NCBI GenBank assembly: GCA_004195635.1
Contig: PSPT01000001.1
Coordinates: 62,001 to 126,000 of the forward strand
Reading direction: 5' to 3'
DNA length: 64,000 nucleotides
Origin: Methanobacteriota archaeon
GTDB lineage: Archaea > Thermoplasmatota > Poseidoniia > Poseidoniales > Poseidoniaceae
Part shown: piece by piece, positions 1 to 64,000 of the stretch
Layout: each line of letters opens with the position of its first letter
Numbering within the stretch: the first letter of the stretch is position 1
Position numbers and translations under genes: made by a program
Notes under the pieces: model-generated
What the model saw: the letters and a program-made list of their open reading frames with translations, nothing else
The model's database searches: none
Told to the model about the DNA's origin: nothing

Positions 1-1
1 T

Positions 2-3000
2 GGTTCATTTGAGGTTTCATTACCCGAAGGAATGATTTTCGATGCAACTACTTTCTCCACTACTAGTTTCTCTACAGCAGGGGCACACTTTACCGTTGTC
101 AATGAAATGGATCCACTGAATTTGACTTTGCAACTTGCAACAAATACCATTGGTTATTTGACAGTATATGATAACATGACACTTTACGAATCAAGTTTGC
201 CAGGTTGGTCTGTAGTTGAGATAAAGGCTACAGATGCAGAAGGAATTAGTTGGTACACCGATGTTTCATCCGATGCAAGATTTGAGTTCCGCCTTCCAGA
301 TGGGGAATATGTTCTTTCTGCCGAAGATTCAAGTTTAAATATTTCAAACCTCAATATTACAATTGATGGTGAGGGAGGAGTGGATTTGAATATGATTGCC
401 CAGCCGGGATTAATTACTGTTTATCTCAATGTATTCCTAGATACAAATGACGACTCGGTATTTGAAAATGGAACTGCAGTCAGTATTGACCTAAAAATCA
501 CCCCCCTACTTGCAGGACATGGCGAGCAGGTGAATCTAACTGTTTCTGATTATTCCGACATCGGTAATTTGTCAATTGACCTTGAATTGGGTCGCTATGA
601 TGTAAGTGTCGTTGAGCAAGATGCCCGTGACGCAAATGCTACTGACCATCAAACCGCAACTGTAAATCCAATGATTGGATTAGACATTGGTCTCGACATT
701 TCCGAAGAAGCAACACTTGTTGCACTTCAAGCATCTTGGCTTCTTGAAGCAACTATCCTAAACGCAACACTTGGGCCCATGGCGAATGCCTCAATATTCC
801 TCCACGATGAGGATGATAGTGGTTTTGTTCTAGTAAGTTCAGATGAAAATGGAACTATTGCACAATATATTGCTCAAGGCAATTACAGTGTTGTTCTTCA
901 GGGTGTTGATGTAAATGGCGTGCAAGAAGAATTCCGTGGATTAATTAACATCAATGAGAATTCAACTCGTCGTAATGTTTCATGGATCGCAAAGCAAAGC
1001 ACTTGGCTTGATATTCATTTGGATGAATCATCAACCGGGACAAATTTGTCAAGTTACATTATTACTGCGGTAAGCCAGGAAGGTCTAGGAAATGTAAGTC
1101 TAAGTTCAACAAATGAAACTGGTGACATGCATGTGTCCCTATTCCCTGGTGAATGGACCCTCTTCATGAATCGCACTGATTTGCAAACACGCTGGACTAT
1201 TGACGAAGGGGTATACAATCTCAATGCAAGCCAGATGCTACCAAATGAAAACATTACAATGAATGTTTCAGCACAAAGATGGGTTGAAATTGGCGGTAAA
1301 GTATTCTGGGACCTTAACGGTGATGAAGCTCCAAGTTATGGCGAGGGAATTGATGATTTCAATGTCACTCTACTAGGTAATGTGACTTCGGTAAATGCGA
1401 CTATTGCTACTGATTCAGAAGGTGTTTGGCGCCTATTTGTACCTATTGAGGACACATTCAACGTGACTGTTGAAAAAGAAGGTTTTGATACAGAATGGTA
1501 TGGCAATGAAACCATGGAAGGCTTGGTTGTTGGAGCAGATCATGTGAGCGAGGACATTATGGTTTCTGCTGGCTCAGTTAGCGCATCTGGAAACATCACT
1601 CATCTCTTTGATGATGAGGATGTCCTTAATCAGCTAGAAGTATGGTTATTCCCACAATCCGGCCAAGACCGTGATGCGATACAGATTTCTCCAGTCTTTG
1701 ACAATGGTTCTATGACTTGGTCAGCAGATGTTGAACCAGGTACTTGGATTATTTGGGCAGGCCTGCCTGAAGGCGAGCGCAATAATACTGCAGTTGATGT
1801 TGGCATTGGCTTGCTCGATGCAAGTGTTGCCACTGGAGGAGTTGTTGATATTGAAGTAAGAGATGGTGGAATTGTTAATATGGATTCCAATTGGCTTGAC
1901 TTTAACCTCGTTGAACTCAACTTTGGCGATTCAAATACTTCTGATGCCCCAATAAGTGATGCACCGGTAATTGTAAGCGTGGACCTTGGCGAAGGAATCC
2001 AATGGGATGTATCAGTCAACAATGAAGGACAAGTTTCTCTTCTTGTACCAGCAGGTAATGTGTATTTCACAACTGAATTTACAACCACACAACGCGGCAT
2101 GGAAATGAATTATACTGGCGGTATTGGAGCCGAAGTAGCGCCACAAGTCGATACCCCTGCACTACTTGATGCAACACGACGAATCAATCACGATGTAACA
2201 TTTGACTTACAAAGTATCACCAATGCAATTGAAATCACAAATGAAACACTTGCCTATGATCTCTCATGGGAAAGTGGTTCCGATGAGGAATATGCTGAAG
2301 TTTTGATGAATATCGAAGTGACATACAGTGGTAATGACGCTTATGACTACTTTACAGTCACTCCATCAGCACAAAATGGAATGGACAGTGGAGATTGGAT
2401 TGTTGAAATCAAGAATAGCACTGGCGAGTGGGCAGAATCCTCTACCGTTGAATTAGGTATTGGTGATGTTCTATCAAATGCGACTTTGACTGCAAACCTT
2501 GAGATTAGAATCCAAGCACCAAATGCAAGTGTATCATATGCGCTTACTGATGGCCATCGGGTTAATGTGCGTTTGGAAGCAGTAAATGGCCAAGCATCTG
2601 AACTTAGCGTGAAGGTTGTTCTCCCTCAGAAGTATGGTATTGAATGGGTTGATGCACCCGAGTCCGCTGGCGCTGGCGCCGGAGGAGAAGGAACTCTTGA
2701 CTTGATTATTGGAAACAATGGTAATGGTGACGATTCACTTCTCGTTGAAGTAGATGATTCGCAATTACCAGAAGGTTGGGATATTTCCCCACTATCTTCT
2801 ACTATTACTCTTGCAAGGGATGATAACCGATTGCAAACTTTAGTTATTCATGCACCAGAAGGTGCAGCCTCAGGTGAATGGCCAATTGTAATTACTGTAA
2901 CAAGTGAAGGTGGTCAAACAATTACCCACATTGCTCAAATCCGCCTTGCAAAGGCTGACCTTTCAATTGAATCTCACTCATGGGATGGCGACTCTCTATT

Positions 3001-3394
3001 CGGAGTTTCTAACACAGTTAGAATCACTGTAGCAAATGCAGGTCTTCTTGACGCAGCAATGGTTAACATTTCAATCAACTCACAAGAATATAGCGGAGTT
3101 TCTGACTACTTTGTTCAAGCAGTTCCTGCCGGTGAAACTGTTGAGTTTGCTCTTACTCTAGATCTCGCTGATGCCACACCCGGTTCTGCTAACTTCGAAG
3201 TTACTTTATCGCTTGATGAAGAAATTGATATGGAAGACACCCCTGATGATTATTCATTCAAGGTGAAGCTTTCCAGCCCAACTCCGGAATCAACAAGCAA
3301 TACAATTTTCTATATTTTGCTTGCTGTGTTCCTTGGCGCAATAACTCTTGGTTTCAATTCCTGGAGGAAGGCTGGACTAAGCAAGCGTTTCTGA
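2..3394 (+). CDS. Large surface protein, C-terminally membrane anchored (5' end outside window)
   Basis: The frame is open through base 2 with no start signal, so the gene begins before the window; the ATG at 32 is probably internal. The visible 1130 residues are rich in Asp, Asn, Thr, Ser and N-x-S/T sequons, typical of an exported archaeal glycoprotein. The sequence looks like consecutive beta-sandwich modules: carboxypeptidase-regulatory-like repeats (SDENGTIAQYI, TDSEGVWRLFV) and, near residues 880-1090, CARDB/NEW3-like modules (LDLIIGNNGNGDD, VRITVANAGLLDAA). A single hydrophobic segment in the last 30 residues (TIFYILLAVFLGAITLG) is followed by a short basic tail (WRKAGLSKRF), so the protein sits outside with its C-terminus in the membrane. 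No catalytic motif was recognised; an adhesin or structural surface role is inferred. A 17-base hairpin follows the stop. Confidence 0.8.
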   Translation, partial: GSFEVSLPEGMIFDATTFSTTSFSTAGAHFTVVNEMDPLNLTLQLATNTIGYLTVYDNMTLYESSLPGWSVVEIKATDAEGISWYTDVSSDARFEFRLPDGEYVLSAEDSSLNISNLNITIDGEGGVDLNMIAQPGLITVYLNVFLDTNDDSVFENGTAVSIDLKITPLLAGHGEQVNLTVSDYSDIGNLSIDLELGRYDVSVVEQDARDANATDHQTATVNPMIGLDIGLDISEEATLVALQASWLLEATILNATLGPMANASIFLHDEDDSGFVLVSSDENGTIAQYIAQGNYSVVLQGVDVNGVQEEFRGLININENSTRRNVSWIAKQSTWLDIHLDESSTGTNLSSYIITAVSQEGLGNVSLSSTNETGDMHVSLFPGEWTLFMNRTDLQTRWTIDEGVYNLNASQMLPNENITMNVSAQRWVEIGGKVFWDLNGDEAPSYGEGIDDFNVTLLGNVTSVNATIATDSEGVWRLFVPIEDTFNVTVEKEGFDTEWYGNETMEGLVVGADHVSEDIMVSAGSVSASGNITHLFDDEDVLNQLEVWLFPQSGQDRDAIQISPVFDNGSMTWSADVEPGTWIIWAGLPEGERNNTAVDVGIGLLDASVATGGVVDIEVRDGGIVNMDSNWLDFNLVELNFGDSNTSDAPISDAPVIVSVDLGEGIQWDVSVNNEGQVSLLVPAGNVYFTTEFTTTQRGMEMNYTGGIGAEVAPQVDTPALLDATRRINHDVTFDLQSITNAIEITNETLAYDLSWESGSDEEYAEVLMNIEVTYSGNDAYDYFTVTPSAQNGMDSGDWIVEIKNSTGEWAESSTVELGIGDVLSNATLTANLEIRIQAPNASVSYALTDGHRVNVRLEAVNGQASELSVKVVLPQKYGIEWVDAPESAGAGAGGEGTLDLIIGNNGNGDDSLLVEVDDSQLPEGWDISPLSSTITLARDDNRLQTLVIHAPEGAASGEWPIVITVTSEGGQTITHIAQIRLAKADLSIESHSWDGDSLFGVSNTVRITVANAGLLDAAMVNISINSQEYSGVSDYFVQAVPAGETVEFALTLDLADATPGSANFEVTLSLDEEIDMEDTPDDYSFKVKLSSPTPESTSNTIFYILLAVFLGAITLGFNSWRKAGLSKRF

Positions 3395-3417
3395 TTTTAC
3401 AGTCAGAGCAATTACCC

Positions 3418-3434
3418 AAGGGCGCCTTGCCCTT
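3418..3434 (+). terminator. Hairpin after the first surface-protein gene, possible terminator
   Basis: A perfect 6-bp inverted repeat (AAGGGC / GCCCTT) with a 5-base loop lies 24 bases after the stop codon at 3394 and is followed by ATTTCC rather than a clean T-run. It could be a terminator or a transcript 3'-end stabiliser. Archaeal termination mostly depends on T-tracts, so this is weak evidence. Confidence 0.3.
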
Positions 3435-3593
3435 ATTTCCCTATCAATAAGTGTGAAAACTTTGTACTCCGTTGATGTTTCATTTTGAGAATAGCATCTG
3501 TACTCTATGATGGATGACTGAAAAACTATCATAGGGCTTACCAACAAAGCCAAATTAGGTTTCCTTCAAAGGTAAGACTACTGTGCAAGATAC

Positions 3594-4805
3594 ATGGCGA
3601 AGGGAATCCCTCCGGAAATGGATGGGATTGAGTACCTTCCAGAACCAACAGATCCGCGTATACTTTCAGCAGTTGATCCATCTATCGCTGGCTGGCAAGA
3701 TGATTTCCGTGCCCGGGTGACCGGTTGGGAACCTCTAATGCCACCTATTTCCGCTCCACCTCCTAGACGTGCGACCCGAACAATTGGTGTATGGGTAATA
3801 GTAATGTTTGCAATATTCATGTGGATGGCATATAGTACTGATGCTCCTTTTGGCAAGTTGACCTATAATGATTCTGAATGGGCTTGGGAAGATAGTCAAA
3901 TCCGCCAATTACAACAGTTAGGGTTGAATGGAACAGGTGTACATATCTGTATCGTTGATACAGGATTTGATAACTCGCACCCCGACCTCAAACATCTTAC
4001 TCCTCACTTTAGGGATTTTTTGAATGGAGGGACGAAGCCAGTTGACCTCGGCGCAGACAAACATGGTACTATGATGGCAGGGATAATAGTTGCAAATGGA
4101 CATGTTAAGGGTTCATCTCCACAAGTTGAATTATCGGTCGCTGCAGCATTAGGCACTTCGGCAGAGGGTGAAAACCGAGGCGATTCTGCTATTGTCGCAG
4201 ATGCAATAGATTGGTGTTGGGAGGAACAAAATGCAGACATTATTTCCTTGTCATTGGGAGGTGTCCAGGATGGTGATGACGAAGCCATGAATGCTGTCGA
4301 AAGAGCCTTGTCCCAAGGAGTATTTGTCGTTGCGGCGGCAGGTAATGATGGTGAGGATGATGACGGATTATTATCCAGCCCCGCTAATGTACCATTGGTA
4401 ATCTCAGTCGGCGCAGTTGATGAGAAAAAGACAATTTGGGAGGGCTCATCACAGGGTTCTACTCTTTTCAACGGTAATGCACGCGTTTCGCCTAATGAGA
4501 AACCTGAAATCGTCGCTCCTGGCGTTTCAATAATTTCTACTGGTCTAGACAAGGCCTACTATAGTAGCTCAGGGACAAGTGGTTCTACTGCTTTCGTATC
4601 TGGATCACTGGCATTAATCCTACAAGCATATCCTGAATTGATGAACTCAAGTGATTCTAGTTGTATCGAACTCGTGAAAACCTCACTGATGCAATCGGCA
4701 GCAACTGCATCTGAGCAAATAATTCCGCATGATGCTCATTATGGCTATGGAATACTGAATGCATACGATTGGAAGGTAGAAGTTGGGCAAAACTTGCCCT
4801 GCTAA
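3594..4805 (+). CDS. Membrane-tethered subtilisin-like serine protease (peptidase S8)
   Basis: A 403-aa S8 peptidase. About 62 N-terminal residues with no signal peptide precede a single transmembrane helix (about 63-80, IGVWVIVMFAIFMWMAY), so the catalytic domain should face outward in type II topology. The triad is visible: Asp122 in CIVDTGFD, His157 in DKHGTMMAG and Ser329 in SSSGTSGSTAF, with the oxyanion Asn251 in AAAGND. The usual GTSMAxP box is altered to GTSGSTA, losing the conserved proline, but the core residues remain. There is no obvious inhibitor prodomain, so autoprocessing may differ from secreted subtilisins. The start is the ATG at 3594, with only a weak upstream AAGGTA. It probably degrades extracellular protein or matures surface proteins such as its large neighbours; the substrate is unknown. 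Confidence 0.88.
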   Translation: MAKGIPPEMDGIEYLPEPTDPRILSAVDPSIAGWQDDFRARVTGWEPLMPPISAPPPRRATRTIGVWVIVMFAIFMWMAYSTDAPFGKLTYNDSEWAWEDSQIRQLQQLGLNGTGVHICIVDTGFDNSHPDLKHLTPHFRDFLNGGTKPVDLGADKHGTMMAGIIVANGHVKGSSPQVELSVAAALGTSAEGENRGDSAIVADAIDWCWEEQNADIISLSLGGVQDGDDEAMNAVERALSQGVFVVAAAGNDGEDDDGLLSSPANVPLVISVGAVDEKKTIWEGSSQGSTLFNGNARVSPNEKPEIVAPGVSIISTGLDKAYYSSSGTSGSTAFVSGSLALILQAYPELMNSSDSSCIELVKTSLMQSAATASEQIIPHDAHYGYGILNAYDWKVEVGQNLPC

Positions 4806-5000
4806 GCAACCTCCAATTGAATCGGAACCCTCGCAACCCCTTCATTTACTCTACTTTTCCGGCTAATACTTGTATCATTCGATACAAATCCTCGGCAACT
4901 ATGCTTTGATATTATTTCTAATAATTGATATTAACTGTGTTTTTTAGACTGATATTATTTCATTTATTTGATACTATTCCTGCCACATGGCCACCTCATG

Positions 5001-5034
5001 CTTATAGGCAGCGCCCTCTTGGGCATTTTTGAGG
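5001..5034 (+). promoter_or_regulatory. Putative promoter and leader of the 5042 gene (TATA-like box, hairpin, RBS)
   Basis: CTTATAG at 5001-5007 lies 35 bases before the ATG, a plausible archaeal TATA position with a short leader. A small GCCC-TCTT-GGGC hairpin follows (5013-5024), then a GAGG ribosome-binding site at 5031. Similar CTTATAG/CTATAAG elements precede the genes starting at 16948 and 48948. The rest of the 236-base gap (4806-5041) is AT-rich without an ORF. Confidence 0.4.
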
Positions 5035-5041
5035 AACAAAT

Positions 5042-8000
5042 ATGCGCACTGGAAAAAGTCTATTTCTCGTTATGCTGATGATGATGAGCACTTTGGTATT
5101 GTTGGTACCTGTCGCCCCACAGGCAATGGCAGTAAATGAAACAAATGTCGGAGTAATCACAGGAACTGAAACTTGGAGTGGGACACACTCGTTATCAGGG
5201 GATGTACAAGTAGCCCCTGGTGCTAAATTAATAATTAATGCGGGAACTACGGTCAATATTCCTAATGGTACCTACATAGAAGTTGAAGGTTCAATTTGCG
5301 CTGGTTCAAGTATTTGTGGGGCGTCTCAAGCAAGTACAGGTAGCCCGGTGAGATTTATTTGGGCAGATCCTGCCAATGCTTCCGCCAATGGACGTTGTTC
5401 ATTTAATTCGGATGCAAAATGTGGGGAGGGGGTAATTCTCCGTTCCAGTATTGATTCTGCACCTAGTAGCACAGGAATGTCATTTGTTGAATTCACCAAT
5501 GGTTATGGTTTCCCAATTCTCGCTACTGGGCAAAGCAATCCATATTTATCAGTTCTAATTTTTGATGGTGCAAGTTTTCATGCAGATAACCTAAAGTTTT
5601 CTGATATCAATACGTCAAACGTATTAGCGATGAATTTAGCTGCCCCAACAATCACTGATTCAACCTTTGTAGTTGGTACTGATGAAGAAGGATGGAAGGC
5701 ATCTGCTGTGCGAGCCTATGGGTCTGGCAATGGTATTTTGTCTACATTTACAATTCGTTCTTCTACCTTTACGGGTGCTGCCGCCGACGAATGTGGCAGT
5801 CAAAGTGGAGGTCTTGCAGCATTATTAACTGAAGATTCTTTCATTGACTTGGAATCAATTTCAATAACAAATAATGCCTATGGTGCTTTCTTTGCTAGTT
5901 CTTCCGGTTCACTAAAGACAAGTACTTTTGACATACAGTGTAACGCCATCGACACAAACGGTCACAAAACAACAGGGTCTATCAAACACTGGTTGGCAAT
6001 ATCTAATTCCTCAATTACCACTGAGGAAGGGGCTGGCCTAACTGCATATGATTCGGCGCGCGTGAGATTCACAGACAGTACCATCACAGGAGCCAGTGAA
6101 GGTTCAGGAATAGGTGTGCGAGGTGCAACTCTAGTTGCAAATAACAATGTAATCGGCCCAATCGGCGGATGGAATGGAGTTTGGGTATATGGCGATGAGT
6201 TTGATGTTACCTTTGAAAATAATACCATTAATGCTACCAAAGAGCCAATTCTCATTGGAGAATACCATTACCAAGATGAAGGATGGAATGTGCCATCACC
6301 ATCTCAAGGTGTTGCTTATATTGCTAACAATACAATAAGTGGAAGTACTGATACATGTTCTTCTCAAGAAATGTATGGGGGGGACTTTGATTGTCCTACA
6401 ATCCACGTATTTATGTCAAGTGCAACAATTGTTGATAATGTTGGTACTGGGGGTGCAGGTGATGCAATAAGGGCAACAGGTTCAATTCTAAATGTTCAGC
6501 GAAATAACATTGAAACTGGCGACTTTGCAGTTAGAGCAAGCGTGATGGATGATAATTACGGTAATAAGTACGCGACTTTAGGCTTCTTTGCAGAAAATGT
6601 TTGGCCCGGTGCCGGACAGGTATACAATATCACCGAGTCAAGTATTACTGTTCAGTCAGAATACATTGCTGACCCAGACCCATCTTCCAATGAAACTTAT
6701 CCAGTAAGTCTTTCTTGGGGGGGGGCAGAGTGCCCATACCTATACAATGAGTGCTTACAATTAAGCGATTCGAAATATATGCCGCCAAGAGGTATGCCAT
6801 TAGGGATGGAGATAATAAATAATGCGTCAATATTTATGTACGCCAATCTCACTAACTTCGACCTTGATAAGGCACATATTCAAAACCAGAATACTGCATG
6901 GGGAGTTCAATTACAAGAAGGTGAACTGGTCCGACTTCGAGCAATGGTAAAGGGAGTTCACGTATCCAATGCCGACATTATTATTCGTGATGCAATAGGC
7001 AGAGAAATATACAATATGACTACAGACCCTTGGGGATATTCTCCGTGGGTTTCACTACCAAGTGATTTCCACATTGACACTAACTGGAATCATTTGGCTA
7101 GTGGTGTAAATGAAAATTCTTGTGATGATGGTATTGACAATGATGGAGATTCAGTGATGGACTCAGCCGACCCCGATTGCCAAGGAGGTGGCCGAGAAAT
7201 GTCCACTTACCATGTGACTGCAAGTAAATTTGGAAAAGGAAGCATTGACTATACATTCAACTTAATTGGGCAATTAGATGATGTTGTATCCCTCAATAAT
7301 ATTGGACCAAATTTGGTAGTTGATCAGCACGACAATCAGCCGTTCAAGAAAATCATCACAATTACTGGTTCTGCAGTTGATGGAATCGGTTGCGATTGCG
7401 CTACAGATTATGAGGCATGGTTGTCACAATTTGGTAATATCAAAGAGGTACAAGTCAAACCCCCCGGTGTTTCCAATTGGGATAATGCCTATGTCGCAGT
7501 GGATACAAGTGGTTCAAATGGAGAAATTACTCGTGAGAATCACCCTTGGTCTTCCTGGACCTTTGATTGGGATATGGGACAACAAGCTGAAGATGATTAC
7601 ACCTTTGAAATCCGCGCATTTGATGGATTAGATTATAGCCCAATATTAACAAGGGTTTTCCAATTAAACACTGCTGCTCCTCTAATTTATGTCGATAGTC
7701 CGGCGAATCACTCTTCTCACGATGGAAGTTCAATAACATTCACGGGTCGTGCAAGCGATCCATATGCGGGCATTAACGGAAATGACATTCAAAAAATCCA
7801 CTTTGAAATCCGTTCAGTAGTTGAAGGCTCAGATGATTTTTATGTTACGACAACAACACCCGGCGGGCCTGCTTGGAGTTATACTTGGGATTTCAGCGCA
7901 CAAATTTCGGGAGAATATACTTTCAATATTTGGGCCAGTGATTCAAATTTCTGTAAGTCTTCAAAGGATGAATGTGCTTGGAGAAGTCTTGTATTAGATA

Positions 8001-9331
8001 TTGAAAATGAAAATGCACGTCCAATTATTGAGTTATCCGACCCCCTACCTGATGCCGGAGGTCGCATCTCTTCCTCCGAAACAACTTTGATTGCTGGAGT
8101 TTCCAAGGATGCTGATGGTCAAGTCACAAAGGTCAAGATTGAGATAACCGACCTTCAAACTGGCCTACCGTTACAAAATACACCAGCCCCAATCACAAAT
8201 TTCGATGCAGTTGGTGTATGGCAAGCTTGGTCTGTAACTTGGGACACAAGAATGCTCACTCATGACTTCCAATATAAGTTGACTGCTAAGGCTTATGATG
8301 GCTATGATTGGTCCTATGAGTCTGAAGTGATTTTTACCATTGACAATCCACCTGATGCCAATAACCTCCGGCCTGTTTTCAATACAACTGGTTGGGTTGA
8401 AAACATACAATTATTCTGTGATTCCAACAGTCAATCCTTTGACCGCTGCACAATTGCTCAAATCAATTTGCACGATTGGTTTTATGACCCAGACGGTGAA
8501 TTAACATGGTACAATTTTGTTGTGGTAAATGATGCATCTGATCCAAGTGATGATTACTACGATGATCTTGTCATTATCAATGCAGATGGAATTGCAAAGT
8601 ATAACCCCTTGACCGCATTAGACATTCTCGGCGCAGATATGTCTCTTTGGACATTGGAAGGAGTTCAATTTGAAGTGATAGATAGATCCGGAAGCCGAAA
8701 TTCATCATTCCTAGTTAATTTTGTAGTTCAGGCAATTGATTTCACCGCGACAAGATCTGATGGTGAAATGGATGAGCCTATTACAAAGAATAATCCAGCA
8801 CTATTCGAAGGCCGTGGGCGTCCAGGATCTGAAGTTTATATTCGCCTTGTTGATGGTGGACGTGAAGTAAACCACACGACAATTGGTTCAGATGGCTTTT
8901 GGAGAATGGAAGTTTCAAAAAATGACCTTGCAGGTGCTGGAATAAATGACATTAGTTTCGAATATAACGGTCAAAAGATAGTTCATTCAGTACAATCTGG
9001 TGTTGCAGATGAAGAAGGATTAAGTACAATTATCTGGGTAATTTTGATTATTGTTATTATTGCAATCCTTGGCGGAGTCTTTGTATTCCTCTTTGTAGAA
9101 TATGAAGAAGAAGACAATTTGGATGACATGACTGAAGAAGTCGAGATGGAAGCCGCTGACCCCTACGCATGGGCAAAGAAAAAGTTAGCCGAAGAGGCCC
9201 AGCAAAGTGCATTATCTGTCGCAGCACAAGCTGCACCCGCCCCTCAACCTGTTGCTAATCCAGAACATCCGGGTTGGCTCTGGGATCCAACAACCCAGCA
9301 ATGGGTGCCTGATCCAAACTTCAGGCAATGA
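5042..9331 (+). CDS. Giant surface protein with beta-helix and Ig-like regions, C-terminal TM and Trp-rich tail
   Basis: A 1429-aa exported protein. It has a Sec signal peptide (about residues 1-30, ending near PQAMA). Residues about 60-520 look like a right-handed parallel beta-helix, with irregular repeats such as NNTISGS, NNNVIG and ENNTINA. Middle and C-terminal parts look Ig/cadherin-like (PLIYVDSPANHSSHDGSS; GRGRPGSEVYIRLVDGG). An acidic Ca-site-like stretch, DDGIDNDGDSVMDSADPD, lies near residues 698-715. A transmembrane helix (about 1327-1350) is followed by an acidic cytoplasmic segment and a final motif PGWLWDPTTQQWVPDP. Beta-helices often bind or cleave polysaccharide, but no catalytic set is evident; adhesin or polysaccharide-binding roles are inferred. 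The start is supported by GAGG 7 bases upstream. A G9 run lies at 6717-6725. Confidence 0.85.
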   Translation: MRTGKSLFLVMLMMMSTLVLLVPVAPQAMAVNETNVGVITGTETWSGTHSLSGDVQVAPGAKLIINAGTTVNIPNGTYIEVEGSICAGSSICGASQASTGSPVRFIWADPANASANGRCSFNSDAKCGEGVILRSSIDSAPSSTGMSFVEFTNGYGFPILATGQSNPYLSVLIFDGASFHADNLKFSDINTSNVLAMNLAAPTITDSTFVVGTDEEGWKASAVRAYGSGNGILSTFTIRSSTFTGAAADECGSQSGGLAALLTEDSFIDLESISITNNAYGAFFASSSGSLKTSTFDIQCNAIDTNGHKTTGSIKHWLAISNSSITTEEGAGLTAYDSARVRFTDSTITGASEGSGIGVRGATLVANNNVIGPIGGWNGVWVYGDEFDVTFENNTINATKEPILIGEYHYQDEGWNVPSPSQGVAYIANNTISGSTDTCSSQEMYGGDFDCPTIHVFMSSATIVDNVGTGGAGDAIRATGSILNVQRNNIETGDFAVRASVMDDNYGNKYATLGFFAENVWPGAGQVYNITESSITVQSEYIADPDPSSNETYPVSLSWGGAECPYLYNECLQLSDSKYMPPRGMPLGMEIINNASIFMYANLTNFDLDKAHIQNQNTAWGVQLQEGELVRLRAMVKGVHVSNADIIIRDAIGREIYNMTTDPWGYSPWVSLPSDFHIDTNWNHLASGVNENSCDDGIDNDGDSVMDSADPDCQGGGREMSTYHVTASKFGKGSIDYTFNLIGQLDDVVSLNNIGPNLVVDQHDNQPFKKIITITGSAVDGIGCDCATDYEAWLSQFGNIKEVQVKPPGVSNWDNAYVAVDTSGSNGEITRENHPWSSWTFDWDMGQQAEDDYTFEIRAFDGLDYSPILTRVFQLNTAAPLIYVDSPANHSSHDGSSITFTGRASDPYAGINGNDIQKIHFEIRSVVEGSDDFYVTTTTPGGPAWSYTWDFSAQISGEYTFNIWASDSNFCKSSKDECAWRSLVLDIENENARPIIELSDPLPDAGGRISSSETTLIAGVSKDADGQVTKVKIEITDLQTGLPLQNTPAPITNFDAVGVWQAWSVTWDTRMLTHDFQYKLTAKAYDGYDWSYESEVIFTIDNPPDANNLRPVFNTTGWVENIQLFCDSNSQSFDRCTIAQINLHDWFYDPDGELTWYNFVVVNDASDPSDDYYDDLVIINADGIAKYNPLTALDILGADMSLWTLEGVQFEVIDRSGSRNSSFLVNFVVQAIDFTATRSDGEMDEPITKNNPALFEGRGRPGSEVYIRLVDGGREVNHTTIGSDGFWRMEVSKNDLAGAGINDISFEYNGQKIVHSVQSGVADEEGLSTIIWVILIIVIIAILGGVFVFLFVEYEEEDNLDDMTEEVEMEAADPYAWAKKKLAEEAQQSALSVAAQAAPAPQPVANPEHPGWLWDPTTQQWVPDPNFRQ
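6717..6725 (+). repeat. G9 homopolymer inside the 5042 surface-protein gene
   Basis: Nine consecutive G residues encode Trp-Gly-Gly-Ala in frame, and a seven-G run lies about 340 bases upstream. Runs of this length are prone to slippage during replication and sequencing; the frame is open here. Possible phase-variation tract or error hotspot. Confidence 0.6.
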
Positions 9332-9382
9332 GGTAAACATTGAAACCCGACTATTACATAGCATAGAGGGAGGGCTGAGCGC

Positions 9383-11905
9383 ATGGTATATGTCAAACCG
9401 GGTGTACAGGAGCGAATTTTACTCCACCTTAGAGATTTTTCAGATTATATTGACTCAGTTGAAGTGCCCTTTTCCCTTTCTCAAATGGGAATCGCCAATG
9501 CAGTTGCAATTGCCCGCTCAAATGTTCCAAGGGCTATTGCCGGGTTGAAAGATGATGGAATGTTGATTGTACGTCAAGCGCATGTTTCTGGAGTTTCGCG
9601 AAAAAGAAAGGCATATTTTTTGACTAATGCCGGAATTGCTTTGGCTGATGAAACATGGAAGCGTCTTCAAGATTTTTCCTTGCGGGTAATATTGTCTGCT
9701 GGAGATACCCAAAAGACAATACTCGGGGAGATCCATGAAATACTACCATTTACAATGCGCATTGTTGACATCATCCGATATTTAGATGAAAATGGCATAT
9801 TGGATGCCCGTTCTTTATCCGAGGATTTGATTGAGAGAGATTTGTCTAAACATGTTGAAAAACAGTTGGTGACTTCTCTCGAAGACTTACCCCGCTTGCG
9901 CCATTTTTACGGGCGTGAAACCGAATTAGATAATATGGTAAAACTCCTTGATGCCCGTGCAACCACATTGATTGTACCGGGTATTGCTGGAATTGGCAAG
10001 ACAACAATGGCAGCTAAATTAGTTGAGAGATTTGTCCATCGTCGTAATCTGTTTTATCATCGTTGCCAAGATTGGGAAGGTGCCCGCACATTCCTTGAAG
10101 CCATTTCTGAATGGTTAGCAACAATTGGAGACACTATGCTATCCGAATACCTCGTAGCAACTCCTGTTCCAAGAGCAACAGATGCAGCAAGAATAATCAG
10201 TGATTCAGTATCTTCATTCCCCTGTTTAATAGTTATTGATGACTTTCACAAAGTTCACGATAAAGTCCTGGTTCAAACCTTACAAAGTATCTCCTTATCG
10301 CTTGTTGAGATGGAGGAAGACGTCGGTCTTGTATTGTTTAGTCGTTCCTATCGTGAATCAATTCCATTGAAGGATGCTGAGGGACGAATTGTTTGTATCC
10401 CAATGGAATTAAGGGGTCTTGACCAAGATGCCTGCCGAAATTTATTGACCGGATTTGGGGAAATGGAGGATGATCAATTCCTGTATATTTATCATCTTGC
10501 ACGCGGCCATCCATTAGTTATTGAATTAATAAATAGAGGTGCGCCGGCAACTGCGTTCCACGAAACTCTCGAGAAATATGTAACTGTTGAGATTTTTAGC
10601 AAACTTTCGGGTGAGCAAAAGCGGGTACTTGGAGCACTATCAGTATTCCGTGAATCTGTACCTCTTGCTGCATTGGCTGAACAAAAATTGAAAACTGATG
10701 AACTGGATTCCCTAGTTGAACAAGGTCTTGCACGAAGTGGCGATTCCGATACATATGACGTTCACGATTTAGTTCGCGAATTTATTTTGCAGGGGCTTGA
10801 TGAACCTGCTGCTATTGCTCTTCATCAACGTGCTTCGGAATGGTATGCTTCTAAAGATGAAAGTCCAGAGAGGCACATTGAACTCGCTCACCATCTCTTG
10901 TCTGCTGTTGAATACGAAGCCGCTGCTGAGCATTTGGATAGCATTGGCAGAGGATTGGTCAGGAGTGGGCATCTTGAGATTTTAGAATTGCTCGATAAGG
11001 TCGTGATGGACGAATTACCGGCCAAATTAGTTGCCTCCATTTTCCAAATAAAGGGAGATATATATTCATTATTGGGCAAATTTGATGATGCGGAAGACTG
11101 CTTTAACCAGTCCTATGATTTTGCAATATCATCCAACTCAAATCTAATCGGTGCCCAAGTATTGTCTAGTAAAGCAGATATTGCATTGAAGCGAGGGAGT
11201 CTTGAAAAATCACTTGAATTGCATTTAGATGCATTAAATATTTTTAATGAATTAAGTGATAGTATTTGGTCGGCGCGCACATACAATAATTTGGGTTTTC
11301 TTTATCGTCGTAAGGGCGATAAAAACAATGCTCGCAAAGCATACTCAAATGTAGTAAATATTTTGGAGACAGAAAATAATCCAAGCCTAGCACCAGCAAG
11401 AATATCGCTGGCGCGAGCCTATCTTGACATGGGAGAGGTTGAATTAGCACGTGAACATGCATTCGCCGCTCACTCCGAAACAGATGAATTAGGCGACTCA
11501 GTATTACATGCAAGAGCACAAGCAGTATTGGGCAGATATTATGCAAAAACCGATGATTTTGAATTAGCATTGCACCATTATTCAGAATCAATGGCGGCAA
11601 TGGAAGATGCTGGAGACCCAATCGCGTTGGTCGATATCAGTCTGTTACTCGGTGAAGTATTGGTTGAGGCTGGTCGGGCCGAGGAAGCAATGGACCACTA
11701 TCGTCAGGGTTTGGCAATTGCTGAATCCAATGATTTGCGAATGCAGATGGGTGAGTTATTATCAAGGCTTGGTGGGACGGCTCCTGATCGTCAAAGGAGA
11801 ATGGAGTACCTTCAAAGAGCGTTAACCGTATTTAGGGAATTGGGCGCAAAAGCGCGTATGTCTGAAGTGCAACAAATGGTACATCAGTCAATAATGGGTC
11901 GATAA
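9383..11905 (+). CDS. STAND-type regulator: winged helix, NTPase and TPR repeats
   Basis: An 840-aa cytoplasmic protein without signal peptide or TM segment. Residues about 10-85 form a MarR-like winged-helix DNA-binding region (ARSNVPRAIAGLKDDGMLIV, then a basic RKRKAYFLT wing). Residues about 185-480 form an NB-ARC/AAA-like NTPase with Walker A GIAGIGKTT (about 198-206), Walker B CLIVIDDF (about 280-287) and a downstream winged region (VHDLVREFILQGL). Residues about 490-830 are helical TPR repeats (NNLGFLYRRKGDKNNARKAY; LAYLDMGEVELAREHA-type units). This layout matches MalT/AfsR-type signal-transduction ATPases, where TPRs sense a ligand or partner and NTP-driven oligomerisation activates DNA binding. 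It lies 51 bases after the 5042 gene and abuts the pilin-like operon tail to tail, so controlling surface-protein or pilus genes is a reasonable inference. No ligand is known. Confidence 0.82.
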   Translation: MVYVKPGVQERILLHLRDFSDYIDSVEVPFSLSQMGIANAVAIARSNVPRAIAGLKDDGMLIVRQAHVSGVSRKRKAYFLTNAGIALADETWKRLQDFSLRVILSAGDTQKTILGEIHEILPFTMRIVDIIRYLDENGILDARSLSEDLIERDLSKHVEKQLVTSLEDLPRLRHFYGRETELDNMVKLLDARATTLIVPGIAGIGKTTMAAKLVERFVHRRNLFYHRCQDWEGARTFLEAISEWLATIGDTMLSEYLVATPVPRATDAARIISDSVSSFPCLIVIDDFHKVHDKVLVQTLQSISLSLVEMEEDVGLVLFSRSYRESIPLKDAEGRIVCIPMELRGLDQDACRNLLTGFGEMEDDQFLYIYHLARGHPLVIELINRGAPATAFHETLEKYVTVEIFSKLSGEQKRVLGALSVFRESVPLAALAEQKLKTDELDSLVEQGLARSGDSDTYDVHDLVREFILQGLDEPAAIALHQRASEWYASKDESPERHIELAHHLLSAVEYEAAAEHLDSIGRGLVRSGHLEILELLDKVVMDELPAKLVASIFQIKGDIYSLLGKFDDAEDCFNQSYDFAISSNSNLIGAQVLSSKADIALKRGSLEKSLELHLDALNIFNELSDSIWSARTYNNLGFLYRRKGDKNNARKAYSNVVNILETENNPSLAPARISLARAYLDMGEVELAREHAFAAHSETDELGDSVLHARAQAVLGRYYAKTDDFELALHHYSESMAAMEDAGDPIALVDISLLLGEVLVEAGRAEEAMDHYRQGLAIAESNDLRMQMGELLSRLGGTAPDRQRRMEYLQRALTVFRELGAKARMSEVQQMVHQSIMGR

Positions 11906-12376
11906 TTACCAACTTGGATGTTTTGTGGTGATATACGTTTGACCATTTTCATGGATGACCCAAATTACATCAATACCATTCAAATTTATTTCACCAGAAT
12001 GACTTGAATTCCCGGCGCCTGATAATTGAATTGTAAGGGAATGTACATTTGTCGAATCGTCAACAATTAACTCTCTCTCAAGTAGCAACAAGGTGATTGT
12101 ATCTCCCGCCGCATCAAAATCAGTAAGATGTACTGGTTCCGCATATGAGGCATTATTTATGTTGCGACTTGCTGAATCGGCTCTTTCAATTGCAGATGCG
12201 ATCCGGTCAGCATTGTCCTTTATTGCGGCATCATTCCAATTTTCACGAGTTGAATTTTCAATCCCAAAGGCCCACAAACTAAACATTGAAAGAAGCATTA
12301 CTCCAAGTAAAAAAGTAAAGATATAACCGAGTTCGGTTGCAGCAGCAGATTCGTCTGCCTTAAATTTTCCACTCAT
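11906..12376 (-). CDS. Small type IV pilin-like protein
   Basis: A 156-aa protein with an archaeal pilin-like N-terminus: a short charged leader (MSGKFKADES) runs directly into a hydrophobic helix (ATELGYIFTFLLGVMLLSMFSLWAFGI), followed by an exported beta-rich domain with N-glycosylation sequons. Last gene of a three-gene minus-strand operon; its ATG overlaps the stop of the 752-aa upstream gene in a TGATG junction, implying coupled translation. Its stop codon touches the stop of the regulator on the other strand with no gap. A minor or major pilin of a type IV pilus-like filament is likely; no prepilin peptidase or assembly ATPase gene is in the window. Confidence 0.72.
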   Translation of the reverse strand: MSGKFKADESAAATELGYIFTFLLGVMLLSMFSLWAFGIENSTRENWNDAAIKDNADRIASAIERADSASRNINNASYAEPVHLTDFDAAGDTITLLLLERELIVDDSTNVHSLTIQLSGAGNSSHSGEINLNGIDVIWVIHENGQTYITTKHPSW

Positions 12377-14634
12377 CAGCTCACCCCATTGGCTTCATGC
12401 TCAAGAATGCTAATTTGCAGGGAAAAATGTATCGGTTCCCCTTGGGTATGATAAACAGTTTCAGGGCTATTTGGTGTTGGCGTAGGGACCCATCCCTTGT
12501 AGTCATTTAGCATTTGTAATTGCTGTGGAAATATTGCCCAATCTTCAGAATGAGTAAGGTCTTGGCTGGACCAAGCTGCAAGAACGCCACCATAAGGGCC
12601 AGTCCATCCTCTCCTAACTTCATATGCAACTGAAGAGATTAATTGGTCTCTCCTAACTAAGGTCAAATCAACATCAACTGCACTACTGCCACTAATTTGG
12701 TCTCCAGTAGGGTAAGCAATCGGAATCGTTGCCGAAAATCTAGGGCCGGGTCCGGAACGGTCAGATGGGCCACTTATTGCTGTTGCTTGTACTTGTGGAT
12801 AATTGGTCATAATAGCACCTGCTGTAGTTGCTAACTCAAGCCCACTAATACTAGTGTCAAAAGTGTAGGTGAGCCTCGGCAAATGGAATGCCCAGCCAGT
12901 TGCGAGGGCAGAGGATGGATTGTCATCCACTTCTGCGTAAATCCTAATTCTCAAACTCGAAGGATAAGTTCCTTCCTTCCATGCAGAATTAATTTCCTTC
13001 TCACCTGCACGAGAAATATCCCCCCAAGGGAGAATCGTCTTTATCCAACCGGATGCTTGCACATTAATTGCAACGCAGCGCTCAAAACCATCGTGCGGAA
13101 TAACTACTGCTCCATTGGCGCCAGATGAGGAAAGAATCCTTCCTCCATTTCCGCTGCTATTGAATAGTACTGAAATCACACTTAAGTCCACAGCGCTTTC
13201 TTCACTTGTTGAAGGTGATGTAATGTTTCCATAAATATTCCAATTTGGAATGGAATAACTCACAAATGGGCCGGCGGGGAATATTTGGTAAGAGGTACTA
13301 CTTATTCCTCCATTATCGGTTACTGGGATATGGTTAAACACTGACCCTGAAATGCGTCCCGTATCAGTTGCGCCAAGGAAAAACATACTTCCATTTCGGT
13401 CCTCATTTGAGTTATCCGAATTGGGGACCCAATGCAATTGTATTGGTTCATCTGCACTTAACCATGCAGCCCCATTTGCATTAATTGGGGGCCATGTAAT
13501 TCTCAGAGTATCATTGGCTGCTACAGAAAGAGCACCGCCGAGTGTACGCACGACAATAGCACTTTGAGATGGGTTTTCAACGATTAACTCACCATCTAAT
13601 GCAGGTGGCAGAAAATTGATTCCTTGGCTTGAACCGGTGACTGAGGGCCAAGGCGCATTACCTGCCCCTTCTTCTCCAATTACTAGTAGTAATTGAGCTG
13701 GAGATGATGTAGATAAATGAACCACGGAATCCTCATTTGAGTTGAACGATTTACTCCATGATGCTCCTTCATCAAAGAACCCTCCACTAGCAATGGCATA
13801 TTCGCGATACTCAACATCACCGTAACCGTAACCTTTCCAATCAATACGGAAACTATCCTTTGCAACAAGATGTAATTCTACCTTGCCGCTTGGAATAGGC
13901 ACGAGCCAATTTTGCCCCTCTCCAGTGAGGGGGTCTGCAGAGATAGGCGGAAATACAGTCACCCCTCCCTCGCCTCTAACAAATAATTTATTTGTGGAGG
14001 CAGATGAACTAAGAATTGCTTGACCACTTTCTCCATTAAGAGGCAACTCAAACACCTCGCTATCAATACCAAGTATTTTTCCTTCTAATTGGCTATTTCC
14101 CTGAGTAAGTTCAAGATTTATTGGCTCAAGGTTTTGTGCTATCCCGAGCGATGGAGTAACAAACAATTTTCCAGAAAAATCTCCGATTGTTGTTTTCTCA
14201 ATTCTCGCGGGTCCAAGGCGCAAATCATCCCAACAAACAACACCCAATTCACCATCTGGATAACGCAATTCAACTAAGTCGTCCAAATCCAAGATGCTGC
14301 GCATTCGGAAACTTTGTTCTTCCTGCCATGTTGCTGACATCCACATGCCTCCGTTCTGTTGATCCCAACCTAATTCCCCATCTAGGGGGTCAAGGGTAAT
14401 TTCAACTCTATCGCCAGGCATTCCTGATTCTGACAACCTAATGGATTCAAATGAATACTTTTCAAATTGACCAGACATGCCATTCTTCTCCACCGCTCCT
14501 TCAAGGTCGTTGATAACGGGAATCATTGAAACCATCATGACTCCGATAATGGACACAACTCCAGCGAAAAGTAATACGGTACCAATTACCGCAGATACGG
14601 CTTCTTCATCTCGTCGCAAGTGAGCAGTTCTCAT
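12376..14634 (-). CDS. Giant pilin-like surface protein (752 aa)
   Basis: The N-terminus is a close match to the archaeal type IV pilin N-terminal domain: a basic leader (MRTAHLRRDEE), then AVSAVIGTVLLFAGVVSIIG, resembling the AVSPVIG-type class III signal recognised by archaeal prepilin peptidase. It continues as about 700 residues of extracellular, beta-rich, Ser/Gly/Asn-rich sequence with no second TM segment. Ordinary pilins are 120-200 aa, so this is far outside the usual size and could be a tip adhesin, in the way that large minor pilins cap some filaments (inference). The start overlaps the upstream gene in ATGA (14631-14634) and its stop overlaps the next gene in TGATG, so the three pilin-like genes form a tight operon. 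Confidence 0.75.
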   Translation of the reverse strand: MRTAHLRRDEEAVSAVIGTVLLFAGVVSIIGVMMVSMIPVINDLEGAVEKNGMSGQFEKYSFESIRLSESGMPGDRVEITLDPLDGELGWDQQNGGMWMSATWQEEQSFRMRSILDLDDLVELRYPDGELGVVCWDDLRLGPARIEKTTIGDFSGKLFVTPSLGIAQNLEPINLELTQGNSQLEGKILGIDSEVFELPLNGESGQAILSSSASTNKLFVRGEGGVTVFPPISADPLTGEGQNWLVPIPSGKVELHLVAKDSFRIDWKGYGYGDVEYREYAIASGGFFDEGASWSKSFNSNEDSVVHLSTSSPAQLLLVIGEEGAGNAPWPSVTGSSQGINFLPPALDGELIVENPSQSAIVVRTLGGALSVAANDTLRITWPPINANGAAWLSADEPIQLHWVPNSDNSNEDRNGSMFFLGATDTGRISGSVFNHIPVTDNGGISSTSYQIFPAGPFVSYSIPNWNIYGNITSPSTSEESAVDLSVISVLFNSSGNGGRILSSSGANGAVVIPHDGFERCVAINVQASGWIKTILPWGDISRAGEKEINSAWKEGTYPSSLRIRIYAEVDDNPSSALATGWAFHLPRLTYTFDTSISGLELATTAGAIMTNYPQVQATAISGPSDRSGPGPRFSATIPIAYPTGDQISGSSAVDVDLTLVRRDQLISSVAYEVRRGWTGPYGGVLAAWSSQDLTHSEDWAIFPQQLQMLNDYKGWVPTPTPNSPETVYHTQGEPIHFSLQISILEHEANGVS

Positions 14635-15692
14635 CCAATAACCTCCACTTGCTGTAGATTTATTTGTAGGAGAAATTTATTATCACTAGGAAATAGTGTG
14701 AGGCCGTCACTTCCGGATTGACGCTGCCATGGTCCAAATCCACGATATTCTCCGCTGGAGCTAATTGCATTATGAATTGAGTAATCTCCACTCCAGTGTG
14801 CGATATACTGAGGTGTAATAATTTCATGTACATCATTTACCATGCTAAAACGTAAGTTACGTGCCAGCTCATCAAATAATGAGATTGGCCCCTTAGACAA
14901 TAACTCTAAAGTTGCAGAATTGCCGCTAGGCATCGACCCCTCGGCCTCAATGTCTGTAAGAGTCAGTGATACCCGTTGTTGGCCTGCACTGGAGTCTTCA
15001 AACCTAAGTTTAGGCCAAGTTTCAATAGTCCACTGTTCATTAGGCATTCTTTCCAATCTTGCTGAATTAATAAGTGCCATTGAATGCGTGCCTACATTCA
15101 TACGCGTGCTAAGAATAATTCCGCTCAAACGAATACTAATGTAGCGATGAATATTTTCACCCTCTGAATTATATACATTAATTATCAAACTTTTCTCATG
15201 AGTTCTGTTTATGTCAATAATTTGGGCATCGGGTCCTGAAGATAAATTGTAACTAGTGAGAAGGCCATCTTTTTCGACCGTAACTAATGAAGCGGTTTCG
15301 TTTTGCGAATACAATGAAATTAGTGATCCATTTTCAAGCGAGAGAAAGACTCTATCATGTCCTTCAAGGTCTGCTTGAATAGTCCATGTCTCAGCCATAC
15401 CCATTGACCCCAAACTGCTTGAAATCAAAGGTATGGTAAATGCTATACCTGTGCCATTTGCTGCACTCCCTACTAAATTAATTCTGTCTTGGATTTGCTC
15501 AGCAGTTACACGGGCAACAGACCAATTCTTATTGTCGTCAAAGTCGTTGACATATGGTTGTAAGGCAACGAGCACTAAGCCAAGAATACTGATGACCATT
15601 GCGAGTAGCATTACTACACCAATTATCTCGCTTACAGATTCATCTTCATCCGCAATTCGGCGAGCATAGGTCTCACAACGTACACCCTCCAT
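14631..15692 (-). CDS. Pilin-like surface protein (353 aa)
   Basis: First gene of the pilin-like operon. After a charged leader (about 16 residues, including YARRIADEDES) comes the pilin-type helix VSEIIGVVMLLAMVISILGLVLVAL, then a beta-rich exported domain of about 290 residues. The chosen ATG at 15692 follows GGAGG closely; the frame extends upstream to a TTG at 15752, which would add 20 residues and lacks a clear ribosome-binding site. It ends in an ATGA overlap with the 752-aa gene. It is probably a filament subunit or filament-associated protein exported by the archaeal type IV pilus pathway; size and lack of close resemblance to archaellins argue against archaellum. Confidence 0.7.
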   Translation of the reverse strand: MEGVRCETYARRIADEDESVSEIIGVVMLLAMVISILGLVLVALQPYVNDFDDNKNWSVARVTAEQIQDRINLVGSAANGTGIAFTIPLISSSLGSMGMAETWTIQADLEGHDRVFLSLENGSLISLYSQNETASLVTVEKDGLLTSYNLSSGPDAQIIDINRTHEKSLIINVYNSEGENIHRYISIRLSGIILSTRMNVGTHSMALINSARLERMPNEQWTIETWPKLRFEDSSAGQQRVSLTLTDIEAEGSMPSGNSATLELLSKGPISLFDELARNLRFSMVNDVHEIITPQYIAHWSGDYSIHNAISSSGEYRGFGPWQRQSGSDGLTLFPSDNKFLLQINLQQVEVIG

Positions 15693-15876
15693 AGCCTCCG
15701 AAACACGGCGTGCTTCATAGGGCTTGCTGAATGAGACACTAGCGTTATCCAATTAAGCGAAGTTATCAGCGTCACCATTAGGGCAATCTCACAACAATAA
15801 TCTTTGGTCTAGAGGTGATGGTTTGTGTTTTATCAAGTGGGATAGAGGTATTATGTTACTAGAGAGGCCAACCACT

Positions 15877-16689
15877 TCACAATATTTCTATTACCTTTGC
15901 TTTTTCCTCCTTTGCACCGATATAATGTGAGAATTGGGGTCCAGATTGGCTAGTGATGGCAATGTCACCTTCAAAAAACTCACCAATATGGAATAAGACA
16001 GTACTTTCTGCTAAATGGGGGCGATTATTTTCTTCGGATAAGTGTGTTAAAACAATACTTTTGGTAGATTTGGAAACAACTTCTCTCAGGAATAAGCCCG
16101 TTTGCTTATTGGATAAATGGCCCCCTCGGCCCGAGATGCGCTCCTTTAGGCGAGGTGAGTATGGGCCATTCCACAATAATTTTTCATCGTAATTAGCTTC
16201 AATTGAGATGTAACTGCATCCAGTAATATGAGAGATTATTTCATCAGTCCAGGAACCTAGATCCGAAAATATCGCCGCCCTTTCGGTTGAATCATGATGG
16301 CTAATAATAAAACCCACATTGTGTGCCTTGTCATGAGGTACTGGAATTGGTAAGACGCTTAAGTCCGAAAACTCCATCCTTTCAAGGTTCTCAAAAATAG
16401 TCACCTGGTTTATCAAATCATAACCTAATGCTGCTGCGGTCTGAAAATTTGCGAATAATGGCACACCCCATCTTTTGTGAGCAATTGCGGCACCACCGGA
16501 GTGGTCTCCGTGGTGATGAGAAATTATTATCGCATCAATTTCGCTAGGGTGGATATTTATTTCCTTTAGGCGGAGTTCTAACTGGCGGCCTGAAAAACCT
16601 TGGTCTATCAATATTTTTGCTTTCTCTGAAGCGACAAGTGCGGAGTTGCCTTTACTTCCACTTCCGAGGTGAGTTATTGAGAGACCCAT
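15877..16689 (-). CDS. Metallo-beta-lactamase-fold hydrolase, YycJ/WalJ-like
   Basis: A 270-aa MBL-fold protein. The N-terminus ITHLGSGSKGNSALV and the metal motif SHHHGDHSGG (an HxHxDH variant) mark the YycJ-like branch. Further metal ligands are likely in VPHDKAHNVG, AIFSDLGSWTD and the C-terminal LTHLSEENN. The family includes 5'-3' exonuclease-type and phosphodiesterase enzymes; the substrate here is unknown. The ATG at 16689 gives the family's usual N-terminus; the ATG at 16737 would add 16 basic residues. It is a single gene between the pilin operon and the giant-protein locus. No signal peptide, so cytoplasmic. Confidence 0.82.
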   Translation of the reverse strand: MGLSITHLGSGSKGNSALVASEKAKILIDQGFSGRQLELRLKEINIHPSEIDAIIISHHHGDHSGGAAIAHKRWGVPLFANFQTAAALGYDLINQVTIFENLERMEFSDLSVLPIPVPHDKAHNVGFIISHHDSTERAAIFSDLGSWTDEIISHITGCSYISIEANYDEKLLWNGPYSPRLKERISGRGGHLSNKQTGLFLREVVSKSTKSIVLTHLSEENNRPHLAESTVLFHIGEFFEGDIAITSQSGPQFSHYIGAKEEKAKVIEIL

Positions 16690-16907
16690 TTGAATAAAGC
16701 GCTCCGGTCGCGTACGCTTCATAATGAATGCCATCATTTATTCGCATAGATGTCAGTTTGGGCCTAATGGCTCGAATGCCGAGATCTATATTTCATTCTG
16801 TTTCCCTCTAGGTCGCAATGTCATATTTTTTTATTCAAATATAGCGGGAATTGTGGCGTATTATTTTGCTTGTATGATGCATCTGTCCGAACTTTGCTCC
16901 ATCACTC

Positions 16908-16945
16908 CTATAAGCGAACCCAAGGGGTTCGGGATATAGGTGAGC
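16908..16945 (+). promoter_or_regulatory. Putative promoter and leader hairpin of the giant Ca-binding protein gene
   Basis: CTATAAG at 16908-16914 lies 34 bases before the ATG. It is followed at once by a perfect 7-bp hairpin (CGAACCC / GGGTTCG, 3-base loop, 16915-16931) and then by an AGGTGA ribosome-binding site at 16938-16943. The order (TATA-like box, leader hairpin, RBS) repeats that before the 5042 gene, suggesting a structured leader; function unproven. Confidence 0.4.
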
Positions 16946-16947
16946 CC

Positions 16948-19900
16948 ATGCGCCGTAAGCAGACAACCCTCCTCGTCACACTCGTTATGGTTTCTGGACT
17001 TCTGTTGATGTCTCAAATGCCAGCAATTTCACCTGTTGAAAATGTACACCCCGGGGAGACTACGGGAGAGGGTCCACCGGTCACTGATACCGATGGTGAT
17101 GGAATCCCTGATGTCCATGAAAACTTATTCAACACTTGGGTAAATTGGACGGCAGTTGATGGGCGTGAAGTCAATATTGAAGGACTTGACCGAAATATTT
17201 CTTCAGATGCTGAACTTGACCGAGACATGGATGGGCTGAACTCAAGCGAAGAGTATTGTTGGCCATATACTTATGCTGCATGTTTTGGTAATTTACGTTC
17301 TGGACTTACTGGTAAATTGGATATTTCAACTGGATTACGTGAATATTTGGACCCGCGAACTTCAGATACTGACGGGGATGGATTGCCAGATGGTTTTGAG
17401 GTTGCAATGTGCGCAAGAACGAATGGTGCATTGGATGTCAATTCAGGTATTTACGATTGTGATAATTTTGATCCACTCAATGGAAGCGATGGCCAATATG
17501 ATGTAGATGATGACGGATTTGATGTAGATCGAAATGGAATATTGGCCGCCCATGAGACCCTTTCAAGTGCCGAAGAATACATTTACGGCGCTCCCGAAAA
17601 TTGGACTACAGAATTAGATGGACTCCGCTGCCAATTCACTCCTCCAGAGTTGCCTAATGTGACTCATTGGCCCTCGATTGGTAATGCTTGGGTTAATATT
17701 GGAGATGCTTGCACATTGAATGCCACCACCACATTTGGTGAAAATCTGTGGCTAGGTACCGACCCTATTGATCCAGATAGTGACCGTTATTACTTTGATG
17801 GATATTCAACAAGGCAAACCTGGCCATTAACTGGCGATGGAATTCCTGATGGTTGGGAAATACATTTTCAAATGAATCCCCAGAATAGAAGTGATAGACT
17901 CGAAGACCCAGATTTCGATGGATGGGACCTTAACCGTGACGGCGTTATTAGTGCTGATGCGAGCCCTTCTCCAATTGATTTGAATATAGGTGAATCTTTT
18001 TCAACATTGCAAGAGTATCTTGTTTTTGAGGATAATGGAAATACTGTCCGTGCAGGCTTGAAGAGTGTAGGTATCGATTCTTCAAGCGGCACTTTGTATG
18101 AATATCCACATTATCTGTCTCTGGAAGGCCAAGGTGTTTCTGCAATAATGCATTCTGATGTCAAATCAGTGCAATTAGATGGTTTAAGCGAGCAACTTTA
18201 TGTTGGAACTCGCTTAGGTATTAGTGTCATTTCACTAGATGATGATTCAAGCCAACAACATTTCCTTCCTTCTGGAATGGAGTTGAATGATATGATGCTA
18301 TTGGAATTAGTTAATGGCGATGTATTAGTAATTGCTACAAATCAGGGATTAATTCTAGCGAAACTCGATCTTTCTGGCCAACTTGTTCTTCCTCAATATT
18401 GGAATTTTGTTAGTGAAGAAGCAGTATTAGTATTGGAAGAATTGCTTATAGATGCAGCGAACACACATGTTTTGGCACTTGGAGGTAATGGCGAGGCAAT
18501 AGTAGTTGAGGTTACTACTTCTGGTGATTTGGGTACTTTACATCAAGCATCAAGTGACATTAGTACTCCATTAGTTGATTTGAGTGCAACTCCCCAAGAC
18601 ATTACTCATGTACAATTTGAGTCCGAAGCACCCAAGTTGTATGTTGCAACTGATGTTGGCCTACTCGTTTGTCCTTCCGCAAGCATGAGGGATGTATTTG
18701 CTTGTCAGTGGCGTTTTACCGAATTTGATGATAGTGAACTTCGTCTGAAGCCAGTAGGCGATACAAGAGCAACCGATGTTAGAACAGTGGTTGCCGATGG
18801 GCCCAGTCAACAAGATCATGTGTTGTGGATTGGAACAGGTTCTGGTGTGCATAAATTGGATCTTGCAACAGATGTAATCGAGCATAGTTTCAATATGGAA
18901 TGGTATGGCCCAGAGAATAATTCCAATGATGAGGCAAATGATGTATATTCAATTCTACCTGGGGATGGAGAGGTATTTGTTGGTAGTGCAGGTGGTGTTT
19001 GGTCTATCATCGGCGGATATGCAAGTGCATATGGGCCATCAAATCAAGAGCGAATTCCTGGTGAAATCCAAACAATGGCATTAGTTGATGTAGGAGATGA
19101 TAGTTTCCTCTTTGCTGGATTGAATCCCGGTTTGTTTTCAAATATTAATCTAATTGACCCTGGGAATAATGATTCCGACTTTGATGGAATCCCTGATGGT
19201 TGGGAATATGTCTATGGGCTAGACCCAACTGATCCATATGACTCAATATTAGATTCAGATGGTGATGGAGTAAACCTTGATATTGCCCAAGACCCTTATC
19301 TTGAAAGGCCGTGGACAAATCTCGACGAATATCGCTTCTTACCCACTACTGCTGAGGGATATGCTGGCACTGACCCGCGTCAAATGGACACCGATATGGA
19401 TGGTGTATCAGATGGTTCAGAAGTATTTGGATTCTTTTTTGATTCAACAAATCTTTGGTGCCATTATTTGCCCAATATGACTTATGATTGTGATTCATCA
19501 GCAGGTGCAGACGCAAATTTAACTTATCTTGAGGGGAATGCAAATGACCAACCATTGGACCCTACAAATGCCGATAGTGATGGTGATGGAATGCCAGATG
19601 GTTGGGAAATTGAACATCGAAGATGGATTGGCCTCTCCTTCAACGGGGGAAATAACTGGACCTTAGACCCATTGCGCCCAGAGGATGCAGGTTGGGATGC
19701 CGATGGTGATGGTTTGTTGAATTTATATGAATATGAATGGTCATTGACTCTTGAGGAAGCCCTTAATGGTGAATTAATTGAGTCACATGGTGAAATGCCT
19801 TCACATGTTGCTACTTGGTCTGTCACAGATCCGAATAACCCCGATAGTGATGGAGATACTCTGCCAGATGGCTGGGAGGCGCGATATCTTCGCGATTGGC

Positions 19901-22644
19901 CAATGGCTTATGTTGGAGTTAATCCAATGAATGGAAGTGATTGGTTAAATAATCCTGACGGAGATGGCTATGATATCAATCACGATGGGGTCCTCTCTCT
20001 AGACGAATCTTTGCCTAATTGGCTTGAATTTCACATGCGTGATGGACTTTACAATGATAATCTAACAATGGGTACTCCTTTGCCAGATGGCTTAGAGACT
20101 GGGCTTTGGGCTAATGTGCTTGAATGGGGTATCCCCGAGATGCCATATGGGAATGAAGCCTCGCAAATATTGACTAATGGACAATCCGCTGCAGACAGAG
20201 GTTCTGGCAATCCAGTTAGTGCCGATTCTGATAATGATGGCATGCCTGATGGTTGGGAAATATGGTTTAGTCGTTGGGCGGTTCTCGAAGATGGATGGAC
20301 CTTAAATCCATTAAATGAAACTGACCTTGGCGGAGATCCTGATGAAGATGGCATGACAAATTGGGAAGAATATAATGCGATCAACCCGTTCTTTACTGAA
20401 ACTAATTCAAATCAATCTTCTCCTCAATGGTTTGTAACTATTGTCGGTACAACACATTTACTTAACCCATGGAGTCGAATCACAACGGAACAGTCATTTG
20501 GCAGTTTTATTTCTCCCGAGCAAATAAATATTTCAGGGCAAACTGCCGACCCAAATAACCCCGATACTGACGGCGATGGCGTAATTGATGGAATCGAAAT
20601 GCTCTTTACAACGTGGAATGAAACTGCTGAAGTTTGGACATTAAATCCTCTCGTTGCAGGAGATGGTGCTTTTGATAGCGACAATGATGCTCTAACTGAT
20701 GCCCAAGAATTTTCCATTGAGGAAAACCTACCTGACAATGGCGGGCAAAATCCTTCAGATGCTCCATTATTACATGAAGATGCGGAATGGAATCAACCCC
20801 TTAAAACGGTAGTTCGCGTTCACAATATGCTGATAAATAAAGAAGGCCGTCAAACAGTAGTTTACCAAGATTTCCTTGATTGGCAAGCTGGTGAGCCACC
20901 TACTGCTTTCTTGAGCATGTTAATGACAGTCACCGACCCAACGCATGCAGATACAGACAGAGATGGAATGATTGATGGGTATGAGTATTGGTTCACTGAA
21001 TGGGACCTAGATGAAAACCGCTGGTCAATGAATCCACTTATCGACAATGATGTATATCTCGACACAGATGGCGATTCTTGGGATTGCAATCAAGACGGGA
21101 CAATTTCCGTCAATGAGACTTTCAACAATATAGAAGAATGGAATTCACGCATTTATGGCAAAGAATCAATGATTGGCTCAATTCCATCTGGAATGGGCTT
21201 GGTAGATTTTGGTATGGATGCAATTGACGCTAGAATGGATGATTCAGGTGATTCATATATTGAGGCAAAGGCAAATCTATGGCTACTATATACTACAAAA
21301 GATGCAGAAAGTGTATCAAGGATGAACAAAATCAATGAATTGGATTCTCAGAATTACAATCGCAGCCTTTTTGGTATTTCTGACCCAACTCATTCTGATT
21401 CTGACATGGATGGAATCCCCGATGGTTGGGAGTGGTGTTATGCGATTTTCAATATGCCTGATAGCACAACGATAAACCAATGGTCTGCAAATCCACTTAA
21501 TCCACTTGATGTTATTTATGATGGTGACCATGATGGCTGGTATGGCCGGACTGGATTTGACCAACCAGCGCCCCAAGGAACTTGGGAGGACCGTATTTTC
21601 ACAGAGGAAGGCTTACAAATCACCCCTGGAATTGGCGATTTACCTTTTACAAATTTTATGGAATATTCCAACGACACACGACCTGATGCGAATGATTCAG
21701 ACGGTGATTCCACTGCGATGCGGCGTGAAGGAACTGGCCAAACCACAACACTTTACGAGATAGATTGGAATTTATCTGATGGCCGAGAGGTATTTAAATA
21801 CGGGACAAACCCAATTGATAACGACACCGATGGCGATATGCTTCCCGACTGGTTTGAATATGCTCGCGGATGGAATGAGACCAATGATAATTACAGTTCT
21901 TATATGCAAATCCAAGTATGGTGGGATGATACAAATGCTTGCCCTTCGGCATTGTACAATAATGGAATGACAGGTGACATTGAGCGCGCACGCTTGAATA
22001 ATACTTGGTTTAATCTAGATCCTCGCAACCCAGATGATGCTAATGAAGACCCAGACCTTGATGGCTGGTGGGATTGTAATGGAGTGGCGACATACAAACC
22101 ATATTCAAACTTCCAAGAGTTTTATGCCATTCACGATCAAAGCTTGACTTCGCCATCTGCGGTCCGCCTTTCAGGTCTTTCTTGGCAAGGAGCACCAATT
22201 ACTGAATGGTGGCAATTCCGAGGCTGGACATTACAACTCGATGACATCAATGTCCATCTTACAAATTATTTGCGAATGTATAAGAGGGATTCCACTGATA
22301 CATTGTGGGCATTAGTTATTGATGATCACGATGTTGATTTCCAAACAATGGATCCCTTGGATGATACACCTCTGTGTAGAGGTGATTGGACCGATTCCTG
22401 GGATATCTATTATTCCGCATCACCAACAAGCCCCCCGAGTCTTGTTGTAGGCGAAAGGGAGTATGGCTGGTGGCATTTAGATATCGATGGCGATCACATT
22501 GCAGAGGGAACCGACCCTACGAAGTGGGATACAGATGGCGATTGGCTGCATGATGGCTGGGAAGTCGCTGAAGATGAAGTGGATGGCATCCGCGGAGATT
22601 CATCTCCAATTCACTACGATTCAAGATCTACTACATCTTCTTAA
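16948..22644 (+). CDS. Giant secreted protein with about 14 Ca-binding-type loops (TSP3/EF-hand-like)
   Basis: An 1898-aa exported protein. The ATG at 16948 has AGGTGA just upstream and begins a clean signal peptide (MRRKQTTLLVTLVMVSGLLLMS); an earlier in-frame ATG would spoil it. Acidic loops of the form D-T/S-D-x-DG-x-PDGWE recur about 14 times from residue about 47 to 1861 (for example DTDGDGIPD, DSDFDGIPDGWE, DSDGDGMPDGWE, DTDRDGMIDGYE). They alternate with a second class (DPDFDGWDLNRDGVIS, DPDGDGYDINHDGVLS), and spacing is mostly about 100 residues. Such loops bind Ca2+ in thrombospondin type 3 and dockerin/EF-hand proteins. Residues about 400-730 lack the loops and look like a beta-propeller (LYVATDVGLLV, VLWIGTGSGVHKL). 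No C-terminal TM segment or sorting signal was seen. It is probably a Ca-stiffened surface or secreted adhesin; the next gene starts 88 bases on. Confidence 0.82.
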   Translation: MRRKQTTLLVTLVMVSGLLLMSQMPAISPVENVHPGETTGEGPPVTDTDGDGIPDVHENLFNTWVNWTAVDGREVNIEGLDRNISSDAELDRDMDGLNSSEEYCWPYTYAACFGNLRSGLTGKLDISTGLREYLDPRTSDTDGDGLPDGFEVAMCARTNGALDVNSGIYDCDNFDPLNGSDGQYDVDDDGFDVDRNGILAAHETLSSAEEYIYGAPENWTTELDGLRCQFTPPELPNVTHWPSIGNAWVNIGDACTLNATTTFGENLWLGTDPIDPDSDRYYFDGYSTRQTWPLTGDGIPDGWEIHFQMNPQNRSDRLEDPDFDGWDLNRDGVISADASPSPIDLNIGESFSTLQEYLVFEDNGNTVRAGLKSVGIDSSSGTLYEYPHYLSLEGQGVSAIMHSDVKSVQLDGLSEQLYVGTRLGISVISLDDDSSQQHFLPSGMELNDMMLLELVNGDVLVIATNQGLILAKLDLSGQLVLPQYWNFVSEEAVLVLEELLIDAANTHVLALGGNGEAIVVEVTTSGDLGTLHQASSDISTPLVDLSATPQDITHVQFESEAPKLYVATDVGLLVCPSASMRDVFACQWRFTEFDDSELRLKPVGDTRATDVRTVVADGPSQQDHVLWIGTGSGVHKLDLATDVIEHSFNMEWYGPENNSNDEANDVYSILPGDGEVFVGSAGGVWSIIGGYASAYGPSNQERIPGEIQTMALVDVGDDSFLFAGLNPGLFSNINLIDPGNNDSDFDGIPDGWEYVYGLDPTDPYDSILDSDGDGVNLDIAQDPYLERPWTNLDEYRFLPTTAEGYAGTDPRQMDTDMDGVSDGSEVFGFFFDSTNLWCHYLPNMTYDCDSSAGADANLTYLEGNANDQPLDPTNADSDGDGMPDGWEIEHRRWIGLSFNGGNNWTLDPLRPEDAGWDADGDGLLNLYEYEWSLTLEEALNGELIESHGEMPSHVATWSVTDPNNPDSDGDTLPDGWEARYLRDWPMAYVGVNPMNGSDWLNNPDGDGYDINHDGVLSLDESLPNWLEFHMRDGLYNDNLTMGTPLPDGLETGLWANVLEWGIPEMPYGNEASQILTNGQSAADRGSGNPVSADSDNDGMPDGWEIWFSRWAVLEDGWTLNPLNETDLGGDPDEDGMTNWEEYNAINPFFTETNSNQSSPQWFVTIVGTTHLLNPWSRITTEQSFGSFISPEQINISGQTADPNNPDTDGDGVIDGIEMLFTTWNETAEVWTLNPLVAGDGAFDSDNDALTDAQEFSIEENLPDNGGQNPSDAPLLHEDAEWNQPLKTVVRVHNMLINKEGRQTVVYQDFLDWQAGEPPTAFLSMLMTVTDPTHADTDRDGMIDGYEYWFTEWDLDENRWSMNPLIDNDVYLDTDGDSWDCNQDGTISVNETFNNIEEWNSRIYGKESMIGSIPSGMGLVDFGMDAIDARMDDSGDSYIEAKANLWLLYTTKDAESVSRMNKINELDSQNYNRSLFGISDPTHSDSDMDGIPDGWEWCYAIFNMPDSTTINQWSANPLNPLDVIYDGDHDGWYGRTGFDQPAPQGTWEDRIFTEEGLQITPGIGDLPFTNFMEYSNDTRPDANDSDGDSTAMRREGTGQTTTLYEIDWNLSDGREVFKYGTNPIDNDTDGDMLPDWFEYARGWNETNDNYSSYMQIQVWWDDTNACPSALYNNGMTGDIERARLNNTWFNLDPRNPDDANEDPDLDGWWDCNGVATYKPYSNFQEFYAIHDQSLTSPSAVRLSGLSWQGAPITEWWQFRGWTLQLDDINVHLTNYLRMYKRDSTDTLWALVIDDHDVDFQTMDPLDDTPLCRGDWTDSWDIYYSASPTSPPSLVVGEREYGWWHLDIDGDHIAEGTDPTKWDTDGDWLHDGWEVAEDEVDGIRGDSSPIHYDSRSTTSS

Positions 22645-22732
22645 TTTCATTATTCAGACAGGCTTTTTTGCTATCCCCAAAGCGGTGCATTGAAATCAAA
22701 GACCTCATGTGGTCAAACCGTTAGGGCTTACC

Positions 22733-25700
22733 ATGGATGTTGAAAATTCTTTTTCACGAAGTATTGCCATTGGTTTGGTACTGTTATTACTCATAACACC
22801 TTTTGCTTCACTTGCACCAGATGTATTACCCTCAGCAAGTGCTGAGGGAGGAACTAGGCACATCTACACCTTTGCTGGCGGTGCGCCTGATGCGATGGCT
22901 CTATACACCGGTTCTACAGCAGATAGGACAACAAAAATCAGTATTCCAAAGGGGGCTGAAATACTTGATGTTGAAATGACTCTATCGGGCGCATCTTCTA
23001 CAGGTTGGTCAAGTGTAAGTAGTGTGACTAGGGATGACTGGATGTCCGGCACATCTGCTGGAATCGACCAACGTTCTGAGGATTTAGCGATGGGTTTAGA
23101 GTCACCAGAATCATTATTCTTTGGGCATGCACTTGATGAGACAACAACATCACCCAATTCTGCTTGGCTTGACAATGGGACGTATTCAATCCGCCAAACT
23201 CCTCTTAGCAACTCATCCGAAACTCGTTTTACAATGCAACAACAATTTTCAAGTTCAACATTTATGTATCAAAGCCAAGGTGCTATTCTAAGCCATCACG
23301 GATGGTTATTTTTATCAAAATGGTCCAGCAACAATCCTACAAAAATGATCAATCGTCTATATGCAAATAATGCAACGAGAGAGTCAACAATTACTTTTGA
23401 CCAAGCCAATTGTCAATTACAACCAGTTTACCCCTCAACATACTATGGGCAATACGGGTTCCGCGATTGGACCTTGGGACCTGATGAGAAATTATATGGC
23501 ATTCTTTCTGGCTACAAAAATCACTATAATAATAATTTACAAACCCCTTATGAAAGGGTTGTAAAAATAGATGTGCGATATGATGATGTCTGGACTTGCG
23601 AGGAAGTTTACGACATTTCATCTCAATTTGGCGATTATTCAGCAATTTCATATGATCGCGTTGAGGACAAAATTTGGGTTGTTCACAATAGCGGAAGGCG
23701 ATTGGTGTCATATGATTTCCAAGATAACAGTTATTTTGAAAGAGATAATGACATGTACACCTTCCAATCATCGAACACTCACAAGTGTGGTAAATCTGGC
23801 GGATTGGTGCGCGGACTTGCAGTTCATGGAAATTTATTTTTCATGCGTTGTAAGGATACTGATTCAAGTTGGCCACCTAAGGATGTTCTAAATGCTTGGG
23901 CGGTTTCTGGAACCTCAACTTCTCTTGTTGCGCAACCGGGGGTTTCTTCAATTCAAGAAATTGGTTATGGCCTCCAATATGATGGGCAACGTCTCTTAAC
24001 ACAGGATTGTGGATATTATTCATGGGGTGGTGGAACCTTGTATTATCGCCAATATGGTTCTGGCATTCAATACCCAACTAATCCAGCACCGGGCACCTCC
24101 ACTTGGATTGGAGAACCAATTGAATTAAGCGAAGACCTTGTTGCAGTAAATATGGAAACTAGTTGGAGTGCTACTTCAGCTGGAGATCGTGTTGATTATT
24201 GGGTGAGCGCAGATAATGGAACACATTGGGAATCTGTTGAAAGCAATAATACCATCCACTTTTCTTTTCCCGGACATATTTTGCGTTGGAAGATGCAACT
24301 AATCGGTTCAAGTTCGGTTTCATGGTGGGTAAATTTGGAGTATGCCTCATCTTATGAGACTACAGGAGTTTGGACCTCAGCACCAATACCTACTGGGACA
24401 GAAGTGGGCAAAGTGCGGCCATCCTGGGCTGCAACTACACCAAGTGGGACTTCAGTGTCTGTTCTCGTTTCAAATGATAACGGTTCGTCATGGACAGTCG
24501 CACAAAATGGGGTTGATACTGATTTCACTAATGAGGGGAATATTCTTCGTTACAACATCCAATTGGATACTTCTGATGTTGCAATGACGCCACTTATCTC
24601 TTCATTTACCCTTGAGTACTTAGAGGGTTTCCCCGACAAAGTTGAAATTGATATTGGCGATGATGGCACGTGGGATTGGAAGGGCCTGACCTTCCTCGGC
24701 GATAGTAGCGTTATTGCAAGTGATGCTTCAATAGTCGGTTCTGAAGTAAGTGACACTCCAACTCTCGTTCAGGCATTTAATGACCATGCCGTTGCTAATG
24801 GCCTTGGTGGTGAAGATATTGTAGTTGCAATCAGGGCTCATTCAAGTGGGCGTATTTTACTTACCAATCTCGACCTTACATATCGCCTTAATACTCGTGT
24901 ACTAGATGCAAAAGTAGAGGGAGGCGTACTAGTTCCAGATGGCGAGCTTAGGACATTGGTTGTTCGCGTTGCACCAGGTGATGGAGTTAGCAGAATTGAC
25001 CGAGTGGTGGCTGATTTCATGCAGAATGATGTGAGTCCAATCTTGGAATGGACACAAGGTGACACCTGTTCACTACTTTCTAGCGGTAATGGCAAACTAG
25101 TCTTCGATAATGGGAACTGTACCTCTACTTCAGATGTTTTTGGGATTGTGTCAATACATTTTCCCATTATGTCAACTTGGGATTGGGATGACCAAGTTAA
25201 TCTTGAATTAAATGTGTCAGTGAATGACAATTTTGGAGTTGCAGTGGCGGGATGGACCACCGAGGACTTGAACCTCCGCGTGGAAAATGATATCCAATTA
25301 AATGGAATGAGGGTTGTTGATGAAACTAATCGTGAGTTATGGAGCAATGACTGGTTGAGGGGTGGCTATAATCTAACTTTTTCGGGTGGAATAAACTTCG
25401 AAAACACTCAAATTAGCCCTGAGTCTGGGCAATTTATGTTACGAATACTCGGGCAGAATCTCACTATGGATGGAGACCCAAATGAAGATGCTCCGGTATT
25501 ATTACATGAAGAGCCGAATCCAAGCCATGGTTCATACAGTATGGCTTTTACTAGCCCTCAAGAATCAGATCCAGGTGGAATGTTGTTTTCAGTTGAAGCA
25601 TTTAATTTGACTAACGGTTCAAGTTATGCCAATCAGCAGTACAACACAATTAGGCTTATCCTTGATGGAAAGAGCCCACTTGTGCTTGATGCAACGCCGG

Positions 25701-28192
25701 CTGATGGTTCTGAAATGCATAAAGGGCCTCCCGCGCCAGGCGGTCAATCAGTATCCATTACGATTCAAGATAGCGTTGACCCGCCGACTCAAATTAGTCT
25801 AAATTACTGGCTTGGATGCACAAGTCGTCATGAATATTGCTCAGATACTAATTTCAATGGTCTTCCTGAGCCGGTTGAATACCGCACAGTATCACTTACC
25901 ACACCTGAAATGCGCCCAGGTGGAATTAATATTTTCCAAGGATTAATTGATGATTCAATGCTCATACACGGTGAAAAAGTTGCCATTTATGTGTCGGGTA
26001 AAGATGATCAAGGAAATGTAGTTGCAATGGGTGGCTCCTCGGTTTGCTCTAATAGCGGAAGTGGATGTGGAAGTGGAATTGGTGAGATTGAACCCGAATG
26101 GGCAAACTCATTGGTTAATTACCATATTCGCGAGGAATTTGAACCAACATTAATTGTTGAAAATTCAACAATCATTGGGCATGATGACCGTGCGCCTCTT
26201 CACCCAGGCATCCCGTATAACCTCATATTGCAAATCGGTGATGGAAATGGCTGGAGTGATATTGCTGGCCTTCATCTTGCATTGGCTGGAGATTTTGATG
26301 ATGAAGAAACAAGTATTTGGGTGACTTTTGGTGATTTGGTAAATGGTGTGCCAAGTATGCATTTGGAAAGTGGCGGTGCTGGCTTAGCAGTTTCTAATTT
26401 GTATAGCATGGTTGCCCCTGACTTTACTAATGAATCATTATTAATGGTTAATTTGAGATTCCAACTGACCTGGAATTTCCCTGAAAAATGGGATTCAGAT
26501 GGGGTCGACTTGTTTATCCCCAAACTCGAGGTTTGGGATCGCCCTTGCTCTGAAATCGAACTGATTCCATGCCACGAAGAAAAGGCCGGTCTTGGAAATG
26601 ACGTTTGGAGTCTTGACAATGATTTGCGCTTTGATACTGCCCAAGGCCACATTACTGCAATTGAATTGCGAAATGGTGCCAATCATTATTATTCCGATGA
26701 TACAGAATCCTTAGTTGGTGCAGGTCAAGTTGTTCGCTTTTCAGGACGAATAATGTTCAGCGAGGATGCAACCCCTGCCCCCGCAGGTGCCCTTGATGTT
26801 CAATTGAGTGATTATGAATACGAGTGGATTACTCAGCCACAAAACAATGGATATTTCACAATGGACTTCCTTGTGCCAAGTGTTCGCAGCGGCCATTTGG
26901 ATTTGTATGCGTCACTTTCCAACTTACCCGGTTTGGCAACCGACCAAACTATTGAACAACCGCGCCTGAGGCTTGCTATCGACAGTTTAAACCCAATTAT
27001 TTCAGATATTGCGATTGGTGGTGTTGCTTCTGGTGAAAGCATTTCGCTGAGCGACGTTTCTAATTTACGAGCAAGTCTTGAAACATGGGATGATAGCGGT
27101 TTTGATGAATCATTACCAACAATGATGCATTATGTGCTACGTGCTGGAGAAAGTGAAGTAAGTCGTGGAAGTGTTATGCTCACAGAGCCAACCATCTTTG
27201 AGGAGCAGATTTTCTGGATTGGTCAGTTTGATCTTACCGATGGTGGTGCTACAAGTGTATTACCAACTTATTCCATTGATGTTTGGGTGACTGGTGCTGA
27301 TGCTGCAGGTAATCCATTTAATGCAGATTCCAATACAGAATCCTCGCCCCTCGGTTCTTGGACATTTATCTGGAATGGTCCTGAAATTGACCTGAGCGAT
27401 GAATTAACAGTCATTAGTTGGGATGACCCAAGTCCACATCTTGGACAAGTTGTAACTCTTCAAATCGATGGGGTTTCATTGAATGGTGTTGGAGGCAATG
27501 TGCAATTATTACTTGAGGAATACGATGGTGAAAATTGGATTAATTCAGGAGAATCCGAAATTGAAGTTCACCCAACAAAACCTTTCCATAGCGAAATAGA
27601 ATATGCTGTTACAAATACCGGAACATTTGATCGCCATACATTCCGTCTAAGATTAATGGATGGAAATTTGGAATTGGATCGTATTAGCGTTTCACCTTTG
27701 TTAATGACTGAGGAAATATCTCGCGATGGTCAAGCCTTAGTTGAGCAAGTATCTGATTCGCGCCTTTCAGTTGTTCTATATTTCATCGCTATGGGCGCAG
27801 CATGTTATGGAATGTACACGATGGTTATACATCGTCGCTTCTTGCGAGATGAAGATGAAGAAAATGTTGATTATACCGATTCAGTTGTAGAGGATATGGT
27901 TGGAAAAGAAACTCCCGACCTGCCGCCAGGTTTTACTCCAATTGATGTGAATAACCCCCCACCCCCGCCTTTTGCCGCCGCATACCCACCACAACCGACT
28001 TTACCTCCACAACCTTCCACTCCTTCAACAGAGTTGACCCCTTTGCCTTTGGCTAGCCTTGATGCCTTGTCGCCCACTCCTCTACCTACTACTGCCGCCG
28101 GCCCGCCAATTCCTGCAGAGGGATTGCCGCAAGGATGGACCGAAACCCAATGGGTACATTATGGGCAAAAATGGTTAGAAGAGAATGCTTAA
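22733..28192 (+). CDS. Giant surface protein with C-terminal TM and GWTxxQW cytoplasmic tail
   Basis: A 1819-aa protein. The start chosen is the ATG at 22733 (AGGG six bases upstream), giving a signal peptide MDVENSFSRSIAIGLVLLLL ending near ASA; a GTG at 22709 would add 8 residues. The long exported part is beta-rich: an early propeller-like region (WLFLSKWSSNN, YDGQRLLTQDCG), then repeated sandwich modules. A TM helix (about 1677-1700) is followed by about 120 cytoplasmic residues: an acidic stretch, a proline-rich linker (NNPPPPPFAAAYPPQP) and a terminal motif EGLPQGWTETQWVHYGQKWL. Nearly the same tail ends the otherwise unrelated protease at 53792. It is probably in one operon with the preceding Ca-loop giant and the small gene after it. 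Function unknown; surface adhesion or binding is inferred. Confidence 0.82.
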   Translation: MDVENSFSRSIAIGLVLLLLITPFASLAPDVLPSASAEGGTRHIYTFAGGAPDAMALYTGSTADRTTKISIPKGAEILDVEMTLSGASSTGWSSVSSVTRDDWMSGTSAGIDQRSEDLAMGLESPESLFFGHALDETTTSPNSAWLDNGTYSIRQTPLSNSSETRFTMQQQFSSSTFMYQSQGAILSHHGWLFLSKWSSNNPTKMINRLYANNATRESTITFDQANCQLQPVYPSTYYGQYGFRDWTLGPDEKLYGILSGYKNHYNNNLQTPYERVVKIDVRYDDVWTCEEVYDISSQFGDYSAISYDRVEDKIWVVHNSGRRLVSYDFQDNSYFERDNDMYTFQSSNTHKCGKSGGLVRGLAVHGNLFFMRCKDTDSSWPPKDVLNAWAVSGTSTSLVAQPGVSSIQEIGYGLQYDGQRLLTQDCGYYSWGGGTLYYRQYGSGIQYPTNPAPGTSTWIGEPIELSEDLVAVNMETSWSATSAGDRVDYWVSADNGTHWESVESNNTIHFSFPGHILRWKMQLIGSSSVSWWVNLEYASSYETTGVWTSAPIPTGTEVGKVRPSWAATTPSGTSVSVLVSNDNGSSWTVAQNGVDTDFTNEGNILRYNIQLDTSDVAMTPLISSFTLEYLEGFPDKVEIDIGDDGTWDWKGLTFLGDSSVIASDASIVGSEVSDTPTLVQAFNDHAVANGLGGEDIVVAIRAHSSGRILLTNLDLTYRLNTRVLDAKVEGGVLVPDGELRTLVVRVAPGDGVSRIDRVVADFMQNDVSPILEWTQGDTCSLLSSGNGKLVFDNGNCTSTSDVFGIVSIHFPIMSTWDWDDQVNLELNVSVNDNFGVAVAGWTTEDLNLRVENDIQLNGMRVVDETNRELWSNDWLRGGYNLTFSGGINFENTQISPESGQFMLRILGQNLTMDGDPNEDAPVLLHEEPNPSHGSYSMAFTSPQESDPGGMLFSVEAFNLTNGSSYANQQYNTIRLILDGKSPLVLDATPADGSEMHKGPPAPGGQSVSITIQDSVDPPTQISLNYWLGCTSRHEYCSDTNFNGLPEPVEYRTVSLTTPEMRPGGINIFQGLIDDSMLIHGEKVAIYVSGKDDQGNVVAMGGSSVCSNSGSGCGSGIGEIEPEWANSLVNYHIREEFEPTLIVENSTIIGHDDRAPLHPGIPYNLILQIGDGNGWSDIAGLHLALAGDFDDEETSIWVTFGDLVNGVPSMHLESGGAGLAVSNLYSMVAPDFTNESLLMVNLRFQLTWNFPEKWDSDGVDLFIPKLEVWDRPCSEIELIPCHEEKAGLGNDVWSLDNDLRFDTAQGHITAIELRNGANHYYSDDTESLVGAGQVVRFSGRIMFSEDATPAPAGALDVQLSDYEYEWITQPQNNGYFTMDFLVPSVRSGHLDLYASLSNLPGLATDQTIEQPRLRLAIDSLNPIISDIAIGGVASGESISLSDVSNLRASLETWDDSGFDESLPTMMHYVLRAGESEVSRGSVMLTEPTIFEEQIFWIGQFDLTDGGATSVLPTYSIDVWVTGADAAGNPFNADSNTESSPLGSWTFIWNGPEIDLSDELTVISWDDPSPHLGQVVTLQIDGVSLNGVGGNVQLLLEEYDGENWINSGESEIEVHPTKPFHSEIEYAVTNTGTFDRHTFRLRLMDGNLELDRISVSPLLMTEEISRDGQALVEQVSDSRLSVVLYFIAMGAACYGMYTMVIHRRFLRDEDEENVDYTDSVVEDMVGKETPDLPPGFTPIDVNNPPPPPFAAAYPPQPTLPPQPSTPSTELTPLPLASLDALSPTPLPTTAAGPPIPAEGLPQGWTETQWVHYGQKWLEENA

Positions 28193-28210
28193 TTGGCAGA
28201 GGTGAACTCT

Positions 28211-28711
28211 TTGAGTGAGCAATACAAGGAGGGCATGCTTTTCTTGCATGAACAACTAGTTGCAATAATTAATCAAATGACAATACCTCTCATTGAAGTT
28301 AGTCTTGTTATCTCTAAATATACAAAAACTCTATCCTCAAGGCTGATTGAAAATGCCGCTAATTACGGCGAATTAATTCCTGCTATTCTGTTGGCACCTC
28401 AACCTCTTGAAGATATTGGAAAGGAACAAGCAGTGCAGGTTCAAACCAGTGATGGTGAAGAAGTTGTGAATGTTTCTATGCCAAATCCTATTGCACAAAT
28501 GGACCCCTCTCTCCTCATTTCACGAACAGATATTGATCGAATGGACATTCTTGATACAGTAATTAGGACCGCAATTAATAGCAAAGAACTTCCATTGATT
28601 AATTCACTGCATGTCTTGCGTGATTGGGAGCATTTAGTTCGGATACAATTAGCCAAGACAAAAACTCCGGGGCAATTATTTAGTCCACTTGAAATTCCTG
28701 ATGGATATTGA
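28211..28711 (+). CDS. Small protein of unknown function, follows the giant surface protein
   Basis: A 166-aa soluble, largely helical protein without recognised domain, signal peptide or TM segment. The start is a TTG at 28211: GAGGTG (28199-28204) followed by exactly six bases and TTG, the same arrangement as at pheT and rnp4, gives MSEQYKEGMLFLHEQL. Earlier candidates (TTG 28193, GTG 28202) lie at or inside that ribosome-binding site. It begins 18 bases after the giant gene's stop, so it is surely co-transcribed and may act with its cytoplasmic tail; that is inference. It converges on the 28758 gene with a 46-base gap holding a weak TGCTT/AAGCA hairpin at 28741-28753. Confidence 0.65.
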   Translation: MSEQYKEGMLFLHEQLVAIINQMTIPLIEVSLVISKYTKTLSSRLIENAANYGELIPAILLAPQPLEDIGKEQAVQVQTSDGEEVVNVSMPNPIAQMDPSLLISRTDIDRMDILDTVIRTAINSKELPLINSLHVLRDWEHLVRIQLAKTKTPGQLFSPLEIPDGY

Positions 28712-28757
28712 GATTTGTGGAACAAGTTTTGTAAGATTAATGCTTATTAAGCAGAAA

Positions 28758-29141
28758 TCACGCTTTATTTCTGCGCATTACTCGCCCCAACAATCCACTC
28801 TTTTTCGCACTACTCCCTCTATTATGACGGCTCCTTGACTGTCCAGTGGCTATATACCAAGCATCAAAAATGGACCATAGCCATAGGCCAATGGCAAATA
28901 TGATTGTTAGAATCAAAGGAATTTGTAGTAAACTCCAATCAAATGCCTTTCTATGCTCTCGATTAAAATGCTGACCCAAATATAAAAAAGGAATAAGGGC
29001 TAATAATACTGCAAAAATAGGCCGCATTGAACCCCATATCCCAATTCCAGAAGTTAATTCTGACCAAATTACTCTGAGAACATTTTTTGTAGAGGTGCCA
29101 CTATCAAGGCGAACAACAATCTCCTCCTCATGTGTCGCCAT
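28758..29141 (-). CDS. Small membrane protein of unknown function
   Basis: A 127-aa protein with two clear TM segments (about 41-56, MRPIFAVLLALIPFLYLG, and about 73-92, LLQIPLILTIIFAIGLWLWS) and a basic C-terminal tail (SRSRHNRGSSAKKSG...RRNKA). Both ends are probably cytoplasmic. The start is supported by GAGGG six bases upstream. The helix-W-x-x-DAWYIA stretch resembles small TM2-like or DUF-type archaeal membrane proteins, but I do not recognise a family. Single gene, divergent from the PCP-Nudix gene with a 101-base gap. Confidence 0.6.
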   Translation of the reverse strand: MATHEEEIVVRLDSGTSTKNVLRVIWSELTSGIGIWGSMRPIFAVLLALIPFLYLGQHFNREHRKAFDWSLLQIPLILTIIFAIGLWLWSIFDAWYIATGQSRSRHNRGSSAKKSGLLGRVMRRNKA

Positions 29142-29242
29142 AGCAGTCCCTCAAGCCCCCCCTGTTGCCCCTATGGGTTGAATCCTTCGCCCATTTTTAT
29201 TATAGCAATGATGTTTAAGCAGTTATTGTTGGGGGGGAGTAA

Positions 29243-30358
29243 ATGGTTAATGTGTTATTGACAGGGTTTGACCCATTTGGAAGTAATTCGGCCAATATTT
29301 CTCGCCAAGTATGCGATTATTTGAGGAAAAAAGGTATTTCAAAAATATCCCCACTTCACTCCTCAAAGTGTTCCGAAAAGGGCGCTGCGTTGCCGTCAAG
29401 AGGTAGTGAAGTTGAAATTGAATGGTATATTGAAGACTTGAGTGTTGATGAAGCAGGCTCATCTTTAGTGGCCAATAATCTTCTTTCATCAAGAATCATC
29501 CACTCGAGGAATAAGCAATTTACTCCGCACCCTCAGGCAATTCTCCACCTAGGTCTTTGTAGCGAGTGCGAAGTTCCGCGAATTGAATTGGTCGCAACAA
29601 ATAAAATGGATTTCAAAATAGCAGATAATTCCGGCCGTCAAATCTCCTCTACATCTTGTGCGGAAAACAATCTAACTCAGATAATTCAAGATGGGCCTTC
29701 TAAATGGGCATCTACAGTTCCGGCAAAATATTTCCCTCGGCATCTCCTATCTATTCCCATTGAAATTTCTACTGACGCTGGAACTTTTGTCTGTAACGAA
29801 ACTTACGCGAGAACTCTTGATGCAGTAACTTCCCTTTCCATCAGAGACCGACTGAATAGGCAATTACCCACCTTATTCTTACATCTTCCTCCAGTGGAAA
29901 AAATGTCTCTTCTTAAGCAGGTAAAATTAGTTGAGGAATTAGCCGCATGGATGGTCACACCTCATACACTAACTGTCGCAGGTGCAGTATTAATAGGGGA
30001 CGATGGTAGAATATTCTCTTGCCGCCGATCCCAAAATGAATCATTCGCAGGAGGCTGGGAATTTCCCGGTGGTAAAGTTGAGTCTGGTGAATCAATCAAA
30101 GAATGCCTAGTCCGCGAGATGGATGAGGAATTGGCAATTGAGATTGAAGTAGGCAACCCCCTCGGCATTATTAGGAAAAGTACAGGCCCATTTGTGCTGG
30201 AGATTCATGCATGGTCATGCAAACAAATATCTGGTGAAATACAATTAAGCGTACACGATGCGAGTCGTTGGCTGGATTTGTCTGAACTGCAAGATGCTGA
30301 ATGGATGGACACCGATGCTGAACTGATTCCACAAATTATTAATTCATTATCTAATTGA
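29243..30358 (+). CDS. Pyroglutamyl-peptidase I / Nudix hydrolase fusion
   Basis: A 371-aa two-domain enzyme. Residues 1-220 match pyroglutamyl-peptidase I (peptidase C15): N-terminal LLTGFDPFGSNSAN, then a conserved triad of Glu115 (PRIELVA), Cys184 (AGTFVCNETY) and His214 (FLHLPP), with family-like spacing. Residues 244-371 match a MutT-type Nudix domain: AGAVLIGDDGRIF, then a Nudix box G277-x5-E283-x7-R291-E292-M-x-E295-E296, differing from consensus only in the last G (Ala298). PCP removes N-terminal pyroglutamate; Nudix enzymes clean nucleoside diphosphate derivatives such as 8-oxo-dGTP. I know of no standard enzyme combining the two, and nothing suggests a broken stop codon: the linker is short and in frame. 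The start has GGGAG upstream. Its end overlaps the UPF0201 gene tail to tail by 8 bases. Confidence 0.85.
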   Translation: MVNVLLTGFDPFGSNSANISRQVCDYLRKKGISKISPLHSSKCSEKGAALPSRGSEVEIEWYIEDLSVDEAGSSLVANNLLSSRIIHSRNKQFTPHPQAILHLGLCSECEVPRIELVATNKMDFKIADNSGRQISSTSCAENNLTQIIQDGPSKWASTVPAKYFPRHLLSIPIEISTDAGTFVCNETYARTLDAVTSLSIRDRLNRQLPTLFLHLPPVEKMSLLKQVKLVEELAAWMVTPHTLTVAGAVLIGDDGRIFSCRRSQNESFAGGWEFPGGKVESGESIKECLVREMDEELAIEIEVGNPLGIIRKSTGPFVLEIHAWSCKQISGEIQLSVHDASRWLDLSELQDAEWMDTDAELIPQIINSLSN

Positions 30359-30860
30359 CCCAACCTCTTGGCTTACCATCGGAAAACATTTGCAAATCAT
30401 CACCAATATTACGAGGTATTTCCTCACGCCCAGGATGCCAAGTCGCTTCCTCTAACCAAATGTCAAGGTCCTCACCCTCAAGATCAATTGAGATTGTGCC
30501 GCCGAGTGGTCTCTCTCCTATCACCGTGAAAGATAGTTTTCCGGCAAGGGCGGCTTGCCGACTCAATCGAAAACGCGTATGTCCTCCATTCAAACTTGCG
30601 CTCATTGAATCAAGTGCAGTATCCAATATTCTTTGGTTTGCCGCTAATTCAAGTAGATTTGCAATTGAAACACCCACGGCAGAAAATGAATGCGGGTTAT
30701 TTGAAAGGGGAAAATTAGGCTCAATGTATTTTTCAGAGTGCGGAAATTCAGGGAAAATATTTCCTATTGCTTCTAGGACTTTAGCAGGCGACTCCCCAAG
30801 TTCTACTTTAGAACTCACTCTTACCTCGATACCTTGGCCGGCTCCATCTGCTCGTGACAT
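30351..30860 (-). CDS. UPF0201 family protein (COG1931), putative RNA-binding
   Basis: A 169-aa protein matching the archaeal UPF0201 pattern: a beta strand and helix ending NIFPEF, a helix with ANQRILDTALDSM, the signature FRLSRQAALAGKLSF (family FxLNKQAA), then GGTISIDLEG and LDIWLEEATWHPG. Solved family members have a double-stranded-RNA-binding-like fold; the role is unknown. The ATG at 30860 follows GGGGTATAAC; the frame also opens at 30887. A similar-sized antisense frame is a shadow. Convergent with the PCP-Nudix gene (8-base overlap) and divergent from the glycosyltransferase. Confidence 0.8.
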   Translation of the reverse strand: MSRADGAGQGIEVRVSSKVELGESPAKVLEAIGNIFPEFPHSEKYIEPNFPLSNNPHSFSAVGVSIANLLELAANQRILDTALDSMSASLNGGHTRFRLSRQAALAGKLSFTVIGERPLGGTISIDLEGEDLDIWLEEATWHPGREEIPRNIGDDLQMFSDGKPRGWVN

Positions 30861-30946
30861 GTTATACCCCTTCCAGATAAAGGTCACCTAAAACGCTTGC
30901 CGAATAAAAATCAGGGGTCATCTTGACAAATGAGAGGTATGGGCTA

Positions 30947-31987
30947 TTGACTATGGCTGCCCCCTCTACAGTTGTCTCAGTGGTTCCAACACTCAACGAG
31001 GAAAACCACATTGAACGCTGTTTGCGAAGCCTAATGGAACAGACATATTCCCCGCAATTACATAAAATAATTGTCGTTGACGGTGGAAGTGACGATGCTA
31101 CAGTTAATATCACTTTGAGGTTGGCTAAGGAATCCGAAGAAAAGGACGGACCAGTCATCATTCAATTAGATAATCCGCAAAAATATGTGCCACAGGCAAG
31201 AAATATTGCTCTGGAATATTGTGAGGATGAGGATGAGTTTATTTTTGAAATGAATGCACATGCATATGTGGATGCAAATCATATTGAAAAAAGAATCCAA
31301 GATTTACTTTCAATTGAGGAACAACAAGGAAAAAAGATTGCCGGCGTTGGAACAAGGGTAGAGGCCGATGAACGTTGGTCTGGTTTTGCAGGAAGATGGG
31401 TTGAGGGTGCGATCTCATCTCCATTAGGCCATGGGGGTGGACAGTTTGCTCCATTTGTAGGCCGGCAGCAGCATCGCGTGCCTGCCTTTGTTATTCATCG
31501 CCGTGAAGCGCTAATCGACGTAAAAGGTTGGGGTGAAGAATGGCAAACAAATCAAGATAGCGACCTCTCAATGCGGCTATTAAAAAGCGGTTGGGAATTG
31601 TGGAGAAGTGATGTATCTAGATTAAAAATGGCAAAGAGGGATAGTTTGTTTGGCTTTGCCAAAATGATGTTTAGGTATGGCGCATGGCGCGGGAAGTGTA
31701 TTTGGGTGCATCCCAAAAGAGCAAATCCCTTGGAATTTTTACCGTTCATTGGCTTGTTAATTATTTGTGGACTGGCATTATTATACCCCCTAGATAATGT
31801 TTGGACGTACCCCATTTTTTCATATATTGTGGCATTATTGCTAATTGGCATTTTTCAAACATTTAAATTTCGCTCAGTTTCAATGGTCGTCGGTGTTCCA
31901 ATCTCATTGCTAGTAATGCATACTTCATTTACTACGGGGTTGGTATTGGGACTTCTTCGCTTACCTGTGGGGCGTCATGATAGATGA
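30947..31987 (+). CDS. Family 2 glycosyltransferase with membrane segments
   Basis: A 346-aa GT2 (ExoA/WcaA-like) enzyme. The GT-A domain shows VVPTLNEENHIERCL, IVVDGGSDDAT and a donor region around DNPQKYVPQARNIAL; EMNAHAYVDANHIEKRI carries the likely DxD-equivalent and NQDSDLSMRL the acceptor motif. The C-terminal 90 residues hold about three hydrophobic helices (about 263-281, 286-305, 310-336), so it is membrane-bound with the active site in the cytoplasm. It probably transfers sugar to lipid carriers, glycolipids or S-layer/N-glycan precursors, fitting the many sequon-rich exported proteins here. The start chosen is the TTG at 30947, seven bases after GAGGTA; an ATG at 30953 or a TTG at 30923 is possible. 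Substrate unknown. Confidence 0.85.
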   Translation: MTMAAPSTVVSVVPTLNEENHIERCLRSLMEQTYSPQLHKIIVVDGGSDDATVNITLRLAKESEEKDGPVIIQLDNPQKYVPQARNIALEYCEDEDEFIFEMNAHAYVDANHIEKRIQDLLSIEEQQGKKIAGVGTRVEADERWSGFAGRWVEGAISSPLGHGGGQFAPFVGRQQHRVPAFVIHRREALIDVKGWGEEWQTNQDSDLSMRLLKSGWELWRSDVSRLKMAKRDSLFGFAKMMFRYGAWRGKCIWVHPKRANPLEFLPFIGLLIICGLALLYPLDNVWTYPIFSYIVALLLIGIFQTFKFRSVSMVVGVPISLLVMHTSFTTGLVLGLLRLPVGRHDR

Positions 31988-32045
31988 TGCATGTGGTTTC
32001 ACTTAGGGGTAACCTTCAACAGTAAATGACTCCCACAGTAGTTTG

Positions 32046-33071
32046 ATGACTCGTAAGAACATACTCACCTCGTGGGTAATGTTATTGATGCCCGCATTCA
32101 TTGTTTTTTTATTATCGGGCTTGATTGCACCTCTAAAAATAGCATTTTCTGAGTATCCAGATGCAAAATATATTTCCTACGGAATTGCCCTTGGCCTCGG
32201 CTTTTTGATGTTTAGGAGGGCGCGATTAGTAAGGGATCACGAATGGTTTCGTCAATCTGCACTGAAGAGTGTTGACAAACATATCAAAGCTGAGGAGCGT
32301 GGTGTTTGGGAAAAGGATGTTGCTGTGCCTAGTGGTCTTGCGTCAGAGGGAAAGGCGTTTCTTGCAGGAAAAACTGGCAAACTTACTTCTGAAAGGCAAA
32401 CCGTAGAGTTAGGCCAAGATGATAAACGAGATGTTGTGCTTCTACAAGAATCAAGCCATGTGGTAAAAGCAACTCGCAGAATTGATGGGGTTGAAACCTT
32501 TACTGCTGATGCGGTTGAATCAACCATTGGCGCTACAAGGCGGGCAGGCCCAATGGACCGCTTTTTGGATTGGATTTCGCGCAAAATCAGCGGTACTGAC
32601 CGAGCCGAAGAGCGTTTACAGGAAAGGCAAACAAGGCTAGCAGAGGTTGCTGCAACTGCACCTATGAAAGACCCTCAAGTAAAGGAATATGCCCCGCCGT
32701 CTAATCACTCTAGTGAGCATCTTGAGCCAGTAAAAGATGCTTCGTCTCACTACGAATATGACCCAAGTGCTATTGTGGTTCCACAACCAACTACGGCCCC
32801 TTCGCCCCCTCAACCAGCAGTTGCTCAAACTCCTAAACCAACTCCCATGGACCCGGAAATGGAACGCCTATATGGTTCAAGTTCACAGTCAATTGAAGCA
32901 ATGGCGGGGATTGCTGCTCCCGGAAGTAACTCTCCTTCCTCAAGTGGCTCATCATTTTCAGACCCTAATAGTACGAAGCAAAGTGGATACACAATTAATC
33001 GGTGTCCCGAATGTAGGCATGGAAATGAAGTTAATGCTCGCTTTTGTGCAATTTGTGGCGGAAACTTGTAA
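32046..33071 (+). CDS. Membrane protein with disordered linker and C-terminal zinc ribbon
   Basis: A 341-aa protein. Two TM helices at the N-terminus (about 9-30 VMLLMPAFIVFLLSGLIAPL and 40-55 ISYGIALGLGFLMF) are followed by a charged region and a long Pro/Ser/Gln-rich linker. A zinc ribbon closes the protein: CPECRHGN...CAICGGN (CxxC-x12-CxxC). The soluble part is likely cytoplasmic. C-terminal zinc ribbons on membrane proteins recur in this window (also the 42308 gene). Function unknown: adaptor or sensor is a guess. The start is the ATG at 32046, with an out-of-place TTG three bases before; no clear RBS. It lies between the glycosyltransferase and dnaJ on the same strand. Confidence 0.68.
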   Translation: MTRKNILTSWVMLLMPAFIVFLLSGLIAPLKIAFSEYPDAKYISYGIALGLGFLMFRRARLVRDHEWFRQSALKSVDKHIKAEERGVWEKDVAVPSGLASEGKAFLAGKTGKLTSERQTVELGQDDKRDVVLLQESSHVVKATRRIDGVETFTADAVESTIGATRRAGPMDRFLDWISRKISGTDRAEERLQERQTRLAEVAATAPMKDPQVKEYAPPSNHSSEHLEPVKDASSHYEYDPSAIVVPQPTTAPSPPQPAVAQTPKPTPMDPEMERLYGSSSQSIEAMAGIAAPGSNSPSSSGSSFSDPNSTKQSGYTINRCPECRHGNEVNARFCAICGGNL

Positions 33072-33162
33072 GTTTCCACTGGTATTCTAACGAGACAGTT
33101 ATTACTTTGCTATCGTCCTGAGGCGTGGGGTTCATCAATGACTGACTGACCGCCGGAGTTGA

Positions 33163-34317
33163 ATGGCAGATAAGAGAGACTACTACGAGGTTCTCGGCCT
33201 TGACCGCAATGCCACTGATAAAGACTTGAAAAAGTCCTTTCGTAGCCTTGCGAGAAAGTATCATCCCGACCGTTCAACCGAAGAAGATGCGGAAGACCGA
33301 TTTAAAGAAATCCAAGAGGCTTATGCAGTATTATCGGATGAGCAAAAGCGGGCACAGTATGATCGTTTTGGACACAAAGGAGTAGGATCGTCATTCGGTG
33401 GCGGTGGTTTCCAAGGGTTCAATATGAATTTTGATGACATTTTTTCGGGAAATTTAAATGACATTTTTTCATCAATGTTTAGCGGCAGTGGAGGCGGCAG
33501 TGGAGGCGGCAGAGGTAGTGGCCGTTCACGGCGAGGCCGAGATATTTTGGTAAATCATCCAATTTCTTTCCAATCAATGTATGACGGCGACAAGGAAGAA
33601 ATGGAACTTGATTTGCAATCAACCTGCTCATCTTGTGAAGGTAGCGGCGCTCGGGATTCCAGTTCAGTCAGTACCTGCGATACGTGTAATGGGGCCGGTC
33701 AAGTTGTCGTTAGGCAGCAAATGGGTCCTTTTGTTCAACAAAGCACTCAAGCCTGTCGCGATTGTCGTGGCGAAGGACAAATAATAACTCATCCATGCCA
33801 AAAATGCCATGGCGATGGAACTGTTAGCAAATCACAAACAATTCGTTTCACAATTCCCTCAGGAGCACCTGATGGAACCAGAATGCGTTTGCGTGGGCGT
33901 GGTGAACCTGCGCCACGCGGCAAGGGCGTTAACGGAGATTTGATAATTGAGTTGGATGTTCAACTCCACCCTTGGTTTGAAAGAGACGGAGCCGATTTGA
34001 TAATGTCAATACCTGTTGGCTATCCTGATTTAGTTCTTGGAACTACAGTTTCACTTGATCATATAGATGGAAAAACTTTGGAAATAAAAATCCCGAAGGG
34101 TGCTACTGCTGGAGAGACTCTTGAGATTCACGGCAGAGGTCTACCTCGTCAAAGAGGAGGAAGGGGGAATATCGTAATATTACTAAAACTCCACATTCCT
34201 ACAAAATTGGATAAGACAACAAAAAAGCGACTTCAAGAATTGAAGGAGTCATTAGGAGTTTCGCCTAAGGATTTCGGGGATAAGGTTCGTGAGCAAGCCG
34301 AAGAACGTCGTCAATAA
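33163..34317 (+). CDS. dnaJ: Chaperone DnaJ (Hsp40)
   Basis: A 384-aa full-length type I DnaJ. J domain at residues 1-70 with HPD at 34-36 (KYHPDRS) and the YEVLGLDRNATDKDLKKSFR start. A Gly/Phe-rich region follows (about 75-120). The cysteine-rich domain has four CxxCxGxG zinc motifs between about 155 and 218 (CSSCEGSG, CDTCNGAG, CRDCRGEG, CQKCHGDG). The C-terminal substrate-binding domains include PSGAPDGTRMRLRGRGE and IPKGATAGETLEIHGRGLP. It stimulates DnaK ATPase and delivers unfolded clients in the cytoplasm. dnaK and grpE are not adjacent here. The start is supported by GGAG eight bases upstream. DnaK/DnaJ systems in archaea are bacterial acquisitions. Confidence 0.97.
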   Translation: MADKRDYYEVLGLDRNATDKDLKKSFRSLARKYHPDRSTEEDAEDRFKEIQEAYAVLSDEQKRAQYDRFGHKGVGSSFGGGGFQGFNMNFDDIFSGNLNDIFSSMFSGSGGGSGGGRGSGRSRRGRDILVNHPISFQSMYDGDKEEMELDLQSTCSSCEGSGARDSSSVSTCDTCNGAGQVVVRQQMGPFVQQSTQACRDCRGEGQIITHPCQKCHGDGTVSKSQTIRFTIPSGAPDGTRMRLRGRGEPAPRGKGVNGDLIIELDVQLHPWFERDGADLIMSIPVGYPDLVLGTTVSLDHIDGKTLEIKIPKGATAGETLEIHGRGLPRQRGGRGNIVILLKLHIPTKLDKTTKKRLQELKESLGVSPKDFGDKVREQAEERRQ

Positions 34318-34368
34318 GCAGGCCAAAGAGAATCCAACTCTCCTTTTCAAGGTGTGGGCGAGGGGCAA

Positions 34369-36762
34369 TTATTCCTCTTCATTCCAGCAATCAATGAGCA
34401 TTTTCTTATTTGTTTTTACGCCACAAGGATTTGAATCAACAACTCCTGATAGTGCAAGTTCAATGCCACTTCCATTGCCAATAATCTCGATTTGAATGAA
34501 AGTTCTACTTCCCTTATTTAATTGGTCAAGGAAAATCTCATCATCTCTATAGAGAAGTTTTGGTTTTACATCTACCACTGTCCATAAACTGCCTTCTGGT
34601 GCCTCAATACGCAAACCAGCATTTTCCCAAACGCCTTCACTAATGTGTATTCCTAGAACGAACGGTAGGCCACCCTTGCTTGCTATTCGCTCATCCAATG
34701 TCCAAACTGCCAAGTCCAATTCGCCAGTATTGTACCGCATTGCTGGTTTACCCCATACTCCAATACCCTCTTCCCATGATAGAATACTGATGAGTTGCAA
34801 ATTTTCTTCTACGCTTTCTCTCGCTTCAGCAATATCTCCCCTTGAAAGAATATCTCGAAGAACTGAAAGGCGGTTCTGCTTGCCAATAAGGTCGAGAGCA
34901 TTCTTTTTTCTCGCTCTTTGAATAATAACAATGTATGTAAACGGCAAACAGAATGAGAATCCAATGACTACTATGAACCATTTAGATGCAGTTAGAGCAA
35001 TCTCGTCAGGAGGGAACCAAGGTTCTTTACCGACATCAGTGCGGAGAATATTCAATTTGAGACTGTAGTCGCCATCACTGCTCACCTCCATATCACCCCA
35101 GGACCAATTTGCTGGTTGCTGAGAGAGATTGAAGTCGGAGACGATCACCAAATGAGTTCCCGGTCCCACTGAAAGGGTGATGTCTTCACTATCCCCCGGT
35201 TGAAGGGTAATGTTGGCACTAGTATTCTTACTTCGGTCAAGCCAATTTATCTCAACCACTTCAATGAATAGTGGTCTAGTTCCACCATTTGTGCAGGTAA
35301 TGCGTGTAAAGAACTTGCTCTCTGGCCAGCCCTCGGTGCTGAACCAATATGTGTCTTGGAAGTCATACACCTCTATGTCTAAACTTTCACTATTTTCTAC
35401 TCCCTCAATCCACTGCTGCCAATTACTCAGTGCATCCAATTCGCTTAATGGCACACCACCCGGGGTGTCGTGAATTACTTCCAAGTCTGTTGATAAGCCC
35501 CAATATGTGGTGCTGTTAGAATTAATACAAAAACGAATCCAAGTGGTTCCTGAAGGGATTGAGGTCAAAGTAATATTGAGTAGAGTTCCGTTGCTAATAC
35601 TCTCGTCCATTGTGCTCAAATCTGACATTAATGTCCAACTACTTCCCGAAAACACATGTATTGCAAAATCAATTGTGGATTCATTTTGACTTGCCAACGG
35701 AGTGACAGTTCTAGATGCTAAGGAGTGCATCAAATGGACCTCCTCGGCAGGGACTAGTAAGGCTAAACAATCTTCATTAGTTTCACCAATCCACCCTTCG
35801 GCTTCATATCCCAATTTAGATTCTTCATTCATCTCAAAGGCAAATCCCGGAGGTGGCCCATCCTTGCCAAGATATTCACCCTTTTCGGATTCCTCATTTG
35901 GGAGGTGGCGGGCGAATTGCAGTGACCAATAGCCGTGGATACTCTCACTTTCTATTTCAAGCCACAATTCCTCTCCTTCTAATACTTCTACATATTTCAC
36001 AAATAGTTGGTCAGAGTTGATTGAAGTGTTTACCATGGTTTCAAAGAGAACTCCAATTTCTCGCAATGAGGTTGAGCGCCCCCATGCGGTAACCTTGAGA
36101 TCTACGGTGGCCTCCTTTAATATAAATTCAAAAATATCGCCCGTGGTTGAATTAAACCGCAGAGCATCACTGTCATTGGTACTCATAATTGAGCCGTTGA
36201 ACCATGTTGGGTTCTTCGTAGTATTTTCCTCACTTCTATGTTCCTCATATTCAACGTTTGAAAAGCGATTTTCTTCGGCAATAGCAACTTCTGAAATATC
36301 ATTAGGCGGGGTGATTTCATCCGCATTATCCACAACACTGAGATGGCCTATAGGCAAAATGGCATTGACTTCAATTGTTTGCCCTGCATCGCCATTGTTC
36401 ACTACAATTAATTCGCCCATTCCTGCTGAGACATTGTGATCAAGAACTATTTTTGTCGCTGAACTAATGGTTGGAGTATTTACTATTCCATCCGAGTCGG
36501 TCAAAGTTACTGAGATACTATTGCACTCGCAAGCAAATTCCAGCCATAGTGAGCCCGCTGAGAAATTCAAGCCAAGATGTAAGTCCTCCCCTGGTGCCGA
36601 AAAAATGCTACTAATTTCAGTTGGTTCACCAACATTCATATGATAATATGTATCACTTGAAGTGGTTCTACCTTCGGCACTAATTGAGGGCTGCATCGGC
36701 AATAAAAGCAAAATCACTAGAGCAATAATGGCCCAATGCCGGCTCTTGTAAAAATCCCCCAT
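34369..36762 (-). CDS. Surface protein with C-terminal TM and about 184-aa cytoplasmic domain
   Basis: A 797-aa type I membrane protein: N-terminal signal peptide (about 8-29, HWAIIALVILLLLPMQPSISAEG), a sequon-rich exported beta domain (about 30-590), a TM helix (about 592-613, WFIVVIGFSFCLPFTYIVII), then about 184 soluble residues. The cytoplasmic part begins with a helical RARKKNALDLIG / LRDILSRGDIAEARESVEENLQL region (a SHOCT-like short helical element is possible) and continues into a beta-rich domain. A large, folded internal domain is unusual for the surface proteins here and suggests signalling or assembly. Family not recognised. Convergent with dnaJ (51-base gap) and divergent from arcS (63-base gap). 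Confidence 0.7.
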   Translation of the reverse strand: MGDFYKSRHWAIIALVILLLLPMQPSISAEGRTTSSDTYYHMNVGEPTEISSIFSAPGEDLHLGLNFSAGSLWLEFACECNSISVTLTDSDGIVNTPTISSATKIVLDHNVSAGMGELIVVNNGDAGQTIEVNAILPIGHLSVVDNADEITPPNDISEVAIAEENRFSNVEYEEHRSEENTTKNPTWFNGSIMSTNDSDALRFNSTTGDIFEFILKEATVDLKVTAWGRSTSLREIGVLFETMVNTSINSDQLFVKYVEVLEGEELWLEIESESIHGYWSLQFARHLPNEESEKGEYLGKDGPPPGFAFEMNEESKLGYEAEGWIGETNEDCLALLVPAEEVHLMHSLASRTVTPLASQNESTIDFAIHVFSGSSWTLMSDLSTMDESISNGTLLNITLTSIPSGTTWIRFCINSNSTTYWGLSTDLEVIHDTPGGVPLSELDALSNWQQWIEGVENSESLDIEVYDFQDTYWFSTEGWPESKFFTRITCTNGGTRPLFIEVVEINWLDRSKNTSANITLQPGDSEDITLSVGPGTHLVIVSDFNLSQQPANWSWGDMEVSSDGDYSLKLNILRTDVGKEPWFPPDEIALTASKWFIVVIGFSFCLPFTYIVIIQRARKKNALDLIGKQNRLSVLRDILSRGDIAEARESVEENLQLISILSWEEGIGVWGKPAMRYNTGELDLAVWTLDERIASKGGLPFVLGIHISEGVWENAGLRIEAPEGSLWTVVDVKPKLLYRDDEIFLDQLNKGSRTFIQIEIIGNGSGIELALSGVVDSNPCGVKTNKKMLIDCWNEEE

Positions 36763-36825
36763 AACTACTGCTAGAAGCCAAGCCGCTTTGAAATGATTGA
36801 AAGCATGGATGCATGACAGGCTATT

Positions 36826-38613
36826 ATGGCAGACGAGTTTCTCGGGGTCAGCACAGCAGCTCGATGGCGATATTCTCGGCTAATTGGTCTTGGAGACCGT
36901 AAGCAGCCTTTGGCTTATTCTCCTTGCCTTATTCAAAGTAAAGGTGACCCCGAATTGCCTGTTGCACTTTCTCCCTTTACTGCAACACAAAACTCAGAAA
37001 TACCTGCAACATTAACAATTACTGCGAAGGGGAAAATGTCTCCGCCATTTGAGGTAGATGGGCCTACCTGGTCAGTTGGCCTAGGGCATGTTCTCCCCCC
37101 TAGTTTGGACGAAGCAGATGTGGGTGAAGTTGGTGGTCAAGGAAGTTTATTGCCTATTTCATGGCAACGAATGAAGCATGATACTGGGCTTCTTAGTCTT
37201 GAAACTCAGCCTCAAATAATTGTCTTATTAGATGCATTACAATTGGCTAATCGCCCCGGTCGATTACCTGAAGCACTAATTTCTCTCCGCAATCTTTTCC
37301 CCGGTGCACTGATTTGGGCACCAGGTATCGGAGGTCCGGATAATTTGGCGGTTCTCGCATGGATGGGAGTTGACCTTTTCGACTTGGGGCGAACTCGCCA
37401 ATCTCTTTCAATAGGTGCAATGCTCACTTCGGAAGGCCCAAGAATGCCCGAGGGAAGTCTAGGCGAAGTAGCGAGTTGGGAAAGTGCAATTGCCGCATGG
37501 ACCAATGAATTTTCCAGCGTTAGACGTGCAATTAGAGATGGCAACCTTCGGGAATTGGTCGAAAAAAGAGCACCTAATTCACCTCGCCTTGTAGAGCATT
37601 TACGTTATCACGACAAGTTGCTAAAGCATCCCGTAAAATCAATTCTCTCATCAGTTGTTCCTGCAGAAACAAGACTGCGATGTCATACTTTTTCTTCCCG
37701 CGAGGACCCGATTGTCAGTGATTGGTATAACCTAATTAGCCAAACTTATGAGGCACCAAAAAATATGCGAGAGGTCCTAATATTACTACCCTGTTCAGCA
37801 AAGAAACCCTACCGCTTCTCAAAATCTCACAAGGCTTTCATGCGTTCTATTGGAAATACATCTGCTCACCATGTGATGGTTACTTCGCCTCTTGGTCTAG
37901 TCCCTCGTGATTTGGAACGAATTTGGCCAGCAGCCCATTATGATGTGCCAGTAACTGGTGATTGGGATGCAGATGAAATACTGAGAATTAGAACTCTTGT
38001 CAAGGGTTATGTTGCAAAGCAAGGATACAAGGTTATAATCAACCATTCTGGAGTTGAACTCCCTGACCTTGGAATCCCGTGTCATGACACAAGGCAAGGT
38101 GATGGTGGAACTAGTTATGTTGCCTTAGACCGCCTTTCGGCCAAAGTCAAAGAAGTAATGTCGGAATTAGGGCTCAAAGGAATACGTGGCCACAAATTGT
38201 TAATGGCCGAATTCGCCTCAATTTCTCGCCACCATGGACTAAATGATCATTGGTTGGATGGTGCAGTGGTTTCGGGTAAACCACCGAGATTTAAAATAAT
38301 GCTTGAGAATAAGCAATTAGCTCAGTGGAACCCCATCCGGGCAAGTTTATCAGTATCCAAAGCAGCTTTGCCAATAATGTATGAAAAGGGCTCTCTTCCG
38401 GTTGTAGAAATATCCATGGAGGGTAGTTGGAATGGAGATATTTTTGGTGCCATGGTAGTTTCTTATCCAGATAACATTAGAGTTGGTGCTGAATTCCTTG
38501 TTGTCAAGGATGGAGACCTCATTGGAAGTGCTAGAGCGGTGGCTCCCGGCTTTGAATGGCCATCTACTCCCGGTAGGTTGGCAAAAGCCCAACACCGTTT
38601 GAAAAAGAGATGA
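36826..38613 (+). CDS. arcS: Archaeosine synthase ArcS (TgtA2)
   Basis: A 595-aa protein with the ArcS signature LLPCSAKKPYRFSKSHKAF (about residue 321 on) and the flanking VTSPLGLVPRDLE / HYDVPVTGDWDADE segments typical of the family. The N-terminal half is a TGT-like barrel (PQIIVLLDAL, APGIGGPDNLAVLAWMGVDLFDLGR). The C-terminus (about 538-595: IRVGAEFLVVKDGDLIGSARAVAPG) is a PUA RNA-binding domain. ArcS converts preQ0 at tRNA position 15 to archaeosine after TGT insertion; cytoplasmic. It has the divergent surface-protein gene upstream and the S15 gene after a 204-base gap. Confidence 0.9.
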   Translation: MADEFLGVSTAARWRYSRLIGLGDRKQPLAYSPCLIQSKGDPELPVALSPFTATQNSEIPATLTITAKGKMSPPFEVDGPTWSVGLGHVLPPSLDEADVGEVGGQGSLLPISWQRMKHDTGLLSLETQPQIIVLLDALQLANRPGRLPEALISLRNLFPGALIWAPGIGGPDNLAVLAWMGVDLFDLGRTRQSLSIGAMLTSEGPRMPEGSLGEVASWESAIAAWTNEFSSVRRAIRDGNLRELVEKRAPNSPRLVEHLRYHDKLLKHPVKSILSSVVPAETRLRCHTFSSREDPIVSDWYNLISQTYEAPKNMREVLILLPCSAKKPYRFSKSHKAFMRSIGNTSAHHVMVTSPLGLVPRDLERIWPAAHYDVPVTGDWDADEILRIRTLVKGYVAKQGYKVIINHSGVELPDLGIPCHDTRQGDGGTSYVALDRLSAKVKEVMSELGLKGIRGHKLLMAEFASISRHHGLNDHWLDGAVVSGKPPRFKIMLENKQLAQWNPIRASLSVSKAALPIMYEKGSLPVVEISMEGSWNGDIFGAMVVSYPDNIRVGAEFLVVKDGDLIGSARAVAPGFEWPSTPGRLAKAQHRLKKR

Positions 38614-38817
38614 GGGTAAACAACTTAGCTCATTTTGACATTGTGGCTCAGTCAGTCGTTTTTTGGTGCAAGTTTGAACCCCTTCTTGGAGATAATAGAA
38701 ACTTTTTGTTCCTGCTCGCGGATAATATACAGGCGGATTTCTTCAATATCGTTGCTTGAAGATACGGAAGCGGTTATGAAGGGGAAGTTGGTCGGCGGGT
38801 CGCTTAAGGTGTGATAT

Positions 38818-39273
38818 ATGGCACGAATGTATGCAAAGCGCAGAGGAAAGAGCGGCTCTACTAAGCCCCACGGTCAAGACTTGCCTGAGTGGTCCAACAC
38901 GGATAAATCTGCAGTTGAGGAGATCGTACTTGAACTACATTCGGCAGGACATAGCACTGCCATGATTGGAACTATCCTACGTGACCAACATTCAGTACCT
39001 GATGCTCGCCGAGTTCTCGGCCAACGCATCGGCCAATTCATCGCTTCATCCGGCAAGCCAGGAACTTATCCTGAAGATATGATGAACCTTATGCGCAAGG
39101 TTGTTCGCTTGATTGAACACCTTGGAATAAACCGTAAGGATTTGCATAATAATCGTGCACTCGTTCTCACAGAGGCCAAGATACGCCGTCTCGCAAAATA
39201 CTATGTCAGCGAAGGAACTATTCCTGCTGGTTGGCAATACAAGCGCGACCAAGTCCGTTTGATGGTTGAGTGA
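38818..39273 (+). CDS. rps15: 30S ribosomal protein S15, archaeal type
   Basis: A 151-aa protein with archaeal/eukaryotic S15 (eS13-like uS15) features: N-terminal MARMYAKRRGKSGS, conserved PEWS, the H-S-x-A-x-I-G-xx-LRDQ-xVPD helix, and the C-terminal LIEHLGINRKDLHNNRAL and YYVSEGTIPAGWQY. Binds 16S rRNA early in small-subunit assembly. The start has AAGGTG six bases upstream. In many archaea S15 is followed by a RecJ-like gene, which helps interpret the next ORF. The 204-base upstream gap has no convincing gene. Confidence 0.96.
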   Translation: MARMYAKRRGKSGSTKPHGQDLPEWSNTDKSAVEEIVLELHSAGHSTAMIGTILRDQHSVPDARRVLGQRIGQFIASSGKPGTYPEDMMNLMRKVVRLIEHLGINRKDLHNNRALVLTEAKIRRLAKYYVSEGTIPAGWQYKRDQVRLMVE

Positions 39274-39407
39274 ATAAGGCCCGCCCTATTCGCCACTTCT
39301 TTCTTGATTGAAGTAGTGAGCCCTTGAATAAACAATAGTCACCTCTTTCAAAGACTTCCTCTTCAGGTAAAGCAAAGGGGGTCTGAAATATACGCGATAT
39401 TTGTGAA

Positions 39408-40253
39408 TTGGAATTATTTTCTGAGGTAAAATCTTCCTTAAAAGAAGCTGCGGGAACCATTTCATCAATTCTCACTCCTGTTCGTCTTGTAACGAGAGCA
39501 ACTTTGGTTGGAGTTTTATCGCTCGCGCAAATTGAAGCGAGTTTCCTCGACCAAAAAATTCCTTATCAAAGAACAATTGTTGAGGGCCCTATTGTTCCGA
39601 ATTCAATTTCAGGTCCGGCAATAATAATTTCATCAGGAGTAGAATCTAAATGGACTGTTGAGACAAAAATATTGCTTATCTCCCCAACTACAATTAATGT
39701 TACAATGGGAAATAAAAATAAAATTATAACAGGTGTTCTTGGAACCGTTGCTCAATCAGCAGCCCTTGCCGCAATACTATCTCCTTCTGGCATTAGAACG
39801 AGGCGGCAAAGAGGGATGAGTTGCTCAGGCCAATGGTTACGCGATAGTTTGGATTCGGTATATGATCCAGTTTGGACAATTATTCGCGACCATTTGCAAA
39901 TAGAAGGGACAGTGCAAGTATTACCAATAACAGAAATTGCAAGCATTGAAGAATTAACCTTGCCCAATTTGCCAGCAAGAACTTTCAAGCGACTAAAGCG
40001 TGTCTGGGGGTCTTTTGATGCTGAGGAAAGAGCGGGTGCATTAAGTGAATTGGTGCTGCCTATGGTTGAAGGAGAAAATATTAGCGCAGCACGATTAGAG
40101 GAATTAGTCTGGCATCGGGTAATCGGTACAGATTGGCCAATGGACCTTGCATCATTGCTATATCATGCACAAAATGAGTGGCCTGATGAGGGTGAAGTGC
40201 TTCATGCAGGTAGAGTAATGGATAAACTAATCAGCACAGGTTTACCTGTTTAG
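39408..40253 (+). CDS. Probable catalytically dead RecJ/Cdc45-like (DHH-derived) protein
   Basis: A 281-aa soluble protein without a confident family match. Its place right after rps15 is where many archaea carry a RecJ/GAN gene. The segment PVRLVTRATLVGVLSLAQIEASFL aligns in pattern with the first strand and helix of DHH proteins but lacks the HxDADG metal residues; GPAIIISSGVESKW could match the strand that normally holds the next motif. Inactive RecJ paralogues serve as the Cdc45 equivalent in some archaeal CMG helicases, so a replication-scaffold role is an inference. The start is uncertain: the first usable codon is TTG at 39408, 24 bases after an in-frame stop, without a clear RBS. Convergent, 3 bases from the next gene. 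Confidence 0.45.
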   Translation: MELFSEVKSSLKEAAGTISSILTPVRLVTRATLVGVLSLAQIEASFLDQKIPYQRTIVEGPIVPNSISGPAIIISSGVESKWTVETKILLISPTTINVTMGNKNKIITGVLGTVAQSAALAAILSPSGIRTRRQRGMSCSGQWLRDSLDSVYDPVWTIIRDHLQIEGTVQVLPITEIASIEELTLPNLPARTFKRLKRVWGSFDAEERAGALSELVLPMVEGENISAARLEELVWHRVIGTDWPMDLASLLYHAQNEWPDEGEVLHAGRVMDKLISTGLPV

Positions 40254-40256
40254 AAA

Positions 40257-42308
40257 TTAATCGACAATTTTTAGAACAACCCCACAACCACCACAGGGTA
40301 GTTTGAGAGGGCGTATTTCTGAGACAACTGGATTTATTGTTGCGCATTTAGGGCAAGAAATAGTTGGTCTTTCAGGAAGAGAGTTACCTCGGCGTAGTGA
40401 TTCAAGATTGCGTGGGGAAACAAATGCGGTAATAGTCCAAATCGCTGCAGTCACAATTGCGAGAACTCCAACCGTTTCCAATGAGTAGGCGAAGATATAC
40501 GCAAGTAGTGAAAACGTCGCTAAGGGGTATTCAAGATACAAGGCAACCTTATTTTTTTGACGTCCAATTTTGAGACTAAGAATAACACCGACGAGTAGAA
40601 TTGCAAAAATTCCGGAAAACATTACAAGTGGGCTATAGAGTTGATTTGAAGTAGGTTGTAAAGAGATGCTGAAAATATCTCCTTGGGAAAAGCCGCCCGA
40701 ACTGATACTAAGTTTTTCAGAAGTGAATAGGCGCATATGTGAACTATCAATAACTACATCATCACTTTCGATTTCAACTCTAGCCAAAGATGTACCTGGG
40801 CTAGTCTTGAATTCAATATCTATAGTAACATCTTTCCAGTATGTGAGAGGTTGGGATTTCAAAAAGGTCCTAACCATTGTATGCCTGTCAGCATCAACGA
40901 GAACTTGGGTAGTACTAATACGGATTGAAACAGGAGCATTGGATATTTTGCTATCGCCCAAGGTGTCAACTACGACTTCCACAGTTTGGAAATCCGAAAA
41001 GCGCCCACCAAGTAATTCATCTGATTCCAAGAATAAGCCTGAATCGATAAAAGTCATCAAGCGACCAGATTGCAATTGGCTTCCCAATTCCCTACTTTCC
41101 TCGGGATCAACGACTTTATTGTCACGCATTTCTTGTGAGATACCACCTGCCAAAAACATAGCCCATGTTGAAGTTGAAGGTAGAGTTGAATTACCTAAAT
41201 TATTCATGCCCCATCGTAGCCAAAGTGCTTGAGTGCCCTCAATATGTAAATTTGTAGTCCGGCTAAGGAGTAAATCAATTCCGTCTTTGGAGAGGTCTGC
41301 ATTAACATGAATCCTTAGGTTACTTCCGGAACCATCTGTCTGCAGAGGCTCTTCTGGTGGATAATAAGAACCTCCACCTTCACCACCGCCAATTCCAAAG
41401 TTTATTTCCCACGAGGCTTCACCTTGAAGATAATCATCTTGATTTCCAGATTGTATGTCAAGGCTAATGTTTGCGCTATACCAACCGTCTGAAAGAGAAT
41501 CACTTGCCTGCCATGTCCAAGTTGCCTTCACATCAGGGCCATCCATTTCTAAGACAGGGTTAGTGGAAAGAACATTTCCTCCCATTGTAAAAGTAACGAC
41601 AGATGAACCAATAATTCTAGTGTCATATCCAGATTTGAATATGACTGCTATGTGTACAGAACGACCATCAACTATTGGTGGAGCCATGGCCATGCCAACT
41701 AGTGGCAAATCTACATGTATACTTCCTCGGTAATCTTCAGTCCCCCACTTGAATTCAATTTTCGCATCAGTGCCAGGGATGCTAAACACAAGGGTTTGAA
41801 TTTCTAGAGTGATTTTTATTTCATCAGTAGCACTTAGGCTTCCGGCGTCAATCTCTATTGGGATTTCCAATTGATTCCCTTCGCCAGCAGGTAAGTATGT
41901 TGTACCAGGGGGGGAATATCCTTCATATGTTAGAGATCCAATTTTGACGATAACTGTGGCATTGACTTGAACCCCTGCGGCATTTTCAACAACATAGGGG
42001 ATTGTAAAATCCCATGTTGATGAATCGTATTGTCCACCCCACCCTGGGGTGTGAGACCAAGTTTGGATTGCCGTTGCCTGTGCAATTGATGTTTCAACAA
42101 CAACACTTTCTTCCTCCCCGAGGTCACTATCAAAAGGCGTCAAAGTGGGGTTTCCTCCACTGCCTATGAACAAGTAATCAAATTCCGATGAGTCGCAACA
42201 TACCGTGAGACTTTCACCATCATCTGCTGAAGCAGGAGATATCAATGGACTGGCGATGGTAATAAGCAAGACAAGACACAATATAATGCCGCCAGTTCGC
42301 ACTCGCAT
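40257..42308 (-). CDS. Surface protein with C-terminal TM helices and zinc ribbon
   Basis: A 683-aa protein. Signal peptide at 1-28 (RTGGIILCLVLLITIASPLIS), then a beta-rich exported domain of about 520 residues containing a Gly/Tyr-rich linker (GGGEGGGSYYPPEEP). Three TM helices follow (about 556-635), and a final zinc ribbon (CPKCATINP...LPCGGCG) must be cytoplasmic or near the membrane depending on helix count. The start is the ATG at 42308 (GGAGTT upstream); the frame opens at a TTG 12 bases earlier. It ends 3 bases from the RecJ-like gene. No catalytic motif recognised; the pairing of exported sensor-like domain with an internal zinc ribbon suggests signalling, unproven. Confidence 0.68.
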   Translation of the reverse strand: MRVRTGGIILCLVLLITIASPLISPASADDGESLTVCCDSSEFDYLFIGSGGNPTLTPFDSDLGEEESVVVETSIAQATAIQTWSHTPGWGGQYDSSTWDFTIPYVVENAAGVQVNATVIVKIGSLTYEGYSPPGTTYLPAGEGNQLEIPIEIDAGSLSATDEIKITLEIQTLVFSIPGTDAKIEFKWGTEDYRGSIHVDLPLVGMAMAPPIVDGRSVHIAVIFKSGYDTRIIGSSVVTFTMGGNVLSTNPVLEMDGPDVKATWTWQASDSLSDGWYSANISLDIQSGNQDDYLQGEASWEINFGIGGGEGGGSYYPPEEPLQTDGSGSNLRIHVNADLSKDGIDLLLSRTTNLHIEGTQALWLRWGMNNLGNSTLPSTSTWAMFLAGGISQEMRDNKVVDPEESRELGSQLQSGRLMTFIDSGLFLESDELLGGRFSDFQTVEVVVDTLGDSKISNAPVSIRISTTQVLVDADRHTMVRTFLKSQPLTYWKDVTIDIEFKTSPGTSLARVEIESDDVVIDSSHMRLFTSEKLSISSGGFSQGDIFSISLQPTSNQLYSPLVMFSGIFAILLVGVILSLKIGRQKNKVALYLEYPLATFSLLAYIFAYSLETVGVLAIVTAAIWTITAFVSPRNLESLRRGNSLPERPTISCPKCATINPVVSEIRPLKLPCGGCGVVLKIVD

Positions 42309-42390
42309 AGTTAACTCCAACCTTCGCCCACCGCAACTTCACTTGAATGCGCCGGCTTAGCGAGTGTGAAATAGCAGTTTACAACATTAA

Positions 42391-42792
42391 TTAAAGTGCC
42401 CGGTCGAGCACATTGCCAAGTTCCTTTTCAAACAAAGATACGAGCGCATTGCCCACTTCGCCTTGTAATTCATCTGGCAGTAGGGCGATACCAAGACGCG
42501 CAGCAGCATGGCTTGCCTTCAATTCTGCATAGAGTGTTTTTGCTTTAGCATTGAAATAATAACTAATTGCTTCTTTGATATCTGCCTTTAATTCGGGATT
42601 ATCATCAATGCGTGAGCGGATATAATTCTTTAATTCATCCTTCACTAAATCCCGCATTGCTTCAAGTATCAAATCTTCGGTTTGAATCAAGTCTTTTACT
42701 TGGTCGCGAATGGAGCCTGTGAGTAGTCTTTCAATGGCCATGATGAGGGGAGGGGGCATTCTCCTTTGAATATGACCTTTTTTGGCATTCAT
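42391..42792 (-). CDS. Small helical protein of unknown function
   Basis: A protein of up to 133 aa, almost all alpha-helical and charged (DQVKDLIQTEDLILEAMRDL, LFEKELGNVLDRAL), with no signal peptide, TM segment or recognised domain. Start alternatives: ATG 42792, preceded by GAGGCA and five bases, or ATG 42741, which gives a neater N-terminus (MAIERLLTGS). With the longer form only 29 bases separate it from the divergent CBS gene, too few for two promoters; with the shorter, 80. Could be a regulatory or coiled-coil partner; nothing further can be said. Confidence 0.55.
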   Translation of the reverse strand: MNAKKGHIQRRMPPPLIMAIERLLTGSIRDQVKDLIQTEDLILEAMRDLVKDELKNYIRSRIDDNPELKADIKEAISYYFNAKAKTLYAELKASHAAARLGIALLPDELQGEVGNALVSLFEKELGNVLDRAL

Positions 42793-42821
42793 TCATATGC
42801 CTCACCTCTAATGGAGGTAAC

Positions 42822-43214
42822 ATGTCTGATGTGCGCATCTCCGACCTTGTCTTGACTGATGAACATTCCACAATTAATTTAGAGGATACACTAGTTAGTG
42901 CTGCAGAGGCAATAATCGCTTTACCAAGAGGTGTTCTAATTGTTCTTGATGATGGAAAAGCCAAGGGTGTTATTACTAGCGTACAACTCCTTCAAGCGGT
43001 TGCTAATGGGAATAATATGTCTGAATCAACTGCTGCAGATATTATGAACATGGACCTAATGAAAGTTCCTCTCGATGGGCTTTTGCATGACCTTGTTCCG
43101 GAAATGGCGGAACGACGACCTCATGCAATTGTTGCTGTTGATACTGACGGCAATTTCGCGGGCTATTTCTCTCCAAATGATTATCGTGAAGCAATAAAGC
43201 GATCTTCTGCTTGA
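42822..43214 (+). CDS. CBS-domain-pair protein
   Basis: A 130-aa protein consisting of a pair of CBS domains: first motif VSAAEAIIALPRGVLIVLDDGKAKGVITSVQLL, broken here by lacking the usual xDL step, second motif LHDLVPEMAERRPHAIVAVDTDGNFAGYFSPNDY. CBS pairs (Bateman modules) bind adenine nucleotides or S-adenosylmethionine and act as energy-state sensors, usually controlling a partner protein; the partner is not evident. The start has GGAGGT just upstream. Cytoplasmic; no other domain. Confidence 0.85.
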   Translation: MSDVRISDLVLTDEHSTINLEDTLVSAAEAIIALPRGVLIVLDDGKAKGVITSVQLLQAVANGNNMSESTAADIMNMDLMKVPLDGLLHDLVPEMAERRPHAIVAVDTDGNFAGYFSPNDYREAIKRSSA

Positions 43215-43250
43215 TGCCAATTTCACAAAGTTTCATCTTTACTTTCTTAA

Positions 43251-45011
43251 TTAATCATGCGTATAGATTAACTTACCATCTTTTTCAATTCGGGCATAAC
43301 CAACTCTTTCAAGTTGAACAATTGTGCCAATAGGGTAATCATGATTTTCAAGCAACCCTTCAATCGTGTGCAATTTCTTCCCTTCGGGGCGCATCAATGT
43401 TGCGGCGCTCGCTCCCCCTTTTGCAACCCAGTGTATTTTGGCTAGTTTTGCTTCAGGTTCAAGTGAGGTCATTTGAGATAATCCTTCACTAATAGGGCCA
43501 ATGTCACACCAGTCCTTTAAGCGCATTCCAATATCTGCATTAGCAGTTGTATCATCATTTTCAATATAGATATCTGTTCCTTGTTTATTCCAGTCAAAAG
43601 AAATCTTACGTATTCCAATGTTTTCCTTAGGATGAGATTTGACTAAAATTGACGACATACGTTCATCAGCATCAATACCAACACAAATTGCTACTGGATT
43701 TCTTACAAAAGATAATCGAGGAGCAGTTGCATCAATCTTCTTTGTATTGTGAGCAAATAGACTTGAAAGGGGAACTGCGATGTCCTTTTGAGTAAGCCCT
43801 AATTCAATCCAAAAATCCCTAAAAGCAATTGGGTCAATACCGCGACGCCGTAATGTTGCCATGGTTGGTAAACAAGGGTCATCCCATCCACTCCAAATTC
43901 CTGCTTCGATATCTTTACGCATCTCAGATGTGGAAAAGCCACCAAACTCGTGAACCTTCACACGGCCCCAATAGATTGTCTCGGGGTATTCCCAGCCAAA
44001 GTGCTCGTAAAGCAATACTTGCTTACGAGTTGAATCCATTAAGTCCTTTCCGCGAATAATATGTGTTACTCCTTGTAGATGGTCCTCAACAGCAGATTGG
44101 AAATCTAATAACGGCCATACCCTGTACTTAGATCCAATTTCCTTTCGCGGGTGGGGGTTGGTGATGGTATCCTGCATTCTGAATGCAGGCCAGTCTCTTA
44201 AGGCAGGGTTTTTATTTGACATATCAGTTTTCACTCGAACGACGGCATCTCCGGGTGAATAGGTGCCATCAAGCATTTTTTCCCATCCTTGCATATTTTC
44301 CTTTTCGGAATTATCTCTACAAGGGCAATTTGATTTTGCAACACGGAATTGTTTAAATTCATCACCACTACAAGTACAAACATAGCCTGCTCCCATCTCC
44401 AACATTTTTACAGCGTGCTCATAATAGACCTCAATTCGGTCGCTCGCCATTATTGTAAGGTGTGGTTTAAAACCGGCTAACCACTCTATTTCTTCGGGTA
44501 TTTGTTCGTAGGCCAAAGGTAGAGGTGGTTTCTTTGAAGTGTCTGTATCATCGAACCTCAGAATTAATTTTCCATCATATGATTCAGCATATTGTGAATT
44601 GATTACAACTCCTCTCCCATGACCAAATGACAGAGGGCCATTTGGGTTCGGGGCAAAGCGCAAAATGACCTTTCCCTTTTCAGCATTAGGGAGTTCAGGT
44701 AAACCTTCTCTTCTTTCTTTAACCCTCTTCTCCAACAAATGAGGCGCTTCTTTTTCGAGAATTGAAATTAGGAAGTCGCTTCCCTTGTCAAGGGCAAGTG
44801 CATTTGCTTGGGCAACTGCCTTAGCAGCGATAGGAGACACAAATTTTCCGAATTGTCGCAGATCGGCCTTTTCCCCCATTAATCTGCCGATGACAGAACC
44901 AGCTTGGCCCTTACCATCATACTCAATTGCATTTTGAATAGCATAGTGACGGATAATGTCGGCGGTTTCCGCGTCGGGTGTCCAATCCATGTGACTCAAC
45001 CCCGCGTACAT
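43251..45011 (-). CDS. gltX: Glutamyl-tRNA synthetase, archaeal type
   Basis: A 586-aa class I synthetase of the archaeal/eukaryotic GluRS-GlnRS branch. The HIGH-type motif is LSFGHGR within FAPNPNGP (about residue 122), the KMSKS equivalent is STSEM (about 360), and LRFDDTDTSKKPP is the conserved acceptor-binding step. A cysteine cluster (CTCS...CPCRD) near residue 210 may bind zinc. The C-terminal beta-barrels carry the anticodon-binding region (ATLMRPEGKKLHTIEGLL). It charges tRNA-Glu and, in archaea, usually mis-charges tRNA-Gln for transamidation. The start chosen is the ATG at 45011 (AAGGAG upstream); the ATG at 44990 is equally plausible. Followed upstream by rnhB after a 116-base gap. 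Confidence 0.94.
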   Translation of the reverse strand: MYAGLSHMDWTPDAETADIIRHYAIQNAIEYDGKGQAGSVIGRLMGEKADLRQFGKFVSPIAAKAVAQANALALDKGSDFLISILEKEAPHLLEKRVKERREGLPELPNAEKGKVILRFAPNPNGPLSFGHGRGVVINSQYAESYDGKLILRFDDTDTSKKPPLPLAYEQIPEEIEWLAGFKPHLTIMASDRIEVYYEHAVKMLEMGAGYVCTCSGDEFKQFRVAKSNCPCRDNSEKENMQGWEKMLDGTYSPGDAVVRVKTDMSNKNPALRDWPAFRMQDTITNPHPRKEIGSKYRVWPLLDFQSAVEDHLQGVTHIIRGKDLMDSTRKQVLLYEHFGWEYPETIYWGRVKVHEFGGFSTSEMRKDIEAGIWSGWDDPCLPTMATLRRRGIDPIAFRDFWIELGLTQKDIAVPLSSLFAHNTKKIDATAPRLSFVRNPVAICVGIDADERMSSILVKSHPKENIGIRKISFDWNKQGTDIYIENDDTTANADIGMRLKDWCDIGPISEGLSQMTSLEPEAKLAKIHWVAKGGASAATLMRPEGKKLHTIEGLLENHDYPIGTIVQLERVGYARIEKDGKLIYTHD

Positions 45012-45127
45012 GCTCTCCTTCTTCAAATCCCCCGAAAAATTGAACACACTGTGCCTACTACACATATTCAATTTGTGTGAAAAATATTTTCCTCTCAAGA
45101 AAATAACTCGGGTGGTAATTAGGTTGC

Positions 45128-45871
45128 CTAGAACAAAGTTCGCTGTGCAGGCACAGGCCCTTTCTCAACCGAATTTGCTCGAATTGGAGTTTCACCCTTA
45201 CCCAATTTCTCCCATGCTTTTTTGACCGTCGCCCATCTCCACCGCAGGCATTCATGTGGTGTTTTTTCTTGCAACAGTAAGGGTAGTGCGGCTTTTGTTT
45301 TTGGGTCGGATGGATATCCAGACCCAATGTCAATACCCAATTTTTCTTTCAATTCCTCAATCGCCAAATCACGGCTTTCCTTTGCCAAAATACTGGCGGC
45401 AGCAGTTGCTAAAAAAAATGCATCAGCACCATGGCGACTATCAATTGCCCATCCTTTCTTTGGCCAATCATGCAGCTTTGCAGCAACATTTTGGCCAAAT
45501 CTAATCGCGTTTGTATCACAAGCATCCAATTGAAGTTGCCCTCCTTCATCAGCCAAGTCAATTTTGTTCAATATGTGTGCGAAAAGATCAACTTCATGGT
45601 AGTTTAGATTGCTTAATTGCATTGCTAAATCAATCGCTGCTGGGGATGAATGATGAATAATAAATTGCCATCCACGCGCTTCAGATCGTGATTTAATCCA
45701 AGAAAAAAGAGCCTTGCGTTTTGCTGAACTAAGTAGCTTTGAGTCCTTTACACCCATCTCCTCCAACATTTTTAAATCAGATTCAGGGATTGCAAATGCT
45801 GCAACAACGAGCGGCCCAAGAGTAGGACCTCTACCTGCTTCATCGACACCAACAAACCACATTATTATCAC
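45128..45871 (-). CDS. rnhB: Ribonuclease HII
   Basis: A 247-aa RNase HII. Catalytic residues are visible: Asp10 and Glu11 in GVDEAGRGP, Asp116 in QLDACDTN and Asp150 in GADAFFLATAAASILAK. It removes ribonucleotides and RNA primers from RNA:DNA hybrids. The GTG at 45871 overlaps the stop of the upstream esterase gene in GTGA, implying translational coupling; the ATG at 45862 gives a slightly shorter form. The operon partner is a surface esterase, an association that seems accidental. Confidence 0.95.
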   Translation of the reverse strand: MIIMWFVGVDEAGRGPTLGPLVVAAFAIPESDLKMLEEMGVKDSKLLSSAKRKALFSWIKSRSEARGWQFIIHHSSPAAIDLAMQLSNLNYHEVDLFAHILNKIDLADEGGQLQLDACDTNAIRFGQNVAAKLHDWPKKGWAIDSRHGADAFFLATAAASILAKESRDLAIEELKEKLGIDIGSGYPSDPKTKAALPLLLQEKTPHECLRWRWATVKKAWEKLGKGETPIRANSVEKGPVPAQRTLF

Positions 45872-48800
45872 AAATCCAAGTCATTCATTATTGAATCGGC
45901 ATAAGATTCAGAATTTTCTTTGGTTGATTCAGAATGAGAATCGGTGTGTTCGGTTGGTAGTTCAACATTTTTTGCCTTTGCTTGGTCGGAAGAGTCAATT
46001 CGGTTAGTACGTGTTGTAATGTGTTCTTTTTCGGGAAGTAGTGAAGTTTCCCCAACAAGGGTCGATGAGATTAATTTGGCTGTGGATAAATCGCTTGAAA
46101 TACGAGATATTTGGCCCTTCATCTGCTTTTCATCATGGTGCTCAAGAACTGAAGAAGCAGCATTGACCAAGTCCGAATCCACCGGCTCAGCAGGTGGTTG
46201 TGCGATACCACTTTTGTTGACAAAAGATGCAGCAAAAGCCTCCTTATTCATTTGTGGGCTAACTGCTAATTCAGGCGCAGCACCGCCATTTGTTTCTGAA
46301 AACTTCTCCATCCAGTCATCCTCCACTTTGTCCTTTGGGATAAGTCCTGCTCCCTGGTCCATTAGTTTCTGCTTTTCATTTATTAGTATTCTCCGCTTAA
46401 TAGAATAATTAATTGCAAAGGCAGAAACCACCACTGCTATCAAGGCATAGCCAAACATATTCCAAGCATTCTTTGTGTGAATCATTACTTTACCCCAGTC
46501 AATCAGCGGTTCATTTGTTGGTGCTGCCTCCTGCCAAGGAATTCCAAGGAATGAAATATTTGCGGAGTGGGTGAATTCCACATCATTGTCAAGGAAACTA
46601 TGGATGGTCATGTTAAGCCACATTGTGCCGTTATATGGCTCTGCATCCGGAATATCTGCCCATGCGCGGAATCTAAAAACTTCTCCTACTGGCACCTCGC
46701 GGATATCAAAAGATCTAATTCCAATGTCATCTCCCTCCCAAGTAGCATTATCTGGTGGAACAATAGCCTGTTCAGTACCAAAATTTACATTCATGGTTAC
46801 GCTAAGCCCATCGGGGCCATTTCCGGTATTAACGAGTGAGTAGGCTACGCTAAGCCGGCCATTGTTTATTTCTGCCGAGGTTTCTTCAATTATCCAATTA
46901 GCCGAAGGTGCAACGCCAATTTCTGTAATAAATTCACTTACAATAACAGTGCTATTGATTAGGCGTAGTGTCCAGCTGATATTGCCTGATGTAAATGCAG
47001 TAGTACCATTATTTACGATTATTTGGGTAGGTGCCAATATCTTTGAATCACCCAAAGGGATGTAAATCACCTGACTACTTACTAATCCAGACACCCAAGA
47101 GGGTGAATTATTTACTTCTAGGACAAAATTATCGGCAAAATTACCTAAGTTAGTAACTTCGAAATTACCGTTACAAGAGTCCAGGGGTAATATTCTGTCA
47201 CAGTTGAAGCCAGTTGTAGAAATAGATGCATTACGTTGCCAAAGGATGGATGCAGAAATGTCAGTTGAGATGTCAGGCTCACTCCCCCACACACTCTTGA
47301 TGAATACTCTTACCTCAAGTTCACTTTCAGTTTTATCAGGCGCCAATAATCCTATTTCAAACTCAACCTCTTGCCCAATATCTACCCACGTCAAATCAAA
47401 TACATCGAATACTGCTGCAGTCCAGCCGTATGCTTCAATACGATTTGAAGACGGATATGAGGGGTCCAGTTGCCCATCCTTAACAATTTGAACTTTAACA
47501 TCCATTCTTGTTGGAGTATTGCCATTATTACGAATTTTTATTTTTATTCTCCCATCTATATTTGGGTCCAAAGAAAGATTCTCGCCAGTATTCGTGAGAG
47601 ATACATTGTGGAAGGAACGAACTTCAATTGAAAAATTCCACCAAAACTCTTGCCCATCATCTGAATTTACCCCTTTTAGGCTCCAATGATAGGGAACTCC
47701 GGCAAGGGGGACGCTATTTACTACGCGTGGGACATTAATAGTCATTGAAATCCATTCCAAGGATTTTTCAGCAACAGTAATTTGTCCATCATTTATTGAA
47801 TTACTTAGGTTCCAAGTTGCATTCCAACCACTGGTTGAGTGAAGGCTTAGGTTGACAATATGTGTGCTCGTGTCATTATTTGTCAGATTCATTGCGAGAA
47901 AGAGAGGAGTTCCATGGTCAGTCAAAAATGAAGAACCCGAGTTTCCTCCAAAAGTGAAGAAGGCGTTGCCAGTGCTATTTTCCGAACCATTATTCACAGA
48001 GTCTCCCGGTCCATCCCATCCTGCTGCCATCCATGGAAATGAATAACCAAAAGTGCCATTGAATACGGTATCATCTGCTGCCTGCTGCAAGGCCAACTTT
48101 GTCGTACTGTCAATATTGGTGGCATCAATCTGGCCTGCAGTTGTGTTGCCGTAAATTGTCGAATAAATCACACATGCAGAAAGGTACGAACCAGTTTGCG
48201 AGGGGTGCATGCCGTCACCCGAATAAAGATTCCAAAAAATTGAAGTTGAATCTAGTGGAACACCTCCTGAATTAAGTATTCCGTCGTAGATATTTTCATA
48301 GGCCAAACCAATAGGTGCAATCCATGTCGTTGACTGCGAATTACTGGTATTATCGCTATAATCTTCATATCCTTGGCGCAAATGTCCTTGCATAGTTTTG
48401 TAATCAGGATATCTTGCTGCATTACTAGAGTCTCCTTCTCTGTACCCCCAAGTCATAAAAAGTACACTTTCTCCACCTAAATCATTAACTCTTGTTGTTA
48501 AGTCAAACAATCCATTGATACTATTTTGCCAATCCGTGTTACCTCTAGGGAATCCCGGAACTTGGCTTTGGTCCTGAAAAACAACCCAGTCAAGATCATT
48601 ATTGCTTAGGGTCGTATTCCATTGGTCACCGGGTGTATTCATTCTACTTGCATGTTGATCAAGCCTCATTCCCCCTCCACTAAGTGATGAAACATTTGCT
48701 GAGTCAGATGGTGTAATTATTTGGTGTAGGATTGTTTCAAGGTCATTTGCTTGAGTATAGGAATTCCCTACGAGTAATACTTCGGCAGCTTCATCTGGAA

Positions 48801-48948
48801 TTTCTCGGCCTTGGGAAGGTAATATTTCCTCTTTTACATCTTCCACAAATACTTCCACCGGTTCACTGTGGGGTTGAAAAATTGGTTGTATTGAGGTGGA
48901 TAGCAACAGTAAAAAAACCGCAGTAGGTATGACAATACTGCGGTTCAT
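45868..48948 (-). CDS. Surface SGNH-like hydrolase with CARDB-type modules and TM anchor
   Basis: A 1026-aa type I membrane protein. Signal peptide (about 1-22), then an SGNH/DUF4886-like hydrolase domain (about 55-260). Nucleophile Ser63 sits in LLVGNSYTQANDL, the Gly block is GGGMRLDQH (91-99), WVVFQDQSQ (121-129) replaces the usual N block, and the Asp245/His248 pair is in SGDGMHPS. Residues about 330-800 are Ig-like/CARDB modules with NEAT-type TGNGPDGLSV. A TM helix (about 826-848) is followed by a long, acidic, unstructured cytoplasmic tail of about 175 residues. Family members deacetylate or de-esterify carbohydrates, so a surface carbohydrate esterase is likely. The start is backed by GGAGG; it is the first gene of the pair with rnhB. 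Confidence 0.78.
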   Translation of the reverse strand: MNRSIVIPTAVFLLLLSTSIQPIFQPHSEPVEVFVEDVKEEILPSQGREIPDEAAEVLLVGNSYTQANDLETILHQIITPSDSANVSSLSGGGMRLDQHASRMNTPGDQWNTTLSNNDLDWVVFQDQSQVPGFPRGNTDWQNSINGLFDLTTRVNDLGGESVLFMTWGYREGDSSNAARYPDYKTMQGHLRQGYEDYSDNTSNSQSTTWIAPIGLAYENIYDGILNSGGVPLDSTSIFWNLYSGDGMHPSQTGSYLSACVIYSTIYGNTTAGQIDATNIDSTTKLALQQAADDTVFNGTFGYSFPWMAAGWDGPGDSVNNGSENSTGNAFFTFGGNSGSSFLTDHGTPLFLAMNLTNNDTSTHIVNLSLHSTSGWNATWNLSNSINDGQITVAEKSLEWISMTINVPRVVNSVPLAGVPYHWSLKGVNSDDGQEFWWNFSIEVRSFHNVSLTNTGENLSLDPNIDGRIKIKIRNNGNTPTRMDVKVQIVKDGQLDPSYPSSNRIEAYGWTAAVFDVFDLTWVDIGQEVEFEIGLLAPDKTESELEVRVFIKSVWGSEPDISTDISASILWQRNASISTTGFNCDRILPLDSCNGNFEVTNLGNFADNFVLEVNNSPSWVSGLVSSQVIYIPLGDSKILAPTQIIVNNGTTAFTSGNISWTLRLINSTVIVSEFITEIGVAPSANWIIEETSAEINNGRLSVAYSLVNTGNGPDGLSVTMNVNFGTEQAIVPPDNATWEGDDIGIRSFDIREVPVGEVFRFRAWADIPDAEPYNGTMWLNMTIHSFLDNDVEFTHSANISFLGIPWQEAAPTNEPLIDWGKVMIHTKNAWNMFGYALIAVVVSAFAINYSIKRRILINEKQKLMDQGAGLIPKDKVEDDWMEKFSETNGGAAPELAVSPQMNKEAFAASFVNKSGIAQPPAEPVDSDLVNAASSVLEHHDEKQMKGQISRISSDLSTAKLISSTLVGETSLLPEKEHITTRTNRIDSSDQAKAKNVELPTEHTDSHSESTKENSESYADSIMNDLDL

Positions 48949-48956
48949 ATCCCTAC

Positions 48957-48978
48957 GCCTCCATTCTTAGACTATAAG
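48957..48978 (-). promoter_or_regulatory. Putative promoter and RBS of the SGNH esterase gene
   Basis: On the minus strand CTTATAG (48978-48972) lies 24 bases before the start codon, followed by GGAGGC at 48962-48957. The short distance implies a leader of only a few bases or a slightly shifted TATA. The remaining 179-base gap up to pheT shows no ORF. Confidence 0.35.
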
Positions 48979-49127
48979 ATTCACTTATCTTGTGTAGCCC
49001 ATTTCCCTGCAAATAGTGATTTATTTTTCTGCAATGGTAATCTACCCTGTGCGGGTGTCATTGCAAACCGAATATTTATTGCCTAACGGCATATCAAACT
49101 TAGAAATCAGCATTCATACTGAATTAA

Positions 49128-50882
49128 TTATAAGACTGGGTCAGCAATACAATCCATCAACGCAGATACTTCGAATTCCGCGCCATGCATCGGTACTTTC
49201 AGCGAAAAACTTTCACTTACCGCTGGGTCCAATTCGCCAATTTCACCAATAACTGTACCGGATACAGAAATGCTTGCAGACCTTCCGGCCAACCATGGGC
49301 CATGCCCTTCGGGGAGGGATTGCCAAGAAATTTCATTTGACTCTGCACCAAGGTCTTGCAATAATGCCTGAGCAAACCCTCTTGCTTGAGCAAATCCTGC
49401 ATCTGTATCTGCAACTAACCAAGAAACCTTAGCGCAATTATTGTGATCACTAACGCAAGTGCCCAATTCGTAAACCATTTGCGGCAGGTCATTATGGCGG
49501 TTTGCAGAAATCAATCTAAGTAGGCTTGGTAAAATATGCTGTCTCAGGAGGGTGTGTTCAGTGGTAATAGGGTTGGTAATCCTTGTAGTCTCATGTAATT
49601 CTTTCCACCGAGAATGAATAAATTGGTCATTGTCATTTGAAAGGGTTAATGATTGAACTTGTTGGAGACCTAATCCTTGAAGTGAAGACTTTATTCTTCT
49701 TCTTAAGATTGCATCGGGGCGGGGAATGCCTGCCATAGAAACCGTGGGGGAGCTTTCGCCGAGGCCATCATACCCATGGCCAATTGCTAGTTCCTCAACC
49801 AAGTCAATTGGGTGTAGGATGTCGAACCTCCATCGTGGCATTTGAAAATTGAGTATTTGCTCACCTCTGCCTGCGTCTGCCATTCGCGAAGGACTTTCTG
49901 GAGAGTTCTCAGGCGCAGGTGATGTGCCAATATAGCGCCCGCCCATTCTCATTATTGCTGAGGCTAATTCATCCTCTGAGAAATCCCATCCCAAAATATT
50001 CTTCACCAATTCAAGGGGTACTTGATGTGCTACTGCTTCACCGTTAGGCGATACAATTGTGTTTGAATTACAATCGTTTATCGTAACACTTTCAATAATT
50101 CCTCCTCTTCTTGCAAGTTGTAAGCAAATCAGCAATAAACTGGATTCACAAGACCTTGCGTCCCATCCAGTGACATCAATAAAGAAGTCCCTTGTAGCAG
50201 AACTAACAGTAGTATGGTCGCCATTAATAATCGGAGGGAAAGAAAGAACAGCATTATTGGCATCAATGATTATTGGAAATTTATTCATACCATCAAGTAA
50301 GTGTGCATAATCAACTCCTTTAGGATGCTTGGTAAGAATCTCATCAATAGTCATTTCCTCATTCATCGCCAATGGAATGAAAGAATAATCTCCTTTTACT
50401 GCCTTTACTTGAAACGGTGGTTTCAATTCGGACAAATCATGAACTCCAATAGATGCGCGCCTTCTACCTCTGCCTAATGCGAAGTGAAGTTTCTCTTGGT
50501 GGTCCATTAATCCTTTGATGAAATCCTCATTATCATTGCCTTCACCAGTCTCAACTCCACGAACAATTGCTGCTAAAATTACAGGGCGAACATCCTTTAG
50601 TTCAGCCTCAACTTCCATAGTAATGTTACCGGAGATAACATCCAATTCCGGCTTGGGCTTTGAGTTATGAAGGAAGGGTCCCATTGCGTGAGCTAAAGTC
50701 TCAGCTGAAAGCAAATCCGGCCGGTCAGGAAATATTTCAATCTCCAAATCCTCTTTATCACATAAATCAATATCTGTGCCGAGAAGGGGCAGTTTGTCTG
50801 CGAGAGAATCAATGTCATGTGTGATTCCATCTCTTGCTAATAATCTTGCAAGAAGTGATTGTTTTACTTTTATTGTTGGCAA
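49128..50882 (-). CDS. pheT: Phenylalanyl-tRNA synthetase beta subunit, archaeal type
   Basis: A 584-aa archaeal PheRS beta chain. N-terminal PTIKVKQSLLARLL, the EIFPDRPDLLSAETLA step of the B1/B5 region and PRWRFDILHPIDLVEELAIGHGYD identify it. Together with PheS (not in the window) it charges tRNA-Phe; the beta chain carries editing and tRNA-binding domains. The TTG at 50882 is chosen: GAGGTG with six bases before it, giving the canonical MPTIKV start; the upstream gene's TGA is part of that site, so the two genes are coupled. An ATG at 50927 would overlap the upstream gene by 35 bases. Confidence 0.93.
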   Translation of the reverse strand: MPTIKVKQSLLARLLARDGITHDIDSLADKLPLLGTDIDLCDKEDLEIEIFPDRPDLLSAETLAHAMGPFLHNSKPKPELDVISGNITMEVEAELKDVRPVILAAIVRGVETGEGNDNEDFIKGLMDHQEKLHFALGRGRRRASIGVHDLSELKPPFQVKAVKGDYSFIPLAMNEEMTIDEILTKHPKGVDYAHLLDGMNKFPIIIDANNAVLSFPPIINGDHTTVSSATRDFFIDVTGWDARSCESSLLLICLQLARRGGIIESVTINDCNSNTIVSPNGEAVAHQVPLELVKNILGWDFSEDELASAIMRMGGRYIGTSPAPENSPESPSRMADAGRGEQILNFQMPRWRFDILHPIDLVEELAIGHGYDGLGESSPTVSMAGIPRPDAILRRRIKSSLQGLGLQQVQSLTLSNDNDQFIHSRWKELHETTRITNPITTEHTLLRQHILPSLLRLISANRHNDLPQMVYELGTCVSDHNNCAKVSWLVADTDAGFAQARGFAQALLQDLGAESNEISWQSLPEGHGPWLAGRSASISVSGTVIGEIGELDPAVSESFSLKVPMHGAEFEVSALMDCIADPVL

Positions 50883-50892
50883 ATAATTCACC

Positions 50893-52470
50893 TCAAGATG
50901 CAAACCAATGCGGGAGTGGGCGTTCATAGCCAGTCAAGCGAAGTCCGCTAATCGATGCAGTTTCGCTGTCTAATGCTCGCAAATTATTGCGGGCCAACTT
51001 TTCTATTGAATCAGTACCTATTCTTGCCATATGGTTATTCATTTCACTCTGCAAGCCTCTTAGCCACTTCACAAGTTTAGCCGGAGTCTGCATATCATTT
51101 GGCGGAGTTGCGATTAGAAATTCAGCTCCTGAACAACGTGAAATAACTAAATCTGTGCCTGTGCAATTCCAAATAACATTAAATCCAGTACTAATTCCAC
51201 GCTCAGTTAATTTTGCTGAAGCTGCTGAACGGCCAGTTTTTGGCAAACTTGCAGCAGCAGGGGTCCCGCTGGCGTCATCAAGAGTTACTATTGCTCCATC
51301 TACTTGTGCTCCTGCCGCGGATAGATGCAATCTTTCAACGGCACTAATGTTACCCATGATCATGAAAGGTGCGCCCTCTCCAATCATACTACGAAGGGCA
51401 GTAAGAATACCGTCGAGAGCTGGAGCGGTTAATGGAGGGAAGTCTCCTAAATTTAATATTACTCCATCGGCATTAGAAAGGTCGATTTGGCTGGTGGAAA
51501 TGTTTTCGGAATCAATCAACATCATGTCAATATCGCGGGGATTTGTTCTAACCAAAAAGGGGTGCGAGGCTAAATCCTTTGATTTCAAATCTTTTCCGGA
51601 GTCACGGAATGGCAATAGGGGTAAATGTAATCCGACTGGGTCCGGCTCAAAAGAGGGGTCAACTCCAGATCTTTCGCCGATTAACACCATTGTGTCAATA
51701 GTTGAATGCCTTTGTAGGTGAGGAGTATTCATATCGCTTGGAACAAGTCCAATATTAGTCCAATCTGTTTTACAAGAATTTGTTCCTAGGGCCGAAGGAA
51801 TGGCCTTTTTCCCATTCGGAATAAGACAAACTGCATCTGAAGGAATTACAAGTGATGAATCTTCAATTTTCTTGTTTAGTTCAATTAAATCTTCACTGCT
51901 TAATGTAGAAAACTCAACTCCATCCCCGGGATTTGGGCAACGACCATTGATTATTATTTTTCCACCGGTCATTCCAACCCCTGGTTCTGAGCCAACATCG
52001 CCATGAATTACGATGGTGCCACCAGACATTCCTCCGCCAACTCTAGTACCAACATCTCCGCGAACTACTAGTAAACCTCCGGTCATCTGTGCACCGACAT
52101 CATCTCCGGCGCCATCTCGGGCAACCAAGCGTCCGCCGCTCATTGCAAAGCCCAGTGAATTTCCAACACGGCGTTCAATTACAAGTGAGGTCCCCTGATT
52201 CCAAGCACCAAACCAATCTCCTGCTGAACCAACAAGAGTGAAAGACCCTCCAGTGCCCATTATTGCAACAGCATCTCCCAATTCTCCGAGTATCCTTACG
52301 CGACCACCCTTGGGTAGTGCAGGGCAAATACCCATTTCTCCAACTTTAGGAATTTCATCGCCGTCTCTATTCCAGCCAATCTTAATTGCACGGTCAACTT
52401 TAACTGCTTGTTCAAGCAATTTTTTGATGTCGCGATTGAGTTTCAAACTTCTCCGAACATCCTCACGCAT
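50893..52470 (-). CDS. GXGXG-domain protein with glutamate-synthase-like C-terminal half
   Basis: A 525-aa protein. After a helical start, residues about 55-170 form a GXGXG beta-helix (MSGGRLVARDG, MTGGLLVVRGDVG, MSGGTIVIHGDVG, MTGGKIIINGR), like the last domain of glutamate synthase or FwdC. Residues about 190-525 resemble the FMN barrel of glutamate synthase: VDGAIVTLDDASGTPAA for its HDGGTGAS step, RGISTGFNVIWNCTGTDLVISR for the glycine-rich FMN segment, and AKLVKWLRGLQSEMNNHMARIG for the helix after it. Two oddities: the order is the reverse of glutamate synthase (barrel then GXGXG), and the cysteines that hold its 3Fe-4S cluster are absent. Probably a divergent, perhaps non-redox relative. 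The start is GGTG-6 bases-ATG 52470. Confidence 0.65.
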   Translation of the reverse strand: MREDVRRSLKLNRDIKKLLEQAVKVDRAIKIGWNRDGDEIPKVGEMGICPALPKGGRVRILGELGDAVAIMGTGGSFTLVGSAGDWFGAWNQGTSLVIERRVGNSLGFAMSGGRLVARDGAGDDVGAQMTGGLLVVRGDVGTRVGGGMSGGTIVIHGDVGSEPGVGMTGGKIIINGRCPNPGDGVEFSTLSSEDLIELNKKIEDSSLVIPSDAVCLIPNGKKAIPSALGTNSCKTDWTNIGLVPSDMNTPHLQRHSTIDTMVLIGERSGVDPSFEPDPVGLHLPLLPFRDSGKDLKSKDLASHPFLVRTNPRDIDMMLIDSENISTSQIDLSNADGVILNLGDFPPLTAPALDGILTALRSMIGEGAPFMIMGNISAVERLHLSAAGAQVDGAIVTLDDASGTPAAASLPKTGRSAASAKLTERGISTGFNVIWNCTGTDLVISRCSGAEFLIATPPNDMQTPAKLVKWLRGLQSEMNNHMARIGTDSIEKLARNNLRALDSETASISGLRLTGYERPLPHWFAS

Positions 52471-52710
52471 TCCGTGCACCGAATCGGCGACGGCTTATCA
52501 CCCATAAACAAAACCCGCAAATATTTCCCTTTAGTGGCGTTATCATTACCTCATAATACACACCGAGCCCTCTGCCTCAATTAAGTAAGGAATTGTGAAT
52601 GGATTGCGTGGGGTGAGGTGTAGGTGCAAATTCTGCAGGGGATGGGTGGGCAAGCGATGAGTATATTCATAGGCGTATTACATAGCCCAAGAACAACGAG
52701 GGTGGTGTGC

Positions 52711-53748
52711 ATGGTCATCAAAGTAGCAATCAACGGATATGGGACAATCGGCAAACGTGTTGCAGATGCAGTTGCTGCACAAACCGATATGGAAATCATC
52801 GGAGTCACCAAAACCCGTCCTTCATTTGGTTGTGACCTCGCAGTTCGCAAAGGCTATCCGCTATATTGTACATATGATTCCGAAGAAAAAATTTCTGCTT
52901 TTACCGATGCCGGATATGTCTGCCATGGGGGCCTTTCCGGACTCTTGGAACTCGCCGATGTAGTAATTGATTGTAGTCCTGGAAAAGTTGGTGCAGACAA
53001 TAAGAAAAAGTATCAACAAGCAGGTGTAAAGTGGATTTTTCAAGGTGGTGAAAAGCACGCAATGACTGGATTGTCATACACCTCATGTGCTAATCATCAT
53101 GAAAACATGAATGCCGAGGGAACTCGTGTAGTTTCATGTAATACTACGGGATTGTCAAGAACATTAATGCCGTTATACAACCATTGTGGTTCGCTCAAAG
53201 TTGAGTGTACAATGATTCGTCGCGCCGCCGACCCAGGTGATTCAAAGAAAGGGCCGATCAATGCAATAAAGCCCGTGTTGAAGGTGCCAAGTCATCATGG
53301 CCCCGATGTGAAAACCGTAAAGCCAGAAATAGAAATCAATAGTATGGCGGTTGCAGTGCCAACTACAATAATGCATGTTCACGTGGTTATTGCCACTCTA
53401 CCCGAAGGACATGGGCTTACGACCGAATCAATTCTTTCAATGTGGAGGGAGACTCCAAGAGTTGTTCTTATGAATGGAGCCGAAACTGGAATTACCACTA
53501 CTGCAGAAGTAATGGAATTTGGCAGAGATATAGGCCGAACTTGGGGAGATTTGCATGAGATATTTGTATGGGATGATGGAGTAAAGCTTGAAGGAAACAC
53601 CCTTTATTATTTCCAAGCAATTCATCAAGAGTCAGATGTTATTCCTGAAAATGTCGATGCAATTCGCGCGCTTATGGGTACTGAGCAAGATTGGCGCAAA
53701 AGTGTTGCGAAAACTGACGCCAGCATAGCCGCAAGCCTCGGTTTATGA
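52711..53748 (+). CDS. gap: Type II glyceraldehyde-3-phosphate dehydrogenase (archaeal)
   Basis: A 345-aa archaeal GAPDH. Rossmann motif INGYGTIGKRV (residues 6-16), FQGGEKHAMT, and catalytic Cys143 in VVSCNTTGLSR; IMHVHVVIATLP follows in the catalytic domain. It oxidises G3P to 1,3-bisphosphoglycerate with NAD(P)+ in glycolysis or runs in reverse for gluconeogenesis; cytoplasmic. The ATG at 52711 has GGTG six bases upstream; an in-frame ATG at 52624 would add 29 unneeded residues. Single gene; the 240-base upstream gap shows only AT-rich promoter-like sequence. Confidence 0.97.
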   Translation: MVIKVAINGYGTIGKRVADAVAAQTDMEIIGVTKTRPSFGCDLAVRKGYPLYCTYDSEEKISAFTDAGYVCHGGLSGLLELADVVIDCSPGKVGADNKKKYQQAGVKWIFQGGEKHAMTGLSYTSCANHHENMNAEGTRVVSCNTTGLSRTLMPLYNHCGSLKVECTMIRRAADPGDSKKGPINAIKPVLKVPSHHGPDVKTVKPEIEINSMAVAVPTTIMHVHVVIATLPEGHGLTTESILSMWRETPRVVLMNGAETGITTTAEVMEFGRDIGRTWGDLHEIFVWDDGVKLEGNTLYYFQAIHQESDVIPENVDAIRALMGTEQDWRKSVAKTDASIAASLGL

Positions 53749-53791
53749 GATTAATGGCGATGAATCAAGTTTCAAACATGCTTGGTGAAAT

Positions 53792-56700
53792 ATGAAATGC
53801 TTTTGCCGTACGGGCCGACCTATGGTCGGCAAGGTAAAGAACCAAATCATAAGTATCTTTTTGCTTGGATTACTTTGCTTGATGAGTGCATCTCCAGTAC
53901 TCGCACTCGGAAATAATTCGATTGAAAACCCAGCCATTTCTTCTCCAACTTCAATGGTGGACTCTATTGACTCAATTACCTCCCAAGCATTTCCTCTCGC
54001 CGATTGGCAACCACTTCATGAACCAACATTAATTTCTACACCTCTTGAAGATGGAAGTGGTCTGCTCCACTCGCGATTTGGTAGTTTTGACCCAGTGTGG
54101 AATGAATTCCCTTCATCAAATACTTCTCTTGATTTTTCTCGTGCCAATATTGATGGCCTTTGGATAGTTCAGTTGATTCGTCCTGATGCAAGGGTTTTGG
54201 AAAAATTGTGTGCTGATTTTGGTTGTGAAATTATTGATTATGTACCAGATAGTGCGTGGTTAGTTAGAGGTAGTTCTGCAGCATTAGAACAAATTGAAGA
54301 ATCATCAGCCGTAAGGTGGATTGGTGGAGAACCGGCATCATGGCGCCTAGGGGAATCACTAATCTCAAATTGGTTCAACCTCCCTTTGAGTTTGGACCTT
54401 GTACTTCAACCCGCATCTGATTTGGATGAAGATGACATCGCAATATTACTGAAAGATCTCCTTCGATTAAATGTGGGTGAAGTTAGTTGTGATGTGATAC
54501 TTTGCCGATTGACTGCACTAAGAGCATCAAATATGCAAGGTCAACAAGCACAACTTTCAACTATTGCCATGGACGGGAGAATTATTTTCTCTGAACCGCT
54601 CCTTGAATTACGTACTTTCAATGCACAGGCAGCCGTCGATATTGGCCTTACATCAGTAATTGCAAACCACAATTCTGGATTGAATGGTTCGGGTGAAACT
54701 ATTGCAATTCTTGATACCGGCCTCGACCACGATCATATTGACTTTGGAAATAGTGTTCTCTCTGTAAGGACCTCATTTTCCTATGATCAATCGGGTGACG
54801 ATACCAATTCCGGACACGGAACTCATGTTGCTGGGACTCTTATTGGAGATGGCACTGGTGATTCTAGCGCTGCTGGACTTATTCCAGGTGCATTGCTGCA
54901 TATGTATGCTCTTGAGTATGATATTTCGGGTTCAATTGCAAAAACCGGTTCAACCTACGACATTTTGCGTGATTCAAGAATACAAGGTGCTCGTATTGGT
55001 GTAAATGCTTGGGGTACTTCAAGTGACCTTGGGCAATATAATTTGGAAAGCCGTTCTTTGGATGTTTTTGCAAATGATTATCCCGATTATATTCCTGTAT
55101 TCGCAGTTGGGGACGACCCTATGCAAGGTTCCAGTGCTGTTTCACCACCTTCAACTGCAAAAAATGTATTTTCCTTTGGTGCCAGTGATGGTTCTGCAGT
55201 TGCAAACTTTAGTGCCTTTGGCCCTGTTCTTGATGGACGAATCAAGCCAGATTTAGTCGCCCCAGGTGTAAATATTTGTAGTACGCGTGCTGAAGAAGCT
55301 CGATATCCAGCAGGTAATGCTTGTGCGACTGGCATTCATTCGAATGGTGACCCGCTTTACATGAGTATCAGTGGAACAAGTCCGGCTGCAGCAGTAGGTG
55401 CAGCAGGTGCGGCACTAATGCGACAATTCCTACGTGAGGAGGCAGGTATTGTGGGGCCATCGGCTGATTTGGTAAAGGCTGCATTAATCAATGGGGCACA
55501 AGACCTCGGTGCAGCAGATATTCCTAACCCGTCAGAAGGTTGGGGGCAAATTGATTTGGACCGTTCAATGTATCCCGCCGATGGTGCTCTTTCCACTTGG
55601 TATGATAATACTAAGGAATTGGACCCAGGGTATGGATTCCTCTACAATTACGATTTAGATATGTCGCAAGGCATTGACATTACTTTAGTTTGGACCGATG
55701 CAGCAGGTTCATCTACTGCACCTCAATCACAATCTCGCATTGTCAACAATCTCAACTTACAATTAATATCGCCAGATGGTACCGTGACATATCGCGGTAA
55801 TAATTTTGTTTTAGGTGCATCTGTTTCAGGTGGTTCGGCGGACACAGTAAACAATGTTGAAAGAATCCACATACCTTCTGGTGTAGGGACCATAAATGGG
55901 CAATGGACCGTAAAAATCAGTCATTTAGGTGGCTCAACTCAGAAATTTGCAATAGTTGTCACCGGTAATGGAACTTCAACTCCGGGTACGGATTTGGCAG
56001 TAATAGCAGAAAGTATTTGGCTTTCTCAATCAGTTCCGTTGGTAAATGATGAAATTACATTGCGCCTCTCTTGGGTCAACCAAGCACCGGTTAGTGCATC
56101 CAGTTACCGTGTTTTATTGGAAGATGTGACAACTTCTGATGTACTACTCAGCCAAACAAAGACCGAAGGTCTTGATGGTGGGAAAATTGAATCCGTTTCT
56201 ATTTATCATACCTTTTCCCAAACCGGTGAGCATCATTTGAGGTTAACACTTGATGCTGATGATGATATCAGTGAAATAAATGATGCTAATTCAGGTGTCA
56301 ATAACAATATTGGCGACCTAATTGTAAATGTTAGCGCCATGGGTTTGAGAATTATTCCGCTGATGAGTGATGGCTCTGAGCCTTCAACTCCGAGTGAAAA
56401 TTCCCAAGCATCTCAAATTGATTTCAATGCTTCTGCGATTGAATCGATTGCCATTCCGTTTAAATTACGCCATGAGGGTACTTCGCAAGAAAATGTATCA
56501 CTATCTGTATCATCTATTCAGGAAATAGACCCCACTAATCCATTTAGGTTACTTTCACCCGAAGATTCTTGGTCACGTTCACTAAATGTTTCCTCCACAA
56601 TTTCCATGCCTGCTGCTGGAGAGGTGGGTGATAATGAATTGATTACATTAACAGTTACTGATGATGATTCTGATTTAAGTGGCTCTCAGCCAAGATTTGC

Positions 56701-58876
56701 TCGCGAGGGTAGATTCGTAGTTGATATTACTGCGAGGTATCAAATTCAGCCATCGGTCAGCCACTCATTGCGATATACAATTGATGTCGGCCGAGTTGAC
56801 AATGTATTGGTAGTTTCAGCAGGAATTGGGAATTTGGTTGCTGAGCCAGGTCAAGTTGCATTTTATTCCATTTCTGTAATGAATATTGGCAATGCTGTTG
56901 CACAATACAACATTGCATGCCAAAGCACTAATGGATGGCCAGTTGAAGTTGGACCTTCCAACTCTGCGAGTATTGAGTTTGAGCCCTTGGATATTTTGGA
57001 GTATCTGCCCATGCAAGTGCGACTTCTAGTGCCCCCTGTGGTAAGTGGTTTGCCAGCGTCCGGAACAACTGATGAAGTGTCCTGTACTGTGACCAGTGCC
57101 ACAGATGTATTTTTCTCTCATGTAGAAACTGCCATAATTACTGTTGCGGAATTAAAATCATTTAATACCCAATTATTTGATTTAGGTGGCAATCCAATTG
57201 GGCCACAAGCTACGGCTAATCCCTTGATGGTCAATAGTGGGGATTACTCAAATCTAAGTTTAGAAATTTCAAATGATGGTAACATTGCGATACCACTCAA
57301 TGTAAAGCTACAAGCAGCAGACCCCACTTGGCCAATGGAAGTCAGTTATGACGGCACTTCGCATGCACAAACCATTGACATTACTATTGAAGCCGGAGAA
57401 ACTGCGAGTGTAAAGTTGGCTGCAGGAATACCTCTAACTGCACCAGATGGCGCAGAGAATAATTTCACTCTAACCACCAAACTCAATTTACAGGGAACTA
57501 ATGTGTTCATAACAAATGGAAGTATGTTCAGAGTTGGAAAATTGTTGGCTCTTGAATTGAATCAAATCAATGATGAGAATGATGCTGTGCAAGTGATATT
57601 AGGTGGATGGTCTAATCATATGTTAAATATTGAAAATAGGGGGAATGCCCCCCTTTCTCTTGAATGGGCCATTGCCGAAGGGCCAGATGGATGGGATGTA
57701 GGGCTTGATTCTCCTCCATTATCTCTCGAGCAATTGGGATCTTCTTCAGTGAATATAGGTGTTTTTGCACCCAATGGTACAGAAGCAGGTATGTTTCCAG
57801 AGACACTAAAAATCAGGGTTAATGGAACATATGGTTCGGAATATGTTGAAGCGACAATTGATCTACAATTATTCATCAAACAAACCGCTGCATTTACCTT
57901 AACTACTTCTGACACTTCAGGACTTCAAGATATGGTGCGTGAAGAATCGAGTACAATTGAAATATCGGTACATAATGTTGGTAATACAATTGGCTCAGGT
58001 ACTGTTTTTGCTCAGATTGTTGATGGTTCTGGTAAAGTTGATTCTAGTTGGGTGGTAACTGCTTCAAATGATTTCTCTGATTTAGCAAGTGGCGATGTAA
58101 CTTCAATGGATTTTGTCATCAAGGCCAAGGATGATTCCGGCACAGGAATTCGTTACTTGCACCTGAGCATTGTTGCTGATGATGCCCCAGTTTCGGAAGA
58201 ATGGGTTTCTGAAACGCTTGAAATTGGCATCACTGCTGAAACTGGAAAACAAAGCGGTGGGCTTTTTGGAGGTTTGCCTACTTGGGTTGTCGGCATTATT
58301 GTTGGAGTAGTAACAATTTGTGGAATTATAGCAGTCCTCAAATTGCGCTCAAGTGTTGAAATACTGAATGTGGGTGAAACGCTTGTTGCCCCCGGTGTAC
58401 ACACTAGCCAAGATAATATTTCTCAACGCCGTTCAGAGGCCTTAATGGAAGATGTGCATGATGAGAAGGACTTAGTTTCAGGCGAGGTAAGTTATGAAGA
58501 AATTCAAGCCGCCTTGGTGAAAAGCATGAGCGATTCAATCGCCGCGCCAAATCCTGCTGGACTTCCACCACCTGCCGGCCTCCCTCCGCTACCTGGTGCC
58601 TTGCCCAAAGGTTTGCCGCCCCTCCCTAGTGCCTTGCCCTCAGGTTTACCGCCCCTCCCTTCACCGCTACCTGCGCCGTCACCTCACCTTGCATCACCTC
58701 AAGCACCTGCGCCAACTGCGGCCCCTTCCTCGGCTTCATTCACCCAACCAAATGCCGTACCCTCTGTAGGTTTGCCCATTGCCGGCCCACCTTTGCCCCC
58801 CGAAGGTTTACCTGTTGGTTGGACACAAGAACAATGGGTTCATTACGGTGCTGAATGGCTAAAAAGCAGAGACTAA
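53792..58876 (+). CDS. Giant cell-surface subtilisin-like protease (S8)
   Basis: A 1694-aa exported protease. Signal peptide (about 15-38). Residues about 40-285 are an N-terminal prodomain-like region, followed by the S8 domain with Asp308 ([11 protein letters not shown]), His342 (SGHGTHVAG) and Ser530 (SGTSPAAA). The oxyanion position reads AVGDD, with Asp441 where Asn is usual. Residues about 600-1490 are beta modules including CARDB-like repeats. A TM helix (about 1497-1520) precedes an acidic and proline-rich cytoplasmic tail ending in [19 protein letters not shown], nearly the same as the giant protein at 22733. Start: ATG 53792 with GGTGA, or ATG 53822 in the loop of a hairpin. It probably degrades extracellular protein for nutrition. 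Confidence 0.88.
53814..53830 (+). promoter_or_regulatory. Hairpin over the second possible start codon of the giant protease
   Basis: A perfect 7-bp inverted repeat GCCGACC / GGTCGGC with a 3-base loop; the in-frame ATG at 53822 spans the loop and stem. If translation starts at 53792 the hairpin is simply coding; if at 53822 it would sequester the start. Function unproven. Confidence 0.35.
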
Positions 58877-58995
58877 TCTCCAGCACTCTATTTCCACTAC
58901 AGGTAAATAATTCACTGGAATGTGGAAATCTATTGGCTATAGTTTCAAGAAATACGCCCGTTAGGTTCAATGCCTTCATACTGCACGCGAGTAAT

Positions 58996-59634
58996 ATGAG
59001 CAGTATTGTTCTATTCGGCCCGCCTGGTGCGGGAAAGGGAACGCAAGCAACAGCGATTACCAATTTAACTGGCTTACCTCAAGTAAGTACAGGCGATATG
59101 CTGCGTGCCGCACTAGCAGCAGGAACTGATTTGGGCCTTAAGGCAAAGGCTTTCATGGATGCTGGGCAACTAGTGCCGGATGAAGTGATTATTGGCTTAG
59201 TAAAAGAAAGGGTCAAGGAAGATGATGCAGTAAATGGAGTTCTCCTTGATGGCTTCCCAAGAACTATTGCTCAAGCAGAGGCTCTAGCAAATTTTGAGGA
59301 AATAGATATGGTTATTTCAATTGAAGTTCCTGATGAAAAAATTATTTCTCGAATATGCGGACGTTACTCCTGCTCGGGTTGTGGTGCAGTTTACCATGAG
59401 ATTTTCAATCCAACCAAAGTTTCTGAGACCTGTGATGGTTGTGGCTCCACTGAAATGAAAATACGAGCCGATGATAATGAAAACACCGTTCGTTCACGCT
59501 TAGATGCTTACCACTCTCAAACATCCCCCTTGGCAATATGGTATGGAGAAAAGGGTTTATTATTCCCTGTCAATGGCAACCAAGATATTTCTCTTGTCGG
59601 GACGGAAATAATGGAATTAATCAATTCTCGTTGA
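58996..59634 (+). CDS. adk: Adenylate kinase, long zinc-LID (bacterial-type) form
   Basis: A 212-aa adenylate kinase. P-loop [11 protein letters not shown] (residues 6-16), STGDMLRAA (AMP-binding), LLDGFPRT and a zinc-binding LID with Cys4 (CSGCGAVYH...CDGCGS), then [17 protein letters not shown]. It balances ATP, ADP and AMP; cytoplasmic. This is the bacterial/long form, not the short archaeal AdkA, so gene transfer from bacteria is likely. The ATG at 58996 starts at the P-loop strand; the frame opens earlier at 58855, in the preceding gene, without support. Its stop codon TGA is part of the GAGGTG site of rnp4, so adk, rnp4 and the CRM gene form one operon. Confidence 0.96.
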
Positions 59635-59644
59635 GGTGTTTTTT

Positions 59645-59962
59645 TTGGGTGTACCTCGTAGACTGCGTAAGAAAAAAGCGCATCAGCGAAAGCAAAGAGC
59701 ATTATCTGCACAATCTCGTTTGGGCACAATTCTTGCTCAGCCGCAATTATTTGAGGAGATTCTCATCAAATCAGCATCTCGAGATATTTGGCGTCTAAGT
59801 ACAAGGCATCAACTCGGCCTACCTAGTGAAATAAAGCACTGGGTTTGCCGTTATTGCAACACCCTCATAAGGCCAGGTGTGAGCGCGAGAATAAGAATTA
59901 GAAGTGGAATTAGAATCATTACTTGTGAGTGCGGGAAAGTAAGGCGCTTTCCTCTAAAGTAG
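59645..59962 (+). CDS. rnp4: RNase P protein component 4 (Rnp4/Rpr2)
   Basis: A 105-aa protein of the Rpr2/Rpp21 family: basic N-terminal helix (RRLRKKKAHQRKQRAL), a second helix, then a zinc ribbon with CRYCNTLIRPG and CECGKVRRFPL (CxxC...CxC). It helps assemble archaeal RNase P and process tRNA 5' ends. The TTG at 59645 is chosen: GAGGTG (59633-59638), six T residues, TTG; a GTG at 59636 lies inside the ribosome-binding site. Follows adk and precedes a CRM/YhbY gene, an arrangement seen in other euryarchaea. Confidence 0.92.
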   Translation: MGVPRRLRKKKAHQRKQRALSAQSRLGTILAQPQLFEEILIKSASRDIWRLSTRHQLGLPSEIKHWVCRYCNTLIRPGVSARIRIRSGIRIITCECGKVRRFPLK

Positions 59963-59987
59963 TTGAAATAAATAAGGAGGAATTAGT

Positions 59988-60254
59988 ATCGGTAACATAC
60001 CACAACACATTAATCAATTAGCAAAGGACTCGAATTTCAAACCGAGTATACGCATAGGCAAAGCGGGACTTGGCGAATCACTTTATTCCGAAATAAGAGA
60101 CCAATTAGCAGCAAAGAACGTCGTCAAAATTAAGATAAATCGCGGATTATTTGAGCGTTCAGACCGGGTAATGATCTGGCAAGAAATTTGCCAACAAACT
60201 GATTCAATACTTGTCTTAGCCCGTGGAAATGTTGGAGTTTTGTGGAAAAGTTAG
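59988..60254 (+). CDS. yhbY: CRM-domain (YhbY-like) RNA-binding protein with ATC start
   Basis: An 88-aa CRM/YhbY domain that is easily missed because no ATG, GTG or TTG precedes it in frame. The sequence IRIGKAGLGESLYSEIRDQL carries the conserved GKxGL turn, then VVKIKIN, and ends ILVLARGNVGVLW as in other YhbY proteins, which bind the large-subunit rRNA. A strong GGAGG (59976-59980) sits seven bases before an ATC at 59988, exactly the spacing used before the ATG at 5042. The in-frame stop lies at 59973. So either ATC is used as a rare start or the true base is G. It follows rnp4 by 25 bases, matching the euryarchaeal rnp4-yhbY arrangement. Confidence 0.85.
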   Translation: MGNIPQHINQLAKDSNFKPSIRIGKAGLGESLYSEIRDQLAAKNVVKIKINRGLFERSDRVMIWQEICQQTDSILVLARGNVGVLWKS

Positions 60255-60495
60255 TCGGCTAATAGTGACTTGGGGACAGGTCAATTGTTATTACGCTAGA
60301 GGCAGTGTGCAGGAATTTGATTTCTTGTTTATTCAAACTTGAACAGTGCTTTGACTACCTCGCAGAAGATGAACATATACTGGCCCAATATTTTTTGTCC
60401 AGATAAGCCGGGGGTTGAAGCCAACTACAAAATCATCGCACCGTTACACTAATTCTCTCCAAACACTCAAGAGATTAACCTGCACCGCATAGTAT

Positions 60496-62142
60496 ATGCA
60501 ACGGGTTAAACTCGGCTTCGGTTCGGCCAAACCAATTGCTTTGACTCTCCTAATGGGTTGCATGGGGCTATTATTTCTCAACCCTTCTTCCGCAAGTGGA
60601 GGTGGGGGCGCACTCCTTTCAGTTCAAATTCGTAGTGGTGTCGAAACCCAAGCTGTGATGGTTGGTTTAGGTATATTATTTGCCGTTTATGCATTGATTG
60701 TTTTTGAGTGGGTGCATCGAACTCTGGCAGCAGCAATTGGCGGTTTAGTTGCAGTTTTCGCCCTCCACTTATATTCAGTTGACCCAATTAGTTTACCCCA
60801 AGTCGCAACAATGGTTGATTGGAATACAATTGGCCTATTATTGGGGATGATGATAATGGTCGGTGTGCTTTCTAGAACCGGTGTGTTTGAGTTGTTAGCA
60901 GTCAAGGCTTTTGCTATGTCTAAGGGGAACGTGTGGGGCTTAACTGTTATTCTTTGTACAGTTACAGCAGTACTCTCGGCTTTCTTGGATAATGTCACAA
61001 CGATGCTATTACTGACTCCAGTCACCATTCAATTAGCAAGGGTTTTGGATATCAAACCCATTCCACTCCTTATTGCCGAAGTAATGTTTTCCAATATTGG
61101 TGGTACTGCGACATTAATTGGTGATCCTCCAAATATCATTATCGGAAACCAAATGTCAGAGGCAAGCCTCGCCACAAATTATCCAGAGTTGGCCAGTCAG
61201 GCAGTTGGTTTCAATGATTTTATTATCAATTTGGCACCTGGTGTTCTTCTTACCGTTGTTCCTACTTTCATGCTTTTGCGTTGGTTATATAGCGAAGAAT
61301 TGGGTGGTAGGAGAGACCGAGATATCAAGGATTTGGAAGAGCAATATGCAATTAAGGATTTTAGTTTACTAAAGCGCAGCGGTGCAGTATTGGGATTAGT
61401 AATTATTGGTTTTTTTAGTCATGCAGTCACTCATATCAATGTCTCTTGGATAGCTCTTGGCGGAGCAGTATTGATGCTATTAGTCACTTCAAGGCACGAA
61501 TTAGAAGATGCACTTGAAAAAGTTGAATGGTCCACTTTACTTTTCTTCGCCGGATTGTTCGTATTGGTCCATTCTCTTGATTACATGGGGGTGATTTCCT
61601 ATATCGGTGACAAAGTTGCAAGTACAATTGCGATGATTCCAGCCGGCGATGATGGCACATTGCGACTTGCAGGTGCACTGATACTCATACTTTGGGTTAG
61701 CGCAGTAGTCTCGGCATTTATTGACAATATTCCATATACTGCCACCATGGTTCCAGTAATTGCAAGTTTAGCCTTGGATGCAGATCTCGGATTGGAATTA
61801 GGGCCCCTTATTTGGGCATTGGCATTTGGTGCATGTCTCGGAGGAAATGGAACTTTAATCGGTGCATCGGCAAATGTGGTAACTGCAGGTCTTTCTGAGG
61901 AGGCTGGATATCCAATTTCATTCAATGAATTTTTCATAGCCGGTTTTCCCGTTATGATTCTTACAACCGCAATTGTCTCCATCTATGTCATCTTAGTTTA
62001 CGTGATGGAATTTGAAATTTGGATGATTTTAATTGCAACCATCATCATGATTGCTGCTGAAATAATGTGGGAGAGAAGACCCGGTGTAAACCGTTGGTTC
62101 CCAGACGAAGACTTGGCTAATTCAAATATTGAATCTGAGTGA
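60496..62142 (+). CDS. ArsB/NhaD-family ion transporter (IT superfamily)
   Basis: A 548-aa membrane protein with about 12 TM helices. An N-terminal helix (about 12-33) is followed by the symmetric repeats: ...LSAFLDNVTTMLLLTPVTIQLAR... in the first half and VVSAFIDNIPYTATMVPVIASL in the second, the paired DN motifs of the NhaD/P-protein/ArsB family. GGTATLIGDPPNIIIGN and GGNGTLIGASANVVTAG are the matching pore loops. Family members exchange Na+ for H+ or move arsenite, so Na+/H+ antiport suits a marine cell (inference). The 241-base gap before it holds promoter-like AT-rich sequence only. No operon partner is obvious. Confidence 0.9.
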   Translation: MQRVKLGFGSAKPIALTLLMGCMGLLFLNPSSASGGGGALLSVQIRSGVETQAVMVGLGILFAVYALIVFEWVHRTLAAAIGGLVAVFALHLYSVDPISLPQVATMVDWNTIGLLLGMMIMVGVLSRTGVFELLAVKAFAMSKGNVWGLTVILCTVTAVLSAFLDNVTTMLLLTPVTIQLARVLDIKPIPLLIAEVMFSNIGGTATLIGDPPNIIIGNQMSEASLATNYPELASQAVGFNDFIINLAPGVLLTVVPTFMLLRWLYSEELGGRRDRDIKDLEEQYAIKDFSLLKRSGAVLGLVIIGFFSHAVTHINVSWIALGGAVLMLLVTSRHELEDALEKVEWSTLLFFAGLFVLVHSLDYMGVISYIGDKVASTIAMIPAGDDGTLRLAGALILILWVSAVVSAFIDNIPYTATMVPVIASLALDADLGLELGPLIWALAFGACLGGNGTLIGASANVVTAGLSEEAGYPISFNEFFIAGFPVMILTTAIVSIYVILVYVMEFEIWMILIATIIMIAAEIMWERRPGVNRWFPDEDLANSNIESE

Positions 62143-62242
62143 TGCTATAGCACCTCATTTCCGCCATAATTTTCTGTAGTTATTATTGCACGCACAACCG
62201 AATGGGTGATATGTGTGGCCTTTGCCTCATGGGTTGAGTTCA

Positions 62243-63607
62243 ATGCAAGAGTGCAGGGTGTGCGGCTTACTTTTCCTCGATAGCGTTAGTTGTCCAGGGT
62301 GCGGTAGTAGAAGCAACCTTGTTCTCGATGCTAAAGGAGAGGGTATTCAAAGCGTTTTGAAAAGAGGGGGGATTCCTGGTTTAGATCGCTTTGAAGAGAG
62401 CATGGCTGAAATAATCTCTGATGCAGATGATTCCTTTGCTCCTGTTGGTGAAAAAGTTGCGACCTCCTTACCCTTTGGCCTTGGTGGAGTAAGTGCACGG
62501 CCTGAGTCAACCCTCCCTTTTGGAATAGGTAGCAATCCACAGATGGGTTTTGAATATGAGCCTTTAGAATTTGAGATTGTTGATGAAACTAATGGCTCAC
62601 ATGCGAATGTTGCCGCCAATAATGAAGATGAAGGCGCTATTTCTGAGCCCTCTCACGAGGAATCATCTAGCACAGATCCGCCTGCTCCATCACCTTCCTC
62701 TCCAAGTCCACCAGTAAAGGTTGAGGCTACAATAGTCGCACCTCTATCAAGCGAACCAGCAGCTACTTCACAACCTACAAAGGTAGTGGCAGTTCCACTG
62801 CCTCAATCTTCTCCAGATAGCCATGCTACTTCCTCTGCACCAGTAAGTGCAACTCCAGAAGCATTGAATCTTTCCACTCCCGCTGATGAGGAAATAAGTA
62901 CTCCAATGCATGAAGATTCTGATGTAGTTATTCATGATTTTTCGCAAGATTCCATGTTTACCGAGATGGTCGTCAATTTAGATGATCTCGCCGAGCCAGT
63001 ATCTGCATCTCAAGTGTTCAACCCTGAAGGAAGTAGTGATGAAGGAGGAGATCCACAAATCTTTCCTTCCCGAGCAATGCTTGTCAATACAGAGGGTAAT
63101 CCACAACTGTCCGAACTTGTCACACAGGGATTTAATGCAATGAATGAAGCAAATTGGCAAGTAGCAACAAAGTCATTTCAAACGATTGTAAAATCAATGC
63201 CGCAAAATCCTGCAGCAATGAATAACTATGGTGTTGCAATGCTACAAAGGGCAGTTGCAACTGTAAATGATCAGGACCCATTTGGAATACTTTCTGGAGT
63301 TGATTCTCATTTTGAGGGGGCTATCATGGCTCTACGCCAGGCAGCAAAGATAGATTCTACTGAAACAGATGTGCTTTTCAACCTTGCGAGTGCTCTATGT
63401 TCCTCGGGTCGGTATGATAAAGCAGTACGAATATTTGACGTATATCTTGATCGTTCGGGTGAAATGGCTGATGGCTATAATGGCAAGGCAGTTGCACTAA
63501 TCGGCTTAGGTCAGCATAATGAAGCATTAATTGCACTGCGCAAGGCCCAGAGTATTGAGCCAGATAATTCAATAATCAACGCAAATCTTTCTCGTGTTAG
63601 TGCATGA
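62243..63607 (+). CDS. Zinc-ribbon and TPR protein with long disordered linker
   Basis: A 454-aa cytoplasmic protein. An N-terminal zinc ribbon (MQECRVCGLLFLDSVSCPGCGS: CxxC...CxxC) leads into a long low-complexity region of Ser, Pro, Glu and Ala (about 40-290), then three or four TPR units in the last 160 residues (AMNEANWQVATKSFQTIV; ALCSSGRYDKAVRIFDVYL; ALIGLGQHNEALIALRKAQ). TPRs bind partner proteins; zinc ribbons often bind nucleic acid. A scaffold or regulator is likely; the partner is unknown. The ATG at 62243 has GGGTTG six bases upstream; a GTG at 62213 is an alternative. Confidence 0.7.
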   Translation: MQECRVCGLLFLDSVSCPGCGSRSNLVLDAKGEGIQSVLKRGGIPGLDRFEESMAEIISDADDSFAPVGEKVATSLPFGLGGVSARPESTLPFGIGSNPQMGFEYEPLEFEIVDETNGSHANVAANNEDEGAISEPSHEESSSTDPPAPSPSSPSPPVKVEATIVAPLSSEPAATSQPTKVVAVPLPQSSPDSHATSSAPVSATPEALNLSTPADEEISTPMHEDSDVVIHDFSQDSMFTEMVVNLDDLAEPVSASQVFNPEGSSDEGGDPQIFPSRAMLVNTEGNPQLSELVTQGFNAMNEANWQVATKSFQTIVKSMPQNPAAMNNYGVAMLQRAVATVNDQDPFGILSGVDSHFEGAIMALRQAAKIDSTETDVLFNLASALCSSGRYDKAVRIFDVYLDRSGEMADGYNGKAVALIGLGQHNEALIALRKAQSIEPDNSIINANLSRVSA

Positions 63608-64000
63608 GTTGGCCGATATTTATTGTCATAATAATCTTTCAACTGCCCAATTATTCGCTCTCGGCGGAGCAAGGGTTACCGGAAAAGCAATTATTACAAG
63701 GGCAATATTTCCCGCAGATTTTTGTGAAGAAGAAATCACCATTTAAATAATGAAAAGACTATTTTTGAGTCGCTAATTCCGCAAATTTAAATTGAAAACC
63801 AACGCTAAATTGGAAAAAACGCATTACTGAAATGCAAAACACCCTTTTGCACAATTTGCAAGTACAAATAGTGAAGGCTGAACTGTGGTTCCAAATAGGG
63901 CAAATTTTCGGCCCAATAACATATCATTAACCGCGTATTGAGTCCCTATCAAGAAGTAAAACAATTCTGCTCTATGCGGTGCGATTATATAGAGGAGGTA
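63608..64000. other. 393-base terminal intergenic stretch
   Basis: No convincing gene. Two overlapping short frames exist at its left edge: an ATG at 63604 that overlaps the previous stop (48 codons, hydrophobic start MSWPIFIVIII) and a GTG at 63600 in another frame (about 48 codons). Neither has a ribosome-binding site or recognised homologue, so neither is called. The final nine bases, GAGGAGGTA, are a strong ribosome-binding site for a gene starting just beyond the window. Confidence 0.5.

Follow-up and report, generated by a model that had tools for sequence, protein, structure and literature searches.

A tryptophan-rich tail shared by unrelated surface proteins of Poseidoniales, a candidate intracellular docking tag

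Why should two unrelated surface proteins end in the same few residues, on which side of the membrane does this ending lie, and what could read it? These questions arise from a 64,000-nucleotide stretch of DNA (hereafter the window) from a member of the Poseidoniales. Among planktonic archaea these (Marine Group II) are the most numerous in ocean surface waters, and they have no cultured representatives (PMC6461757). The initial annotation of the window had noted one tryptophan-rich motif at the C-termini of two very large surface proteins, the exported parts of which it described as unrelated.

The shared ending of two window proteins

The features of the window considered here are the following:

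5042-9331, + strand: P0003, a 1429-aa beta-helix surface protein
9266..9316, + strand: tail of P0003, HPGWLWDPTTQQWVPDP (from alignment; predicted three short strands)
22733..28192, + strand: P0001, a 1819-aa surface protein (translation, hydropathy) with no Pfam family above the cut-off; from N to C, a hydrophobic segment, an unannotated ectodomain, a single membrane helix, a cytoplasmic linker and the tail
27773..27829, + strand: C-terminal membrane helix of P0001 (hydropathy), followed by the basic residues HRR
27830..28102, + strand: proline-rich cytoplasmic linker of P0001 (sequence)
28103..28177, + strand: tail motif of P0001, PPIPAEGLPQGWTETQWVHYGQKWL
28193..28711, + strand: 172-aa cytoplasmic protein directly after P0001, a conserved neighbour without Pfam family
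53792..58876, + strand: P0002, a 1694-aa subtilase (Peptidase_S8 and CARDB) with an N-terminal hydrophobic segment, a C-terminal membrane helix, a linker and the tail
58283..58339, + strand: C-terminal membrane helix of P0002 (hydropathy)
58340..58786, + strand: proline-rich cytoplasmic linker of P0002 (sequence)
58787..58861, + strand: tail motif of P0002, 25 residues (predicted extended segment and helix)
58855..59634, + strand: adenylate kinase, directly downstream of the P0002 subtilase

The tails of P0001 and P0002 are in frame, with stop codons at 28190-28192 and 58874-58876. Aligned over their last 31 residues the two proteins score 132; no other pair among the 35 C-termini of the window scores above 32, and 5000 shuffles reach at most 59. 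A degenerate DNA pattern of the motif has two matches in the window and none in 100 shuffles. Outside the tail BLAST finds no similarity between P0001 and P0002. The observation of the initial annotation is thus confirmed: the two proteins share the motif and are dissimilar elsewhere. The DNA of the two tails is 61% identical and uses different codons at 13 of the 20 identical residues, so that neither is a recent DNA copy of the other and selection acts at the protein level.

A third protein, the product of the gene at 5042 (P0003), had been proposed to carry a relative of this motif. It does end in a tryptophan-rich motif, PGWLWDPTTQQWVPDP, but the proposed kinship is not borne out: the pairwise score with the first tail lies within the shuffled range, the profile-profile probability is 0.9%, and the predicted fold is beta rather than helical (three short strands, pLDDT ~93). 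This second tail has the consensus HPGWxWDxxxxxWVPDP, is present in 37 of 39 Poseidoniales genomes and is also found on another family of about 400 residues. It is a separate conserved cytoplasmic module.

Occurrence, topology and carriers of the tail

A profile search of the window genome (1.75 Mb, 80% complete) returned nine tails with E values from 2e-18 to 3e-16, and nothing fainter up to E = 10. The tail is present in 39 of 39 Poseidoniales genomes, then in 82 of 82 in a phylum-wide scan, and it recurs on other membrane proteins, as the first proposal required. Each genome has between 1 and 12 copies, 5-12 in one family of the order and 1-7 in the other, and two genomes (G023 and G037) have a single tail protein each. 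None of six genomes of the sister family of the same class has the tail, and the remainder of the phylum yielded no credible one: weak matches in G082 and G094 were rejected as 42-aa frames with a stop. When 84,980 species genomes were scanned with a DNA pattern of the motif, at least 114 stretches matched, and those listed all belong to Poseidoniales or marine Euryarchaeota; rare occurrences outside the order among these genomes are possible. No viral copy was found in IMG/VR.

The tail is summarised as PP[LIV]P-xx-GLP-x-GW[TS]-x-EQW-xx-YG-xx-[WY]L, about 25 residues, and the consensus of 204 distinct tails is P-P-[LIV]-P-x-x-G-L-P-x-G-W-[TS]-M-[ED]-Q-W-x-[HYW]-Y-G-x-x-[WY]-L. Positions P-7, G-4 and P-2 are 100% conserved in the 204 tails and were not demanded by the search expression, whereas G0, W1, Q5, W6, Y9 and G10 were; Gln5 and Gly10 are nevertheless also invariant in the nine unselected tails of the window genome. 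Within clusters of carriers the mean identity of the tail (0.67-0.79) exceeds that of the adjacent ectodomain (0.34-0.58) and of the linker (0.27-0.54). In the linker that joins the helix to the motif (median length 71 residues), Pro, Ala, Glu and Ser are abundant. GW lies at most 24 residues from the stop in 170 of the 211 frames with an intact end, and about one fifth of the tails have further residues after them. AlphaFold2, applied to 52 tails, predicts an extended proline-rich part and then, starting at the Thr, a single helix; pLDDT is 87-89 over the core, and pTM is a modest 0.48. The helical part is acidic, with a mean net charge of -1.8. The predicted shape of the module is thus an extended proline-rich segment followed by a short acidic helix with Trp and Tyr on one face.

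For the topology, helices were called by hydropathy, and sidedness was read from hydropathy together with charge. All nine carriers of the window genome have an N-terminal hydrophobic segment and a C-terminal membrane helix followed by the tail, and the usual layout among 214 distinct frames with the motif is a single C-terminal membrane helix, then basic residues, a proline-rich linker and the tail. Of 122 motifs in loci found by the motif alone, 113 lie after a membrane helix with no later helix; eight of the others are cut by the locus edge, and one precedes the helix. Lys and Arg together average 3.1 over the 15 positions that follow the helix, against 0.5 ahead of it. These values agree with a tail inside the cell, as first annotated. 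The proposal would have been refuted had the motif been equally frequent on cytoplasmic proteins; no complete protein of that kind was found with it, and none of the 122 motifs lies in a complete soluble frame. Two seemingly soluble carriers were rejected: an 85-aa frame (L158) has an in-frame TAA within a normal linker, and a 258-aa frame without membrane helix (L283) is a protein of the SAP-domain family cut by the end of its locus.

In this SAP-domain family (SAP E = 1e-8; L164, L160, L209, L283) the order is SAP domain, motif, membrane helix and ectodomain. The charges around the helix are not decisive for its orientation, but the N-terminus is expected to be cytoplasmic because a SAP domain is present and a signal sequence is missing, so that the motif is probably on the cytoplasmic side here too. 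Since it is internal in these proteins and yet expected inside, the motif appears tied to the inner side of the membrane and not to the C-terminus as such.

Cut at the membrane helix, the carrier ectodomains fall into 10 clusters by BLAST alone, between which remote homology of immunoglobulin-like parts is possible. They include the subtilase with CARDB, PKD/CARDB proteins, a beta-propeller-like protein and unannotated ones. In one genome (G031) a member of a tandem pair is without the tail, hence a surface protein can manage without it. Subtilase relatives from the sister family and from elsewhere in the phylum have no such tail where the C-terminus is readable, those of the sister family ending a few residues past the membrane helix. 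The tail thus appears to be an addition of the order Poseidoniales.

Other endings were seen on proteins of these genomes. A tandem triple of related ectodomains (~25% identity) on contig C5 of the window genome (L103:3-10632) has unlike cytoplasmic ends: one is a GWT-QW-YG tail, and the other two are Trp-rich but differ from each other, as though tail modules had been exchanged. Several surface proteins end in an acidic [DN][DE]LD[LF], sometimes after a Trp tail (window 45868-48948; the tandem pair of L105 and its orthologs). Fourteen of 255 Poseidoniales proteins end in EE, most of them in EEE (e.g. window 34369-36762 and L107:12761-15499), while composition predicts about 0.4% for EE. Zinc ribbons or other Trp-rich tails end further surface proteins of the window genome.

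Comparison with known terminal modules

Neither Pfam nor NCBIfam has a model that covers the tail, and Foldseek and PDB sequence searches gave nothing significant for either tail type, with no PDB structural match for the predicted module. The closest likeness in kind is to the GlyGly-CTERM, PEP-CTERM and PGF-CTERM signals, where one short C-terminal block is borne by many otherwise unrelated exported proteins, as many as a dozen or so per genome, and where related ectodomains can bear different tails. The Poseidoniales tail shares this trait, with nine copies in its own genome and 10 ectodomain clusters. The order of parts differs nevertheless: motif, membrane helix and basic residues at the end in the sorting signals (PMC3237569), membrane helix, basic residues, long linker and a motif inside the cell in the tail, for which no processing enzyme is implied. 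Three tails gave no match to any NCBIfam model, sorting-signal models included, at E up to 10. The tail therefore resembles shared C-terminal sorting signals in kind, departs from the part order that defines them, and sits inside the cell.

As a working principle the dockerin-cohesin pair is also comparable, a small module on many enzymes being read by a common scaffold. Dockerins are however extracellular, calcium-binding and larger; in place of their duplicated calcium-binding loop-helix the tail has a single short motif, without Pfam match. SHOCT (short C-terminal domain, PF09851) is a short C-terminal helical module whose Thr-capped helix pattern is loosely like the tail. Membership was rejected, as the PF09851 model has no match in the tails; in the window genome it gives one sub-threshold match elsewhere, whereas of 14 control genomes 13 have matches. 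WW domains are three-stranded sheets with two Trp. Their LPxGW start is similar to the GLPEGW of the first tail, and three short strands are predicted for the second tail; the first is however helical after GW. Pfam finds no WW match for either tail, and Foldseek lists WW for the second at E above 4. The pancreatic-polypeptide fold and Trp-cage miniproteins, in which a proline-rich segment is followed by an aromatic helix, offer an analogy; no structural match was found for the predicted tail. We found no description of the motif, or of Poseidoniales surface tails, in the open-licence literature. The tail looks like an apparently undescribed address label, read by one shared component of the cell.

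Possible readers of the tail

The recurrence of the tail, its position, its topology from hydropathy and charge, its conservation and its taxonomic limit are directly supported by the data above. That a single module is borne by many clients, on the same side of the membrane and at the end of a long flexible tether, with specific residues strictly conserved, fits a docking tag for one common cytoplasmic receptor, a reading to which we give a probability of roughly 0.6. A signal sequence would export each surface protein and the single membrane helix would stop it; a flexible linker of about 20-150 residues would then keep the mini-module, itself some 25 residues long, on the inner side, where one common receptor could recognise it. 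In this way one address would serve at least 10 different surface machines, e.g. by clustering, placing or retaining them. We infer both the existence of a single receptor and its role. The shared docking or sorting partner proposed in the initial annotation gains from these results in part: recurrence, cytoplasmic side and protein-level selection are as predicted, while the 5042 tail no longer counts as a relative. The two single-tail genomes speak against the docking tag, being odd for a system that gathers many clients; the tail-less member of the G031 pair, the modest pTM and the missing PDB match also count against it.

No common partner was found among neighbour genes and candidate proteins. 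The search for a co-conserved gene, suggested at the outset, did give fixed neighbours (LonB, the thermosome and adenylate kinase). The coiled-coil protein encoded beside one tail family (u912) was excluded as a general receptor, since several genera of the second family have tails and no strong homolog of it. Proteins of this type (L107:12761-15499 and orthologs) are cytoplasmic, with about 530 residues of highly charged coiled coil, a proline-rich end and no Pfam family; they occur in all Poseidoniaceae-type genomes tested and in part of the other family. A coupling of the tail to SecY was also rejected. It was suggested by one MAG, in which a 135-aa single-helix tail protein lies directly downstream of secY (L185:6884-7300), and does not repeat after secY in the other genomes examined.

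Among these neighbours LonB suggests another reader. This membrane-anchored AAA+ protease would take the tail as a quality-control degron, a handle with which it draws in and destroys surface proteins that have failed or are in excess. Lon proteases prefer exposed aromatic sequences, and LonB lies directly downstream of one tail family, on the same strand, at all 26 testable loci, which come from both families of the order (the thermosome lies likewise beside another tail family, itself in both families, at 32 of 32 loci). The sole tail gene of G023 and of G037 is the one next to LonB, and such 'reduced to one' genomes are those in which Haft and Varghese proposed to search for unseen partners, as seen with rhombosortase (PMC3237569). 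Archaeal LonB has a membrane anchor, and its active site lies in the cytosol (PMC9263693). In physical terms this placement makes LonB a sensible reader of the tail. However, adenylate kinase is equally fixed directly downstream of the subtilase family, at all 16 testable loci, and that tail family too occurs in both families of the order, so that conserved order alone is weak evidence, and the neighbour argument was formed post hoc, on data already seen. LonB is moreover common across archaea whereas the tail is limited to one order, and a permanently exposed degron would be costly on elaborate surface proteins. We therefore consider LonB an unlikely reader.

Two further readings, each less probable still, need no protein receptor. 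Trp and Tyr are typical interface residues, and their common face could act as a foot on the inner leaflet that steadies a very large ectodomain, the more so as the carriers have a single C-terminal membrane helix. The acidity of the helical part, the long linker that separates the tail from the membrane, and the strictly kept Gln and several Pro and Gly positions, needless for interface binding, all disfavour such a foot, which we hold to be improbable. Least probable of all is that the tail is a cap complete in itself, shielding or finishing the C-terminus without a partner, spread by duplication and kept for stability: the predicted ordered segment and helix and the usual closeness of GW to the stop would suit it, but further residues follow about one fifth of the tails and a whole protein follows the SAP-family motif, so that the tail need not be terminal, and Gln5 and Gly10, off the aromatic face, are conserved too (both demanded by the search, both invariant in the nine unselected tails).

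With the docking tag as the preferred reading, a wider scheme may be sketched, although we propose it tentatively and would not expect it to hold as a whole: an intracellular addressing system of Poseidoniales, with a small set of tail codes (GWT-QW-YG, HPGWxWD, zinc ribbons) whose dedicated receptors would set the site or the lifetime of giant surface machines. As far as found here, no earlier cytoplasmic tag common to archaeal surface proteins is on record, and the tail would be the first. Its 25 residues could serve as bait for the protein that would organise large surface proteases and adhesins. With the tag as a marker the surface machines of any Poseidoniales genome can be listed, and it puts many unannotated giant proteins into a common class.

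Follow-up and report, generated by a model that had tools for sequence, protein, structure and literature searches.

A gene in which a pyroglutamyl peptidase I (PCP-I) domain is fused to a MutT/NudG-type Nudix hydrolase domain was found in the genome of a Poseidoniaceae archaeon, in a stretch of DNA of 64,000 nucleotides that was analysed as a whole (the window). The gene probably encodes a bifunctional housekeeping protein, in which a PCP-I and a MutT/NudG-like Nudix enzyme, both of the ordinary type, share one chain with independent activities, as the result of one ancient fusion. The two families are known, and their joint architecture is apparently new, being undescribed in the open-access papers searched, in which we found none joining PCP-I and Nudix as a fusion or as a pathway. 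This is in agreement with an earlier note on this DNA, which knew of no described pathway linking the removal of pyroglutamate with the cleaning of the nucleotide pool. The combination of PF01470 and PF00293 is probably listed automatically in InterPro. The coordinates of the gene, its domains and its neighbours are given in Table 1.

Table 1. Features of the fusion gene and its surroundings (positions refer to the window).
Feature	Position	Strand	Basis or remark
PCP-I–Nudix fusion gene	29243..30358	+	single open frame; full-length homologous frames in 108/127 Poseidoniales genomes
Pyroglutamyl peptidase I domain (MEROPS C15 / PF01470), residues 1-238	29243..29956	+	Pfam, PDB sequence and fold matches; triad invariant in 26 members
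Triad codons	Glu115 29585-29587; Cys184 29792-29794; His214 29882-29884	+	
Low-confidence PCP insertion, ~residues 36-56	29348..29410	+	pLDDT < 50 at residues 40-53; gapped in alignment A1
MutT/NudG-type Nudix hydrolase domain, residues 240-371	29960..30355	+	PF00293 and PF14815 in 26/26 members; fold matches
Nudix box, residues 277-299 (GKVESGESIKECLVREMDEELAI)	30071..30139	+	G277, E283, R291, E292, E295, E296 unchanged across 26 members
Putative archaeal TATA-like element (TTTTATTATAG) and G-rich Shine-Dalgarno-like stretch directly 5' of ATG	29194..29242	+	sequence reading
Divergent 127-aa membrane-protein gene, conserved neighbour	28758..29141	-	family beside fusion in 30/40 loci compared; no Pfam match
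Convergent PF01877-like (RNA_binding, below cut-off) gene	30351..30887	-	3' end overlaps fusion gene by 8 bp

The frame opens with ATG, closes with TGA and encodes 371 amino acids with no internal stop, and neither a frameshift nor a stop separates the two domains. The source of the window is a draft assembly of 31 contigs, which would favour an artefact of assembly or a frameshift that joined two adjacent genes. Such an artefact is practically inconceivable, as the same uninterrupted frame is present in more than 100 independent genomes from most genera surveyed, including a genome assembled as a single contig (G011), and we consider it ruled out. The fusion claimed in the earlier note is therefore genuine and not limited to a single genome. 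The TATA-like and Shine-Dalgarno-like signals upstream of the gene are regarded as putative, candidate elements.

The N-terminal half matches PF01470 (E 5.6e-13, 49.8 bits versus a cut-off of 22.7) and possesses the canonical pocket motifs TGFxPFG, E-x-x-A-x-N, DNxG, AGxxxCN and F-x-H-x-P. The triad Glu115, Cys184 and His214, as previously assigned, lies within PCP-I motifs and aligns with solved PCPs; the columns invariant in 26 diverse members (alignment A1) include F12, E115, N129, G131, R132, C184 and H214. In the predicted model, this domain matches solved PCPs (Foldseek probability 1.00, target TM 0.68-0.80), including the pyroglutamate-bound PCP of D. radiodurans (5z48). The equivalog level of NCBIfam is missed, with 53.6 of 201.75 bits for TIGR00504 and 63.1 of 199 for PRK13197. 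Judged by its sequence, the PCP half is a divergent member of the C15 family for which an equivalog-level assignment is not possible.

Similar to the PCP-I (EC 3.4.19.3) of T. thermophilus (2ebj), B. anthracis (3lac) and T. litoralis (1a2z), the fusion protein has the PCP fold and the Glu-Cys-His triad, and the F-x-P-F loop and the DNxG, AGxxxCN and F-x-H-x-P motifs are common to both. In contrast, only the fusion protein possesses a C-terminal Nudix domain and a variable extra loop at residues 36-56, and it shows 20-26% identity over the fold match, under the NCBIfam equivalog cut-offs. This insertion differs in length among members, and is missing from many of them as well as from canonical PCPs. 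A CxxC pair (GLCSEC, 29558-29569, residues 106-109) is located in the loop directly before Glu115 in most members of family f1, but is lacking in family f2; the pair may bind metal or respond to redox state.

The AlphaFold model of the whole protein reached a pLDDT of 84.6 and a pTM of 0.79, with residues 40-53 and 85-93, both of variable length, modelled at low confidence. The last helix of the PCP domain spans residues 223-238 and the first Nudix strand starts at residue 241, therefore there is essentially no linker between the domains.

The C-terminal half matches PF00293 (E 1.9e-17, 63.9 bits versus a cut-off of 21.1), and both PF01470 and PF00293 were matched in all of the 26 members. The description of both domains as complete is upheld by matches above the Pfam cut-offs and by conserved catalytic residues. 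All catalytic positions are present in the Nudix box, which has the layout G277-KVESG-E283-SIKECLV-R291-E292-M-D-E295-E296-L-A-I. As reported in the earlier note, the box departs from GX5EX7REUXEEXGU at one position, the late Gly, which is Ala in the protein of the window and variable in other members. Domain 2 of the model matches BdRppH, E. coli Orf135/NudG and M. smegmatis MutT2 with a Foldseek probability of 1.00. The equivalogs MutT (TIGR00586, 78.1 bits versus a cut-off of 97.9) and NudG (PRK10546, 77.3 bits versus 156) were missed. The exact substrates of both domains are uncertain because the NCBIfam equivalog cut-offs for MutT, NudG and PCP-I were not reached.

MutT, NudG (Orf135, CTP pyrophosphohydrolase), MutT2 and BdRppH share the Nudix fold and box with the fusion protein, at about 30-34% identity and target-normalised TM-scores of 0.82-0.92. 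In the Bacteroides CTP pyrophosphohydrolase 3gwy, an Asp aligns with Asp358 of the fusion protein. Unlike these enzymes, the Nudix domain described here is the C-terminal half of a two-domain protein, has Ala at the late Gly and scores under the equivalog cut-offs. Other Nudix fusions, such as PRK08999 and NadM-Nudix, likewise combine Nudix with an unrelated enzyme; here, however, Nudix is the C-terminal domain and is joined to a cysteine peptidase. The best NCBIfam match of the domain is the Nudix half of PRK08999 (81 bits), a Nudix protein with a C-terminal ThiE-like domain.

In the proposed mechanism, Cys184, activated by His214 and Glu115, would remove N-terminal pyroglutamate from peptides, and Glu292, Glu295 and Glu296 would hold Mg2+ for the hydrolysis of NTPs (damaged or non-canonical) to NMP and PPi. 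The two activities would be independent, with no substrate passed between the sites. For this protein, the catalysis by each domain, the precise nucleotide that is hydrolysed and the independence of the halves in the cell are what we infer.

Among the 127 Poseidoniales (Marine Group II) genomes in a phylum-wide sample (n=390, counts taken from its table), 108 carry the fusion as one match across both domains, including one in which the match begins at a contig edge (G028), and both families sampled are represented. In four genomes the fusion is broken by contig edges or gaps only (G321, G013, G293 and G365), seven genomes have a PCP-only gene, and eight have no gene or only unrelated Nudix matches. 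G365 was considered as a case of a relic Nudix domain and rejected, since the interruption is a run of N within a real fusion. In a survey of 59 relatives, a match was present in 58 genomes and in 20/20 genera, in most cases spanning both domains within a single frame; a small number correspond to PCP-only genes or to unrelated Nudix genes. All named matches with both domains in the GTDB collection belong to Candidatus Poseidoniales, Poseidoniaceae, Thalassarchaeaceae or 'Euryarchaeota archaeon' MAGs.

Neither the 8 genomes of the sister order in the class nor the remaining Thermoplasmatota of the sample yielded the fusion; there, PCP and Nudix are matched by separate genes. The search of 1,044 bacterial genomes (299 Pseudomonadota, 300 Bacillota, 198 Bacteroidota and 247 Actinomycetota) also revealed no fusion, with one Bacillota match to Nudix alone; the phylum names were taken from the central loci of these samples, which have no built-in positive control. 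Separate bacterial PCP and Nudix genes were scored by the same model, and a bacterial fusion should exceed the threshold used.

Wherever the locus was compared among Poseidoniales, in most sampled genera, the fusion occupies the same syntenic place. All Poseidoniales PCPs form a single clade in the PCP tree (99% SH-aLRT), and the PCP-only genes of genera g14 and g15 branch from within the fusions, with four parsimony changes, at least two of them forced by starred branches. The fusion most likely arose once, in the ancestor of Poseidoniales. PCP-only genes occur at the fusion locus in g15 (L158, L161 and L163) and in g14 (L159, L162, L164 and L165). They stop where the Nudix domain would begin, abut the convergent gene and retain the triad, and no relic of the Nudix domain was found downstream of them. 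At least two lineages have undergone a clean deletion of the Nudix half with the PCP triad kept. The whole gene was lost several times: G037, G390 and G258 lack it between flanks that lie close together, and G003 lacks it beside a changed flank. Of the other genomes without the fusion, G333, G352 and G048 stop at contig edges and G331 is not resolved.

The members of the fusion share 32-88% identity, which indicates persistence across deep divergence in most genomes. Values of dN/dS are 0.14-0.39 for the PCP and 0.06-0.23 for the Nudix half in the pairs for which they were computable, those with dS > 1 being rough. These values point to purifying selection on both halves, with lower dN/dS for Nudix. 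No PCP other than this copy turned up in the genomes checked, whereas Nudix matches number 2-8 per genome. The Nudix-domain tree has too few columns for rooting or for naming a donor.

The fusion gene appears to form its own transcription unit, because its neighbours are oriented divergently on the upstream side and convergently on the downstream side, the latter with an 8-bp 3' overlap. No operon or pathway partner was detected in the conserved synteny, where the neighbours include a glycosyltransferase, a zinc-ribbon protein and DnaJ. The gene stands alone, and therefore its context yields no shared pathway. At window positions 28193-29141, genes for a 172-aa protein (+) and the 127-aa membrane protein (-), both without Pfam match, each adjoin the fusion in 30 compared loci. 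A predicted surface protein of 1827 aa without Pfam match (22709-28192) is part of a conserved synteny block in many compared genomes.

The loss of the Nudix half in at least two lineages with an intact PCP triad shows that PCP function needs no Nudix half. The persistence of the fusion across deep divergence could, on the other hand, reflect selected coupling of the two activities. Such coupling might serve damage control, in which cyclised peptide N-termini (a spontaneous lesion of Gln/Glu) and oxidised or modified nucleotides would be dealt with by co-expressed and co-located enzymes under light or oxidative stress in surface-ocean cells. This is close to a suggestion of the earlier note, by which both domains may handle damaged metabolites. 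The retention of one chain in most Poseidoniales genomes and the direct junction of the domains are consistent with this explanation, and MutT/NudG relatives are sanitising enzymes. Pyroglutamate also seems to be no nutrient by known routes. In a survey of two enzyme families, PxpA, one of two known 5-oxoproline-catabolic families surveyed, was detected in 0/59 Poseidoniales genomes, and 5-oxoprolinase-type hydantoinase B in only one of the 59 (G002:C66:14292-15860, a 1266-aa frame). This near absence is a mild argument against pyroglutamate as food, and in favour of simple peptide unblocking or export. Nonetheless, a few genomes lost both domains in addition to the lineages that dropped only Nudix, and no stress or repair genes are clearly linked in the neighbourhood, where DnaJ is encoded three genes downstream. 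The case for a shared damage-control role is one of common theme. We consider this role unlikely, and find it slightly more doubtful still that the fusion was selected because both activities serve one damage-control task in these abundant surface-ocean archaea under light or oxidative stress.

The earlier note also suggested that the PCP domain may act on something other than peptides. Its substrate would then be a nucleotide-connected compound, such as a cyclised or amide-linked metabolite, with the Nudix domain acting either on that compound or on the one that follows it. The clade-specific residues Arg132 (DNSGR) and Glu186 (CNE), invariant in 26 members, and the CxxC pair before Glu115 in most of family f1 would fit such a shift. 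However, variations of this type are also found in solved PCPs, with DNRGR in T. thermophilus 2ebj and CNE in Fervidobacterium 6ltq. The pocket motifs are canonical, and the lineages with a clean Nudix deletion still have a PCP with the full triad, which makes a non-peptide substrate highly improbable. Two independent enzymes in one chain are the preferred reading.

The PCP-I–Nudix fusion represents an order-wide architecture, probably of single origin, in Marine Group II archaea, for which we know of no widely used laboratory model. It corrects the annotation of these genes, as a Nudix or a peptidase label alone is incomplete. Fused, PCP-only and gene-less close relatives at the same locus provide a clean natural experiment. 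If the activities are not coupled, the fusion would be neutral but stable. If they are coupled, damage control of peptide ends and of nucleotides would be tied together by a functional link that was undescribed before.
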